The notes below the pieces were generated by a model. That model was not told the DNA's origin, ran no database searches, and saw nothing but the letters and a program-made list of their open reading frames with translations. 64,000 nucleotides of DNA from Hypomesus transpacificus (lineage: Eukaryota; Chordata; Actinopteri; Osmeriformes; Osmeridae), in the NCBI RefSeq assembly GCF_021917145.1, contig NC_061073.1:10321430-10385429 (forward strand), given 5' to 3'. Below are positions 1 to 64,000 of this stretch, piece after piece (the first letter of the stretch is position 1; the number at the start of each line of letters is the position of its first letter). The position numbers and the translations under genes are program-made.

Positions 1-271
1 AGCAGCCAGGCCTATATGTTCCTTGTTGCACTGTAATGTATTCAAAAAGTTCATTGTTAGATTGAAAATAATTTCCTGGTCATCGGTTAAAGCTACTACT
101 TCTGTAATCTACATTCACATCACTTGAAATTTAGCTTACATGCCTCCCATTTACCTGAACTGTTGCCGTGACAACAACATTGAAACGAGTGAAGAAGGTC
201 TGAATCCACAATGCATTATTTCATAGCCTAAAAGCAATCAAAGAAGGTGACATGTAGACTGAGGATAAGAG

Positions 272-890
272 TTAACCTTGTGATAATGGCGCAGGTTCCT
301 CGACAGGTTGCCCGACCATCAACAGTTCTGCACAACCTGTAATAAAATATAATATACTTCATTACATACATAGAAATAAAGATGAGTATTACAGAGAAAG
401 TTTGGTTAACTTAAGTTACCTTTGCCATGTCATGTCACTGCATGTGTCATTTGGCACATGCAGTTAAGTTTGGACAAAAGCAGACTTTCACAGAATAAAC
501 CAGGAAACGTTGAAAAATCTAATTGGCATACGGCACCCTTTGCCATCTTTGTATGTGACTTCATAGAGGCCCACGAGTAGAACGCAAACCAACTGTGGAT
601 GTCTGTTTGCATGAGCACTCAATTGCTATCTCGGACAAGTCATTCAGGCCCTTAACATGTTCTAGTATTTCAGATACAAATTAATAAACCCCTTAATATA
701 TGTCTGAAATACTAGAAAACTGTAAGAAATGTTAGTTACTGACTTGACAGTAAAATTAAAATTGGTTAGGAATACAACATAACATGTAGTTACACAGTTA
801 AAAGTCTAACCATTTGGTGACAATAAATAAAACATCATCACCATAAATAAAACAGATTTCAGAAGAAAAAAAAATATATATACTGTATAT

Positions 891-961
<71 letters not shown>

Positions 962-3900
962 CACTGTCCTTACCAGTCTGTGGATATGTGAGATTTCCTT
1001 CATCAACCTCACTCTCAGCATCGACCTCACGCTCAGCATCGACCTCACGCTCAGCATCGACCTCACGCTCAGCATCGACCTCACTCTCAGCATCGACCTC
1101 ACTCTCAGCATCGACCTCACTCTCAGCATCGACCTCACTCTCAGCATCGACCTCACTCAACTGTAGGTTGTCTAATAAAATAAATTATATTGCCTTAATG
1201 AATTATGAGGTTAAAGTGTTATAAATTGTCCACTCACAATGTGTGTTCCATTTTGCTACCATACATTTGCTAGAAACAGGTCAAATCTTTTATGTAAACC
1301 ACTTTAAATAGCCGTACCTTCAATTTCTATCTCGTCAAGTGTTTTGCCTTGAAGGTTTCTGAGAGACCCTTTCTCCATGGCAAGGAGCAGTTTGGATATT
1401 TTGGCCAGCTGGGTAGTAGCCTCAGGAAGTCTGTAATATTCACGATGAACGCGAATATCGTGGCCAAGGAAGTTAGCAACTTGGTCCAATTCGTGATTCT
1501 TGAGGTTCAAGATCTGAGACAAAGTTGCAACATGTTTGCGTAATTGTGTTGACCTGAGGAGCTCAGGGTTTTCGGCCCCACATTCACTGGCATAAAGCCT
1601 CAAACAGTCCTGTCCTCTGTAGGGGGTCAGACAATGAGGTCTGGCAAAAAGGAACAGGTTTTCGTCCAGAACACCACAGTCTTTTCTTTTTTCTACTAGG
1701 CGTGTTATGGCATTCACCATGTCTGGTGAAAGTAACACTGCAACTTTCCGGCCTCTTTTACCCCTTAATTCAACACGACTAAAGTGTTGACAAAGGTGAA
1801 GTTCAAATTCTGTCAGTCCAAATGCGACGTCCTTATGCAAGGGACTTGTGTCTCTCTCCAAAAAGCCATTCATCGGCATCTTTGAAATTTCTCCCCCTCT
1901 TCTCCTGTTAAAAAGTATTACGTTTGCCATGGTGGCTTTACACAGTTCACTGTATGATTTTGATGAACTATGGTGTTCCAAGTCTTTCAATGCTTGTTCT
2001 GTAGTCTTCTCAAGATGTCTGTGAAGACGTTGAACATCTTCTGTGAAAGGAAGAGTGGAAGGCTTGTTAAACTTCCGCTCGTTCAGCGTAGTTAAAGCGG
2101 TGTGAGAGATGAGTTCAGACCACTTTGTAGAATAGAGAGTTTTGAAACTCTGGGTTGACTTTATCAGCGTACTGTCTTCTGCCATGAGTGCTCTGCAATA
2201 TAAAATATCACTGACTTTCTGTAGTGAGTGACCTAACTTTAGAGCAAGGGATGGAGTACGGAAGCAGTGCTTTTCTTCATCATACCCAGATACTTTCTTG
2301 ACCGCTTTGATGACCACATCAAAATTTGCAGGTCTCACAGCATCCTCAAGAGTATGTATTGAGAATTCCTTGCGAAGCGTAAGCAGAAGTCTTCCAGTCT
2401 CTCTGAGTTGCTGGCGAATGTACTGATGTTTGGTGGGATCCTGTCCATATTTGTTGAAGAATGATTGGGCCAGCTGAAGAATGGAGAAGTCACTTCGCAC
2501 AGTAGAAGTTGTCTCATCATCTTTCATAACAGCTAATATGTTCCAAACACCTGGTGATATCTGCTGACACAGTGATGACTCATTCATAGAGGCCAAAGAC
2601 AAAACTTTATTTCTTCCAGTCTCTGAAGTAGCTTCTACTGGTTTTGAAGAACATTGTCGAACATGTCGCCACAGATCTCGCCGGAGATATAATGCCTGGC
2701 AGTAGATGCAGTGAATGTAGTCTTTTGCATTGTACTTTTTCTTTGATGTGCGTCTTAGTTTTAGTGATCCAACTCCACTCACCAAGACCTCTGAGTTATG
2801 ACTGTGGTTTCCCTTGTTGCGAAGCTTTAAAAGCATTTTCATACGTTTTTTGGACCTCTTGGGAAGACTTAAAACTTGAGCAACATCTGCATGTGTTTTC
2901 TCATGAGTTTTTAAGTGACGTGTAAACTTTGTCTGTATCTTTCCACAAATGTAGCAGTAAGTTCTATTTCTGAGCAAGGCTGATGTATTTGAGACATTTT
3001 CCGCTGTAGCATCAGCACCATCATCAACCATAATGCCTTCGGCATCAGCGTTTCCTACTTTGGCAGTAACTCTTGATACTTCAAGCTGAGTTGTGCTGAT
3101 CATATCTTCAGGTACTGATTCTGCATCTTTAGAAATTGACTCTCTGTCTTCCTGTACAAAACTTCCTTGGTGGTGTCTTTTCTTTTTGGAAGCAGACTTG
3201 CTGGTGGAGACCTCACAATTCTGTACTTGTTTGTGACTGATTTCTAAAGGCTCTGATCTGTCATCCCACGAGCTGTTTGAATCATCTATGGAATCAGGAA
3301 CATACTCCTCTTCTGATGATGCCACCTCACTTGAACTTTGTTCTGTACAGACCTGATAATGATTAAAAAAACATTTATATTTTGTATACTTGGAAAGCAT
3401 TTCACCGAGAATAATTCTACTAAAAAGCTTACCACTTGCAGAAGTTCAGTGACGTCCACATTGTGTTTAATATAACACTTTTTGTGCCAGGACTGATTGC
3501 AAACTAGACAGAGAAAATTAAGAATTTATAAAGAAAGGCAGCATGCTAAGTACTTAAAGTCAGTGCAGCAGCAAATGACTAATTTTGAACATATAGCACA
3601 GCTACACATGGAATAGTTTTTTGGACCTTTGTACCTTTACATCTCACACCACTCCATTTCAGAGGAGAAAAAGGTCCTCCACATGTAACACATTTTTCTA
3701 AACTTGACATTTCGACAGGGATGACATCATGATCACAGTCCTGTTTACAAAAAAAAGGAGTGTAATCGTAAGACAGAAATTTGATCCTAACGAACACTTG
3801 TGTAGTGTAGAATATCAAAACCAATTAATCGTTTGTACTATTTTCCTATTTTAACATGAATTAAGGATAAAAGTGACATGATTTGTATGTGTTATTATCC

Positions 3901-6900
3901 CTGTTGTGAATGAAATTGTTTAGAAATTAACTTAAAACCTTAAATCTATATTAATTTAAGTAAATTAAACACCTGTAATAAAAAAAGAAAAAAACTTAAC
4001 AAACAAACAAACTAAAACAGAACAAAAACATACACTCACTGAGGAAAAGTTTGGACCCAACTTCTCTTCCTCATTAAACTGAGAAGGTGGATCTAAACTT
4101 TTGACTGGTAGTGTACATCTTAACACAAGGCTGAAGTGGATTTATAGTCTTCATAATGTATTAACTTAAATTTGAAATTACACAAAACCTGTGAATCTAT
4201 ACACAGCTGAATGCAATTCTTATGAATTCATATTTAAATAAAGTTAATGTATAACTGCTGAATATCATTCTCATGACTTTATTTTAGACAATAATTATGC
4301 CTTAAAAGATGAAACTTACCTCTAGTGTGTTGCCTGAAAAGGATCCGCATGCGTCCACATCCTCAGCCTGGCATGGCATCTCTTTGGAGATCTGAGATGT
4401 AAAGAACAATCACTGAATGAGAGTTTGTTTCTCATGTACAGTACTCAGTCCTCCTTATTCCTGCACCTTACATGTTGAGTATTACACAGGACCTGTGTGT
4501 CTGCGCACTTCTTAATGTACTTTCATTCCTTTGTACATGTAATTTCAAAACTCAATCCTCCAAATTCCTGCACCTTACATATAAAGGTTACATCGTACTT
4601 GTGTGTCTGAATACTTCTGAATATCATTCTCATGACTTTATTTTAGACAATAAATATGCCTTAAAAGATGAAACTTACCTCTAGTGTGTTGCCTGAAAAG
4701 GATCCGCATGCGTCCACATCCTCAGCCTGGCATGGCATCTCTTTGGAGATCTGAGATGTAAAGAACAATCACTGAATGAGAGTTTGTTTCTCATGTACAG
4801 TACTCAGTCCTCCTTATTCCTGCACCTTACATGTTGAGTATTACACAGGACCTGTGTGTCTGCGCACTTCTTAATGTACTTTCATTCCTTTGTACATGTA
4901 ATTTCAAAACTCAATCCTCCAAATTCCTGCACCTTACATATAAAGGTTACATCGTACTTGTGTGTCTGAATACTTCTGAATATCATTCTCATGACTTTAT
5001 TTTAGACAATAAATATGCCTTAAAAGATGAAACTTACCTCTAGTGTGTTGCCTGAAAAGGATCCGCATGCGTCCACATCCTCAGCCTGGCATGGCATCTC
5101 TTTGGAGATCTGAGATGTAAAGAACAATCACTGAATGAGAGTTTGTTTCTCATGTGCAGTACTCAGTCCTCCTTATTCCTGCACCTTACATGTTGAGTAT
5201 TACACAGGACCTGTGTGTCTGCGCACTTCTTAATGTACTTTCATTCCTCTGTACATGTAATTTCAAAACTCAGTCCTCCTTATTCCTGCACCTTACATGT
5301 TGAGTATTACACAGGACCTGTGTGTCTGCGCACTTCTTAATGTACTTTCATTCCTTTGTACATGTAATTTCAAAACTCAATCCTCCAAATTCCTGCACCT
5401 TACATATAAAGGTTACATCGTACTTGTGTGTCTGAATACTTCTGAATATCATTCTCATGACTTTATTTTAGACAATAAATATGCCTTAAAAGATGAAACT
5501 TACCTCTAGTGTGTTGCCTGAAAAGGATCCGCATGCGTCCACATCCTCAGCCTGGCATGGCATCTCTTTGGAGATCTGAGATGTAAAGAACAATCACTGA
5601 ATGAGAGTTTGTTTCTCATGTGCAGTACTCAGTCCTCCTTATTCCTGCACCTTACATGTTGAGTATTACACAGGACCTGTGTGTCTGCGCACTTCTTAAT
5701 GTACTTTCATTCCTTTGTACATGTAATTTCAAAACTCAATCCTCCAAATTCCTGCACCTTACATATAAAGGTTACATCGTACTTGTGTGTCTGAATACTT
5801 CTGAATATCATTCTCATGACTTTATTTTAGACAATAAATATGCCTTAAAAGATGAAACTTACCTCTAGTGTGTTGCCTGAAAAGGATCCGCATGCGTCCA
5901 CATCCTCAGCCTGGCATGGCATCTCTTTGGAGATCTGAGATGTAAAGAACAATCACTGAATGAGAGTTTGTTTCTCATGTACAGTACTCAGTCCTCCTTA
6001 TTCCTGCACCTTACATGTTGAGTATTACACAGGACCTGTGTGTCTGCGCACTTCTTAATGTACTTTCATTCCTTTGTACATGTAATTTCAAAACTCAATC
6101 CTCCAAATTCCTGCACCTTACATATAAAGGTTACATCGTACTTGTGTGTCTGAATACTTCTGAATATCATTCTCATGACTTTATTTTAGACAATAAATAT
6201 GCCTTAAAAGATGAAACTTACCTCTAGTGTGTTGCCTGAAAAGGATCCGCATGCGTCCACATCCTCAGCCTGGCATGGCATCTCTTTGGAGATCTGAGAT
6301 GTAAAGAACAATCACTGAATGAGAGTTTGTTTCTCATGTACAATACTCAGTCCTCCTTATTCCTGCACCTTACATGTTGAGTATTACACAGGACCTGTGT
6401 GTCTGCGCACTTCTTAATGTACTTTCATTCCTTTGTACATGTAATTTCAAAACTCAATCCTCCAAATTCCTGCACCTTACATATAAAGGTTACATCGTAC
6501 TTGTGTGTCTGAATACTTCTGAATATCATTCTCATGACTTTATTTTAGACAATAAATATGCCTTAAAAGATTAAACTTACCTCTAGTGTGTTGCCTGAAA
6601 AGGATCCGCATGCGTCCACATCCTCAGCCTGGCATGGCATCTCTTTGGAGATCTGAGATGTAAAGAACAATCACTGAATGAGAGTTTGTTTCTCATGTAC
6701 AGTACTCAGTCCTCCTTATTCCTGCACCTTACATGTTGAGTATTACACAGGACCTGTGTGTCTGCGCACTTCTAAATGTACTTTCATTCCTCTGTACATG
6801 TAATTTCAAAACTCAGTCCTCCTTATTCCTGCACCTTACATGTTGAGTATTACACAGGACCTGTGTGTCTGCGCACTTCTTAATGTACTTTCATTCCTTT

Positions 6901-9900
6901 GTACATGTAATTTCAAAACTCAATCCTCCAAATTCCTGCACCTTACATATAAAGGTTACATCGTACTTGTGTGTCTGAATACTTCTGAATATCATTCTCA
7001 TGACTTTATTTTAGACAATAAATATGCCTTAAAAGATGAAACTTACCTCTAGTGTGTTGCCTGAAAAGGATCCGCATGCGTCCACATCCTCAGCCTGGCA
7101 TGGCATCTCTTTGGAGATCTGAGATGTAAAGAACAATCACTGAATGAGAGTTTGTTTCTCATGTACAATACTCAGTCCTCCTTATTCCTGCACCTTACAT
7201 GTTGAGTATTACACAGGACCTGTGTGTCTGCGCACTTCTTAATGTACTTTCATTCCTTTGTACATGTAATTTCAAAACTCAATCCTCCAAATTCCTGCAC
7301 CTTACATATAAAGGTTACATCGTACTTGTGTGTCTGAATACTTCTGAATATCATTCTCATGACTTTATTTTAGACAATAAATATGCCTTAAAAGATGAAA
7401 CTTACCTCTAGTGTGTTGCCTGAAAAGGATCCGCATGCGTCCACATCCTCAGCCTGGCATGGCATCTCTTTGGAGATCTGAGATGTAAAGAACAATCACT
7501 GAATGAGAGTTTGTTTCTCATGTACAATACTCAGTCCTCCTTATTCCTGCACCTTACATGTTGAGTATTACACAGGACCTGTGTGTCTGCGCACTTCTTA
7601 ATGTACTTTCATTCCTTTGTACATGTAATTTCAAAACTCAATCCTCCAAATTCCTGCACCTTATATATAAAGGTTACATCGTACTTGTGTGTCTGAATAC
7701 TTCTGAATATCATTCTCATGACTTTATTTTAGACAATAAATATGCCTTAAAAGATTAAACTTACCTCTAGTGTGTTGCCTGAAAAGGATCCGCATGCGTC
7801 CACATCCTCAGCCTGGCATGGCATCTCTTTGGAGATCTGAGATGTAAAGAACAATCACTGAATGAGAGTTCGTTTCTCATGTACAGTACTCAGTCCTCCT
7901 TATTCCTGCACCTTACATGTTGAGTATTACACAGGACCTGTGTGTCTGCGCACTTCTAAATGTACTTTCATTCCTCTGTACATGTAATTTCAAAACTCAG
8001 TCCTCCTTATTCCTGCACCTTACATGTTGAGTATTACACAGGACCTGTGTGTCTGCGCACTTCTTAATGTACTTTCATTCCTTTGTACATGTAATTTCAA
8101 AACTCAATCCTCCAAATTCCTGCACCTTACATATAAAGGTTACATCGTACTTGTGTGTCTGAATACTTCTGAATATCATTCTCATGACTTTATTTTAGAC
8201 AATAAATATGCCTTAAAAGATGAAACTTACCTCTAGTGTGTTGCCTGAAAAGGATCCGCATGCGTCCACATCCTCAGCCTGGCATGGCATCTCTTTGGAG
8301 ATCTGAGATGTAAAGAACAATCACTGAATGAGAGTTTGTTTCTCATGTACAATACTCAGTCCTCCTTATTCCTGCACCTTACATGTTGAGTATTACACAG
8401 GACCTGTGTGTCTGCGCACTTCTTAATGTACTTTCATTCCTTTGTACATGTAATTTCAAAACTCAATCCTCCAAATTCCTGCACCTTACATATAAAGGTT
8501 ACATCGTACTTGTGTGTCTGAATACTTCTGAATATCATTCTCATGACTTTATTTTAGACAATAAATATGCCTTAAAAGATAAAACTTACCTCTAGTGTGT
8601 TGCCTGAAAAGGATCCGCATGCGTCCACATCCTCAGCCTGGCATGGCATCTCTTTGGAGATCTGAGATGTAAAGAACAATCACTGAATGAGAGTTTGTTT
8701 CTCATGTACAGTACTCAGTCCTCCTTATTCCTGCACCTTACATGTTGAGTATTACACAGGACCTGTGTGTCTGCGCACTTCTAAATGTACTTTCATTCCT
8801 CTGTACATGTAATTTCAAAACTCAGTCCTCCTTATTCCTGCACCTTACATGTTGAGTATTACACAGGACCTGTGTGTCTGCGCACTTCTTAATGTACTTT
8901 CATTCCTTTGTACATGTAATTTCAAAACTCAATCCTCCAAATTCCTGCACCTTACATATAAAGGTTACATCGTACTTGTGTGTCTGAATACTTCTGAATA
9001 TCATTCTCATGACTTTATTTTAGACAATAAATATGCCTTAAAAGATGAAACTTACCTCTAGTGTGTTGCCTGAAAAGGATCCGCATGCGTCCACATCCTC
9101 AGCCTGGCATGGCATCTCTTTGGAGATCTGAGATGTAAAGAACAATCACTGAATGAGAGTTTGTTTCTCATGTACAATACTCAGTCCTCCTTATTCCTGC
9201 ACCTTACATGTTGAGTATTACACAGGACCTGTGTGTCTGCGCACTTCTTAATGTACTTTCATTCCTTTGTACATGTAATTTCAAAACTCAATCCTCCAAA
9301 TTCCTGCACCTTACATATAAAGGTTACATCGTACTTGTGTGTCTGAATACTTCTGAATATCATTCTCATGACTTTATTTTAGACAATAAATATGCCTTAA
9401 AAGATTAAACTTACCTCTAGTGTGTTGCCTGAAAAGGATCCGCATGCGTCCACATCCTCAGCCTGGCATGGCATCTCTTTGGAGATCTGAGATGTAAAGA
9501 ACAATCACTGAATGAGAGTTTGTTTCTCATGTACAGTACTCAGTCCTCCTTATTCCTGCACCTTACATGTTGAGTATTACACAGGACCTGTGTGTCTGCG
9601 CACTTCTAAATGTACTTTCATTCCTCTGTACATGTAATTTCAAAACTCAGTCCTCCTTATTCCTGCACCTTACATGTTGAGTATTACACAGGACCTGGGT
9701 GTCTAGACACTCAAATATATCACATACCAGTTAATATTTATAAATATAAGATCAGTATAAATCTATCTACATGTGACAGTTTGTAAAATTATAGTACTGA
9801 ACAAGTTGAAATAGTGTAGTCTGATTAAGTCTTTCTGCCAAATTGGCTTTTTTAGGCACTATGCTCATCACTTCTATATTTTTGACTATATTGACACTGT

Positions 9901-11021
9901 ACTACAACTTGATATACCCTTTAAAATTGTGTTCAAAGCTAGTAGAATGATCCTTGACAGTATCGTTACAATTCTATATACCTTGCTTCTCCACGGCCAG
10001 TCAGAATCACCATAATTATAAGTGATTTCTTCCCCTGGACCAATATCTTTGAGTGCAAATAAACAGAGATAGGGTCTTCCATCCACTCTTGTAACCTTCA
10101 TTTTGCTGTTTGGATTTGCCTCTTCATCATTTACCAGTCTCCCTAATGATCCATCCTCTCTGGCAGCATCAACACTGAAATATCAAGTATGCAATAAGAA
10201 TAATTACACCACGGAAGGAAAATGATTTAGCATATTTAGTGTTAGCATGTCTGGAAATGTTTACATCACTGTGTTAAGATTCAAATTTAGAAAAAAACGC
10301 ACTTTAAAACAGCCACATACCATAACTGTTGTCCATTGAACTGGAAATCAAACATAAAAACCTTGAGTGCATCATGATAAACTTTCAATCGGTTTTCTTG
10401 TTCCTTTCTACTTATGACTTCCCCTCTGTACTCAATAAGGAAATCTCCCTTTGGAAAGCACCGGCAGCTGAACACACCCCGACCTGGAGGTACATATAAT
10501 AAACAAAGTACAATAATAAACTTTAAACAATGCAGAGTTGTTAAATAGTAGCAATTGAGATTATTAACTCTCTCAAAATCTGTTAATTTATTTAATGTGA
10601 TGTCTTTCTGTGATTAGTTAAACTATTTTTTAACTTTTCTAAAATGTTTCTGTGGATTAATCCATAAACAATTATTAAATAAAGTATCTATCTAGATATA
10701 CAATTATCTTCCCAAGAAGATATAAAATATAAACTATAAAAAATAACAGCTTCTATTTTGAGCAGTTGATTGTCTCCTTTGAAATAAGAAAGATGTTCTG
10801 ATCATATTACAAGATCTATTCTCCTAATGTGCAGTTTAAAAATAGATTATAACCTTGTATGTACGAACTCGGGAAACCTTTGCTAAATAAACTCACAACT
10901 CACCTTTATATGAATTTATATATTTGACATCAAACCCTTCCTTATCTTTACCCAAGGAGCAATAATAACTAGCATCATCTTTAGGATTTGTTTTCGCTCT
11001 CTGTGGCCTTGTTCCTGCCAT
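272..11021 (-). CDS. SET-domain / tandem-exon / tyrosine-recombinase composite gene (about 1318 aa)
   Basis: Coding exons in transcript order: 10904-11021, 10321-10483, 9982-10174, fourteen 72-bp exons between 9486 and 4320, 3635-3740, 3433-3503, 1318-3352, 974-1171 and 272-336. All junctions are GT/AG and in phase. Residues 1-158 form a KMT5A-like SET domain, with KGRGVF, GDFLIEYRGEVI, CVDAARE, LGRLVN and GEEITYNYGD. Next come 14 copies of a 24-residue segment, then a Cys/His module (CVTCGG, RCKVCNQSWHKKCY) like a C1 or PHD finger. The big exon carries an acidic stretch, a C2H2 finger (CYICGK...HLKTH), a C2HC finger (CIYCQA...HVRQC) and a tyrosine-recombinase fold with Arg in RRRGGE, Lys in RGKRGRK, Arg in LRKHVAT, LGHD and Tyr in HREYYR. 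The tail repeats SEVDAE. No reverse transcriptase is visible. The SET and recombinase assignments are solid. That all exons form one transcript is inferred from phase. It resembles Crypton-type recombinases; a domesticated or still mobile element is possible. Confidence 0.8.
876..960. repeat. (TA)n microsatellite
   Basis: About 80 bases of TA dinucleotide lie in the intron next to the SEVDAE exon of the composite gene. Confidence 0.95.
1002..1157 (-). repeat. Coding 18-bp minisatellite (SEVDAE repeat)
   Basis: This lies in exon 974-1171 of the composite gene. About nine 18-bp units encode S/R-E-V-D-A-E on the minus strand. The acceptor attttattag at 1172-1173 joins in phase to the recombinase exon, and the donor gtaagg is at 972-973. 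Confidence 0.8.
4031..4118. mobile_element. Palindromic Tc1-like miniature element
   Basis: The ends are imperfect inverted repeats: TACACTCACTGAGGAAAAG on the left, and the complement of the right end reads GTACACTACCAGTCAAAAG. The phrase 'actaccagtcaaaagtttgga' is common in fish Tc1-type miniature elements. It lies in the intron between the exon array and the zinc-module exon. There is no coding capacity. The family name is from memory. Confidence 0.5.
4257..9699 (-). repeat. Tandem array of 14 identical 72-bp cassette exons with their introns
   Basis: Exons (minus strand, 72 bp each) begin at plus positions 4320, 4679, 5038, 5504, 5863, 6222, 6581, 7047, 7406, 7765, 8231, 8590, 9056 and 9415. 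Each has acceptor ttacatctcag and donor gtaagttt, and starts and ends in phase 0. It encodes 24 residues beginning ISKEMPCQAE and ending FSGNTLE. The spacing is 359 bp, or 466 bp where a 107-bp piece of intron is duplicated. The exon copies look identical by eye; the introns differ at a handful of positions (for example gat, gaa or gtt beside the donor). Because 72 is a multiple of three, any number of copies can be spliced in or skipped without changing frame. Confidence 0.9.
10321..11021 (-). other. SET N-terminal exons and start codon of the composite gene
   Basis: The start codon is at 11019-11021. The first coding exon (MAGTRPQ...) ends after one base of a Gly codon, and the second exon supplies GRGVF, the usual SET entry motif. 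A probable 5' non-coding exon ends at 11504, with a gtaaga donor on the minus strand. An acceptor, ctgcag, lies just before GAGATGG at the coding exon. An upstream ATG in the 5' exon would run into a stop soon after the junction, so it is not the start. Confidence 0.75.
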
Positions 11022-11504
11022 CTCCTGCAGAGATCAGATGTTAACTTGAGCAACAACACATTACTGGATACAATATGATTTAATGATATTAGATGTTATT
11101 TTTCCAAAACGGAAGCTAGCTAGCTCTAGTTAGCTTCGGTTACCTAGCAACCTAGCATAATACTCGTAGCAATGCTACTACCTGCTAGTGTTACTTGTTA
11201 GGGATATGAAACATAACCATTAGTCAATGTGCAAGCAGCTGTTCTGTTGAATAAATATATTTGTAAATCTGATTTTGAAAGAGTCAGTATGCCTACGTGC
11301 CTCCCCAGCCAAGAACCTCTCCGCACGTCACTGGCCACTTGCTAATAACTAACGCTAGCTAAACTGTCATAGATCAGATGTTTTGGTTCATACAAACATC
11401 AAGTAACCTAATCCATTCTGCATAATTTACCTTTAGTCATTGTTTTAGCAGATTACATAACAATATGTACCTAAATGTGTAAAGAATATTAAATGGGTCT
11501 TACC

Positions 11505-12435
11505 TCGTCCTCCACGCATGCAGGGATGAGAGGTGTTCAATTAGAAAGTACTGATGTTTCGCGGCAAAACTTGACGGATTGTACCACGTTGATAGAAGAG
11601 GAGGGGTATGACAAAATAAGAATTCCTTTTTCGTTTCTAAAGAGCATATTGTTTGATTTATTCAGGAAGAAGAAAACAATTTACTTACGTAATATTTTGT
11701 TAATTTCATTCAATATTTCAAGATACATGGTTTATAATACATTTTGCTTTTATCGTATTGCTAACTCATCCCCTGTGTAAATAGCGATTTGAATTGGAAG
11801 GACAGTGTAGTAATTATCAGGACCTTCCGGCAGACAACCAATCAGCATAAGACGCTGTGTGCATATTCATGAAGTCTTGCTAGTACACAACCTGCCGTAG
11901 GGGGCGCTGTGGTGATACACAGATTGTACACACAAATCATGTTTATATGTATTAAACGGACATCTTGTTTTTTTTGCATTTTTAGGGTTAATAGACCAAT
12001 AGAAACCATTCTACACTTTTAGAATTTGGTCGAAATTAGCAGGACACTGCTCCTGTCCTGTTAATTCAAAATGTCCTTCTAGTGTGGTGTGTATTCGGAC
12101 CAATTGTCCTGTTAAAACACATTGACAAACACACAGTTACACACACACACACACACACGCATCTATGCCACACACACACACTGACCCACATCTACACACA
12201 CATCACAAGAACACCTGAACCATATTATTGTCATGAGGCACTTCTCCTTTCATGTTCCTGCACCAGTGTCCTGGTGGGGTCACTTCCCCTTTTGTGTTGT
12301 TTGTGAAATATTTCATTTGACTCAAATGAGCTGGAACAGGAAGCGGTGGCCTGAATCGAGAACAGAAGCTGTGTTTGGTGTCTTCAGTGTGAGCTGGTGA
12401 AGTGCTGCAGCTGAGCTGTTGTTGTGTTGCTGCAG
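11505..12435. other. 5' flank of composite gene and intron upstream of first visible ankrd27 exon
   Basis: No exon is recognised here. It should hold the promoter of the minus-strand composite gene. A CA/CACA microsatellite lies at about 12128-12205. No ankrd27 exon upstream of 12436 can be found. Confidence 0.5.
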
Positions 12436-15400
12436 GCGGCTGAACGACCCCTCAGTAGTGACGCCCTTCTCCAGAGACGACCGAGGATACACCCCCCTTC
12501 ATGTAGCTGCTCTCTGTGGTGAGGCCCAACCCTGTCTCTCCCCCCAGCCCTCTCTCCCCCCAGCCCTCCCCCCTCCCAGCCCTGTCTGCCCTCACCCCCC
12601 TGCCCTCACCCCCCAGCCCTCTCCCCCTGTCTGCCCTCTCCCCCTGTCTGCCCTCACCCCCCAGCCCTTTACCCCTGTCTGCCCTCTACCCCTGTCTGCC
12701 CTCACCCCCCAGCCCTGTCTCTACCTGTCTGCCCTCTCCCCCTGTCTGCCCTCTCCCCCTGTCTGCCCTCACCCCCCAGCCCTTTACCCCTGTCTGCCCT
12801 CTACCCCTGTCTGCCCTCACCCCCCAGCCCTGTCAATACCTGTCTGCCCTCTCCCCCTGTCTGCCCTCTCCCCCTGTCTGCCCTCACCCCCCTGTCTGCC
12901 CTCACCCCCCAGCCCTTTACCCCTGTCTGCCCTCTACCCCTGTCTGCCCTCACCCCCCAGCCCTGTCAATACCTGTCTGCCCTCTCCCCCTGTCTGCCCT
13001 CTCCCCCTGTCTGCCCTCACCCCCCTGTCTGCCCTCACCCCCCAGCCCTCTCCCCCTGTCTGCCCTCTCCCCCTGTCTGCCCTCACCCCCCAGCCCTGTC
13101 TCCCTGTCACCCTCCAGACTCTCTCCTCTAACGCCAGTCGTCTGCTCTTGCAGGTCAGTCTGGATTGATCGACCTGTTGGTGTCGAAGGGAGCGTTGGTC
13201 AACGCTACAGACTACCATGCCCTCACGCCTCTGCACCTGTCCTGCCAGAAGGGGTACCAGGGGGTCACGGTGAGGGAACGACACAACCTGGATGGACAGA
13301 AGATGAAACAAGGATGCATTCTTCTTTGGCGGAACATTAATTGATTTGTTGTTGTTTAATCCTCCCCTACTTTTCTCTCTCTGCCCCTCCCTCCCTCTCT
13401 CTCCCTCTCCCCCTCTCCATCTCCCTCTCTCTCTCTCTCTCTCTCCCCCTCTCTCTCTCTTTCTCTCTCCCTCCCTCCCTCCCTCCCCTCTCCTCCTGTC
13501 TCTGTCCAGCTGCTGCTCCTGCACTACAAGGCTAACACAGATGCTCAGGACAACAATGGGAACAGCCCCCTGCACCTGGCCTGTATGTACGGCCACGAGG
13601 ATGTGAGTGGAGATACCCTGCTTCCTGTCCAGTCAGATCCCAACACATCCTGCACTGCTCTCCTAACTCCTCGTGTTTGGTTCCTCAGTGCGTCAAGGCG
13701 CTGGTGTATTACGACCTCCACACCTGCCGCCTCAACATCCAGAACGAGAAGGGCGACACGTGTCTGCATGTGTCTGCTCGCTGGGGCTACGAGGGGGTCC
13801 TCCAGGTGCTGCTGGAGAACGGAGCCAGCACGGACATCTGCAACAAGGCCAGGGAAACCCCCCTGCACTGCGCTCTCAACTCCAAGGTCAGGAAGAGGCC
13901 CGCACTGCCTCAGTAGACGCTGCCTCGGTAGACGCTGCCTCCGAGCGCTGCCTCTGTAGACGCTGCCTCAGTAGACGCTGCCTCCAAACGCTGCCTCGAT
14001 AGACGCTGCCTCAGTAGACGCTGCCTCAGTAGACGCTGCCTCAGTAGACGCTGCCTCCGAACGCTGCCTCGGTAGACGCTGCCTCAGTAGACGCTGCCTC
14101 AGTAGACGCTGCCTCAGTAGACGTTGCCTCAGTAAATGCTGCCTCAATTGACGCTGCCTCCGAACGCTGCCTCAGTAGACGCTGCCTCAGATTGCTGCCT
14201 CTGTAGATGCTGCCTCAGTAGACGCTGCCTCAGTAGACGCTGCCTCCGAGCGCTGCCTCGGTAGACGCTGTCTCGGTAGTTTTGTTAAATGGGATGGAAG
14301 ATTACCTTATATGGCCAATCTTTGTTTAGTTTTGTTGTCTCTGCAATAGTCAGTTTGGACTGGGGATTATGTGAAATGGTTGTTTGATCAAATTGTCCAG
14401 ATTGTGAATTAGTATCATTTGCACAGATTGTGAATTAGTATAATTTGCACATGAATAGGAATTACTGGAACAGATGTTATGTCAGGATTTTATGTCATTT
14501 GTGTTTTAAAGCTTTTAAGCTGACTTGAAACAGGAATTCCAAAGTGATTGACTCAGTGTGGGAGAATAGCAGCCTAACTAATGTCTGATCCTGTTATACA
14601 AGCCTCGTGCTACTGTGCTGCTGCTTCACTGTGCTGCTGCTTCACTGTGCTGCTGCTTCACTGTGCTGCTGCTTCACTGTGCTGCTGCTTCACTGTACTG
14701 CTGCTTCACTGAGCTGCTGCCTCGCTGCTGCTTCACTGTGCTGCTGCTTCACTGTGCTGCTGCTTCACTGTGCTGCTGCTTCACTGTGCTGCTGCTTCAC
14801 TGTACTGCTGCTTCACTGTGCTGCTGCCTCGCTGTGCTGCTGCTTCACTGTACTGCTGCTTCACTGTGCTGCTGCTTCACTGTGCTGCTGCCTCGCTGCT
14901 GCTTCACTGTGCTGCTGCTTCACTGTGCTGCTGCTTCACTGTGCTGCTGCTTCACTGTGCTGCTGCTTCACTGTACTGCTGCTTCACTGAGCTGCTGCCT
15001 CGCTGCTGCTTCACTGAGCTGCTGCCTCGCTGCTGCTTCACTGTGCTGCTGCCTCACTGTGCTGCTGCCTCACTGTACTGCTGCCTCACTGTGCTGCTGC
15101 CTCACTGTGCTGCTGCCTCACTGTACTGCTGCCTCGCTGCTGCTTCACTGTGCTGCTGCCTCACTGTGCTGCTGCCTCACTGAGCTGCTGCCTCACTGAG
15201 CTGCTGCCTCACTGCCTCACTGAGCTGCTGCCTCACTGCCTCACTGAGCTGCTGCCTCACTGTGCTGCTGCCTCACTGTGCTGCTGCCTCACTGTGCTGC
15301 TGCCTCACTGTACTGCTGCCTCACTGTGCTGCTGCCTCACTGAGCTGCTGCCTCACTGCCTCACTGAGCTGCTGCCTCACTGCCTCACTGAGCTGCTGCC

Positions 15401-18400
15401 TCACTGCCTCACTGTGCTGCTGCCTCACTGAGCTGCTGCCTCACTGAGCTGCTGCCTCACTGCCTCACTGAGCTGCTGCCTCACTGCCTCACTGTGCTGC
15501 TGCCTCACTGAGCTGCTGCCTCACTGCCTCACTGAGCTGCTGCCTCACTGCCTCACTGTGCTGCTGCAGCCTGAACACCAGGATGGCTGGAAGCCTGTTT
15601 GGTTTAGTTGTTTTGCTATATGAATTAATATTGATTGTGAGCAAAATACTTTTTTATAATTTATGAACTAATGCTTTTTCTTTTTTAATGTGTACTAAAT
15701 GCAAGTGTTCAAGTGTTGTTTGTACAGGACCAGGAGTTTCTAACGGGTTTGTCTCTGTTGCAGATTCTGACTCTGTTGGAGTCGACGCGCAATGGAACCC
15801 ATCAAACAGAGAGAAATACTGTAAGTCACATCTTAAGTTTTTAATGGTTTTAGGTTTTCATTTTGTAGAACAATCAGGTTTAGGGATCATTATCCATCAA
15901 ATGCAGTGAGAATGAGTTATGACTAGTGAGCCTACTCATAACGTGTGTGCAGGAAGGAGTGTAGGATGCATGTGATAGTGTTGGCACTGGTCCCAGTGTG
16001 ATGTAGCTCTCTGTCGCCCCCTGGTGGCCAGTCCCCAGGCCGCTCGCCCCCAGTCTCAGACTCTGGCAGCCGACGCTCGTCCCAGTCCAGCTGCTCCTCC
16101 TTCAGCCCCGACGCCCAGCCGGAGGGAGACAGGAGCCGCCAGCGGCAGGTAGGAACCCTCCTGGGAGAACCCTGCTTGGGGGAACCCTCCTGGGGGAACC
16201 CTCCTGGGGGAACCCTGCTTGGGGGAACCCTGCTTGGGGGAACCCTCCTGGGGGAACCCTGCTGGGGGGAAAAACACATCAGTTATTTCGAAAAAGTATT
16301 TCTTTTTCATCTCTTTGTCATGTGCAGGTGGAGAAGCTGCTTCGCGCTGTTGCCGACGGCGACATAGAGATGGTGAGTCTTACTGGCACTCTAAACCTCT
16401 AACACAACACTGTGTTGTCCTAACACCTCGTCTAAAACCCTGTGTGTGTGTGTAGGTGCGCTACCTTCTGGAGTGGGTGGATGAGGAGCCGGAGGAGGAG
16501 GTGGAGGAGGAGGAGGATGCGGAGATGCTCTCTCAGACAGAACTGTGTCATCCACTGTGCCAGTGCCCACGCTGTGCCCCCACTCAGAAGGTCTGATATA
16601 TGACACACAGCTGTGCGTGACCAGGTGTGTGTGTGTGTGTGTGTGTGCGTGACCAGGTGTGTGTGTGTGACGAGGTGTTTGGTGTGTGCTGTGTGTGTGT
16701 GTGTGTGACTCCTGCCTGTGCCCCCAGCTGGCCTGCCTGCAGGCTGGAGGTGTGGGTGTGAACAGCAGCAGCAAGGATGGCTTCACCCCCCTCCACGTAG
16801 CTGCCCTGCACGGCCACGCCTCCCTGGTCACCCTGCTGGCACGCCACGGAGCCAACGTCAACGGCCGCAACCGCCACAGAGCCACGCCCCTCCACCTGGC
16901 CAGCCAGAACAGCCTCACTCAGGTGGGAGGAAGACCTGCTAGTTATCACCGGGCTGGGGGATAACCTGCTAGTTATCACCGGGCTGGGGGATAACCTGCT
17001 AGTTATCACCGGGCTGGGGGATAACCTGCTAGTTATCACCGGGCTGGGGGATAACCTGCTAGTTATCACCGGGCTGGGGATAACCTGCTAGTTATCACCG
17101 GGCTGGGGACAACCTGCTGGTTATTACAGTGCTTGGGACAACCTGCTGGTTATCACAGGACAGGGCTGGGGATAACCTGCTGGTTATTACAGGGCTGGGG
17201 ATAACCTGCTGGTTATCACAGGGCTGGGGATAACCTGCTGGTTATCACAGGGCTGGGGATAACCTGCTGGTTATCACCGGATGTAGAAAACCAGACCATC
17301 CTATTGACAACATTTGTGTTTCATGAAACCATCATCTGTGGTGATAATATAATTCACTAAGTTAGCTTGCAAGCTAACGGAAGCTACTCATTGCTCTGTC
17401 AGTGTAAATGTTAGGTCAACCTGGTTAGTCATTAGATCTACCTCAGCTTTAATACCGACCCTAGTGGAAGAGCTCCTAGGTGGACCCGTGGGGTCAGAGG
17501 TCAACTGGAGCTAATAAAGAAGAGATCTCTAGCATGGCAGCAGTGAGACGCTGACCCTGCGTTCTCCTGAACAGTCCTGTTGATGCACGCTGGTGCCCAT
17601 GTGACGTGTGGAGCGTGTTGTTGCTAGGGAATGATGATGATGCTGTGTTGCAGGTAGTGACATCACTGCTGGAGTGCAATGCCAAGCTGAACAAGAAGGA
17701 TCACTATGGCAACACCCCTTTGATCCAGGCTTGTCTCAGAGGTCACCTGGACACCGCAGTCCTGCTCATCCAGGTACACACACACATAACCCTGTGTAGA
17801 GTGACTGTGTCTCCCTGTGTAGAGTGACTGTATCTCCCTGTGTAGAGTGATGCTGTCTCCCTGTGTAGAGTGATGCTGTCTCCCTGTGTAGAGTGACTGT
17901 CTCCCTGTGTAGAGTGACTGTGTCTCCCTGTGTAGAGTGACTGTGTCTCCCTGTGTAGAGTGACTGTGTCTCCCTGTGTAGAGTGACTGTGTCTCCCTGT
18001 GTAGAGTGACTGTCTCCCTGTGTAGAGTGACTGTGTCTCCCTGTGTAGAGTGACTGTCTCCCTGTGTAGAGTGACTGTGTCTCCCCGTGTAGAGTGATAC
18101 TGTGTCTCCCCGTGTAGAGTGACTGTCTCCCTGTGTAGAGTGATGCTGTCTCCCTGTGTGGAGTGACTGTGTCTCCCTGTGTAGAGTGATACTGTGTCTC
18201 CCCGTGTAGAGTGACTGTCTCCCTGTGTAGAGTGACTGTGTCTCCCTGTGTGGAGTGACTGTGTCTCCCTGTGTAGAGTGACTGTGTCTCCCTGTGTAGA
18301 GTGACTGTGTCTCCCTGTGTAGAGTGATGCTGTCTCCCTGTGTAGAGTGACTGTGTCTCCCCGTGTAGAGTGATACTGTGTCTCCCCGTGTAGAGTGACT

Positions 18401-21400
18401 GTCTCCCTGTGTAGAGTGATGCTGTCTCCCTGTGTGGAGTGACTGTGTCTCCCTGTGTAGAGTGATACTGTGTCTCCCCGTGTAGAGTGACTGTCTCCCT
18501 GTGTAGAGTGACTGTGTCTCCCTGTGTGGAGTGACTGTGTCTCCCTGTGTAGAGTGACTGTGTCTCCCCGTGTAGAGTGATACTGTGTCTCCCTGTGTAG
18601 AGTGACTGTGTCTCCCTGTGTAGAGTGACTGTCTCCCTGTGTAGAGTGATGCTGTCTCCCTGTGTGGAGTGACTGTGTCTCCCTGTGTAGAGTGATACTG
18701 TGTCTCCCCGTGTAGAGTGACTGTCTCCCTGTGTAGAGTGACTGTGTCTCCCTGTGTGGAGTGACTGTGTCTCCCTGTGTAGAGTTACTGTGTCTCCCCG
18801 TGTAGAGTGATACTGTGTCTCCCTGTGTAGAGTGACTGTGTCTCCCTGTGTAGAGTGACTGTCTCCCTGTGTAGAGTGACTGTGTCTCCCTGTGTAGAGT
18901 GACTGTGTCTCCCCGTGTAGAGTGACTGTCTCCCTGTGTAGAGTGACTGTGTCTCCCTGCGTAGAGTGATACTGTGTCTCCCCGTGTAGAGTGACTGTCT
19001 CCCTGTGTAGAGTGACTGTGTCTCCCTGTGTGGAGTGACTGTGTCTCCCTGTGTAGAGTGACTGTGTCTCCCTGTGTAGAGTGACTGTGTCTCCCTGTGT
19101 AGAGTGACTGTCTCCCTGTGTAGAGTGACTGTGTCTCCCCGTGTAGAGTGACTGTCTCCCCATGTAGAGTGACTGTGTCTCCCTGTGTAGAGTGATACTG
19201 TGTCTCCCCGTGTAGAGTGACTGTCTCCCTGTGTAGAGTGACTGTGTCTCCCTGTGTGGAGTGACTGTGTCTCCCTGTGTGGAGTGACTGTTTCTCCCTG
19301 TGTAGAGTGACTGTGTCTCCCTGTGTAGAGTGACTGTGTCTCCCTGTGTAGAGTGATGCTGTCTCCCTGTGTAGAGTGACTGTCTCCCTGTGTAGAGTGA
19401 CTGTGTCTCCTTGTGTAGAGTGATACTGTGTCTCCCCGTGTAGAGTGACTGTGTCTCCCCGTGTAGAGTGACTGTGTCTCCCTGTGTAGAGTGACTGTGT
19501 CTCCCCGTGTAGAGTGACTGTGTCTCCCTGTGTAGAGTGATGCTGTCTCCCTGTGTAGAGTGACTGTCTCCCTGTGTAGAGTGACTGTGTCTCCCTTTGT
19601 AGTGACTGTGTCTCCCGGTGTAGAGTGATGCTGTCTCCCTGTGTAGAGTGACTGTGTCTCCCTGTGTAGAGTGACTGTGTCTCCCTGTGTAGAGTGACTG
19701 TGTCTCCCCGTGTAGAGTGACTGTGTCTCCCTGTGTAGAGTGATGCTGTCTCCCTGTGTAGAGTGACTGTGTCTCCCTGTGTAGAGTGACTGTGTCTCCC
19801 TGTGTAGAGTGATGCTGTCTCCCTGTGTAGAGTGACTGTGTCTCCCTGTGTAGAGTGACTGTGTCTCCCTGTGTAGAGTGATACTGTCTCCCTGTGTAGA
19901 GTGACTGTGTCTCCCTGTGTAGAGTGACTGTGTCTCCCTGTGTAGAGTGACTGTGTCTCCCTGTGTAGAGTGATGCAGTGGTGAACCTGGCTAACCAGCA
20001 GGGGAACACGGCGCTGCATGAGGCAGTGAGGGGGGGCCACCTGGGGCTGGTGGAGCAGCTGCTTGAGGCTGGAGCCCTGGTCCACCTGAGGAACAACAGG
20101 CAGAGGACCCCCCTGGACTGTGCCCAGGAGACAGGCGGCAAGGTAACACACACACACACACAGCCATTACATTCTAAACACCAGATAAAGCTACGTGTCT
20201 CAGACAAGAGATATCAAAAGTCACTTCTTTTTTTTTTTCATTATTTTTTAAGAACACTGAAATCCTGAGGATTCTTCAGAAAGCGTCTGGACTCTCCCCC
20301 GACGCTGAACCAATCAAACTGCTCTCTGTGCCAAAGGGCACTCTGGGTAAGACTGCTTCCTGCCAGTTACTGTTGCTATGACACAATTTCCTGTCTCAAT
20401 GTGGCAGTAGAAATGGATCAACACGATAGGGAACAGGGACCCTGGTAGCTCACCAGATAAGTGCTATCGTAAAACCTTGCTGTCTTGTCTCTCCAGCTCA
20501 TTCGTTCGTCCAGAGACTGAAGCCCCAGGATCAGGAGCAGAGCAGGCGGCAGAAGCTGGCTCACTCCATCAGCAGGTGGACAACGCTCTGGAGCAAGCGC
20601 TTCTCCCGTTTAACTTCTTTTAGTTTGGGATCTGATATAAGGTTACTTTTACAATGTGGTATGTCAATGTAGCCAAGGTAGATTGGTTAAACTAGTCCTC
20701 CTTTAACCTATGTACGCGTCTTAAACTCACCTCAAGTATGTAACAGGCCACCCGTGCCAGCAAAGAGCTGGCTTTTCGTTGGCGTAGCTGATAGTGTTAG
20801 CGCTTGAGATGTTGGAAGTGAAGGGTTCGAATCAGGACGAATGTCTGCCGAGTGTACCTCCGATGGGGGCGTGGCCCTGTTACATGATCACAGACCGCTT
20901 CTTCAGTCCGACCGCAACACTGTTAGAACTGACCCTCCTGATGCGGATCAGTATTTACACCTCGCTGTGGATAACGGCGTCTGGGTGAAGTGATGTGAAT
21001 GACGTTTGTTTTTAGGATCCAGCATATGAAGAAAGGTCTTCCCAGAGAGAGAAGTGTTCCCTCTCTGCCCTCCGCTGCTCGCCCTCAGGTACCCTCACCC
21101 CTCACACCCTCACACTCCTCACCTTTCCCTCACACCCCTCACCCCACCCTGTGATCTGCTGTTGTTGTTGTTTGTAGCAGAACTTATTCATATTTGGATG
21201 TAAGCCAGCTGATATCTGGTCCTCCGGGCGTCCATCCTGGTGTGTTGTTCCCCAGGAGGTTGATGGCCGAGGGGAGAGAGGCAAGCTGAGGAGGGGGGAG
21301 ACCCTGGAGAGCTGTGGGCCCTTCAGCCGGTCAGGGAGCCCCGTGCAGGGGGCCAGAGACAGGGCCGGAGACAGGGCCAGACCCCTGGGTCGCTGTCACA

Positions 21401-22239
21401 CCGTGGACCCTGAGATGCCTCCCTCCCCACACTGGGGAATCCACGCAGGTGACCCCTTTGTGCAGGACTGGCAAACAGATGGTGGCAAGGTCCAGACCCA
21501 TACACCTGAGGAGCTGTCTGCTATGAACCCGTCCAGCCAGATCCTTCACACAGACGTCACTGACAGTCCCATCGAGCTCTGTCTTACAGACACACCCAAC
21601 GAACCCTCTTTCACAGACATACCCAACCAACCCTCTCTCACACCCAACGAACCCTCTCTCACAGACACACCCAACGAACCCTCTCTCACAGACACACCCA
21701 ACGAACCCTCTCTCACAGACACACCCAACGAACCCTCTCTCACAGACACACCCAATGAACCCTCTCTCACAGACACACCCAACGAACCCTCTCTCACAGA
21801 CACACCCAACGAACCCTCTCTCACAGACACACCCAACGAACCCTCTCTCACAGACACACCCAACGAACCCTCTCTCACAGACACACCCAACGAACCCTCT
21901 CTCACAGACACACCCAACGAACCCTCTCTCACAGACACACCCAACGAACCCTCTCTCACAGACACACCCAACGAACCCTCTCACACAGACACACCCAATG
22001 AACACTCTCACACACCCAACGAACACTCCCCTACACACACACCGTACCAGCCCTCTGACACACAACTACCCAGGGAGCCCCTTCCCTCTAACACACCCAG
22101 CAACATGAACGGAGAGGGAGAGGAAGAGGGAAAGGAAGACGTCCTCTTGTTCTCTGAGCACACAGACGCCCTGCCTGTGTGGAACTGGCAGGAGAACCCA
22201 CCCAAAGAAAAGGAAGACTTGGTGTCAGAGACGGCCTGA
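12436..22239 (+). CDS. ankrd27: ankrd27 (VARP), 3' half: ankyrin repeats and C-terminal tail
   Basis: Fifteen in-phase exons: 12436-12518, 13154-13269, 13510-13602, 13689-13886, 15764-15820, 16032-16148, 16328-16372, 16456-16590, 16728-16922, 17654-17773, 19969-20142, 20253-20346, 20497-20575, 21016-21088 and 21256-22239. They give 853 residues from RLNDPSVVTPFSRDDRGYTP to the stop. VARP is an endosomal Rab32/38 effector, Rab21 exchange factor and VAMP7/retromer partner. Visible here are the first ankyrin block (TPLHVAALCG, SPLHLACMYG, CLHVSARWG), the Ser-rich linker, VEKLLRAVADGDIEMVRYLLEW, the zinc-binding CHPLCQCPRCAP motif known to bind VPS29, and the second ankyrin block. The N-terminal VPS9 domain (about 450 residues in human) would be encoded upstream of the window. 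The C-terminal exon carries a long coding repeat. A single-base poly(A) signal set is at 23572. Confidence 0.93.
12530..13110 (+). repeat. C-rich minisatellite in ankrd27 intron
   Basis: Variants of ccctgtctgccctcacccc alternate with ccccccagccctgtct and fill the whole intron between the first two visible exons. Many units end in a pyrimidine run plus CAG and so resemble splice acceptors. Confidence 0.9.
13372..13497 (+). repeat. (CT)n-rich tract before an ankrd27 exon
   Basis: Pyrimidine-only sequence (ctctctctctccc) runs to the acceptor at 13508. Confidence 0.9.
13905..14276 (+). repeat. 15-bp minisatellite in ankrd27 intron
   Basis: Units of gtagacgctgcctca, with variants, follow the exon that ends at 13886. 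Confidence 0.9.
14606..15572 (+). repeat. 15-bp minisatellite (tgctgctgcttcact)
   Basis: Nearly 1 kb of tgctgctgcttcactg units, shifting to tgctgcctcactg in the second half. Long open frames run through it in several phases but code only for low-complexity Leu/Cys/His sequence. Confidence 0.95.
16150..16268 (+). repeat. Short minisatellite (gggggaaccctcct)
   Basis: About seven units of ctgggggaaccctcc/gctt start immediately after the donor at 16149. Confidence 0.85.
16925..17282 (+). repeat. 31-bp minisatellite following ankrd27 exon donor
   Basis: About 12 units of ggataacctgctagttatca plus ccgggctgg, beginning within a few bases of the donor at 16923. Confidence 0.9.
17785..19968 (+). repeat. 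23-bp minisatellite made of a splice acceptor
   Basis: More than 90 units built on ctgtgtctccctgtgtag followed by agtga fill the intron from 17774 to 19968. The last unit is the acceptor of the next exon, which itself starts AGTGATGCAG. Confidence 0.95.
20760..20880 (+). mobile_element. tRNA-derived SINE-like fragment
   Basis: The stretch tggcgtagctgatagtgt followed about 30 bases later by gggttcgaatc looks like a pol III A box and B box. It is in an ankrd27 intron. It does not fold convincingly as a tRNA. Confidence 0.35.
21590..22012 (+). repeat. 27-bp coding minisatellite in the last ankrd27 exon
   Basis: A dozen or so units encode T-D-T-P-N-E-P-S-L in the ankrd27 frame, with degenerate units at both ends. 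The period is a multiple of three, and the frame stays open to the stop at 22239. Confidence 0.93.
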
Positions 22240-23600
22240 GGCACCGAGCCTGCAGGGGTACCAGAGCCAACATGGTCACCTGGTTTAGGGAACTGCTTAG
22301 GAAGGACCTCAGTTTCTCTGACATCAATTTTCAAAGCACTTTTTTCTTCATTATTTCTTCCTTCACAAAAAAGGGATGCAAAACATGGTCATTAAACTCC
22401 ATACGAACGTCACTTTGATTTTGTAGATGTTTTTTTTTGTTGCTTACCTATGACAGACTGTACTGTACACAATATTTTTAACGGTGTAGTGACGTGATGT
22501 CATTTACACTATGAAAATAATGCTAGTCTTAAACTGTGGTTTGTAGCACAGATCTTTTATTTCATAAAAATTCATTTGATTAACTGGCCTTAAATTTTCA
22601 CCTAGTCCTAATATTTGATTTCATGTTTTGGTTGCGTTTGTTTACATTATACTACTCAAGGTTTCTTTTGTTTTAATTTGAACATTTAAGGCATGTGACC
22701 TCCAGAATAGTGGCATTTTGATGCCTGTGTTTAGAAAGGTAAACATTTAATCCCAGTGAATGTAAAAGATAATTGTAGCAAGTGAGACCTACAGCACAAA
22801 ATGCACATCTGTTCAGTATGCAAGTAGGTTGTATTACAATGCATCTGATGTCTGATAAAACTTAATTCCTAGTCTTTCACCTGTAGACCTGTGTGGCACC
22901 TTGAAACAGACTCACGTCTCTTACCTTTAAAACAAAAAACGGAAGCATTTAGTATTTAGTTGTGGGTGTCCCACATATCTTTGACTTTAAAACACTGTCC
23001 TGTCTTGTTTCTGTCCTGTCTGTCCTGTTTGGTGTCTGTCCTGTATGTCCTGTCTGGTGTCTGTCCTGTCTGGTGTCTGTCCTGTCTGGTGTCTGTCCTG
23101 TCTGGTGTCTGTCCTGTGTGTCCTGTCTGATGTCTGTCCTGTCTGATGTCTGTCCTGTCTGGTGTCTGTCCTGTCTGGTGTCTGTCCTGTCTGGTGTCTG
23201 TCCTGTCTGGTGTCTGTCCTGTCTGGTGTCTGTGATGCTCCTGTGCCATGCAGGTGATCCTGGTTCTCTGTGGAACATCCCCGTGACAACACCCTTGTTT
23301 CCCATCCACAGTCTTAAATCTCTCCACACAGTGATGTTGTTGTTGGTGTTGGGACATTTTGCCAAGAAGCTCATTCAGTAAAATCATTAGTGTCCAGACA
23401 AGCATCAGCTTTTTGTCTTTTTTTCAAGATTGCTATATTGGTCAAATTACCTGGCAAGTTCAATCACCATGTCTAATAATCTTAATTATTTTTGTACCAC
23501 AGTGTTTCATTTTAAATGTTTTGAAGATACAGTGAATGTGCCTTATTTAATTCATGTGAAAATAATCTGTTAATAAACTCTATCAAAAGAGTCAACGTCC
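22240..23600 (+). other. ankrd27 3' UTR with poly(A) signal
   Basis: AATAAA at 23572-23577 closes the transcript. A minisatellite of about 16 bp (ctgtctggtgtctgtc) occupies about 22996-23232. Nothing else is recognised. Confidence 0.75.
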
Positions 23601-23739
23601 CAGTGTCGTTATTTGCTGTATGAGTTTGTATGTACATTTAAGAGTTATGTCTGGTTGATTTATTTTGCTTGACTGAATTAATTTTCTTCTTTTCTTTTTT
23701 GTATCCGTTTTCAAAACTCTTCTGAATGAGGTTTTGATG

Positions 23740-24733
23740 CCAGCGGCAGTGTGTAGGCGGGGCTTGACTCCAACCGGAAACTAACCTTCCGAAATATTGT
23801 TTTTATCCAGCTGTCCCGCAAGTTCAAGACCGATCATGGATTTTTAAATTTAAATTCAATTCAATAAAAATACTAGGAAGGTTATATTGGGATACAACTG
23901 GAGACTTTGAAGTTGGTAAGACTTTTAAGGATGTTTAAATTGTAAAGCGAATGCTGACCAAGGTAGAACAAGGAGCATCAGTGTGGCCCACCCTTCACAA
24001 GAGAGCTAGTCTAGCTAGGCTAACTGGCTAGCTAGCCAGTATTTAAAGGCTTCATTAAAATACTTTATGATATAGATGAATATTAAAATATTCTTGTTTA
24101 CATTCTTTATAGTAGCGTAACGGGTATGCTGACATGTTGTTACCTTTACTTGCTCGGTTAGTTTATAGTTAGCCAGCTAGTGCTAACTCTTAAGCAGGAT
24201 ATATGTGCAGCTAGCTAACGTTAGAGCAAGCTTTTTGCTGCAGATTCAGTTGACATTAGGACTATAGACAATAATGCCTAGCTAGTATACAAATAATGTC
24301 TGCGCCTCTGCATGTTTCAGTAAAATGTCAATACAATTTTATATAAAACATGTCAGGGATGTAGCTATCCTGGTTTTCTTAGCGAGGTAGTAGTAACCTA
24401 GCTATTTGGTCTTTAATTACTGTCTTCTGTCATATTTATCGACACACCTGTTTCAGGTGAGCTATGTTGCTGGAGGACAATCGACCAGGACATTCCCCAA
24501 ATAGTTTTGAAATGCAGACAATGTTACTGTAAAGCAACAAAGTGAGTAACTCCCAACATGAATCTGTGCTGAAATCAAAGTTCAGCCACCAATTCTTAAG
24601 CATAGATGGTTTAAGCTAATGCATGTAACATCTTGTGGGTTTCTACGATCAGTCATCAGTCAGTGACTCATCATATATTTTCCATCTCTCCTATGTTTTC
24701 TTTATTTCCCTGAATCTCTTCCTCTAGGGCGCC
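23740..24733 (+). promoter_or_regulatory. zdhhc7 promoter and 5' non-coding exon(s)
   Basis: A GC box (ggcggggc) is near 23758. A likely non-coding exon ends at 23915, before a gtaaga donor. The coding exon has its acceptor cctctag at 24727, seven bases before the ATG. A second optional exon may end at 24540 (aacaaa then gtgagt). The distance to the ankrd27 poly(A) signal is under 200 bases. Confidence 0.45.
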
Positions 24734-27511
24734 ATGTCTTCGGGTCACCGGTTGCGAGATGTGGAGCAGCACCACCCTCTCCTGGATGGGGAGGACGTGG
24801 GGGCGGTGGGAGGCGACGCCGGGGAGCGTGGCTGGTTCATCCAGGACGGCTGTGGCATGGTGTGTGCCTTCGTCACCTGGTTCCTGGTGCTGTACGCCGA
24901 CTTTGTGGTGACCTTCGTCATGTTGCTGCCCTCCAAGAACGTGTGGTACGCCGTGGTGAACGGAGTCCTGTTTAACTGTCTGGCAGTGCTGGCGCTGGCG
25001 TCACACCTGCGCACCATGCTGACAGACCCGGTGAGGGAACCATCCTCGTACCAGGCGCCAGGCGCTCGTTTTCACATGTGTGTGTGTGTGTGGGGGGGGG
25101 GGGGCAGCTGAGTATGCGGCCATTAAAATCATTTTCTTAATAAATTCTTTAGAGGTTTCATGTATAATTAAACCTGAGCCCCAGACTATATATATATATG
25201 TATACGGTTCTGATATGGAGAGGGATCTAGACAGAGAAGGAAAATAACATGGGAAGATCACTTAATAAGCAGTCTTTTGGGTCTTTATAGGCTGGTCTGT
25301 CTCTAGGAATCCTTTGAGGAAGAGGTCTGGGAACAGATAGATATATATAGATATTCAGGGGGAAACCTGACTTGAGACCAGCTGTGTGTTTGATTCAGGG
25401 AGCCGTACCCAAAGGAAACCTGACTTGAGACCAGCTGTGTGTTTGATTCAGGGAGCCGTACCCAAAGGAAACCTGACTTGAGACCAGCTGTGTGTTTGAT
25501 TCAGGGAGCCGTACCCAAAGGAAACCTGACTTGAGACCAGCTGTGTGTTTGATTCAGGGAGCCGTACCCAAAGGCAACGCCACCAAGAAGTACATGGACA
25601 GCCTGCAGCTGAAGCCTGGAGAGGTCATCTACAAATGTCCTAAATGCTGCAGCATCAAACCAGAGAGAGCTCACCACTGCAGGTGAGGGAGGAACATCAC
25701 AACCTGTGCCGTGCAGAGGCACAACTTACATGTAATGTTCAAGACTCCAGAGACTGGTGTTATTCCTCCAGAGACTGGTGTTATTCCTCCAGAGACTGGC
25801 ATTATTCCTCCAGAGACTGGTGTTATTCCTCCAGAGACTGGCATTATTCCTCCAGAGACTGGTGTTATTCCTCCAGAGACTGGTGTTATTCCTCCAGAGA
25901 CTGGTGTTATTCCTCCAGAGACTGGCGTTATTCCTCCAGAGACTGGTGTTATTCCTCCAGAGACTGGTGTTATTCCTCCAGAGACTGGTGTTATTCCTCC
26001 AGAGACTGGCGTTATTCCTCCAGAGACTGGTGTTATTCCTCCAGAGACTGGTGTTATTCCTCCAGAGACTGGTGTTATTCCTCCAGAGACTGGTGTTATT
26101 CCTCCAGAGACTGGCGGCTCCGACGGCTCGGTCAGTAGAGATGTAAGGTGTGGTTGATGTTGACCCGTTCCCTGTTGTCCCCCTGTAGCATCTGCAAGCG
26201 CTGCATCCGCAAGATGGACCACCACTGTCCCTGGGTCAACAACTGTGTGGGGGAGAACAACCAGCGCTTCTTTGTGCTTTTCACTGTGAGTCTCCACGGC
26301 TCCCTGATCCTCATGAGCACTGATCACTTGCTATCGCTTTGGGTTCATAAAAAGAACATTTTGAACTTTTATGTAACATTTGTTTTTTGTATGTTCTCAA
26401 CTGCCTGAAAGCCAGGAACCCTGATTAGTGATTTCCATGGCAGGAGACCAGGTTGGAGACACACTGGTGATGTGGCTAAACTAGGGTAGAGGCTTTTAGG
26501 TCTAGTTAGGCTGTGGTTGTTAGTTGTGTGCTAGTTGTAGCATTGCATATTCATATTGTTGTTGTTGAACCAAATGTATGTATGGTTATAGCGTGAGTGA
26601 TTGTTCCTCTTCTCCTTCCTCTCTGCAGATGTATATTGCCATCATCTCCACCCACGCCCTGGCCCTGAGTGGATACCAGTTTGTAACCTGTGTCAAAGTC
26701 CAGTGGAGCGGTAAGCGATATCTCAGAAGAACATTGCAGCTTGCCTGATACACAGTTTATATTTCCTTCTGTTGATAAAAATAGCCGCTTGTTTCAAGTT
26801 ACATCATGTTTTCCTTCCATTTTAATATCGGCGCACTTGCTAAATATTACTGTACGGCTTTGACGTTAAACTCACAAGTCAGCGTTGCTTGGCACCTAAA
26901 TGTCATTTTTGAGAATACCTAAAGATCAGCTTTTACGCTTTTCCCTTTCTGCCGACGTGTCTGCTGGTCCGCTGCAGAGTGCAGTGACTTCTCTCCCCCT
27001 GTGACGGTGATGCTGATGATCTTCCTGTGTCTAGAGGGCCTCCTCTTCCTCACCTTCACAGCCGTCATGTTCGGCACGCAGGTGCACTCCATCTGCAACG
27101 ACGAGACGGTGAGGAGACGGTGAGGAGGGGGCCCCATGCCCCCCCCCCCCTGGCAGTGCCACTGAATCTTGCCATGTACCGTAACACATTGTCATCCAAA
27201 TGTTGCTATATTGATCCTAGGGTAGGATCAATATAGAGATTGGGAATAGGTACAGCAATATGTAGAGTGTGGCCCTCACACAGTGGTGTGTGCGTGTGTG
27301 CGTGTGTGTGTGGTGTGTGTGTACTCTGCAGGAGATTGAGCGTTTGAAGAACGAGAAGCCCACCTGGGAGCGTCACACACGCTGGGAAGGCATGAGGAGC
27401 GTGTTTGGAGGGCAGCCCTCTCTGCTGTGGATCAACCCCTTCACAGGCCTCCGGCTGCGCACACTTCTCCCCAGGCGCTCGAAAAAGGCCGGGGCCGAGT
27501 TCTCCGTCTGA
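24734..27511 (+). CDS. zdhhc7: zdhhc7, DHHC-type palmitoyltransferase (303 aa)
   Basis: Six in-phase exons: 24734-25030, 25558-25682, 26189-26285, 26629-26710, 26978-27108 and 27332-27511. The product attaches palmitate to cysteines of target proteins at the Golgi. Four hydrophobic segments lie at about residues 40-70, 75-95, 175-200 and 220-245. The Cys-rich domain includes [16 protein letters not shown] and [17 protein letters not shown], with an intact DHHC motif. The N-terminal SGHRLRDVE and C-terminal GAEFSV match ZDHHC7 rather than the close paralogue ZDHHC3. Length is near that of human (308). The acceptor of exon 2 is present in four tandem copies; only the last one gives an open frame. 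The donor of exon 5 is duplicated in tandem. Confidence 0.95.
25362..25574 (+). repeat. 53-bp repeat copying the zdhhc7 exon 2 acceptor four times
   Basis: Copies of tgattcag then GGAGCCGTACCCAAAGG lie 53 bases apart (gattcag at 25392, 25445, 25498 and 25551). The fourth is the true exon start at 25558. Using any earlier copy leads to an in-frame stop (aacctgacttga). Confidence 0.93.
25743..26113 (+). repeat. 21-bp minisatellite in zdhhc7 intron 2
   Basis: About 17 units of gagactggtgttattcctcca. Each unit has the form pyrimidine run plus CAG. Confidence 0.95.
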
Positions 27512-29242
27512 AGGACCCGGGGACACGTCCTGGGTCCACGTCCTGGGTCCACGTCCTGGCTCCACGTCCTGGCTCCACGTCCTGGGTCCACGTCCTGGGT
27601 CCACGTCCTGGGTCCACGTCCTGGGTCCACGCACTGGACAGATGGATGGCCAGGGAAACAAGGCATACCAAACTGCATGAACTTGGTGCTCTGGGGTATT
27701 CCATCCATGTAGCTGAAATGGATTATAAATCAAAGTATTTACTTAGTAATTGTTGTAGATCAGATGGACAGGAGACTGCCGTGGTGTAGCAGATGAAACC
27801 ACTACATGCTCCGACGACATTCACTGACTTCACTCGCGTATGGAAGTCAACCAGGAAACAGAGGGAAGCACTTCATACTCAGATTCTTTTGTTTTGTTTC
27901 TCCGCTTGTTTGTTGTTTGTTTGATCTCCTTGCTGAGGGGGGGCGCTATTCTGGCTGCACAAACAGAAGAAACAGAATTGAGAGCGTTAAAGAGAGTTCA
28001 CCACTCATAATGTATGCCTATGATATCATCTTGTTTTTAAGTATATGCTGCTGGAGAATTCTATACCCCCCAATCTGTGTGAGTGTATCCTTGCTGGATT
28101 TGTCATTGACCTCAGATAGATGGTAAATCTGTTTAGAGAAGTGGATGAGATCATGGATCACAGCTACAGCTGCCTGAATGGATAATAAAACACCAGAATC
28201 AGCTGTTCTGAATCAACAAGAAGCAATCTTGAAGAAACTTTTGTGCTGTTTGGAATCTTTGCTGTGAATTAGCTGGTTTAAATAGGTTTGACCTTGCTTT
28301 TCTATTGGAATATACTGTATGATTGTGTGTGTGTGTGTGTATTACCTCATCACAATCACTGAAATTTCAGTTCCCTGCATTGTTGGGACATAGTTTTATG
28401 TCATATATCCGCTTTCTCAAGACCAAAAACTGAACCGTTAACACTTGGAGGTCCAGCTGACTTCCTGTGCTTGGAGGTCCAGCTTCCTGTGCTTGGAGGT
28501 CCAGCTGACTTCCTGTGCTTGGAGGTCCAGCTTCCTGTGCTTGGAGGTCCAGCTGGCTTCCTGTGCTTGGAGGTTCAGCTTCCTGTGTTCTGTGCTGCCC
28601 TGTCACTTGTGTCCAGTGGAAACACCCCTCACAGAGTCTCTCCTGGTTTCTGATCTAGTCATTAACCGTTAACATGTCTTCAGGATTTAAGTGCAAGGAA
28701 GCTGAATACATTGTCCAGGAATGTTTCTCAAGTAGAAAAGTTTTAGAAAAGGTTTTGGACTATTTTTCTGTCTTTTTCCTTGTTTTCAAATCATTTTTCT
28801 GTGGTTTTGCAAGCATTGTTTGAATGGCTATTAAATGAACTTCATTGCTACCTCTAATTATCCTTATCTGATTGTAGGTATTACTGAGACTAACCCTATC
28901 CTTTGAACAAGCCACTACAAGGTACCCAATAATAAACTGAGACACATCTATGTGACCAACCAGTCTTATGTCAACTACTTTGGATATCACTAGTCTAACA
29001 GAATGTGATAGACCATTATTTCAGTTCAACATAACATTTACCTATCACACTAGGCCTGATCAGTGAGCACATGTAGCATTGATAATGACACAGCAGGGAA
29101 GTATTTGAACAGGCCTGAGGCCTAACACCAGCTGTTACAAGACCTAGCTGTTCCCATCCCTAACCCACCACCACAGACTGGGTTAATCATTTCCTGTCCA
29201 ACTCCCTCTGCCACACATCACTCACCTAGACTCTACTGAGAC
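27512..29242 (+). other. zdhhc7 3' UTR and intergenic stretch
   Basis: A 13-bp repeat (acgtcctgggtcc) lies at about 27528-27636. AATAAA is at 28184-28189. A second short repeat (ggaggtccagctgacttcct) is at about 28444-28585. No gene is seen. Confidence 0.6.
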
Positions 29243-31057
<1,815 letters not shown>

Positions 31058-31457
31058 GGCCTGACTGGGACCCAGTCAGGTTCCACCCCCAGAGAGATGA
31101 TAAGGAGTTCCCCTCTAGACAGATTCACTACCCAGAGCTGATATTGGCTAATTGGTTTTGTTGCTTTTCTTTTAGTACCATTAATACTGTAGTACAATAA
31201 TTGAAATTCAATAAAATATCATACTTTTGACTAAACATACAAAACATAAGTACAATGCCTCTTTTGTTCTGAGTTTGCATGACGTTTACACACAGTACAG
31301 TAGCACACCACTGATTACAGCTTCAGTGCAGTTCTGGGATCACGGGAAAGTGAGTGGTTAATCATTCTCCTTGTCTCCATATCTTAATAATCAGCATAAG
31401 ACAACACTGGCTCCCTCCATCTTCTCTTCCCAGTGAGAGCAGCCAGTCAGTGTCTGG
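31058..31457 (+). other. Spacer between the two tmed6 genes
   Basis: This holds the copy 1 3' UTR with AATAAA at 31210-31215 and the promoter of copy 2. No other feature is seen. Confidence 0.6.
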
Positions 31458-32850
<1,393 letters not shown>

Positions 32851-34361
32851 GGCATCTAGCATAGGAGACAAATAGCATTTTGTTTTTTCATTTTTGTTCA
32901 TGTTTAAAGAACAATAATTATTGTTTCAATGGTTAAAACAATAAAAAGAATCGCCATCGCCACTACACCGTGTGATCGTTGTGGGAAGATTGTTAACAAA
33001 CAAACAAAAATTATATATTTTTAAATATAGCGACACTACTACCTTGTGACGATGTGATCATTCATAATTGTAAGATGGTTGGTTTTAGAGCAACAATAAA
33101 TACTTTTCATAAATATATGATGCAGTCACCAAATTAAAAAGTATTGATTTACTGTTCTATTGATTTGTTGAGGTGGAGGACATCTTAAGTAAAGCTTGGA
33201 ATACCAATCAGGTAAGGCAGCAGGACTGATCCAATCAGGTAAGGCAGCAGGACTGATCCAATCAGCAGTGTGAGAAGCAACCTCTGCACGAGACCCTTCA
33301 TAGACATAATAAAGCCATTGACAGGAGGCGGAGAGGTCGTCTGGAGCTGCTCTCTGATTGGCGGAACGATGGCTGCTGAGAGGAACTCGTGTCATCATTT
33401 CAGTCCAGTCATAAAATAACCTGCAGTACCACTAGTCTTTCTTATACTGTACTCAATTTGTATTATTTTGACGTCTTCTGAGGCTATACTGAAGCTGCCG
33501 TTCAGTGTACAAGACGTACAAAAACAGGTATGTTAATAATTAAACAGTTTTCAGAGTTTTGAAAGCAAAGATCTTTTGCTTTTAAATATTATTCAAAGTA
33601 AATAATATATTGAGCTATATATATACTGCTATAAACATAAATTGCTTTTTAAATTGAGTATTCTATATTTTCCCCACTTATGTTCTTATAAGAAAGCTAG
33701 TTTTAGATACCGTACAACAGGGCTTCGTTAATTTGACAGGACTTGTAGACATCTCAACATGCTTTGAGAGAAAGCTGACTGAACAGTTTTATATAGCAAG
33801 TTTTAAATAACAAAAAGCAGATGTTGTCACAAGCTAACTGTAGTTGCTTTAAGTTTAAAATGTTTCAGGTCTTCTTGGTTATTTTTTTCGTAAATTGTAG
33901 AGGGAGCACATGTAAGCGTTTCTAGCAACTTGCTCAGGAAATGGAAATCAGTTCCGTTATTGGTTATAAGGAAGTTGTTAGTTTCATATAAGATTTTTTT
34001 TGACGTTACTCGGGTTTACCCATAGAGTTAATATAACAATAATATGTGTTTACCAGGGATTCTCTAACATAGTGTGATACTGACATTCACAGTTTTCAGT
34101 GTCATTCCGGAATCTTTGTCATACCCATTTTATTAAGGGATGAATCGGTCACGGTGTTATGAAGAAAGTTCTAAACAGACTCTTAAGTAAAAATAAATAA
34201 ATAATTGTAGACATTATATTGTATGTTTTAAATATATATATTTTTATATTTATTTATATATATATTTGCTGTTTCCTTTTGGTTCTCTCTGTATCTGGCC
34301 ATAGACAAGTCAAACTCGGTCCATATTCTGCTTCCCCTCATTCATCTCTCCCCAGGCAGAC
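32851..34361 (+). promoter_or_regulatory. tmed6 copy 2 3' UTR, mlkl promoter and 5' non-coding exon
   Basis: A likely mlkl non-coding exon ends at 33527 (caaaaacag then gtatgtt) and joins the acceptor ccccag at 34355, just before the ATG. An approximately 34-bp direct repeat (gatccaatcaggtaaggcag) lies at about 33193-33262. The motif gaaatggaaa at 33938-33947 fits the interferon-response core GAAANNGAAA, but a single match can be chance. Confidence 0.4.
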
Positions 34362-37300
34362 ATGGATATTATTGAACCCATCTTGTCCATAGCGGAGAAG
34401 CTCTATGATTTGTGTCAGAAAGTGAAGGCCAACAAGGAACGCTGTCAGCGCTTGGCCGCTCGTGTCTCTGCTCTGGCAGAGCTGGTTAGAGTGATCCAGA
34501 AGAGTGGCTTTGGACCAAACCCTGACATCGTGAAGAAAGGTCTTAACGAACTCAAAATCACGCTCGAGTCCGCGAAAGGCTTGGTCCAGAAATATGTTGA
34601 CTCTCGTTTCCTGAAGCGCATCGTGCGGGCTTATGACCACGGAGAGGAGATTGGAAGTTTGAACGAGCGGCTGAACGACGCAGCCCAGGTGCTCTCCCTC
34701 GCTCTGCAGGTGGAACAGAGGGATAGGCACCTGGACAGTTTCAGGGAGGAAACTAGGAGGACACAGGATGAGAAAGACACCATGGTTGACCGACTGGAGC
34801 TGGAGAAAAGTGAGTTTACTTTTACTAAACTGTGTGGAAAGTTGTTTACTCAACCCAAAGTGTAAGCCATATAGTAAAAACGATTTCACATGTAGATGTG
34901 GTTTGTCTTCACGGTCATGGTCAAGTCTCTCAGTACATCACCTCAAGGTTTGACTGGTTGCATTTTCAAGGTCATGTGTATTTATACCACAGTGCTACAG
35001 ACAGTGGAGGACACCAAGGAAAGCGTGGACGCCACTCAGAAAGATGTGCAAGATATCAAAGCCATGCTGGAATCCTGTACGTATTGTAACTGCGCTCCAT
35101 AGACCTAGCGAAAACATTTCTTGCTAGCCATGATGTATGGGTAATCTTTGGTAACATTTCAGTAGACCAACATAGCTACAGTGCTGCAGTAGATGCTGTG
35201 TTTTAGAACAGATTTAACTGTGTGTATTAGAATCCATTGATCAGAGTCAAGCCTCCTTGGTTTCTATATGTTTATTGTTGCACCAACCAAAGCAAATTCC
35301 TCATACTTGTAAACTTACCTGTCAATAAACCAGATTCTTAGATTCAGATTCTCTTTTATGTTCATACGTACTATATTCATTTGTGTTGTCTGATTCTTAT
35401 TTGCAGTGAAGAAACCTTGCGTTTCTCCAAACATCCGAGAGATCAAACCAGAGGAGATCAGTTATGACCATCCTAAAGAGCCCTTCATGACTTCAGCCTG
35501 CTCACAGGTCTTCAAAGGAGAGTACAATAAATTTACAGTGGCTATCAAAAGATACACCAACCCAATGTGTAACACCCCAAGGTTTGTGAACATGTCCTGA
35601 CAGATCAATACGGTTATGAATATGCCAGCATGTGAACACAACAATGTTTTAATAGTGATATACAAATTACATCTAACTGCTTTTTTTCCTAACTGTCGTA
35701 TACATTTTTTTGTCGTATATCATTTTTGTGTGTGTCCGGAATAAATAAATATAATAATAATAATAAATCCCTCCCAAAGTCAAATAAGAAGCATCTTTCT
35801 AAAGGAAGTTGAAACTATGAGGCGCTTTGAGTCACCGAACATCCTGCGGATGTTTGGCATCTGTGTCCAAGACGGTGAGGAAACTACATAACGACTACAA
35901 GACAGGCATCACATGATCACATGGCATCACACGGCATCACATGTCCCGCCCCCCTCCTGCCCCCCTCCTGCCCCCTGCAGGGCCGTCCCCAGACTACCTG
36001 ATCGTGATGGAGTACTGTGAGAGGGGCAGTCTGAGGCAGGTGCTGGACTCCCAGTCTAACTTGAGCTGGTTCCGCAAGGCTCACATGTGTAGAGGAGCAG
36101 CTCAAGGCCTTTACAGGTAACATGTTAATCACAGAAATGTAGCTGACATGACCACCTAACTGCAGGAACAAGCCCTGCTCCTGTACTCTGAGCACTAAAG
36201 GATGGTAAAAAGTTGTCAGAAGATGAAGTAGGATAAAGCTACCAGTCCGTAACTTCCATTCGGTTCACTAGTACCATAGTGTTCATTTACCGTACACCTA
36301 CTGTATACCTCGGGGGCGGAGCCAGAAGAATCTTTTTGTGTAGGCCTAAAAAATATGGATAGGCATCTTTTCATTTTTTTGCAATTTATTTACTTTACAA
36401 TGTGCACCTGGTGCATCATTTTTCAGAGATATTTTCATTCTTTGGGTAGGCCTTAGAACAAATTCCGTAGGCCTGTGCCCGTGGCTACGCCCCTGGTATG
36501 CCTACTCTAAATATGTTTTCCATTTCACTGAAATGATTGGAGTGCTCATGTACGTTAAGCTAGATGTTTTACCCCTGCAGGTTGCACCAATCAGAAGAGA
36601 AATTCAAAGTGCACGGATGTATCAGTAGTAGTAAGTTCCTGGTGGCTTCTGGATATATTGTGAAGGTACGGGCATAGACACAACTCAGGTGTCTTCAACT
36701 TTCTGCTCTGCTGCGTGCTCGCTCACCTGGCCTGTCTCTGACACACACCTTGTCGTCTGCGTGGGTTTCAGCTTGGTGGCTTTGAGTTGGCAAAGACAGA
36801 GACGTCGTTGAAGAAATCGAAGACCAGAAAGAGCAGCATGCTTTGTTACAGCTCCCCTGAGCACCTGGAGAGCATTAACTGTCCTTACACCAAGGCCTGT
36901 GAGATATACAGGTCAGCACGCTCTAACACTGTCCTGTCCTTACACCAAGGGCTGAGAGATATACAGGTCAGCACGCTCTAACACTGTCCTGTCCTTACAC
37001 TAAGGGCTGTGAGATATACAGGTCAGCACGCTCTAACACTGTCCTTACACCAAGGGCTGTGAGATATACAGGTCAGCACGCTGTAACACTGTCCTTGCAC
37101 CATGGGCTGTGAGATATACAGGTCAGCACGCTTTTACACTGTCCTTACACCAAGGGCTGTGAGATATACAGGTCAGCACGCTCTAACACTGTCCTGTCCT
37201 TACACCAAGGGCTGTGAGATATACAGGTCAGCACGCTCTAACACTGTCCTGTCCTTACACCAAGGGCTGTGAGATATACAGGTCAACACGCTCTAACACT

Positions 37301-38052
37301 GTCCTGTCCTTACACCAAGGGCTGTGAGATATACAGGTCAACACGCTCTAACACTGTCCTTAGACCAAGGCCTGTGAGATATACAGGTCAACACGCTCTA
37401 ACACTGTCCTTAGACCAAGGCCTGTGAGATATACAGGTCAGCACGCTCTAGCAAAGCCAGACACAGATGAAGGATCGAGTGAGTGGGGGTGAGAGAGTGT
37501 GCAACATTAAGTGAATTAATTCTAATTAAATACTTTATGAATTAAATTGATATCTGCTCTGCTCGTTTTATTTGACAGCTTTGGCATTGTACTGTGGGAG
37601 ATTGCAACCCGCATGATTCCATTCAAAGGTATATGTATCATATTATTGTATGATTGTAAAAATAGTGTAGATGACTACTGGAAATGTTTCAGTTTCTTGT
37701 GGTGACTGTCTCTTCAAAAATGTAATTTCAGATGCCTCAGTTGAGGATATTTACCAGAAGGTGTGTGTTGACAAAATGAATGAGCCACTGCCTGGTGATT
37801 GTCCTGAGGATCTGAGAGAATTGATCGACGCTTGTCGCTCCTATGATGGCTTCTTCAGACCAACAGCTGGAGGTGACCCAGGATGGGATGTTTCTAATAA
37901 CAGAAAAAAAAATGTTGTTACATGTTTCTTAAATGCTCTTTGGTCTTGGAATGTAGAAGGTATATTTTAATTGTAAAGGTTAAATCATGCTGTTGTGTTC
38001 CACAGTGCTTGCAGACAAACTTCTTAAAGTCTTAGAGAATCTCGAAAACTGA
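34362..38052 (+). CDS. mlkl: mlkl, necroptosis executor pseudokinase (466 aa)
   Basis: Ten in-phase exons: 34362-34809, 34993-35076, 35407-35581, 35780-35874, 35981-36116, 36581-36665, 36772-36911, 37579-37628, 37732-37872 and 38006-38052. Residues 1-149 form the four-helix bundle that permeabilises membranes; residues 150-177 form the brace helices ([20 protein letters not shown]). The rest is the pseudokinase: VAIKRY keeps the beta3 Lys, the catalytic loop reads HGCISSSKF with no HRD, and the DFG position reads GFE, as in mammalian [20 protein letters not shown] and the [13 protein letters not shown] end also match. Human length is 471. The activation segment [15 protein letters not shown] has Ser/Thr candidates for RIPK3. 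Exon 7's 3' end and donor are copied 10 more times downstream. Confidence 0.94.
36311..36495. mobile_element. hAT-type MITE with 8-bp target duplication
   Basis: The left end CGGGGGCGGAGCCA and the complement of the right end, CAGGGGCGTAGCCA, are inverted repeats. Flanks are gtatacct (36303-36310) and gtatgcct (36496-36503), an 8-bp duplication with one mismatch. It lies in mlkl intron 5 and has no coding potential. Confidence 0.75.
36880..37445 (+). repeat. 50-55-bp repeat copying the mlkl exon 7 donor
   Basis: Eleven copies of tgtgagatatacag then gtcagcacgc, at about 36911, 36966, 37021, 37071, 37121, 37171, 37226, 37281, 37336, 37386 and 37436. The first is the true exon end; the others repeat about 28 exon bases plus the donor. 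Confidence 0.95.
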
Positions 38053-39872
38053 TGCAAAGGATCAACATTTCTCAAACGGCTGGAGCTGGATGAGCTGGGA
38101 AACAATAAACGAAGATAAATTGCAATGAAAGCAATGTTAAAGAAAGATAAATAATGTTGTCTTATCTGAATATTATGCATACACGTTCAAATTTTACACG
38201 TATGTTGCCCAGAGTGCGAATTATACAATGATAATCGGGGTCAATTTATTCTCAAGGGCGTAAAGTAATATTTACGATTACAGGTAAGAACGATATATAA
38301 ATGTATCGACCACCGATCTCTTATTGATATGTATTCAAGGAGGATTTAGAATACCTGTTGAGGTTATACCGTCAGTGAAAATATATTTTATGTTAAAGCA
38401 CTTGTTTAGCTCCATACTTGTCTGTTCACCTTGTCTGTCAGCACAAACTACGTGGCTTGATGATTGTGCAGCATGTGATACAAACTACACTATGATTCTT
38501 TAAAAAGATTTATTCAAACCACTTTGTTAGTAGTATTTTTGTCAAGTATTCATCTGTGGAAGGAAAAATGCATGGTTCACCTTACAACCCTGAGTTAGAA
38601 GTTTGGCTCAGCACCAATAATAATGGTGAAACATTGACGGGGCGGGCAATCAACACCAGCGCGGGAGTTCGAGCTTTCCTTTCCGTATGACCTGAACCAG
38701 CAAACACGATGACACTGGAAGGAAAGCGATGAACTAGAATCACAATATACCAGTTTGTCAGCTCATTTAACACGCTGGCTAAACCATGTAGTGCGTCATG
38801 GTATTATATGGAATTTGACTCAAACGCCTTTTTCCAAGTAAGCAGCTCTCTTCTTAGCTTGTATGCTAACCTTCGCTTTCAGAAGCCTTATTCACAGCAC
38901 TAACGTTGCTAGCTAGCTAGACTTGCTAGCTAACTGGCTTTACTGGTCTAATAGCTGTCTTGGTTAACAGGTAGCTAGCTAGCGTCAAGCTTGCCAGTTC
39001 TGAGTATCTAGCTAGGTTTCTTTTTCCAGCAAAGGCTTCAAGGTACACATAGAAGGCTCGATAGCTAGTTAGATTAGCTAGTAGAGCACCAGCTAGCTAC
39101 GATTTCAACAACATTCAACATGAATTTAAGGCCAGATGCTAGTGCAATGACAGCTAGCAATATCTCTCTAGCCTACACAGAACCAACAGCTGTGCTAGCT
39201 AGATAGAGTTGGTAGACGGTAAATATCTACCTGACTATAAATGTGAATTGCATTTCCCTCCGGTAACGTCGTTAACCTAACTAACTAATACAAATACGAC
39301 ACAATGCCCACATGGTGTGGATTGTTTTTTTCCTGACAAATTACTGTTGCATCTAGACCACAGTATCTAGACTTGCTAGCTAGTTAAGCTGTCCTACGTT
39401 GCCAAACAATTTCATTGACGATGACATTTTGCTAGTTTAATATCAAACGTTGTCCAGCTGATTAAGTAAGTACTGTGCAAGCTTATTAGTGATGTTATTT
39501 GTTTTGCAATCACGTTCTGATTTGCATCAAACCTTGCTGGTTCTGACCATTGTGTGATGTGAATATAGTAGGATGCAAGCTAAATGATCTCGCAAGCTAT
39601 TTTTTTTTCTAGAACTAGTAATATATTGCAAGCTCTACCACAGTTCAGCATTTCCCCTAAAAAACGACATTTTATTAATCTAACAGCCTATTTCCCCAAA
39701 GCGACGTACAAATCGTAAATAGAAAGTAGGTACAGCAGAATATCAAGGCTCAGCGAATTTATAGTTCCAACAGTATTTCGGTGGTCGGAGTCAAGAAACT
39801 GTCTGTGTTAAACGTGCCCCAGAGTTGCCCCCCCGTAAAAGCATGGCTTTGTGTTTGTATTACCATCCTCAG
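38053..39872 (+). promoter_or_regulatory. mlkl 3' UTR, then rfwd3 promoter / 5' region
   Basis: AATAAA at 38104-38109 ends mlkl. The stretch 38850-39400 is rich in gctagctagc palindromes, typical of fish introns. A possible non-coding rfwd3 exon ends near 38836 (ttccaa then gtaagc). No other gene is recognised. Confidence 0.4.
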
Positions 39873-39898
39873 TATCCACCAAACCGGACCGTCGTGTG

Positions 39899-42800
39899 AT
39901 GGAGCTCATGGAGGCTATGGAAGTTGACTTCCAGCTGCAGGGCTCCAGTAGGCAGTCCGACGCAGCCGTCCTGCCACGGGTCCAGTCACCTGCTGCAGCG
40001 CCAGAGCAGGACCAGGCCCCCATCATCATCCCCGACTCCGGCAGCAGCACGGATGTCGAGGATGAGGACGAGAGAGACGCTGCTGTCCGTGACCCGCCCC
40101 GGCTACTGACCACCTGGGCTTTCAGTCGAAGGGCTGAAGGGGGCCAGTCAGCCCGGGCCACTGCTTCAGCCAGCCAGGGAGTGAGGACGCACAGGAGAGC
40201 CAGGTACTGGGTGACTGGAGCTCAGAACCACTGGAACTCAGAACCACTGGAGCTCAGTGCATGTTTGCTCTGTTGACCAGCCTTGAGCACTGCTACTAGC
40301 TAGGGGTGTAACGATTCTTAAAATCCATGGTTTGGTTCAGACCAATTTTTTGAAATCCATGTTGAGCTAATTTTGCTGGCCCCGGTCTTAACCAATCATT
40401 TGATCATGACTAGATCAAAATATTCATGTGACACTCAGTTGGAATAAAATAGTTAATGTGTTATAATTTTACTGGCCCCAGTCTTAACCAATCATTTGAT
40501 CATGACTAGATCAAAATATTCATGTGACACTCAGTTGGACTAAAATAGTTAATGTGTTATATTTACTCAACTTCCGAACCGCGATACGGGACCGTGGACG
40601 TGTGGAGGTCGACCAATCACGGGTCTTGGTTTCAGAATGGCCACACCCCTTTTACAAGCACGAGCTGTTTACGATTATGTATGCAGGCATGTACATCAAC
40701 CAGGCAACGTCAACCAGGTCTCTTCAAACCTTTACCTTGTCTGTATTTCTGAAGGCCCGGTCTCAGAGTCCACTACCCCAGCCAGACCACTGCTCCTTCT
40801 GGCCGCTTCAGGGACTTCCTACTACGAGTCCCAGCAGCCAGTGCGGCGGAGCCTGACTCAGGAAGCGCGACGGAGATCAGCGAATCAGAAGATGAGGCGG
40901 AGCCTCTGGCACCGACAGAGCCTCCAGATCCCACGTTACCCACAAGCCCCCGTCTCCCCCCCTCCGTCGCTGCCGCCCCTCCACAGGAGCCCAGCCACGC
41001 AGGTACTGCAGACACTGAAGGGTTTCCAGAGGCCCTTGGGATCGAATGCTTGTCTAATATATGTAAGTGTAGAGAGTTACATGCCACAGTGTTCATCCTT
41101 TCATCCCCACAGCTGCGAACACAGTGTTTACACTGTCCTCCCTGCTGGCAGCGGAAGAGAGGGCAGAGGAAGAGAGGGCAGAGACTAGAGGTCAAGTATC
41201 TTCTGAGGTAAGACGACCTGGAATATTCATGAAGGTCCAACATCCTCTACTACAGGGCTTTGTCACAGGACAAACATAGAAGTGCAGTACATCAAGTTGA
41301 ATGTGTCTTAGTTTAGTATCAGAAGATCTCCATGTCCGGTGTCCAGTGTGTGCTAGCTCCGCTGGCTGTGGTGGGGGCTCCCCCCAGACAGGAGGAGGAG
41401 GGGGAGGGCGAGACCTGCTCCATCTGCTTTGAGCCCTGGACCACGGCCGGGGACCACCGCCTGGCTACGCTGCGCTGCGGACATCTCTTCGGCAAAACCT
41501 GCATCGAGCGCTGGGTGAAGAGCCAAGGCCAGGAGGCCAAGTGCCCTCAGGTCAGGAGCTGGGAAGTGGAGGGGCTGGGAGGAGGAGGAGAAGGAGGAGG
41601 GGCTGGGAGGAGGAGGAGGAGGAGGAGGAGAAGGAGGAGGGGCTGGGAGGAGGAGGGGCTGGGAGGAGAAGGAAGAGGGGCTGGGAGGGGGAGGAAGAGG
41701 GGCTGGGAGGAGGAGGAGGGGCTGGGAGGAGGAGGAGGGGCTGGGAGGAGGAGGAGGGGCTGGGAGGAGGAGGAGGGGCTGGGAAGAGGAGGAGGAGGGG
41801 CTGGAAGGGGGAGGGGTTGAGCTAGGAGGTGGAGGGGTTGGGTCTTGGAAGCTCTACAGACGAGAGGGGGATCTGGAGGATGATTATCTGGCAAGATAGC
41901 AGCAGTTATAATCTTCAGTTTGAGTAATCCTCCTGAAGTAATTTGGAACCAAAATTAACAGCATACCCCAAAATAAGTTAAATACGACCTTAAACTATAA
42001 ACTAAAATTAAATCAACTACTCAATGTTAAACCCAAGTGACTCTGTTACTAAAAGCAGATGAGATCAACATCTGGGACTTGGCACGGTAACCCCCCCGCT
42101 GACTGTGTAACGACATGACAAGACTCTGCTGTGTGTCTGCAGTGCAACAAGAAGGCCAAGCGCTCAGACATCGTGCTGCTGTACGCGCGCAAGCTGAGAG
42201 CGCTGGACAACACTGAGCAGGAGGGGATGAAGAAGTATGTAGCAGCTCCGCACTGGGCCCGCGGGCGGCTGGGTTAGACGCCTCCTGTGTAGTCGTGACA
42301 AGAAATGGGATTTTGTGTGTGCTCGTGTTGATCACAATCAGCTGTTAGATTATCATCTGTTCTCATATTCTTACTTATTAGCCATTCATAAAGCTGTGCT
42401 CCTACTGTAGCGTACTGTGTGCTGATGACAGCCACAGTTCTATGATGTAGGATCCACCTGTCCATAATAACAAACACCTGTTGGCTGTGTGTTGTGTTTT
42501 GTTTGTCCCTGTGTGGTTAGGTCTCTGGAACAGGAGCAGTCCCGGCGGAGGAAGGCCGAGCTGGAATCTGCTCAGTTCCGTCTGCAGCTGCAGGTGGTGA
42601 CGGACGAGAACGGAAAATTACGCAGACAGCTGCAGGTAGGTTACCTCACCTGACCCCTGGTTCACCTCACCTGACACCTGGTTCACCTCACCTGACCCCT
42701 GGTTCACCTCACCTGACCCCTGGTTCACCTCACCTGACCCCTGGTTCACCTCACCTGACCCCTGGTTCACCTCACCTGACCCCTGGTTCACCTCACCTGA

Positions 42801-45800
42801 CCCCTGGTTCACCTCACCTGACACCTGGTTCACCTGTTCCAGAACCTCACTCTCCCCTCTACCAGCACTATGGAGCGTGGAGACTGTCATCATTCCTGAT
42901 ATGGTCTTCCATGCTGTCCTAAAGGTCCTTCCACAGAAACATCTCCTGGTTCCTCTGTCCTGCCTCCTTTAGGAGCTGAGGACCCTGATGGCCCAGACAG
43001 GAGGCCGCTCCTCCCAGCCCCCCAGGGCCTCCCTCCAAGGCCAGAGGCAGGACGGCAGCCAGGGAGGCCACCACTACGTGTTCTCTAAGGCTGTGCTGGT
43101 TTCCCAGGCCGGGGGGTGCAGGGTCCTGTCCTACTGTGAGCCCCTCAGCTGCCTGCTCGCCTCTCAGCCCTCCCCCCAGGCCACCCTGGTCCCTGGTAAG
43201 CCTGTCCGGACTGCCACCCCATAACCACACTCCACTGAGGAATGATGCGTCTAGGTGTTGGAAAATGGAGTGTAATCTGTGACATCGAAACACTTTCGCT
43301 TCAGGAGTTACCGTTAAAGCTGCTTCATGTTATTATTGAATTTTACATTGCTATTTTTCATGGATGTGAAAATATTTCTGAGGGTGTGAATGAACTGAAA
43401 TGCACTCCAGGACATGAAAGAGATTTCTCAGAACTGAATCAACGCTGACTGATCATCTGTCCTCTCCCTCTCTCTCCTCTCTCTCACTGCCCTCTCTCAC
43501 TCCCCCCCCCCCCCCCTCCCTCAGGGTGTGGGGTTAAGAAGGTGAGCACAGTCACCATGAAGGCCTGCCAGTATGTACCCATCCACATCAAGCAGATACG
43601 AGGCCTGGCCTTCAACAGTCAGGCCGACAGCCTTCTGCTCTCTGCTGCCCTGGACAACACCATCAAACTAACCAGGTAGCTAGCTAAGTACACCATCAAA
43701 CTAACTAGCTAGCTAGCTAAGGGTAACATCAAACTAACCATGAAGTTCTCCCTGGACAACAACTTTAAAGTAACCAGCTAGCTCTGTAAATATAGAGTGG
43801 CTTGTTGTTACACAGGATGCATTTTGTGGCAGCACATCATCCAACAGTCAGATGTGTCGTAATGAACACATCCACTTAATGAACTGGTCAGTGATCAGGA
43901 ATACAAGCAATAGGACTCTATAGTGCAGAGTTTAATATCTGCAACTTTGACCATTATTCAGCTGGGAGACCATCTTTATAGACCCTATGGTTGTGTCCGT
44001 AGTGGCTAACATGCTAATGCTAACCCTCCAGCCTAATCACCAACACGGTGGTGCAGACCTACAACACAGGCAAGCCGGTGTGGAGCTGCTGCTGGTGCCT
44101 GGACAACAGCACCTACGTGTATGCAGGCCTGAGTAACGGCTCTGTGCTGGTGTACGACACCAGAGACACCAGCACACACGTGCACGAGCTGCAGCCCCTA
44201 CGCTCCAGGTCAGACTCGCACACGCACACACACACACAGATCATATACTGTACACACACACAGATCATATACTGTACACACACACACACAGATCATATAC
44301 TGTACACACACACACACAGTAATATTCAGCCGAAACCCTGATGGAGATCTTTTGACCCCTCCTTCCCTCCCTCCCTCCACTCCTCCACCCCTCCTTCCCT
44401 CCCTCCCTCCACTCCTCCCTCCCTCCCTCCCTCCCTCCCTCCCTCCCTCCCTCCCTCCCTCCCTCCACTCCTCCACCCCTCCTTCCCTCCCTCCACTCCT
44501 CCACCCCTCCCTCCTTCCCTCCCTCCCTCCACTCCTCCCTCCTTCCCTCCCTCCCTCCACTCCTCCACCTCTCCCTCCTTCCCTCCCTCCCTCCACTCCT
44601 CCACCCCTCCCTCCTTCCCTCCCTCCACTCCTCCACCCCTCCCTCCTTCCCTCCCTCCACTCCTCCTTCCCTCCCTCCCTCCCTCCACTCCTCCACCCCT
44701 CCCTCCTTCCCTCCCTCCACTCCTCCCTCCCTCCCTCCACTCCTCCACCCCTCCCTCCCTCCACTCCTCCACCCCTCCCTCCTTCCCTCCCTCCACTCCT
44801 CCACCCCTCCCTCCTTCCCTCCCTCCCTCCCTCCACTCCTCCACCCCTCCCTCCCCCCAGGTGTCCCGTTGCCTCCCTGTCCTACGTGCCTCGTGCTGCC
44901 TCTAGCTCCTTCCCCTGCGGAGGCCTGATCGCCGGCTCCCTGGAGGGGGGCTGCTTCTGGGAGCAGCTGGACGGGACCACCTACCGACCACACCTGTTGC
45001 CCCTGGAGACCGGCGGCTGTACAGACATCCAGGTGGAGGCAGAGAGCAGGCACTGTCTGGTCACCTACAGGCCAGGTGAGTAGAGGGAGGACAACAGCGT
45101 GGAGCATGGGGGGTGCAGCTTTGTAGTTAGTGTTTGGACAGTAGATCAAAAGGTTGCAGGTTCAAATCCTTCCCTATACTCTATGTCGCTTTGGGGGAAA
45201 AAATTGCTAAATGAATGCGTTTAAGCCATCCTGTAGGTGGATCAAACGTGTCTGAAACTAGGCGCGGTGAAAGGTGAGTCGTCTGACCTGTTTCTTCACC
45301 TGTGTCTGTGCTGGTGTCCCCCAGGACGCTCCAGCACGTACCTGCGCTGCGTCCTGATGGAGCTGGCCCGGACCCCGCAGCTGGACTCGGCCCAGGAGCC
45401 CAGCTGCTCCTGCTACCCCCGTCCAGACCTTCAACGCCGGCGCCTCCTGCAAGCTGCTGACCAAGAACGCCGTGTTCAGGAGCCCTGGGGGGGGGGGCTC
45501 CTCACTGGTGTGTGCAGGAGACGAGGCCTCCAGCTCCACCATGGTAGGAGGTCATGAACGTGTTCTGACCAAGGGGTGCTAGCGGGGGGCGGGGGGGGGG
45601 GCGGGGGAGGGGCAGGAAATGAGTGCGCAAATAAACACTTAACTAACAGCTTTGATCAAATATATGTGATCAATTATTTTTAAAAAATGTGTTTGTGGAG
45701 GGGCCTGATTTAGCAGTTTTCAAAACGTGTCTGGGACATGCCCCCAACCATGCATAATGAAACCTGTCCCGCCCCTTCCTGTCCCGCCCCTTCCTGTCCC

Positions 45801-45966
45801 GCCCCTTCCTGTCGGTCTCCAGGTGTGGGACGCCAGCAGCGGTGCCCTGGTCCAGAAGCTCCCAGCAGACCTGCCTGTGCTCGACATCTGCCCATTTGAG
45901 GTGAACCAGGACAGCTACCTGGCCTCGCTCACAGAGAAGATGCTGAAGATCTACAAGTGGGAGTGA
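39899..45966 (+). CDS. rfwd3: rfwd3, RING and WD40 E3 ubiquitin ligase (about 736 aa)
   Basis: Exons: 39899-40203, 40755-41002 (start could be 40767), 41113-41207, 41323-41550, 42143-42234, 42521-42635, 42973-43195, 43525-43675, 44032-44208, 44861-45075, 45325-45543 and 45823-45966. The enzyme ubiquitinates RPA and RAD51 in interstrand-crosslink repair. The acidic N-terminus is followed by a C3HC4 RING ([29 protein letters not shown]), a coiled coil and a WD40 propeller ([44 protein letters not shown]). The exon at 45325 has 219 bases where phase needs 218. Reading matches RFWD3 before the C run at 45416-45420 (PSCSCY) and again after it in the next frame ([15 protein letters not shown]). This is a one-base frameshift, most simply a sequence error in the run. 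AATAAA is at 46775. Confidence 0.9.
40300..40562. mobile_element. hAT-like fragment with internal 96-bp tandem duplication
   Basis: It begins ctaggggtgtaacgattctt, a common end of fish hAT elements. A 96-bp unit starting ctggcccc is present twice, at 40376 and 40472. There is no clear second terminus. It lies in rfwd3 intron 1. Confidence 0.4.
41555..41845 (+). repeat. Purine-rich minisatellite in rfwd3 intron after the RING exon
   Basis: Units of ggggctgggaggaggagga fill the 5' part of the intron that starts at 41551. Confidence 0.92.
42640..42838 (+). repeat. 21-bp minisatellite in rfwd3 intron
   Basis: Nine units of cctcacctgacccctggttca begin a few bases after the donor at 42636. Confidence 0.93.
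44218..44855 (+). repeat. (AC)n then (CTCC)n polypyrimidine intron of rfwd3
   Basis: An AC repeat with cagatcatatactgt units lies at 44218-44322. About 490 bases of ccctccctcc/actcctccacc without purine runs then reach the acceptor at 44860. Confidence 0.93.
45118..45225 (+). mobile_element. tRNA-derived SINE fragment
   Basis: A pol III B-box-like ggttcaaatcc lies near 45158, followed by atgtcgctttggg and gctaaatgaatgcg, the tail phrase shared by many fish SINEs. It is in the rfwd3 intron before the exon at 45325. Confidence 0.55.
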
Positions 45967-48698
45967 CACAGGAGAGCAGGAAGTGAGAAGAACACACAGG
46001 AAGTAGGAAGGACTCACAAACAAACCAGCATTCATCCAATATACAATTTAAGCCATTGTTTTGTATGAATGACATTCATTTGTACAGTCTCATCCTGTCC
46101 CAAAGAGACTAGGAGCACAACGGAGCAGAGATATTATTGTTTGGGTCAGACTTCCTAGTGGTTATTGTACTCTGCTGTTAGCAAGTAACTGGAGTGCCTG
46201 AACGGATATGCCACTGTCTTAAATGTTTACATTAAACTGTTTTCATCACACGGAAGCAGATTGAACCATAGAGAAGATGTTGTTTTTGAACAGTAGTAAA
46301 GGGCTCAAAATGCCACAAAAGATGTGACAGGAATATACAGCTGCAGTTGCTAGACCTCGTGTGTGGATAGACTTAGAAGACCTGGTCTCTGCAGACCTTG
46401 ACCTGGTCTCTGCAACCCTGGACCTGGTCTCTGCAGACCTTGACCTGGTCTCTGCAACCCTGGACCTGGTCTCTGCAGACCTGGACCTGGTCTCTGCAAC
46501 CCCGGACCTGGTCTCTCCAGACCTGAACAGTGCTTTGTCTTTTCATGGCTGTTGGTCTTCATCTGGTTGGAGTCAAGAATCCTTGAGCACGGCAACATCC
46601 CATATTCTGATCAGTGCAGTTTTATCAGCAGACAAGACCTCAGTGATGGACCGTGTGTTAGAAAGAGATTGTCTGGTTTTGTCTTTTTATTTTCTCTACT
46701 TTGTTTCCAAAGGAAATTGTATAAGTGCATATGTATATATTTCACTCTTACTATTGTGTACTATTTTAAAATTTAATAAAAATTCGTATTCAATGTTTTC
46801 TTTGTGAGTAATGATTGTGATATGTTTGAAGAGTCTGTATTCATAATTATGTGAATAATAGGCTACCATCTTGTCTTTTTCTCAATGGGATCTGCAGTCT
46901 AGAATTTTTGCATCTATGCCGGAGGATACTAACAACCAACACGCCGACATATTCAAGAACGTCTCTGTATTGAAGCTGGATTTCAACTTCAGGTCTTTCC
47001 TGATGGCTCCAAGGACACCCAGTCTGGTAAAGCAGGCGCTGAGATTTACAAACATGTGTTGTACCAAAATCTGTGACCTATTGACAACATTAATGTTTGT
47101 ACAAATTGAACTGGGCAAGTAACCATGGCCCCCCCCGGGGGCGCAATCTGGGACGCAATCACGCGTGTATAGCGGTTGTGTGAGTCAGGCAGCCGCTATT
47201 GAAATGCGGGAAACTTCTGGGACACTTGGGATGTCTGCCATGGAAACAGCGCTACGCGTTGGGATAGCATGCCCCCGCTACGCTTTGGATAGCATGCCTC
47301 CGATACGCGTTGGACGGTTCTCGCCTTGCTGTCGTCCGCTATCCGTCCATTTGCCTGACTCGTTCATCTGTTTTGGATGAATGGCTTTCAAGGTTAGAAT
47401 CCTTTCAAACTCAAGCTAAAATGGCTAGGTTAGCAAAACGTACCTACCCTGCCTTTATTGGCCAGTTGGGCCACGCTCGCAAACGGTGTTAGGTTAGAGC
47501 GACGGTTAGAGTTCGAACATTTGCTGAACTGTACGGCAAGCCTGAACAACTAAATAATTTTTCTTTGGACCTGATCAAAACCCAAAACACAGTTATTAAT
47601 TATGCCATGTCTGTATCATATGGTACACGTTTGTTCAATGACGCGACCCACTGAATAGTAACAAATACAGTATGTCCGTAAGGGTGGTGTGTCCTTACCA
47701 ACATAGGTCAAAACGCATAGTTGAGTCTTAAGGGTTTACACTTTGAACAATCCTTTACCTCACACATTCCAGCCCTGTCAAGTTAATTGGACAGGACTGT
47801 ATGAGATCAGTCACTGTCATGAACATCCTTATGTTGAACTGTGAAGACAAAGTAAAAAACATATTTAGCTATGGCAGTGCTTTGGGTTGAGGAAAACGCA
47901 TCGTCAAGCTTGTTTGTTGTCAAAGTTTGAACTGCTGGCCAATACTCTGTTGTTCACATATTCAGCGGCCTTCCTTTTCAATGAATCCTGAATTCAAAGT
48001 TGGACATCATTTCTTCATACAGTGACTGTGATCCGAATTAGTGCGTGTGAAACTATGTTCCTAAGAGAGAGGGAAAAGGAATCTGTAGCCTACTGCATGT
48101 GAGGTCAGATCCTTATTCCGTTGGCGGTGGTATTAAAAGCCATTAGAGGTCTTTAATCAAGTCTTGGACCCTAGTCTGTCAGATGAATTATGCAGTGATC
48201 TGGATGAGGAGGGCAAATGGATGGCTGCGGCCATGCATCACACAGATTAATGATCTCATTGGTGTTGGCCCTGGCAGGTACAGACATTTTTCCAGACAGA
48301 AGTTTATGAAATATTACATTTTTAAACAATGAGCGGATGATTGAAAACAGACCCACAGACCAATTCAACAGTGTTTTTTTTTTTTTACATTCTACGTTTA
48401 TTTCAAACGAACAGATCAACAGTGAATAAGAACTCGGTTGCACATGTTTGACCGCACTGAGGAGGTCTGTGTGGTCTGTGACAGAAACCCAAACGTAACA
48501 GCTGGTGGCTTAGCCATCTCTGTAAGTCCACATCATTAAGTTGACCATATTTGGAACCAAACATCATCAGGCCCAACTGCTTGTGTAACATGCCAAAACA
48601 AACGGCCTCTCCAGTAAGTTCTCCACATCACGGGGCACCGACGGACTTTGCCACAACTCAAAGTCAGACTCTAATGACATTCACATCAATAACAACTG
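45967..48698. other. rfwd3 3' UTR and unexplained intergenic DNA
   Basis: A repeat of about 42 bp (gacctggtctctgcaaccct) lies at 46376-46525, before the AATAAA at 46775. The stretch 47120-47520 is GC-richer, with repeated gatagcatgcc and tacgcgttgg phrases; no protein family is recognised. The lrrc10 3' end, with a poly(A) signal on the minus strand, is near 48397-48402. Confidence 0.45.
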
Positions 48699-49511
48699 TT
48701 ACCGTTCGTCTCCTAGTAGTGCCTGAGCCTCAGCTGGAATTTCCTCCACTTTGGAGCCCTCCTCCTCCTCTTCATCATCAGAGCTGTCCGCCCAGCGGCC
48801 CACCCTCCTGGCACCTTCTCCCACCACCGGTGCGTTCACGCAGGGGTTGTGGTCGTAGATAACCAGCTTCAGGTTTTGCAAGTGCGCTAGGCCCGGGAAA
48901 CGACGGATCTTGTTCCGATCCACGTCGATCACGGCGAGAAAGTGCATGGCCAGCAACACGGGGGGGAACTCATTCAGCTGGTTTCCAGCTAACCAGATGC
49001 TACGTAGCTCCGCTAGCCCGCCCAGCTCCATTGGCAGGCTGCGCAGCTGGTTGTAGCCGAAGTGAAGAGTCTTGAGGTTGGGGAGGTCGCAGATCACTCG
49101 TGGGAACTCCGTGAAGCAGTTGGTCTCCAGCCACAACGTGTTGAGCTCCTTCATCTGCCCCAGCTCTCTGGGTAGTCTGTAGAGCCTGTTGTTGCCCAGG
49201 TAGAGGATGTTTAGCTGGGGCAGTCGGCACACGGCCGACGGCAACTCCTCAAAGCAGTTGAAGTCGAGCGCCAGGAGCTGCAGCTTCCTGAGGCCGTGCA
49301 GGTCGGCAGGTAAGCTGCTCAGGTGGTTCCCGCTCAGGTACAGCTTCACCAGCTCGTTAAACACGCAGGCTGACACGGGGAGACGGCGGAGCTGCCGGCT
49401 GCTGAGGTCGAGGGTTCTGTCCAGGGGCATCTCCTTCAGGTCCCCGACTAGGAACTTCTGGCAGCGTTCTGAGGGAATGAAAGCCACCACTCCTCGAATG
49501 ACATTCCCCAT
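48699..49511 (-). CDS. lrrc10: lrrc10, cardiac leucine-rich-repeat protein (270 aa)
   Basis: One uninterrupted coding exon, as in mammals. The N-terminus MGNVIRGVVAFIPSERCQKF matches LRRC10. About seven leucine-rich repeats follow (LYLSGNHLSSLP, LALDFNCFEELP, LYLGNNRLYRLP, LWLETNCFTEFP, LHFGYNQLRSLP, IWLAGNQLNEFP, IDVDRNKIRRFP). The conserved LKLVIYDHNPC segment and RRVGRWA then precede an acidic tail (DSSDDEEEEE). The family is heart-enriched, binds actin/alpha-actinin and tunes the L-type calcium channel. Human length is 277. It sits opposite in strand to the following cnot2, near which it also lies in human 12q15. Confidence 0.95.
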   Translation of the reverse strand: MGNVIRGVVAFIPSERCQKFLVGDLKEMPLDRTLDLSSRQLRRLPVSACVFNELVKLYLSGNHLSSLPADLHGLRKLQLLALDFNCFEELPSAVCRLPQLNILYLGNNRLYRLPRELGQMKELNTLWLETNCFTEFPRVICDLPNLKTLHFGYNQLRSLPMELGGLAELRSIWLAGNQLNEFPPVLLAMHFLAVIDVDRNKIRRFPGLAHLQNLKLVIYDHNPCVNAPVVGEGARRVGRWADSSDDEEEEEGSKVEEIPAEAQALLGDER

Positions 49512-50502
49512 GTTGTCACCCTTGACAGCTTCCCGGCCACCTGCGCCTCAGGTCAGTGGGACACTAGGGGGAAGCTGAAAGAGGAACATGACGGAGGTCA
49601 TGATGAAACTCTTAGTTTCCTTACATTCCTTGTTTTCCTTGATCATAAAAAGCCAAAAGCAAAAAATTAACAGACAACACTGTAAATCCTTTTTTACTTT
49701 GTCAAAACAGACCTGTGGGTGCCTTCCTGAGGGAGTGAAGTCTTTCCCATTAAGGTTTCCATGTTTGCCAATATTAGCCAAATGACAAAAAAAAATTGGC
49801 ATGGTATTGAGCTCCCCTCATGTGCTGAGGGAAATGTAATAGTAGAGATTCTCTTGTTCTTGTTCAGACACGCGCCAGCTCTTGTCTGACTGTGGCTCTG
49901 AGCTTCAGCAGGACTCGAACTGCTCTCTCTCCTCCCAGTTCTGCTTAATGACTTTTCCTCCTTTTGCAAACGTGAGAAGTGGTAGAGAGCGAGAGCGGGG
50001 TGGTGGGGGCCCGGAGCAGGACTCCACGGATAAGCACAAGAGCTGCTCGGTGATCAAAGACCAGAGGAGGTCATCTACATTCCTCCCTTCTCCTCACTCT
50101 GCTCTGCGTCAAAGCCCCTATCACTGACACTCAAGTGGGCTTCTGCAAAAAAAACACAAAAATAAACATATGACCCGAAATGAGTAACTGTTAGCAGAGG
50201 CTGTTGCAGTGTTGCTTCATGGCTGAAGCCTTGCCCGTGTGCCTGTGAGTGTGTTAGTCAAGCTGAAACAAACTGAAACAGTGGTAAATCATCGGGTGGT
50301 TTGAAATGTTTGCCAGAGGCAGTGGAAAATGACGTCCCAGCCTTCTTCAAAAGTGACGAGGCGTGTCAGGGGGCGGTGAATGCCAACGCAGGGCTGTGCT
50401 TTGTCAACCTCCCGTGAAGGAGTCCAGCCTTCACATGTAGACTGGAGGTGCCGTGTGCGAGCGTGAAGGATTGTGGGAATTGCAGAAGGTCTAAACAACT
50501 GA

Positions 50503-50708
50503 CCAGTGGATAAAGTGTCCTGTTTATCTGTGTACTTACACTGACCAGTGGATAAAGTGTCCTGTTTATCTGTGTACTTACACTGACCAGTGGATAAAGT
50601 GTCCTGTTTATCTGTGTACTTACACTGACCAGTGGATAAAGTGTCCTGTTTATCTGTGTACTTACACTGACCAGTGGATAAAGTGTCCTGTTTATCTGTG
50701 TACTTACA
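50503..50708. repeat. 42-bp minisatellite
   Basis: About five units of gaccagtggataaagtgtcc plus tgtttatctgtgtacttac. Confidence 0.95.
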
Positions 50709-50954
50709 CAGATCCCAGGGTATCATTCCATGGCGGGCTGGGTAAAAAAAGAAAAAAAGATTGAGCTTCAATTAATGACACCATATGGACACTGTTCTCT
50801 AAAACCAGATGTAATCAGTGTAGATTATTCTTGTGAGTAATGGCTTACTGCTTACATCACGTCTCGTCATCACATTGCAGCAATCTGCAGCTGAAGTTGT
50901 ATTTTGATGACCTGCCAATAAAAAAAAAAGGTATCTCACATGTATGTCACACAG

Positions 50955-51572
50955 CCCAAGAGCAGTGATGTAGCATTGCCCTGTCTAGCTAGGACACTCT
51001 GAGCAGTGATGTAGCATCGCCCTGTCTAGCTAGGACACTGAGCAGTGATGTAGCATCGCCCTGTCTAGCTAGGACACTCTGAGCAGTGATGTAGCATCGC
51101 CCTGTCTAGCTAGGACACTCTGAGCAGTGATGTAGCATCGCCCTGTCTAGCTAGGACACTCTGAGCAGTGATGTAGCATCGCCCTGTCTAGCTAGGACAC
51201 TCTGAGCAGTGATGTAGCATCGCCCTGTCTAGCTAGGACACTCTGAGCAGTGATGTAGCATCGCCCTGTCTAGCTAGGACACTCTGAGCAGTGATGTAGC
51301 ATCGCCCTCTCTAGCTAGGACACTGAGCAGTGATGTAGCATCGCCCTGTCTAGCTAGGACACTCTGAGCAGTGATGTAGCTTCGCCCTGTCTAGCTAGGA
51401 CACTCTGAGCAGTGATGTAGCATCGCCCTGTCTAGCTAGGACACTCTGAGCAGTGATGTAGCATCGCCCTCTCTAGCTAGGACACTCTGAGCAGTGATGT
51501 AGCATCGCCCTCTCTAGCTAGGACACTCTGAGCAGTGATGTAGCATCGCCCTGTCTAGCTAGGACACTCTGA
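50955..51572. repeat. 41-bp minisatellite
   Basis: About 15 units of gagcagtgatgtagcatcgc plus cctgtctagctaggaca, with a few units shortened by two bases. Confidence 0.95.
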
Positions 51573-51723
51573 GGTGTGACATGTCTGTGTTATCAGGTGT
51601 ACCTTCATTAGGGCTATTTTCTAACCAGATACAGGGCAGGAATTTCCCATCCCTTATCGGTGTTGCACGAGTGTTGGGTGCACAGGAGCAAGCATACTGG
51701 TTACTGATACACTGTTTTTAGCA

Positions 51724-51733
51724 TCTCTCTCTG

Positions 51734-51803
<70 letters not shown>

Positions 51804-51892
51804 CCTCTCTCTCTCTGTCCCTCACTCTCGCTCTCTCTCGCTCTCTCTCTTTGTCCCTCTATCTCTCTCTGTCCCTCGCTCTCTCTCTCTTC
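51724..51892. repeat. (CT)n microsatellite
   Basis: A ctctctct run of about 80 bases is followed by ctctgtccctct variants. Confidence 0.95.
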
Positions 51893-52007
51893 ATCTGGGG
51901 GCCTCTGACAGGCTGATGCATGTTGCCTGAAGAGGGGAAAATGAGTTATGAAGACACACTGATCATTGTCCATTCATGGAAACAATGAAGAAAAGAAACA
52001 AAAAAAG

Positions 52008-52122
52008 TCAGATGGCTGAGCGGTGAGGGACTTCACCCTACTTGCCTCGGGGGGAACGTCCCTGTACTTACTGTAAGTCGCTCTGGATAAGAGCGTCTGC
52101 TAAATGACTCAATGTAAAACAT
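52008..52122 (+). mobile_element. Fish tRNA-derived SINE
   Basis: The head gatggctgagcggtgaggg resembles a tRNA-Leu/Ser A box. The body ends in tcgctctggataagagcgtc plus tgctaaatgac, a phrase shared by many teleost SINEs. The copy lacks a clear B box. Confidence 0.75.
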
Positions 52123-53822
52123 CATCATCACCTAGGCCATGTAATGTTTAGTTATGTAAAATGTGTAATTAAAAAATTGTATAAAAATAAATTGTTTTCT
52201 TCAACTTTTGTCGTGGAGTAAGTCCACTATTCACTCTAAAAGCTGTTTTATGTTTTACTATATCACCAAGTCCTTCCTCTCCTCCTTATGTTTAATCATA
52301 GTCAGCAGTTCTGTCTCTTTCACAAAATAGAACAGTGAGAGTAGAGACAGTACTTTGTTTGTCCAGTGATTCGGTTATGGTTTTGGGATGTCTGCCTTTA
52401 ATTATTATTCGATGTACAGTATTGGTATAATCTATTAAGAAAGGCATTTTATGATAATTGGCCCTACAACCACATGATCCTTCCCTCTTTATTTATAAAC
52501 ATTTTAACTGTTTAGTTGGTCTTGCAAACAATTATGAGAAACAATTCTTTATTTTTCATTTATATATATTTTTTCTTTTACAAAAGCAACGATGGTGTGC
52601 GTTATTGTAAACTGTGCAGTTCGTTCACTTTGTGAAGGGAAATGGTTAGGAGGTTAGGGTGAGGTCAGAGGGTAAAGGACTATTCACCCAGGATTCTCAA
52701 TTGTACACAGCCATCTTGGATCTAAGAGGAGAAGGGAAGTTAATGCGGTGATTGCCTTTTTTATTTATTTTTCACCCTATATAACGTTCGGTACCACTAA
52801 AACTATTTCGGTTTAACATGCGTTTCTTAGTAGTTCTTGCTCGTTGGTTCTGGTGTGTTTTGAATGACTTTACGGATTTTAATTCGAGCCGTCACCTGTC
52901 TCTGTTTTGTCTGACTGTAGGAGCTGCTACAGTACTTCGTGCTACTAGACTAGTAACATTAGCTGGCTTACATCTGAGACCCAAAGAGGAGGGACGGGAA
53001 AGTGTGGACGGAACGGGTTCGGAGGCATCGCAGGCCCAACCTGCACGCCACTCGTTACATTTAGTAGCAGTCAGCTGGCCGAACCCAAGCTTGTTTAGTT
53101 TCAGGAGGCACCCCTTGGTGATGCTAGCTTGTTGTAGCTTGTCAAGCTACGGTAGCATAGCTAGCTGGAAATCATCCTCACAAATGACATTTAGGCTAGC
53201 TAGCATCGGCCATTCGTAAATGAAGGGTATAAACAACCTGGAATAAGTGAATTGCAGGATCTTGCTTGTTAGTTAGCGCACTTGCCTACTGCTTAGGCAA
53301 GGCTACTGTAGGTATTTGTAGTTGCATATACATTTACTAATCTAAAGTTGTCCAGTTACACGTCGCGAATGTTTACATTGTACATGTCTCTGATGGATCA
53401 GAGGTGGTGGGATGCGTTGCGGCAGCATGCATTATGAATTACCAGCAGGCTTTTTAGCATAGTGTGATAATAGAAGTTAAGGGAAGGTATTTAGAATGGG
53501 TCATACATTGCTGCTAAAGAACCATTACCAAGACAGGAATTAGTGTCATCTTCCTTAGCACTGTCTGTTCTTACATTAATGAGAGCTGACCAGATGCCTG
53601 ATCCATCAATTTATCTTGTGAGCATGTCTGTGTATGTACATCAGTGTGGCTGGGTTAGTGTGTGTGTGTGTGTGTGTGTGCCCATGGATGAGAGGAGACT
53701 GAATTAGCTGAACTTGTTTGTGGACTTCTTGCAACACTGACCTGCATGTCTTGGTTCTGAGCTGTCCAGTCAGGGAGCAGCGGTGTTGTTGTGTCAATCT
53801 CATTTTGTGTCTCCGACCACAG

Positions 53823-56800
53823 GTGACAAACGGCATGTACGGTGGTACGTTAAAGAAGTTTGTAGAGATTGTAGAGGTGGTGGACACTGACTTTCCAGAT
53901 GAGAGTATGTACTACAGCCAACCGTCGATGTTCCCACATCGGTCGGACAAAGATGTGAGTTCCCTCTCCACTGTGTCTGACCTGAAGACACCTGCTCTCT
54001 GCTGTCACTGACATTCACCCTATCAGTAAAACTCACACTGTACCATGCTTAGTTAGCATTCGGTTGGAGAAGGGTAAGACACCGAACTACGACCGGGCTG
54101 TTTGGGAGGATGTGACACGTGTTGCTGCGCTGTGGTTGACGTCTCTGTCTGTGTCTGTCCGTCTGTCTGTCTGTCTGTCCCTCTGTGTCTGTCTGTCTGT
54201 CCGACACGGTCTGTCTGTCCCTCTGTCTGTCTGTCTGTCCCTCTGTGTCTGTCTCTCTGTCCCTCTGTCTCTCTGTCTGTCCGACACGGCCTGTCTGTCT
54301 GTCCCTCTGTGTCTGTCTGTCCCTCTGTCCGTCTGTCTGTCTTTCCCTCTCTGTCTGTCTGTCCCTCTGTGTCTGTCCGTCTGTCTCCTCCAGATGTTGT
54401 CGTCGCCTTCGTCTTCGTCGTCGGGACAGCTGTCCCACCTGGGTGCCAGTCTGTACGGTCCACAGAGTGAGTCTTGCCCTCGTCTCCGCTCTGCCAGTCT
54501 GCCCTCGTCTCCAGTCTGCCCTGGTCCCCGCTCTGCCAGTCTGTCCTCACCAGGACCACAGGAGTTTAGGGGAGCGGACGTGATCACGAAACTCGTCATC
54601 CACTTACCTTGTAGTTGAGCATTGCAGTTGATCTGAGCATTGAATCTGATAATGAACTTTAAGTTGATTAAATGTTAGCTAGAGGTGCATAAAGTGTGTT
54701 GAGTGCTAAAGATAACTGGAGACACGTAACACCAAAACAAAACTCAAAACACTGTCAGTCCTGATCTAAAGGATCCAGCGTTGAACAGAGGGGTCAGTTC
54801 AAGCTGTATAGCAGAAGGACAGTACAAGGATATAGGGGTTTGTTTGAAACTTGCTATCAGAGTTGAATGTTGACTCCTCTCTCGTGTTGCAGGTGCACTG
54901 GGCTTCTCCATAAGAGGCCTGGGAAACAACACGCCCCAGCTACCCCGCAGCCTCACACAGAGCACCCAGCTACAGAGCCACATCCCCCCCACCACAGGGG
55001 GCCCCACCATGTCCCTTCACACCCCTCCATCGCCAAGCAGGTGTGTGTGAACTGGACGCTGCTGATCACCATGTTTACAACACCAGCCCCACTGCTGCAC
55101 AATCGCTCCCTAGCAGCATTAAGACCCTCTGAGAGGAAGGCTTGAGGAGGTAACTAAGTGTGTCTGCAGGGGCTCCTTGCCGATGAACACGAGGAACATG
55201 CTGAACCACGGCCAGGTGGGCCAGAGCATCGCCCTGAGCGGTCAGGTGGGCCAGAGCATCTCCCTGAGCAGCCAGGTGGGCCAGAACATCTCCCTGAGCG
55301 GCCAGGTGGGCCAGAGCATCGCCCTGACTGGCAGAAGCAGCAGCATGGGGAGTTCCGGCCTGGGCAGCCCCAGTCGCTGCTCGCCCAGCATCATCTGCAT
55401 GCCCAAGCAGCAGCCGGCACGCCAGCCCTTCACCATCAACAGGTGAGCTAGTCCTGAACCAGCACCAGGTGAGCTAGTCCTGAACCAGCACCAGGTGAGC
55501 TAGTCCTGAACCAGCACCAGGTGAGCTAGTACTGAACCATCAACAGGTGAGCTAGTCCTGAACCATCAACAGGTGAGCTAGTCCTGAACCATAACCAGGT
55601 GAGCTAGTCCTGAACCATCACCAGGTGAGCTAGTACTGAACCATCACCAGGTGAGCTAGTCCTGAACCATCACCAGGTGAGCTAGTCCTGAACCATCACC
55701 AGGTGAGCTAGTCCTGAACCATCACCAGGTGAGCTAGTACTGAACCATCACCAAGTGAGCTAGTACTGAACCATCACCAGGTGAGCTAGTCCTGAACCAT
55801 CACCAGGTGAGCTAGTCCTGAACCATCACCAGGTGAGCTAGTCCTGAACCATCATCAGGTGAGCTAGTACTGAACCCTTAAGAGGTGCTTCAGGACAGTT
55901 GTGGTCGCTACGGGTAGATGAGAAGGTAACAGTAGCCCACTGACCATCAAACGGATCATCTGATTATGTAGATGTAACGTGTTACATGGACGTTACTATG
56001 GATACGGATAAACATGGATTCATGATGTGTCCTCTGCTGGATAAACATGGAATGATGATATCTCTCCTGCTGTCTGCAGCATGTCGGGGTTTGGAATGAA
56101 CCGGAACCAGGCGTTTGGGATGAACAACATCTTCAACGGCACAGGTTAGTGGTCCTGCTTGCGTTTTAAGGAGTGGACTCAGAGCTGTCTCCTGGTAGCC
56201 ACTCTCACCTGTCTGTCTCCACGTGTCTCACCTGTCTGTCTCCACGTGTCTCACCTGTCTGTCTCCACGTGTCTCACCTGTCTGTCTCCACGTCTCTCAC
56301 CTGTCTGTCTCCACGTGTCTCACCTGTCTGTCTCCACGTGTCTCACCTGTCTGTCTCCACGTGTCTCACCTGTCTGTCTTCACCTCCCCTCAGACGGCAG
56401 CGAGAATGTGACGGGGCTGGACCTGTCCGACTTCCCAGCGCTGGCAGACAGGAGTCGAAGGGAGGGTGGAGGAAACCCCACGCCGCTGCTCAACCCCCTG
56501 GCTGGGAGGGCTCCCTACGGTGAGCCTGCTCCTCCTCCACACCAGCGCCTCCCAAACCTGCATGTTCTAGATGTTTCCCTGCCCCAACACACCGGATCAT
56601 AATGAATGGGTGGTTCTCAAACTCAGTAGAAGCCTGATTTTATTTGAATCTTCTACTTCTTTCTCCTCCCCCTCCAGTCGGCATGGTGACAAAGCCGTCG
56701 AACGACCAGAATCAGGACTTCTCCATCCACAACGAGGACTTCCCCGCGCTGCCGGGAGCCAACCACAAGGACCCGGCGCTGGGGGGAGAAGAGGGCAAAG

Positions 56801-59800
56801 CCGTGAGTGACGTCATGTGCTGCAGGACAGGACAACCGTGGACACATGCAGTTCACACAGCCCAGAGGCTGACCTCCTCTCATCTTAACTCTCCCATCTC
56901 TCCTCCCTCCTTCACTCCCTCCTGCACTCCCTCCTTCACTCCATCTTCTCCTGCTTCAGAACCTGAATTCAACAGGTAAGAACTCGTCCAGCAGCGACGG
57001 ACCCAAGTTCCCCGGAGACAAGACAAGTTTGGGCCAGAACAACCAGAGGAAAGGCATCCAGGTGCTGCCGGACGGTGAGACGTCCACCCTGCTGCCGCCA
57101 CACTGCCAAACACTGGCAACCCTAACTTCATCTGTTCCCACCCTCACCAGGGAACACATGTAGTGGGGTTTAGGACTCAGTTCTGGGCCCGGTCTGTCCC
57201 TGAGAGACTGTGACCCTGAGAGACTGTGACCCTGAGAGACTGTGACCCTGAGAGACTATGACCCTGAGAGACTGTGACCCTGAGAGACTGAGACCCTGAG
57301 AGACTGTGACCCAGAGAGACTGTGACCCAGAGAGACTGTGACCCTGAGAGACTGAGACCCTAAGAGACTGTGACCCTGAGAGACTGTGACCCTGAGAGAC
57401 TGTGACCCTGTAGCAGCCTGGTAGCAGCCTGGCAGCAGCTGTGGTGTGTGCTGGTGTCCTGGCAGCAGCTGTGGTGTGTGCTGGTGTCTTGGCAGCAGCT
57501 GTGGTGTGTGCTGGTGTCCTGGTAGCAGCTGTGGTGTGTGCTGGTGTCCTGGCAGCAGCTGTGGTGTGTGCTGGTGTCCTGGCAGCAGCTGTGGTGTGTG
57601 CTGGTGTCCTGACTGCCCTTCCTCCCCCTGTGCTGGTGTCCTGACTGCCCTTCCTCCCCCTGCAGGGCGAGTGACCAACATCCCCTCGGGGATGGTGACG
57701 GACCAGTTTGGGATGATCGGTCTGCTGACGTTCATCCGAGCGGCGGAGACGGACCCTGGCATGGTGCACCTGGCCCTGGGCAGCGACCTTACCACCCTGG
57801 GGCTCAACCTCAACTCACCTGAGTACGCACGCTCACACACTCACACACACTCTTATTCTCCAGAGAAATACAGCTGTTTACAGTTTTACAGTTGTGGGTG
57901 ATGGTATTGAATGAATGAATGAATGAATGAATGAGTGATTTTTTTTATTTCAGACAATTTACCACAAAAGTGAACAACATACATATTCAGCTCAGCCTCC
58001 CATTACATATTCATACATCCATTTTGAACATAAATAGAAACTGATAATATACACAAGATTTCTAATTGAATAAACTTGTAAGTATACATACCTTCAGATA
58101 TGAATTAATACAATTTGTCTGAAAAGGGGTATAAAGAAGCAAAAAAAAATATATATATATAGATATATACACACATATATACATCCAGTATACATATTCA
58201 TGTATTCTTGCTGCAGTGTGAATAAAGAGTGTAATGATCTCCCTCCACAGAAACCTCTACCCCAAGTTTGCTTCCCCGTGGGCATCAGCTCCATGTCGAC
58301 CACAAGACATCGGTAAGAGCACGCTCACACACACATGCTCACACACACGCGCACGCTCACACAAGCATGCACAGCCAAAACCAGCATTCATGTTAACCAT
58401 GTTCCCATGTCCCTCCAGATTTTCATGTTCCCTCGGAGTATCTCACCAACATCCACATCAGGGACAAGGTATGTCTGAGCTGGATATATATAAAGTAAAC
58501 AGCAATCTAGATAATATATGTATAAATGTAATCTGGGTGTGTTTAAAGTAAACAGTAATCTTGGTGTGTATAAAGTAAACAGTAATCTGGGTGTGTATAA
58601 AGTAAATGGTAATCTGGGTGTGGATAAAGTAAGTGGTAATCTGGGTGTGTATAAAGTAAGTGGGATTCTGGGTGTGTATAAAGGAAGTGGTAATCTGGGT
58701 GTGTATAAAGTAAGTGGTAATCTGGGTGTGTATAAAGTAAATGGTAATCTGGGTGTGTATAAAGTAAGTGGTATTCTGGGTGTGTATAAAGTAAGTGGTA
58801 ATCTGGGTGTGTATAAAGTAAATGGTAATCTGGGTGTGTATAAAGTAAGTGGTATTCTGTGTGTGTATAAAGTAAGTGGTAATCTGGGTGTGTATAAAGT
58901 AAGTGGTAATCTGGGTGTGTATAAAGTAAGTGGTAATCTGGGTGTGTATAAAGTGGTAATCTGGGTGTGTATAAAGTAAGTGGTAATCTGGGTGTGTATA
59001 AAGTAAGTGGTAATCTGGGTGTGTATAAAGTAAATGGTAATCTGGGTGTGTATAAAGTAAGTGGTATTCTGTGTGTGTATAAAGTAAGTGGTAATCTGGG
59101 TGTGTATAAAGTAAGTGGTAATCTGGGTGTGTATAAAGTAAGTGGTAATCTGGGTGTGTATAAAGTAAGTGGTAATCTGGGTGTGTATAAAGTAAGTGGT
59201 AATCTGGGTGTGTATAAAGTGGTAATCTGGGTGTGTATAAAGTAAGTGGTAATCTGGGTGTGTATAAAGTAAGTGGTAATCTGGGTGTGTATAAAGTAAA
59301 TGGTAATCTGGGTGTGTATAAAGTAAGTGGTAATCTGGGTGTGTATAAAGTAAGTGGTATTCTCCTGTCAGCTGGCAGCCATCAAGCTGGCTCGGTACGG
59401 AGAGGACCTGCTGTTCTACCTCTACTACATGAACGGAGGAGATCTGTTGCAACTGCTGGCGGCCGTGGAGCTGTAAGTATCTCCCTGCCTCTGCCTTTAC
59501 CTGCCTCTGCCCTCACCTTCACCTGCCTCTGCCCTCACCTTCACCTGCCTCTGCCCTCACCTTCACCTGCCTCTGCCCTCACCTGCCTCTGCCCTCACCT
59601 TCACCTGCCTCTGCCCTCACCTTCACCTGCCTCTGCCCTCACCTGCCTCTGCCCTCTCACCTTCACCTGCCTCTGCCCTCTCACCTTCACCTGCCTCTGC
59701 CCTCTCACCTTCACCTGCCTCTGTCCTCTCACCTTCACCTGCCTCTGCCCTCTCACCTTCACCTGCCTCTGTCCTCTCACCTTCACCTGCCTCTACCCTC

Positions 59801-61216
59801 TCACCTTCACCTGCCTCTGCCCTCACCTTCACCTGCATCTGCCCTCTCACCTTCACCTGCCTTTGCCCTCACCTTCACCTGCCTCTGCCCTCACCTTCAC
59901 CTGCCTCTGCCCTCACCTTCACCTGTCTCTGCCCTCACCTTCACCTGCCTCTGCCCTCAGCTTCACCTGCCTCTGCCCTCTCACCTTCACCTGCCTCTGC
60001 CCTCACCTTCACCTGCCTCTGCCCTCTCACCTTCACCTGCCTCTGCCCTCACCTTCACCTGCCTCTGCCCTCTCACCTTCACCTGCCTCTACCCTCTCAC
60101 CTTCACCTGCCTCTGCCCTCACCTTCACCTGCCTCTGTCCTCTCACCTTCACCTGCCTCTGTCCTCTCACCTTCACCTGCCTCTGTCCTCTCACCTTCAC
60201 CTGCCTCTGCCCTCTCACCTTACCCTGCTCTGCCCTCACCTGCCTCTGCGGAACATTGTGCTGTGATTCAAGGAAATCAAAAATCATATCCTTGGACTTT
60301 GAAACATTGATAGACAAACAAAAGTTATCACACCAAGCAATAAAATCATCATCAACAGGACCATGCCCCTCCTCCTCCTCGTTGTTCAAGAGGCTCACTA
60401 TGACTATCATCTGCAAACTTCACACATTCTGTATTCTCAAACTTCCTCCTTCAGTTCACCTGCCTCTGCCCTCTCACCTTCACCTGCCTCTGCCCTCACC
60501 TTCACCTGCCTCTGCCGTCTCACCTTTCCCGTCACATAGATCTGCTCCTACAGCCATCTACCGCTGTTCCAGTTACACACATCAAGAAGGACAGATGAAA
60601 AAAAACAACATGAGTTTTGTATTGTAGATGTGTTAGTCAGGAAGACAGATTTACAGTAAGACATGATTAATGGACTGTCTCTCAACTTTCTGTCTCTCCA
60701 TGTCCTGTCTCTCCACTTCCTGTCTCTCCACTTCCTGTCCCTCCTCTAGCTTCAACCGGGACTGGCGCTACCACAAGGAGGAGCGGGTATGGATCACGCG
60801 GGCCCCGGGCATGGAGCCCTCTCTGAAGACCAACGCCTACGAGAGGGGAACATATTACTTCTTCGACTGTCTGAACTGGAGGAAGGTAGCCAAGGTAAAG
60901 GTATTGGCTTCAGTATCTGCTTCCCTCACTCGTCACCAACAGTCAACACTTCAGAGGCCCTCCATATCCTGTCAGCTCTCACACAGTGACTCCCTCTGTC
61001 TCTCCCTGTCTCTCTCTTCTCGCTCTCTCTCCTTCCCCTTCTCTCCCTCTCTCTCTCCCCTTCTCTCCCTCTCTCCCTCTTTCTCCCCCCCCCTCTCTCC
61101 CTCCCCCTGTCTCCCTCTCTCTCCGTCAGGAGTTCCACCTGGAGTACGATAAGCTGGAGGAGAGGCCTCACGTGCCCTCCACCTTCAACTACAACCCAGC
61201 CCAGCAGGCTTTCTGA
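53823..61216 (+). CDS. cnot2: cnot2, CCR4-NOT complex subunit 2 (about 548 aa)
   Basis: In-phase exons: 53823-53954 (ATG at 53835), 54394-54466, 54893-55040, 55170-55442, 56080-56144, 56394-56519, 56678-56802, 56960-57074, 57666-57822, 58251-58312, 58419-58468, 59372-59472, 60750-60894 and 61130-61216. CNOT2 holds CNOT3 on CNOT1 in the deadenylase complex that shortens mRNA tails and represses transcription. Visible are ESMYYSQPSMFPHRSDKD, PSIICMPKQQPARQPF, NVTGLDLSDFPALADR, QDFSIHNEDFPALPG, GMVTDQFGMIGLLTF and the C-terminal NOT box (RYGEDLLFYLYYMNGGD, YYFFDCLNWRKVAK, STFNYNPAQQAF). In human an upstream exon gives an extra N-terminus that splices before VTN; here the frame is also open upstream of the ATG (VTNGMYGG), so the true start may lie in an exon not found. 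Confidence 0.94.
54140..54388 (+). repeat. (CTGTCTGT)n-rich tract before cnot2 exon 2
   Basis: Units of ctgtctgtctgtccctctgt lead up to the acceptor at 54393. Confidence 0.92.
55200..55335 (+). repeat. 30-bp in-frame coding repeat in cnot2 exon 4
   Basis: Four copies encode GQVGQSIALS-like decapeptides. Human CNOT2 has a single SQVGQGIGIP-like segment here. The frame is preserved. Confidence 0.9.
55431..55875 (+). repeat. 26-bp repeat copying the cnot2 exon 4 donor 17 times
   Basis: Copies of accatcaccag then gtgagctagt lie exactly 26 bases apart: 55443, 55469, 55495 and so on to 55859. The first is the real donor. Confidence 0.95.
56208..56392 (+). repeat. 21-bp minisatellite before cnot2 exon 6
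   Basis: About nine units of gtctcacctgtctgtctccac end at the acceptor at 56393. Confidence 0.93.
57198..57660 (+). repeat. Two adjoining minisatellites in cnot2 intron 8
   Basis: 16-bp units (gagactgtgaccctga) run to about 57412. Six 30-bp units (ggcagcagctgtggtgtgtg plus ctggtgtcct) then run to about 57610, and the pyrimidine-rich stretch reaches the acceptor at 57665. Confidence 0.93.
57900..58200. other. AT-rich unexplained stretch in cnot2 intron 9
   Basis: (GAAT)n is followed by about 200 bases of AT-rich sequence with gtctgaaaaggggtataaag, which resembles fish LINE 3' flanks but is not enough to classify. Confidence 0.3.
58490..59365 (+). repeat. 27-bp minisatellite rich in GTAAGT, cnot2 intron 11
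   Basis: About 32 units of ataaagtaagtggtaatctg plus ggtgtgt. Most contain AAAGTAAGT, a strong match to the U1 donor consensus. The array ends seven bases before the exon 12 acceptor. Confidence 0.95.
59480..60535 (+). repeat. Minisatellite (ctcaccttcacctgcctctg), split by a LINE fragment
   Basis: Units of 21-26 bp run from just after the donor at 59473 to about 60240, and resume at about 60458-60530 on the far side of a LINE fragment. Confidence 0.93.
60247..60450 (-). mobile_element. LINE reverse-transcriptase fragment
   Basis: On the minus strand this encodes CVKFADD and, one frame over, VIVSLLNNEEE, then FIAWCDNFCLSINVSKSKD. This is the catalytic F/YADD region and following segment of a fish non-LTR element. 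It is about 200 bases long, with a frameshift after FADD, and is not functional. Confidence 0.7.
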
Positions 61217-62400
61217 GTACCCCCCCCCCCCCCCAAGGGCCCCCCCCCACCTCCCTCCCAGCCTGGAGGTGGGGGGGGGCTGGGACCCAGACGGCTCGTT
61301 TTTATTCCTTGAGGATCTTGGCTCATTGACTGCAGAGGAGGTCCCACTGGAACAGAGCCTTTCCTATCCAAATTATGTGCTGCCCAAATACCCACTTGGT
61401 TCCTTTTTATTCTTCGTTTTCATTTTCCTCGTCTAGTTTGGAGGATCTGTGGTAAGTTTACATCTCAGTACCTAGTGGTGCCGACCCACAATCCACAAAC
61501 GACACTTGCAGTGACAGGACAAGGGGTATGCCTCAATTTTTTTCCTCCCTCAAAAAGTGTTACACAAAGGACTACCAACCGTTCATGAGAGCGTCAAGGC
61601 CGAAGAAACGCAATGTTCATTGTTGCACTATATTTAGTAATAAAAGAACACAAAATAGTTTGTGCTTTTTATGTGAAAACACTCCCCCCGTTTTGTTCTT
61701 AGAAAGACGACCAACCTAGTTCACACGTCTCCTCCTCCTCCTGTACATTCCCTCTCTGGTGAAACAGCCACTCAGCCCCCTCCTCTCTTTTCGTGGATGT
61801 TTCCTGTCTTCAGTGGACCCAGACTAGAGACTGTTGTGAATGTTCTGTCAGCAGACGGGCAGACTGTGCTGGGCTGAGAGGACCAAGCTTCGTTGTTTAA
61901 ACACTTTCCACTCTTTGTTACTATTTTGTAATAAATGTGTACATTTTTGTTTTTAAATTTTTTGGACATCACATAAATAAAGATGTATGTAGGAATGTGT
62001 GTATATATGATATATATATATATGTCTGTATATATATATATATGTATATTACATCTATTTTGGAAAAAGTGCTGCCCATTCTTGCACCTCGTTTTCAGGA
62101 GGTGAGTGGGGAAGCAGTGTGGATTAAACACAACATTTCTGGATCTGCTGGACCAGATTTAGCGTTTGGCCAAATACCACCAGAGAAATACAAAGGACAA
62201 AACAAGGAGGCCTGACTCCATCCAAGGACATCCACCCTTCAAACAGCTGTCAGACCGCGAGCACGGAGGAAGAGGCTCTCAAGCTGTTTAAACGGCAGCA
62301 TTTCATAGGAAAAGGAAAAACACAATTTGATGACAAAAAAAGAAATTATGATTGACCAATCTTGTATTTTCAGAGGTTCAAAGCTTCTTTGTAATAAAGC
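61217..62400 (+). other. cnot2 3' UTR
   Basis: It starts with poly-C/poly-G runs. AATAAA signals are at about 61975 and at 62393-62398; the second precedes the minisatellite and is the likely end. A TA-rich run lies at 62000-62050. Confidence 0.6.
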
Positions 62401-62451
62401 AGTCTAGTCTTTCCTGCTCCTCTGTCTTCCTGTCCCCTGGACATCAGCACA

Positions 62452-62930
62452 CACTGGTGAGGTGCATGCTGGGGGACTCAGTCAGAACACGCAGGTGAGG
62501 TGCATGCTGGGAAACTCAGTCAGAACGCACAGGTGAGGAGCATGCTGGGGGACTCAGTCAGAACACACAGGTGAGGTGCATGCTGGGGGACTCAGTCAGA
62601 ACGCACAGGTGAGGTGCATGCTGGGGGACTTAGTCAGAACACACAGGTGAGGTGCATGCTGGGGGACTCAGTCAGAACGCACAGGTGAGGTGCATGCTGG
62701 GGGACTCAGTCAGAACACACAGGTGAGGTGCATGCTGGGGGACTCAGTCAGAACACACTGGTGAGGTGCATGCTGGGGGACTCAGTCAGAACGCACAGGT
62801 GAGGTGCATGCTGGGGGACTCAGTCAGAACACACAGGTGAGGTGCATGCTGGGGGACTCAGTCAGAACACACAGGTGAGGTGCATGCTGGGGGACTCAGT
62901 CAGAACGCACAGGTGAGGTGCATGCTCTGC
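62452..62930. repeat. 38-bp minisatellite downstream of cnot2
   Basis: About 12 units of ggtgaggtgcatgctggggg plus actcagtcagaacacaca. Confidence 0.95.
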
Positions 62931-63199
62931 CCCTGCAGGTGAGACTGGTGGTTGTCTCACATTAAGGGGTCAGACCCACAACTACAGAACTGTGCAAACA
63001 TCTTAGGAACCAATCAATTTTAAAGCAAAAATGCTTTAAGAAATAACACAATTAAACTATTTTCCCAACTTTGCACTTTCACACTGCCGCTCAAATACAG
63101 AAGACATCATTTTCATGGAGAGAAAAAACATTGGGTGCCTAAGACTTTAGCTACACAGTACTGCATGTCGTTTACAACGATAGTAGCTTAAATGGGTTA

Positions 63200-63320
63200 T
63201 AGGGGAGGGAATCTTTGAGTACCTCGCGAGTCGAATCAATTCTTGGGGTCCCGGATCGATAAAAAATCTTTTCACATTTGTGAATCGACTGAATCGTGAT
63301 ATTTTCCCCCACCCCTAGTA
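63200..63320. mobile_element. hAT-like MITE fragment
   Basis: The right end reads gatattttcccccaccccta, whose complement (taggggtgggggaaaatatc) is a familiar fish hAT terminus. Internal gaatcaattct and tcgactgaatcgtgat segments are typical of the same elements. The left end is not clear. Confidence 0.5.
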
Positions 63321-64000
63321 GGTTAGGCTATGATGATGACAGGTTTTGATCATGCGTTACAGGTTTAGACAGGACACCAGGGGCTGTCCAGAGGAGCAGG
63401 ACCTTAGAAGCCCTAATGTCCTGTCCTTGTTACAAAATGACAAACCTCTAACTTGGTGTTGCCTGGTAGGTAATTCACAATGAAACCCCTATTTTCTTTT
63501 ACATAGTTTATTTAAAACTATTCATTAGTGCAACATTTAAATGTCTACTACACACCACTTAACATTCACAAATGCCTTAGATTTAGAAAAAGTTAATATA
63601 AAACAACAGTACAGGGTCTTACATCTGATTAGCGGTGAGAACGACTTGAAGCACGTTGGAATCAGAATGCACTTCATCATCTAGTGTGTTCAAACCTGAA
63701 ACAATACAGATCTTCCTTACTGGTCTAGTACAGGTCTCCATCTGATCTCTGGATGAAGAACCAGAACTCCACCAGTGAGCCAGCGGGGCGAATCACAGTG
63801 CGATTTAGTCCACGTTACGTGAAATTAGGAGATCATTTCCAGACCAAGTTTTAAATTAAATGAACCATCACCCACATATCTGCATCCAGAGTGCTGCCAA
63901 TAAAGGCTGTCTGATGATTTGAGCATGTTTATAGACCCTGCTTCATCACTTAAAAGTTAAATATGAAACACTGTACTCAACAAGGCACGAAAGCGAAGAC
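63321..64000. other. Unassigned distal sequence
   Basis: No coding exon is recognised in the last 680 bases. AT-rich sequence after 63480 could be the 3' UTR of a minus-strand neighbour, but no poly(A) signal or exon supports this firmly. Confidence 0.3.

Follow-up and report, generated by a model that had tools for sequence, protein, structure and literature searches.

A tandem array of frame-neutral cassette exons in the predicted SET-recombinase gene of a mobile element in Hypomesus transpacificus

A stretch of 64,000 nucleotides from the genome of Hypomesus transpacificus (the window) contains fourteen identical 72-bp exons in tandem, and we consider it fairly probable that this array lies at the centre of a gene carried by a 13.7-kb tyrosine-recombinase DNA transposon that was mobile recently, where it would act as a length-variable, frame-safe tether. 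One gene would encode a SET domain that is joined to a recombinase-like domain via n cassettes of 24 residues each. Since every cassette is a phase-0 exon made up of complete codons, units can be added or removed without a frameshift, and the element could thus lengthen or shorten the tether between the SET and recombinase parts in steps of 24 residues. The recombinase would probably insert the element, in a circular or free state, at (TG)n microsatellites and always in the same direction.

The array (4254 to 9704, minus strand) comprises 14 units, each 359 or 466 bp long; overlapping rows of Tandem Repeats Finder extend from 4254 to 9675, and by eye it reaches 9704. In transcript order, the cassette exons lie at 9415–9486, 9056–9127, 8590–8661, 8231–8302, 7765–7836, 7406–7477, 7047–7118, 6581–6652, 6222–6293, 5863–5934, 5504–5575, 5038–5109, 4679–4750 and 4320–4391 (the first number being the plus-strand start), with a spacing from cassette to cassette of either 359 or 466. 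There are 0 mismatches among the copies, and the exon was not found elsewhere in the window on either strand with up to 20 mismatches. The acceptor TTTACATCTCAG and the donor GTAAGT are present in 14/14 copies, and each codes for the same stop-free peptide of 24 residues, ISKEMPCQAEDVDACGSFSGNTLE. The cassettes are of phase 0/0, and in an explicit gene model the preceding exon 3 ends, and the following exon 4 starts, in phase 0. An earlier note, made from the letters of the window, had described 14 identical, frame-neutral exons with good splice sites between phase-0 neighbours, and this description holds. Splicing of the cassettes is a prediction from these sites. A genome-wide search, allowing up to 2 mismatches, for a spliced cassette-cassette junction, which in a retrocopy would have been an indirect sign of such splicing, found none; this result means only that a processed copy of that kind was not found.

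The gene model, whose splice sites were inferred from the sequence, runs along the minus strand. It begins with a probable leader exon (11503–11560, with the donor GTAAGA at 11503 and an arbitrary far end) and continues with exon 1, which holds the start codon (10904–11024), and with exons 2 (10321–10483) and 3 (9982–10174), which carry the first and second half of the SET domain. Beyond the cassettes, exons 4 (3635–3740) and 5 (3433–3503) share a C1/PHD-like zinc finger, and exon 6 (1318–3352) contains C2H2-like stretches, recognized by eye, and the tyrosine-recombinase-like domain. Exon 7 (974–1171, 198 nt, phase 1/1) contains an 18-bp coding repeat, (SEVDAE)n, and is followed by exon 8 (277–336) and, beyond the window, by model exons 10 (-252 to -353) and 11 (-569 to -804), the latter holding the stop. 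The predicted protein has 1,429 residues, and its frame is free of internal stops in every model exon and in the 14 cassettes. From the N-terminus, its parts are a SET domain similar to that of KMT5A, the cassettes of 24 residues, the C1/PHD-like finger, the C2H2-like stretches, the tyrosine-recombinase-like domain and a basic C-terminus. The frame runs past the recombinase part via the exons after exon 6, and relatives have a similar C-terminus.

A Pfam scan of the exons of the gene model matched the full length of the SET domain (E 5.9e-20), and the 14 best solved (PDB) sequences for it are all KMT5A/SETD8 (E 1.1e-24 to 1.8e-23), with the next at E 2.9e-15. This part is a putative methyltransferase. 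The NH of the SET active-site motif is important, and the NH of KMT5A is replaced by ND in the window copy and in that of contig C376, and by NE in that of C11; with ND in place of NH, the SET domain may be inactive. Exon 6 matched Pfam Phage_integrase at E 0.0017, short of the family cut-off. With a structural model of the catalytic part, the eight best Foldseek matches were Xer recombinases (probability 0.99–1.00, E 0.005–0.03), followed by type IB topoisomerases and the P2 integrase; none reached E 0.001 or better, and searches of PDB sequences (by profile), PHROGs and NCBIfam with the recombinase part gave no useful match. Motif and fold ranking both point to a tyrosine recombinase, although the recombinase motif HxxR has threonine or glycine for its first histidine in 4/4 aligned members, and we regard the protein as a putative recombinase. 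Exon 6 and its counterparts in three relatives gave no Pfam match at E ≤1 to DUF3504, given as a Crypton-derived domain in PMC3212892.

The in-window part of the element spans positions 1 to 12129 (minus strand), with its 5′ end at 12129 and its 3′ end beyond the window at -1603, for a total of 13,733 bp; the ends, placed by means of genome matches and their (TG)n flanks, are exact to a few bases. It sits antisense in an intron of ANKRD27, of which one exon lies beyond the insertion on the plus strand (12437–12520, approximate ends). The ANKRD27 exon across the insertion, outside the window, ends at about 8355 of the neighbouring stretch L041. Next to the 5′ end, what is left of the target microsatellite, (CA)n/(TG)n, is preserved (12130–12207, plus strand). 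A genome search for the element ends returned 16 right and 16 left ends, and 0 with the controls. (TG) runs of 11 bp or more adjoin 15 of the 16 right and all 16 left ends, always on the same strand, and on the (TG) strand no (CA) run longer than 3 lies beside an element end; as background, (TG) runs of at least 12 occur in 1.3% of 20,000 random 60-mers. These 32 ends include both ends on contig C353; this contig repeats the C94 locus in damaged form, with 99.5% identity between the left flanks (1,424 bp), and was left out of the locus count. As inverted repeats, the ends of the window copy pair at 19 of 25 positions, a value that was reached by 39 of 5,000 shuffles and by 24 of 5,000 60-mers from the window. 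Because the element ends lie in (TG)n, a short target duplication would be indistinguishable from the repeat itself. Searching with the C73 flank for an empty site, we found this flank once, at C73 itself, and hence no empty site.

The genome contains at least seven long copies of the element and at least nine shorter ones with internal deletions. Dispersed copies rule out a single host gene as the carrier of the array. The frame of exon 6 is found at 7 loci with 100% protein identity, with an internal stop codon in one of them. Gaps apart, four other copies align to the window copy without a mismatch over 4,945–4,951 columns, and two further ones have 6 and 4 mismatches. A 32-base donor pattern has 173 matches in the 437-Mb genome as compared to 0 for its reversed control, which places the repeat far beyond chance. 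Otherwise near-identical long copies differ in array length by whole units: counted by distance, the seven loci have 11, 13, 13, 13, 13, 14 and 17 cassettes, and the numbers 14 and 13 were confirmed by direct reading in two loci (the copy at 70 kb of C4 has 13 donor-pattern matches). The idea of a length-variable linker, raised in the earlier note, is thereby strengthened as far as copy number is concerned; that the gene belongs to a mobile element with many genomic copies in (TG)n repeats, that the neighbouring exons code for a SET and a recombinase-like domain, and that another exon is arrayed at this place in a distant relative had gone unnoticed.

The homogeneity of the array begs the question whether the cassette peptide is under selection. 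Slight variation among the intron bases had been noticed before and is real, since 7 of 394 intron columns vary across all 14 window units as compared to 0 of 72 exon columns. Without the last, incomplete window unit the figures are 6/394 and 0/72 (Fisher P = 0.60), and variable columns are similarly distributed when pooled (exon 2/72, intron 27/395, P = 0.29) and in the array of a relative on contig C7 (exon 2/111, intron 6/489, P = 0.65). The exon columns are hence not more conserved than those of the introns, and nothing points to selection on the cassette peptide. The identity of the cassette exons shows homogenization and not exon selection, which as a cause is ruled out by the equally homogeneous introns. 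The suggestion of a recent expansion or homogenization is supported, whereas perfect exon identity loses its force as an argument for it.

Alternatively, the array could be a minisatellite carried along as a passenger; its unit would have caught one linker exon by chance, and it would grow and shrink by slippage or unequal exchange, with most cassettes skipped or their number neutral. We judge this unlikely, if worth serious consideration. It would account for the homogenization of whole units, introns included, and for the whole-unit length differences, and it would fit the abundance of tandem repeats in the window, for which Tandem Repeats Finder gave 123 overlapping rows. However, all 33 cassettes whose borders were read (14 in the window, 9 in a C9 copy, 10 in a C4 copy) keep the AG acceptor and GT donor and are free of stops. 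Furthermore, a distant relative has a different open exon arrayed at the same place: the C7 element, of 45–53% identity, carries 7 copies of a 111-nt open phase-0 exon with a period of 594, likewise positioned after SET exon 3 and before the recombinase exon. By eye, this exon shares two spaced cysteines with the window cassette, and no further similarity was detected. The arrays may have arisen twice; they could also descend from one ancient array that has diverged as a whole.

A second alternative, which we regard as improbable, is a cis-acting role of the array at the DNA or RNA level, e.g., as a binding array, enhancer or recombination substrate, with coding being secondary. It draws on the shorter copies: the array is kept in both deleted copies that were read (on C9, and at 5.6 Mb of C4), and among the donor-pattern matches listed, arrays are present at at least 7 of the 9 short loci. 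Both copies read lack the SET exons, and exons 4–7 are missing as well from the copy that was read as far as its 3′ side. A tether on its own does not explain an array that is kept in deleted copies without SET exons. The two copies share one deletion border, corresponding to window position 11068, however, and retention of the array may therefore be a single inherited event; the absence of detectable similarity between the C7 array and the window cassette also speaks against a role in cis. A misassembly, in which a repeat was collapsed or expanded, is a very improbable source of the array: tandem arrays are difficult to assemble and C353 is a damaged duplicate, but arrays with the 359/466 spacing recur at many loci whose flanks differ.

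If the tether reading is true, a mobile element varies the length of its coding sequence in units while keeping the frame, and a chromatin-type domain is attached to a recombinase that has a simple repeat as its target. Copies with 11 to 17 cassettes that are otherwise near-identical would then be a natural series for tests of tether length, with the array of the C7 relative for comparison, and it would be wrong to take the array for host-gene variation. More tentatively, a vertebrate transposon lineage may exist that combines a SET-recombinase fusion with one-way insertion into (TG)n, in which exon-array tethers evolved more than once and have their own length in each insertion; we hold this to be possible without counting on it. 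Relatives in viral contigs were confirmed in 0 of 57 candidate stretches. Among titles and opening lines, in a part of the literature, we found no description of a SET-recombinase element or of a (TG)n-specific recombinase element.

With respect to known systems, the histone H4 lysine-20 methyltransferase KMT5A/SETD8 is the closest solved SET domain (E 1.1e-24), from which the element differs by ND for NH and by its fusion to a recombinase-like protein within a mobile element. Frame-neutral exons in variable number are also found in genes that encode each of their tandem repeats by a separate exon, whereas here the array lies between two enzyme-like domains of a transposon protein. Cryptons are, according to PMC3212892, DNA transposons with a tyrosine recombinase, the type to which the putative recombinase of the element may belong, and non-autonomous deletion derivatives, which the element resembles in its shorter copies, are reported for one insect family. 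In DIRS/Ngaro retrotransposons, a reverse transcriptase lies beside the recombinase. As compared to Cryptons, our element adds a SET domain, a C1/PHD-like finger and the cassette array, and its gene has many exons and a C-terminal extension, while animal Crypton groups lack a C-terminal domain. Furthermore, it has a (TG)n target and possibly imperfect inverted ends; Cryptons lack terminal inverted repeats (those of animals are reported without terminal repeats in PMC3212892). Crypton termini have direct repeats of 4–6 bp, which at the ends of our element would merge with the surrounding (TG)n. Endogenous nimaviruses, large crustacean viruses inserted in (TAACC)n, have telomere-repeat-specific tyrosine recombinases, and the likeness would extend to a C2H2 zinc-binding part of the recombinase and to insertion into a simple repeat (PMC10871703). 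Going by that description, they are set apart from the element analysed here, which is 13.7 kb long, targets (TG)n and encodes a SET domain.

The array of cassette exons in the window is carried by a 13.7-kb sequence that is a mobile element. Its window copy runs on the minus strand from 12129 to -1603 (13,733 bp, negative positions lying outside the window, which is C14:10321430-10385429 of a 437-Mb genome) and is inserted antisense between two ANKRD27 exons, which we take from the mammalian protein to be consecutive; the downstream one matches solved ANKRD27. Seven loci carry the reading frame of exon 6 at 100% protein identity, interrupted at one of them by a stop codon, and a damaged copy lies on contig C353. 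Alignment to the window, gaps apart, shows no mismatch in 4,945-4,951 columns for four other loci and 6 and 4 mismatches for two more. Genome-wide, the donor pattern of the cassette gave 173 matches (control 0), of which the first 100 were placed, and the right and left ends of the element were each found 16 times (controls 0). Pairing the ends by position yielded eight long copies (12.6-15.5 kb) and seven short ones (6.4-9.3 kb); for another two short loci a single end was found. Since C353 and C94 have a common left flank (99.5% identity over 1,424 bp), they were counted once, which brings the totals to 7 long and 9 short loci; no matching pair was found among the other flanks compared. The small contig C353 (stretches L066 and L082), a duplicate, with its recombinase frame damaged, of the C94 locus, is probably a poor-quality haplotype contig.

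The long copies were read in part, and two of the short copies were read. In the short copy at 5.6 Mb on C4, sequence matching window 12158-11068 leads into the array, of which the part read has 10 cassettes. The one on C9 (9 cassettes) shares the border at 11068, and beyond its array the sequence resumes at window 632 and continues from there, so that it lacks the SET exons and exons 4-7. From their length and the absence of SET or recombinase matches there, we infer that the seven remaining short loci share this deleted structure.

In the ANKRD27 region upstream, inspection by eye shows an open frame within a tandem repeat (L041:300-1545, on a stretch that continues the window element) that begins MELISWSLNAIDTIFSK and is followed by AATAAA and an A run; it looks like a retrocopy or a short retroelement. 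The window is dense in minisatellites from 12125 to 62926, among them about 96 copies of a 23-bp unit at 17790-19973 and about 31 copies of a 27-bp unit at 58528-59363.

On the gene's sense strand, 15 of the 16 right ends and all 16 left ends border a (TG) run of 11 bp or more, the sole end without one being the right end on C353, while the longest (CA) run on that strand is at most 3 bases in all 32 flanks. Among 20,000 random 60-mers from window 12300-64000, 1.3% have a (TG) run of at least 12; thus, insertion strongly prefers (TG)n in a single orientation. The dinucleotide repeat at the target masks any target duplication. The termini appear to be imperfect inverted repeats (25 bp, 19/25 paired in the window copy), for which the support is modest, because shuffles reached their score in 39 of 5,000 cases and window 60-mers in 24 of 5,000. 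At the 3′ junctions (stretches L060-L083), the last element bases before the TG repeat vary by insertion (CTGTAT, CTGTATA or CTGTATAGG), as expected if strand exchange occurs inside a short core there.

The gene model, whose splice sites are all inferred from sequence, starts with exon 1 at 11024 on the minus strand and reaches a stop at -804, outside the window, giving 1,429 residues with no internal stop. Exons 1-3 encode a SET domain (Pfam SET, full length, E 5.9e-20), whose nearest solved structures are KMT5A/SETD8 (E 1.1e-24), though it has ND where that family has NH; KMT5A-like gene predictions are probably common in fish. Exons 4-5 yield a zinc finger of C1/PHD-like type (Pfam C1_1, E 4.4e-6, just past the cut-off), and exon 6 combines two stretches that by eye resemble C2H2 fingers with a part resembling tyrosine recombinases. 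This part scored E 0.0017 against Pfam Phage_integrase, under the family cut-off, and had no match in a PDB profile search by sequence. For the predicted structure of its catalytic part (mean pLDDT 70, pTM 0.64), the best eight structural matches are Xer recombinases (probability 0.99-1.00, E 0.005-0.03), followed by type IB topoisomerases and P2 integrase, with Cre lower amid unrelated folds; a longer part (pLDDT 67, pTM 0.44) has Xer enzymes in its first seven matches (E 0.07-0.33), and neither model has a match at E 0.001 or better. Of the residues expected of tyrosine recombinases, an arginine, a lysine, a second arginine, the GHD histidine and the tyrosine are all kept in three of four aligned members; the fourth (C23 at 17.14 Mb) has a gap at the GHD histidine, and in each of the four a threonine or glycine replaces the first HxxR histidine. 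Exon 7 (974-1171), itself phase 1/1, contains an 18-bp in-frame coding repeat, so that the predicted protein has a further frame-neutral repeat besides the cassettes. Downstream of it, the exons supply a basic C-terminus, for which relatives have counterparts. Two related open-frame sets, L035 (C22:10033782-10037384) and L038 (C25:5224782-5228351), have a recombinase-like part, without its histidine-tyrosine end, and a similar C-terminus; they resemble a pair of host genes descended from an element of this type.

The array itself occupies 4254-9704 on the minus strand in 14 units of 359 or 466 bp. As the earlier note had described, every unit holds the same 72-bp exon (peptide ISKEMPCQAEDVDACGSFSGNTLE, phase 0), with the predicted acceptor and donor intact in 14/14, and the gene model bears out the phase-0 flanks, at the end of exon 3 (10174-9982) and the start of exon 4 (3740-3635). 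The copy number does vary, as that note had proposed: judged by the distance between SET and recombinase exons, the seven long loci have 14 (window), 13, 13, 13, 13, 11 and 17 cassettes, and C353 about 18. Counted directly, the window array has 14 cassettes and the C23 array 13, with spacings on C23 that are those of the window minus one 359-bp unit, and 13 donor-pattern matches among those listed for C4:70 kb agree with the distance estimate. An older copy on C374, in pieces 93-98% identical, has two cassettes in the stretch examined, the second with a changed donor.

We take the array to be a variable-length tether between two domains of the predicted transposon protein; with phase-0 cassettes, gain or loss of units would leave the reading frame unharmed. 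The main weaknesses of this reading are that the array is kept in copies that have lost the domains and that the exon shows no excess of conservation over the intron (variable columns 0/72 and 6/394 in the window; 2/72 and 27/395 pooled over 4 loci and 42 units, with Fisher P = 0.29 for the pooled counts). The chief rival is that the array is a passenger satellite. Against pure accident speaks an array of open exons that a distant relative has in the corresponding position. Relatives found with the SET exon lie on C376 (73%), C9 at 20.97 Mb (63%), C11 (56%) and C7 (53%), plus three weaker matches. On C7, the stretch from SET exon 3 to the recombinase exon carries a 111-nt open exon (TTEDRPGIASRDGPAATQCSDAPVAECTTDKSPTIEK) seven times over, at a period of 594 and with copies 97% alike by Tandem Repeats Finder; the donor is present in 7/7 and the acceptor in copies 2-7, copy 1 differing there. 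This exon has no detectable similarity to the window cassette. The two may descend from one old array that diverged as a whole; however, on C376, a closer relative of the window family than C7, SET exon 3 lies 2.6 kb from the recombinase exon, and the stretches tested on C376, C11 and C9 yielded no array of long period, which favors two separate origins. Exon identity as a mark of selection is rejected: the exon is not significantly less variable than the intron, so homogenization acts on whole units, and of the earlier suggestion the recent expansion or homogenization stands while an identity specific to the exon does not.

Returning to the element that carries this putative tether, a literature search of partial coverage found no description of its kind. 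It is at most a possible Crypton: of the defining features compared, it lacks two and is ambiguous in others. By analogy, it would work as DNA transposons with a tyrosine recombinase do, with a simple repeat as its target. Such a target it has in common with the nimavirus recombinases, which are reported to use telomere repeats (PMC10871703), whereas the element uses (TG)n.
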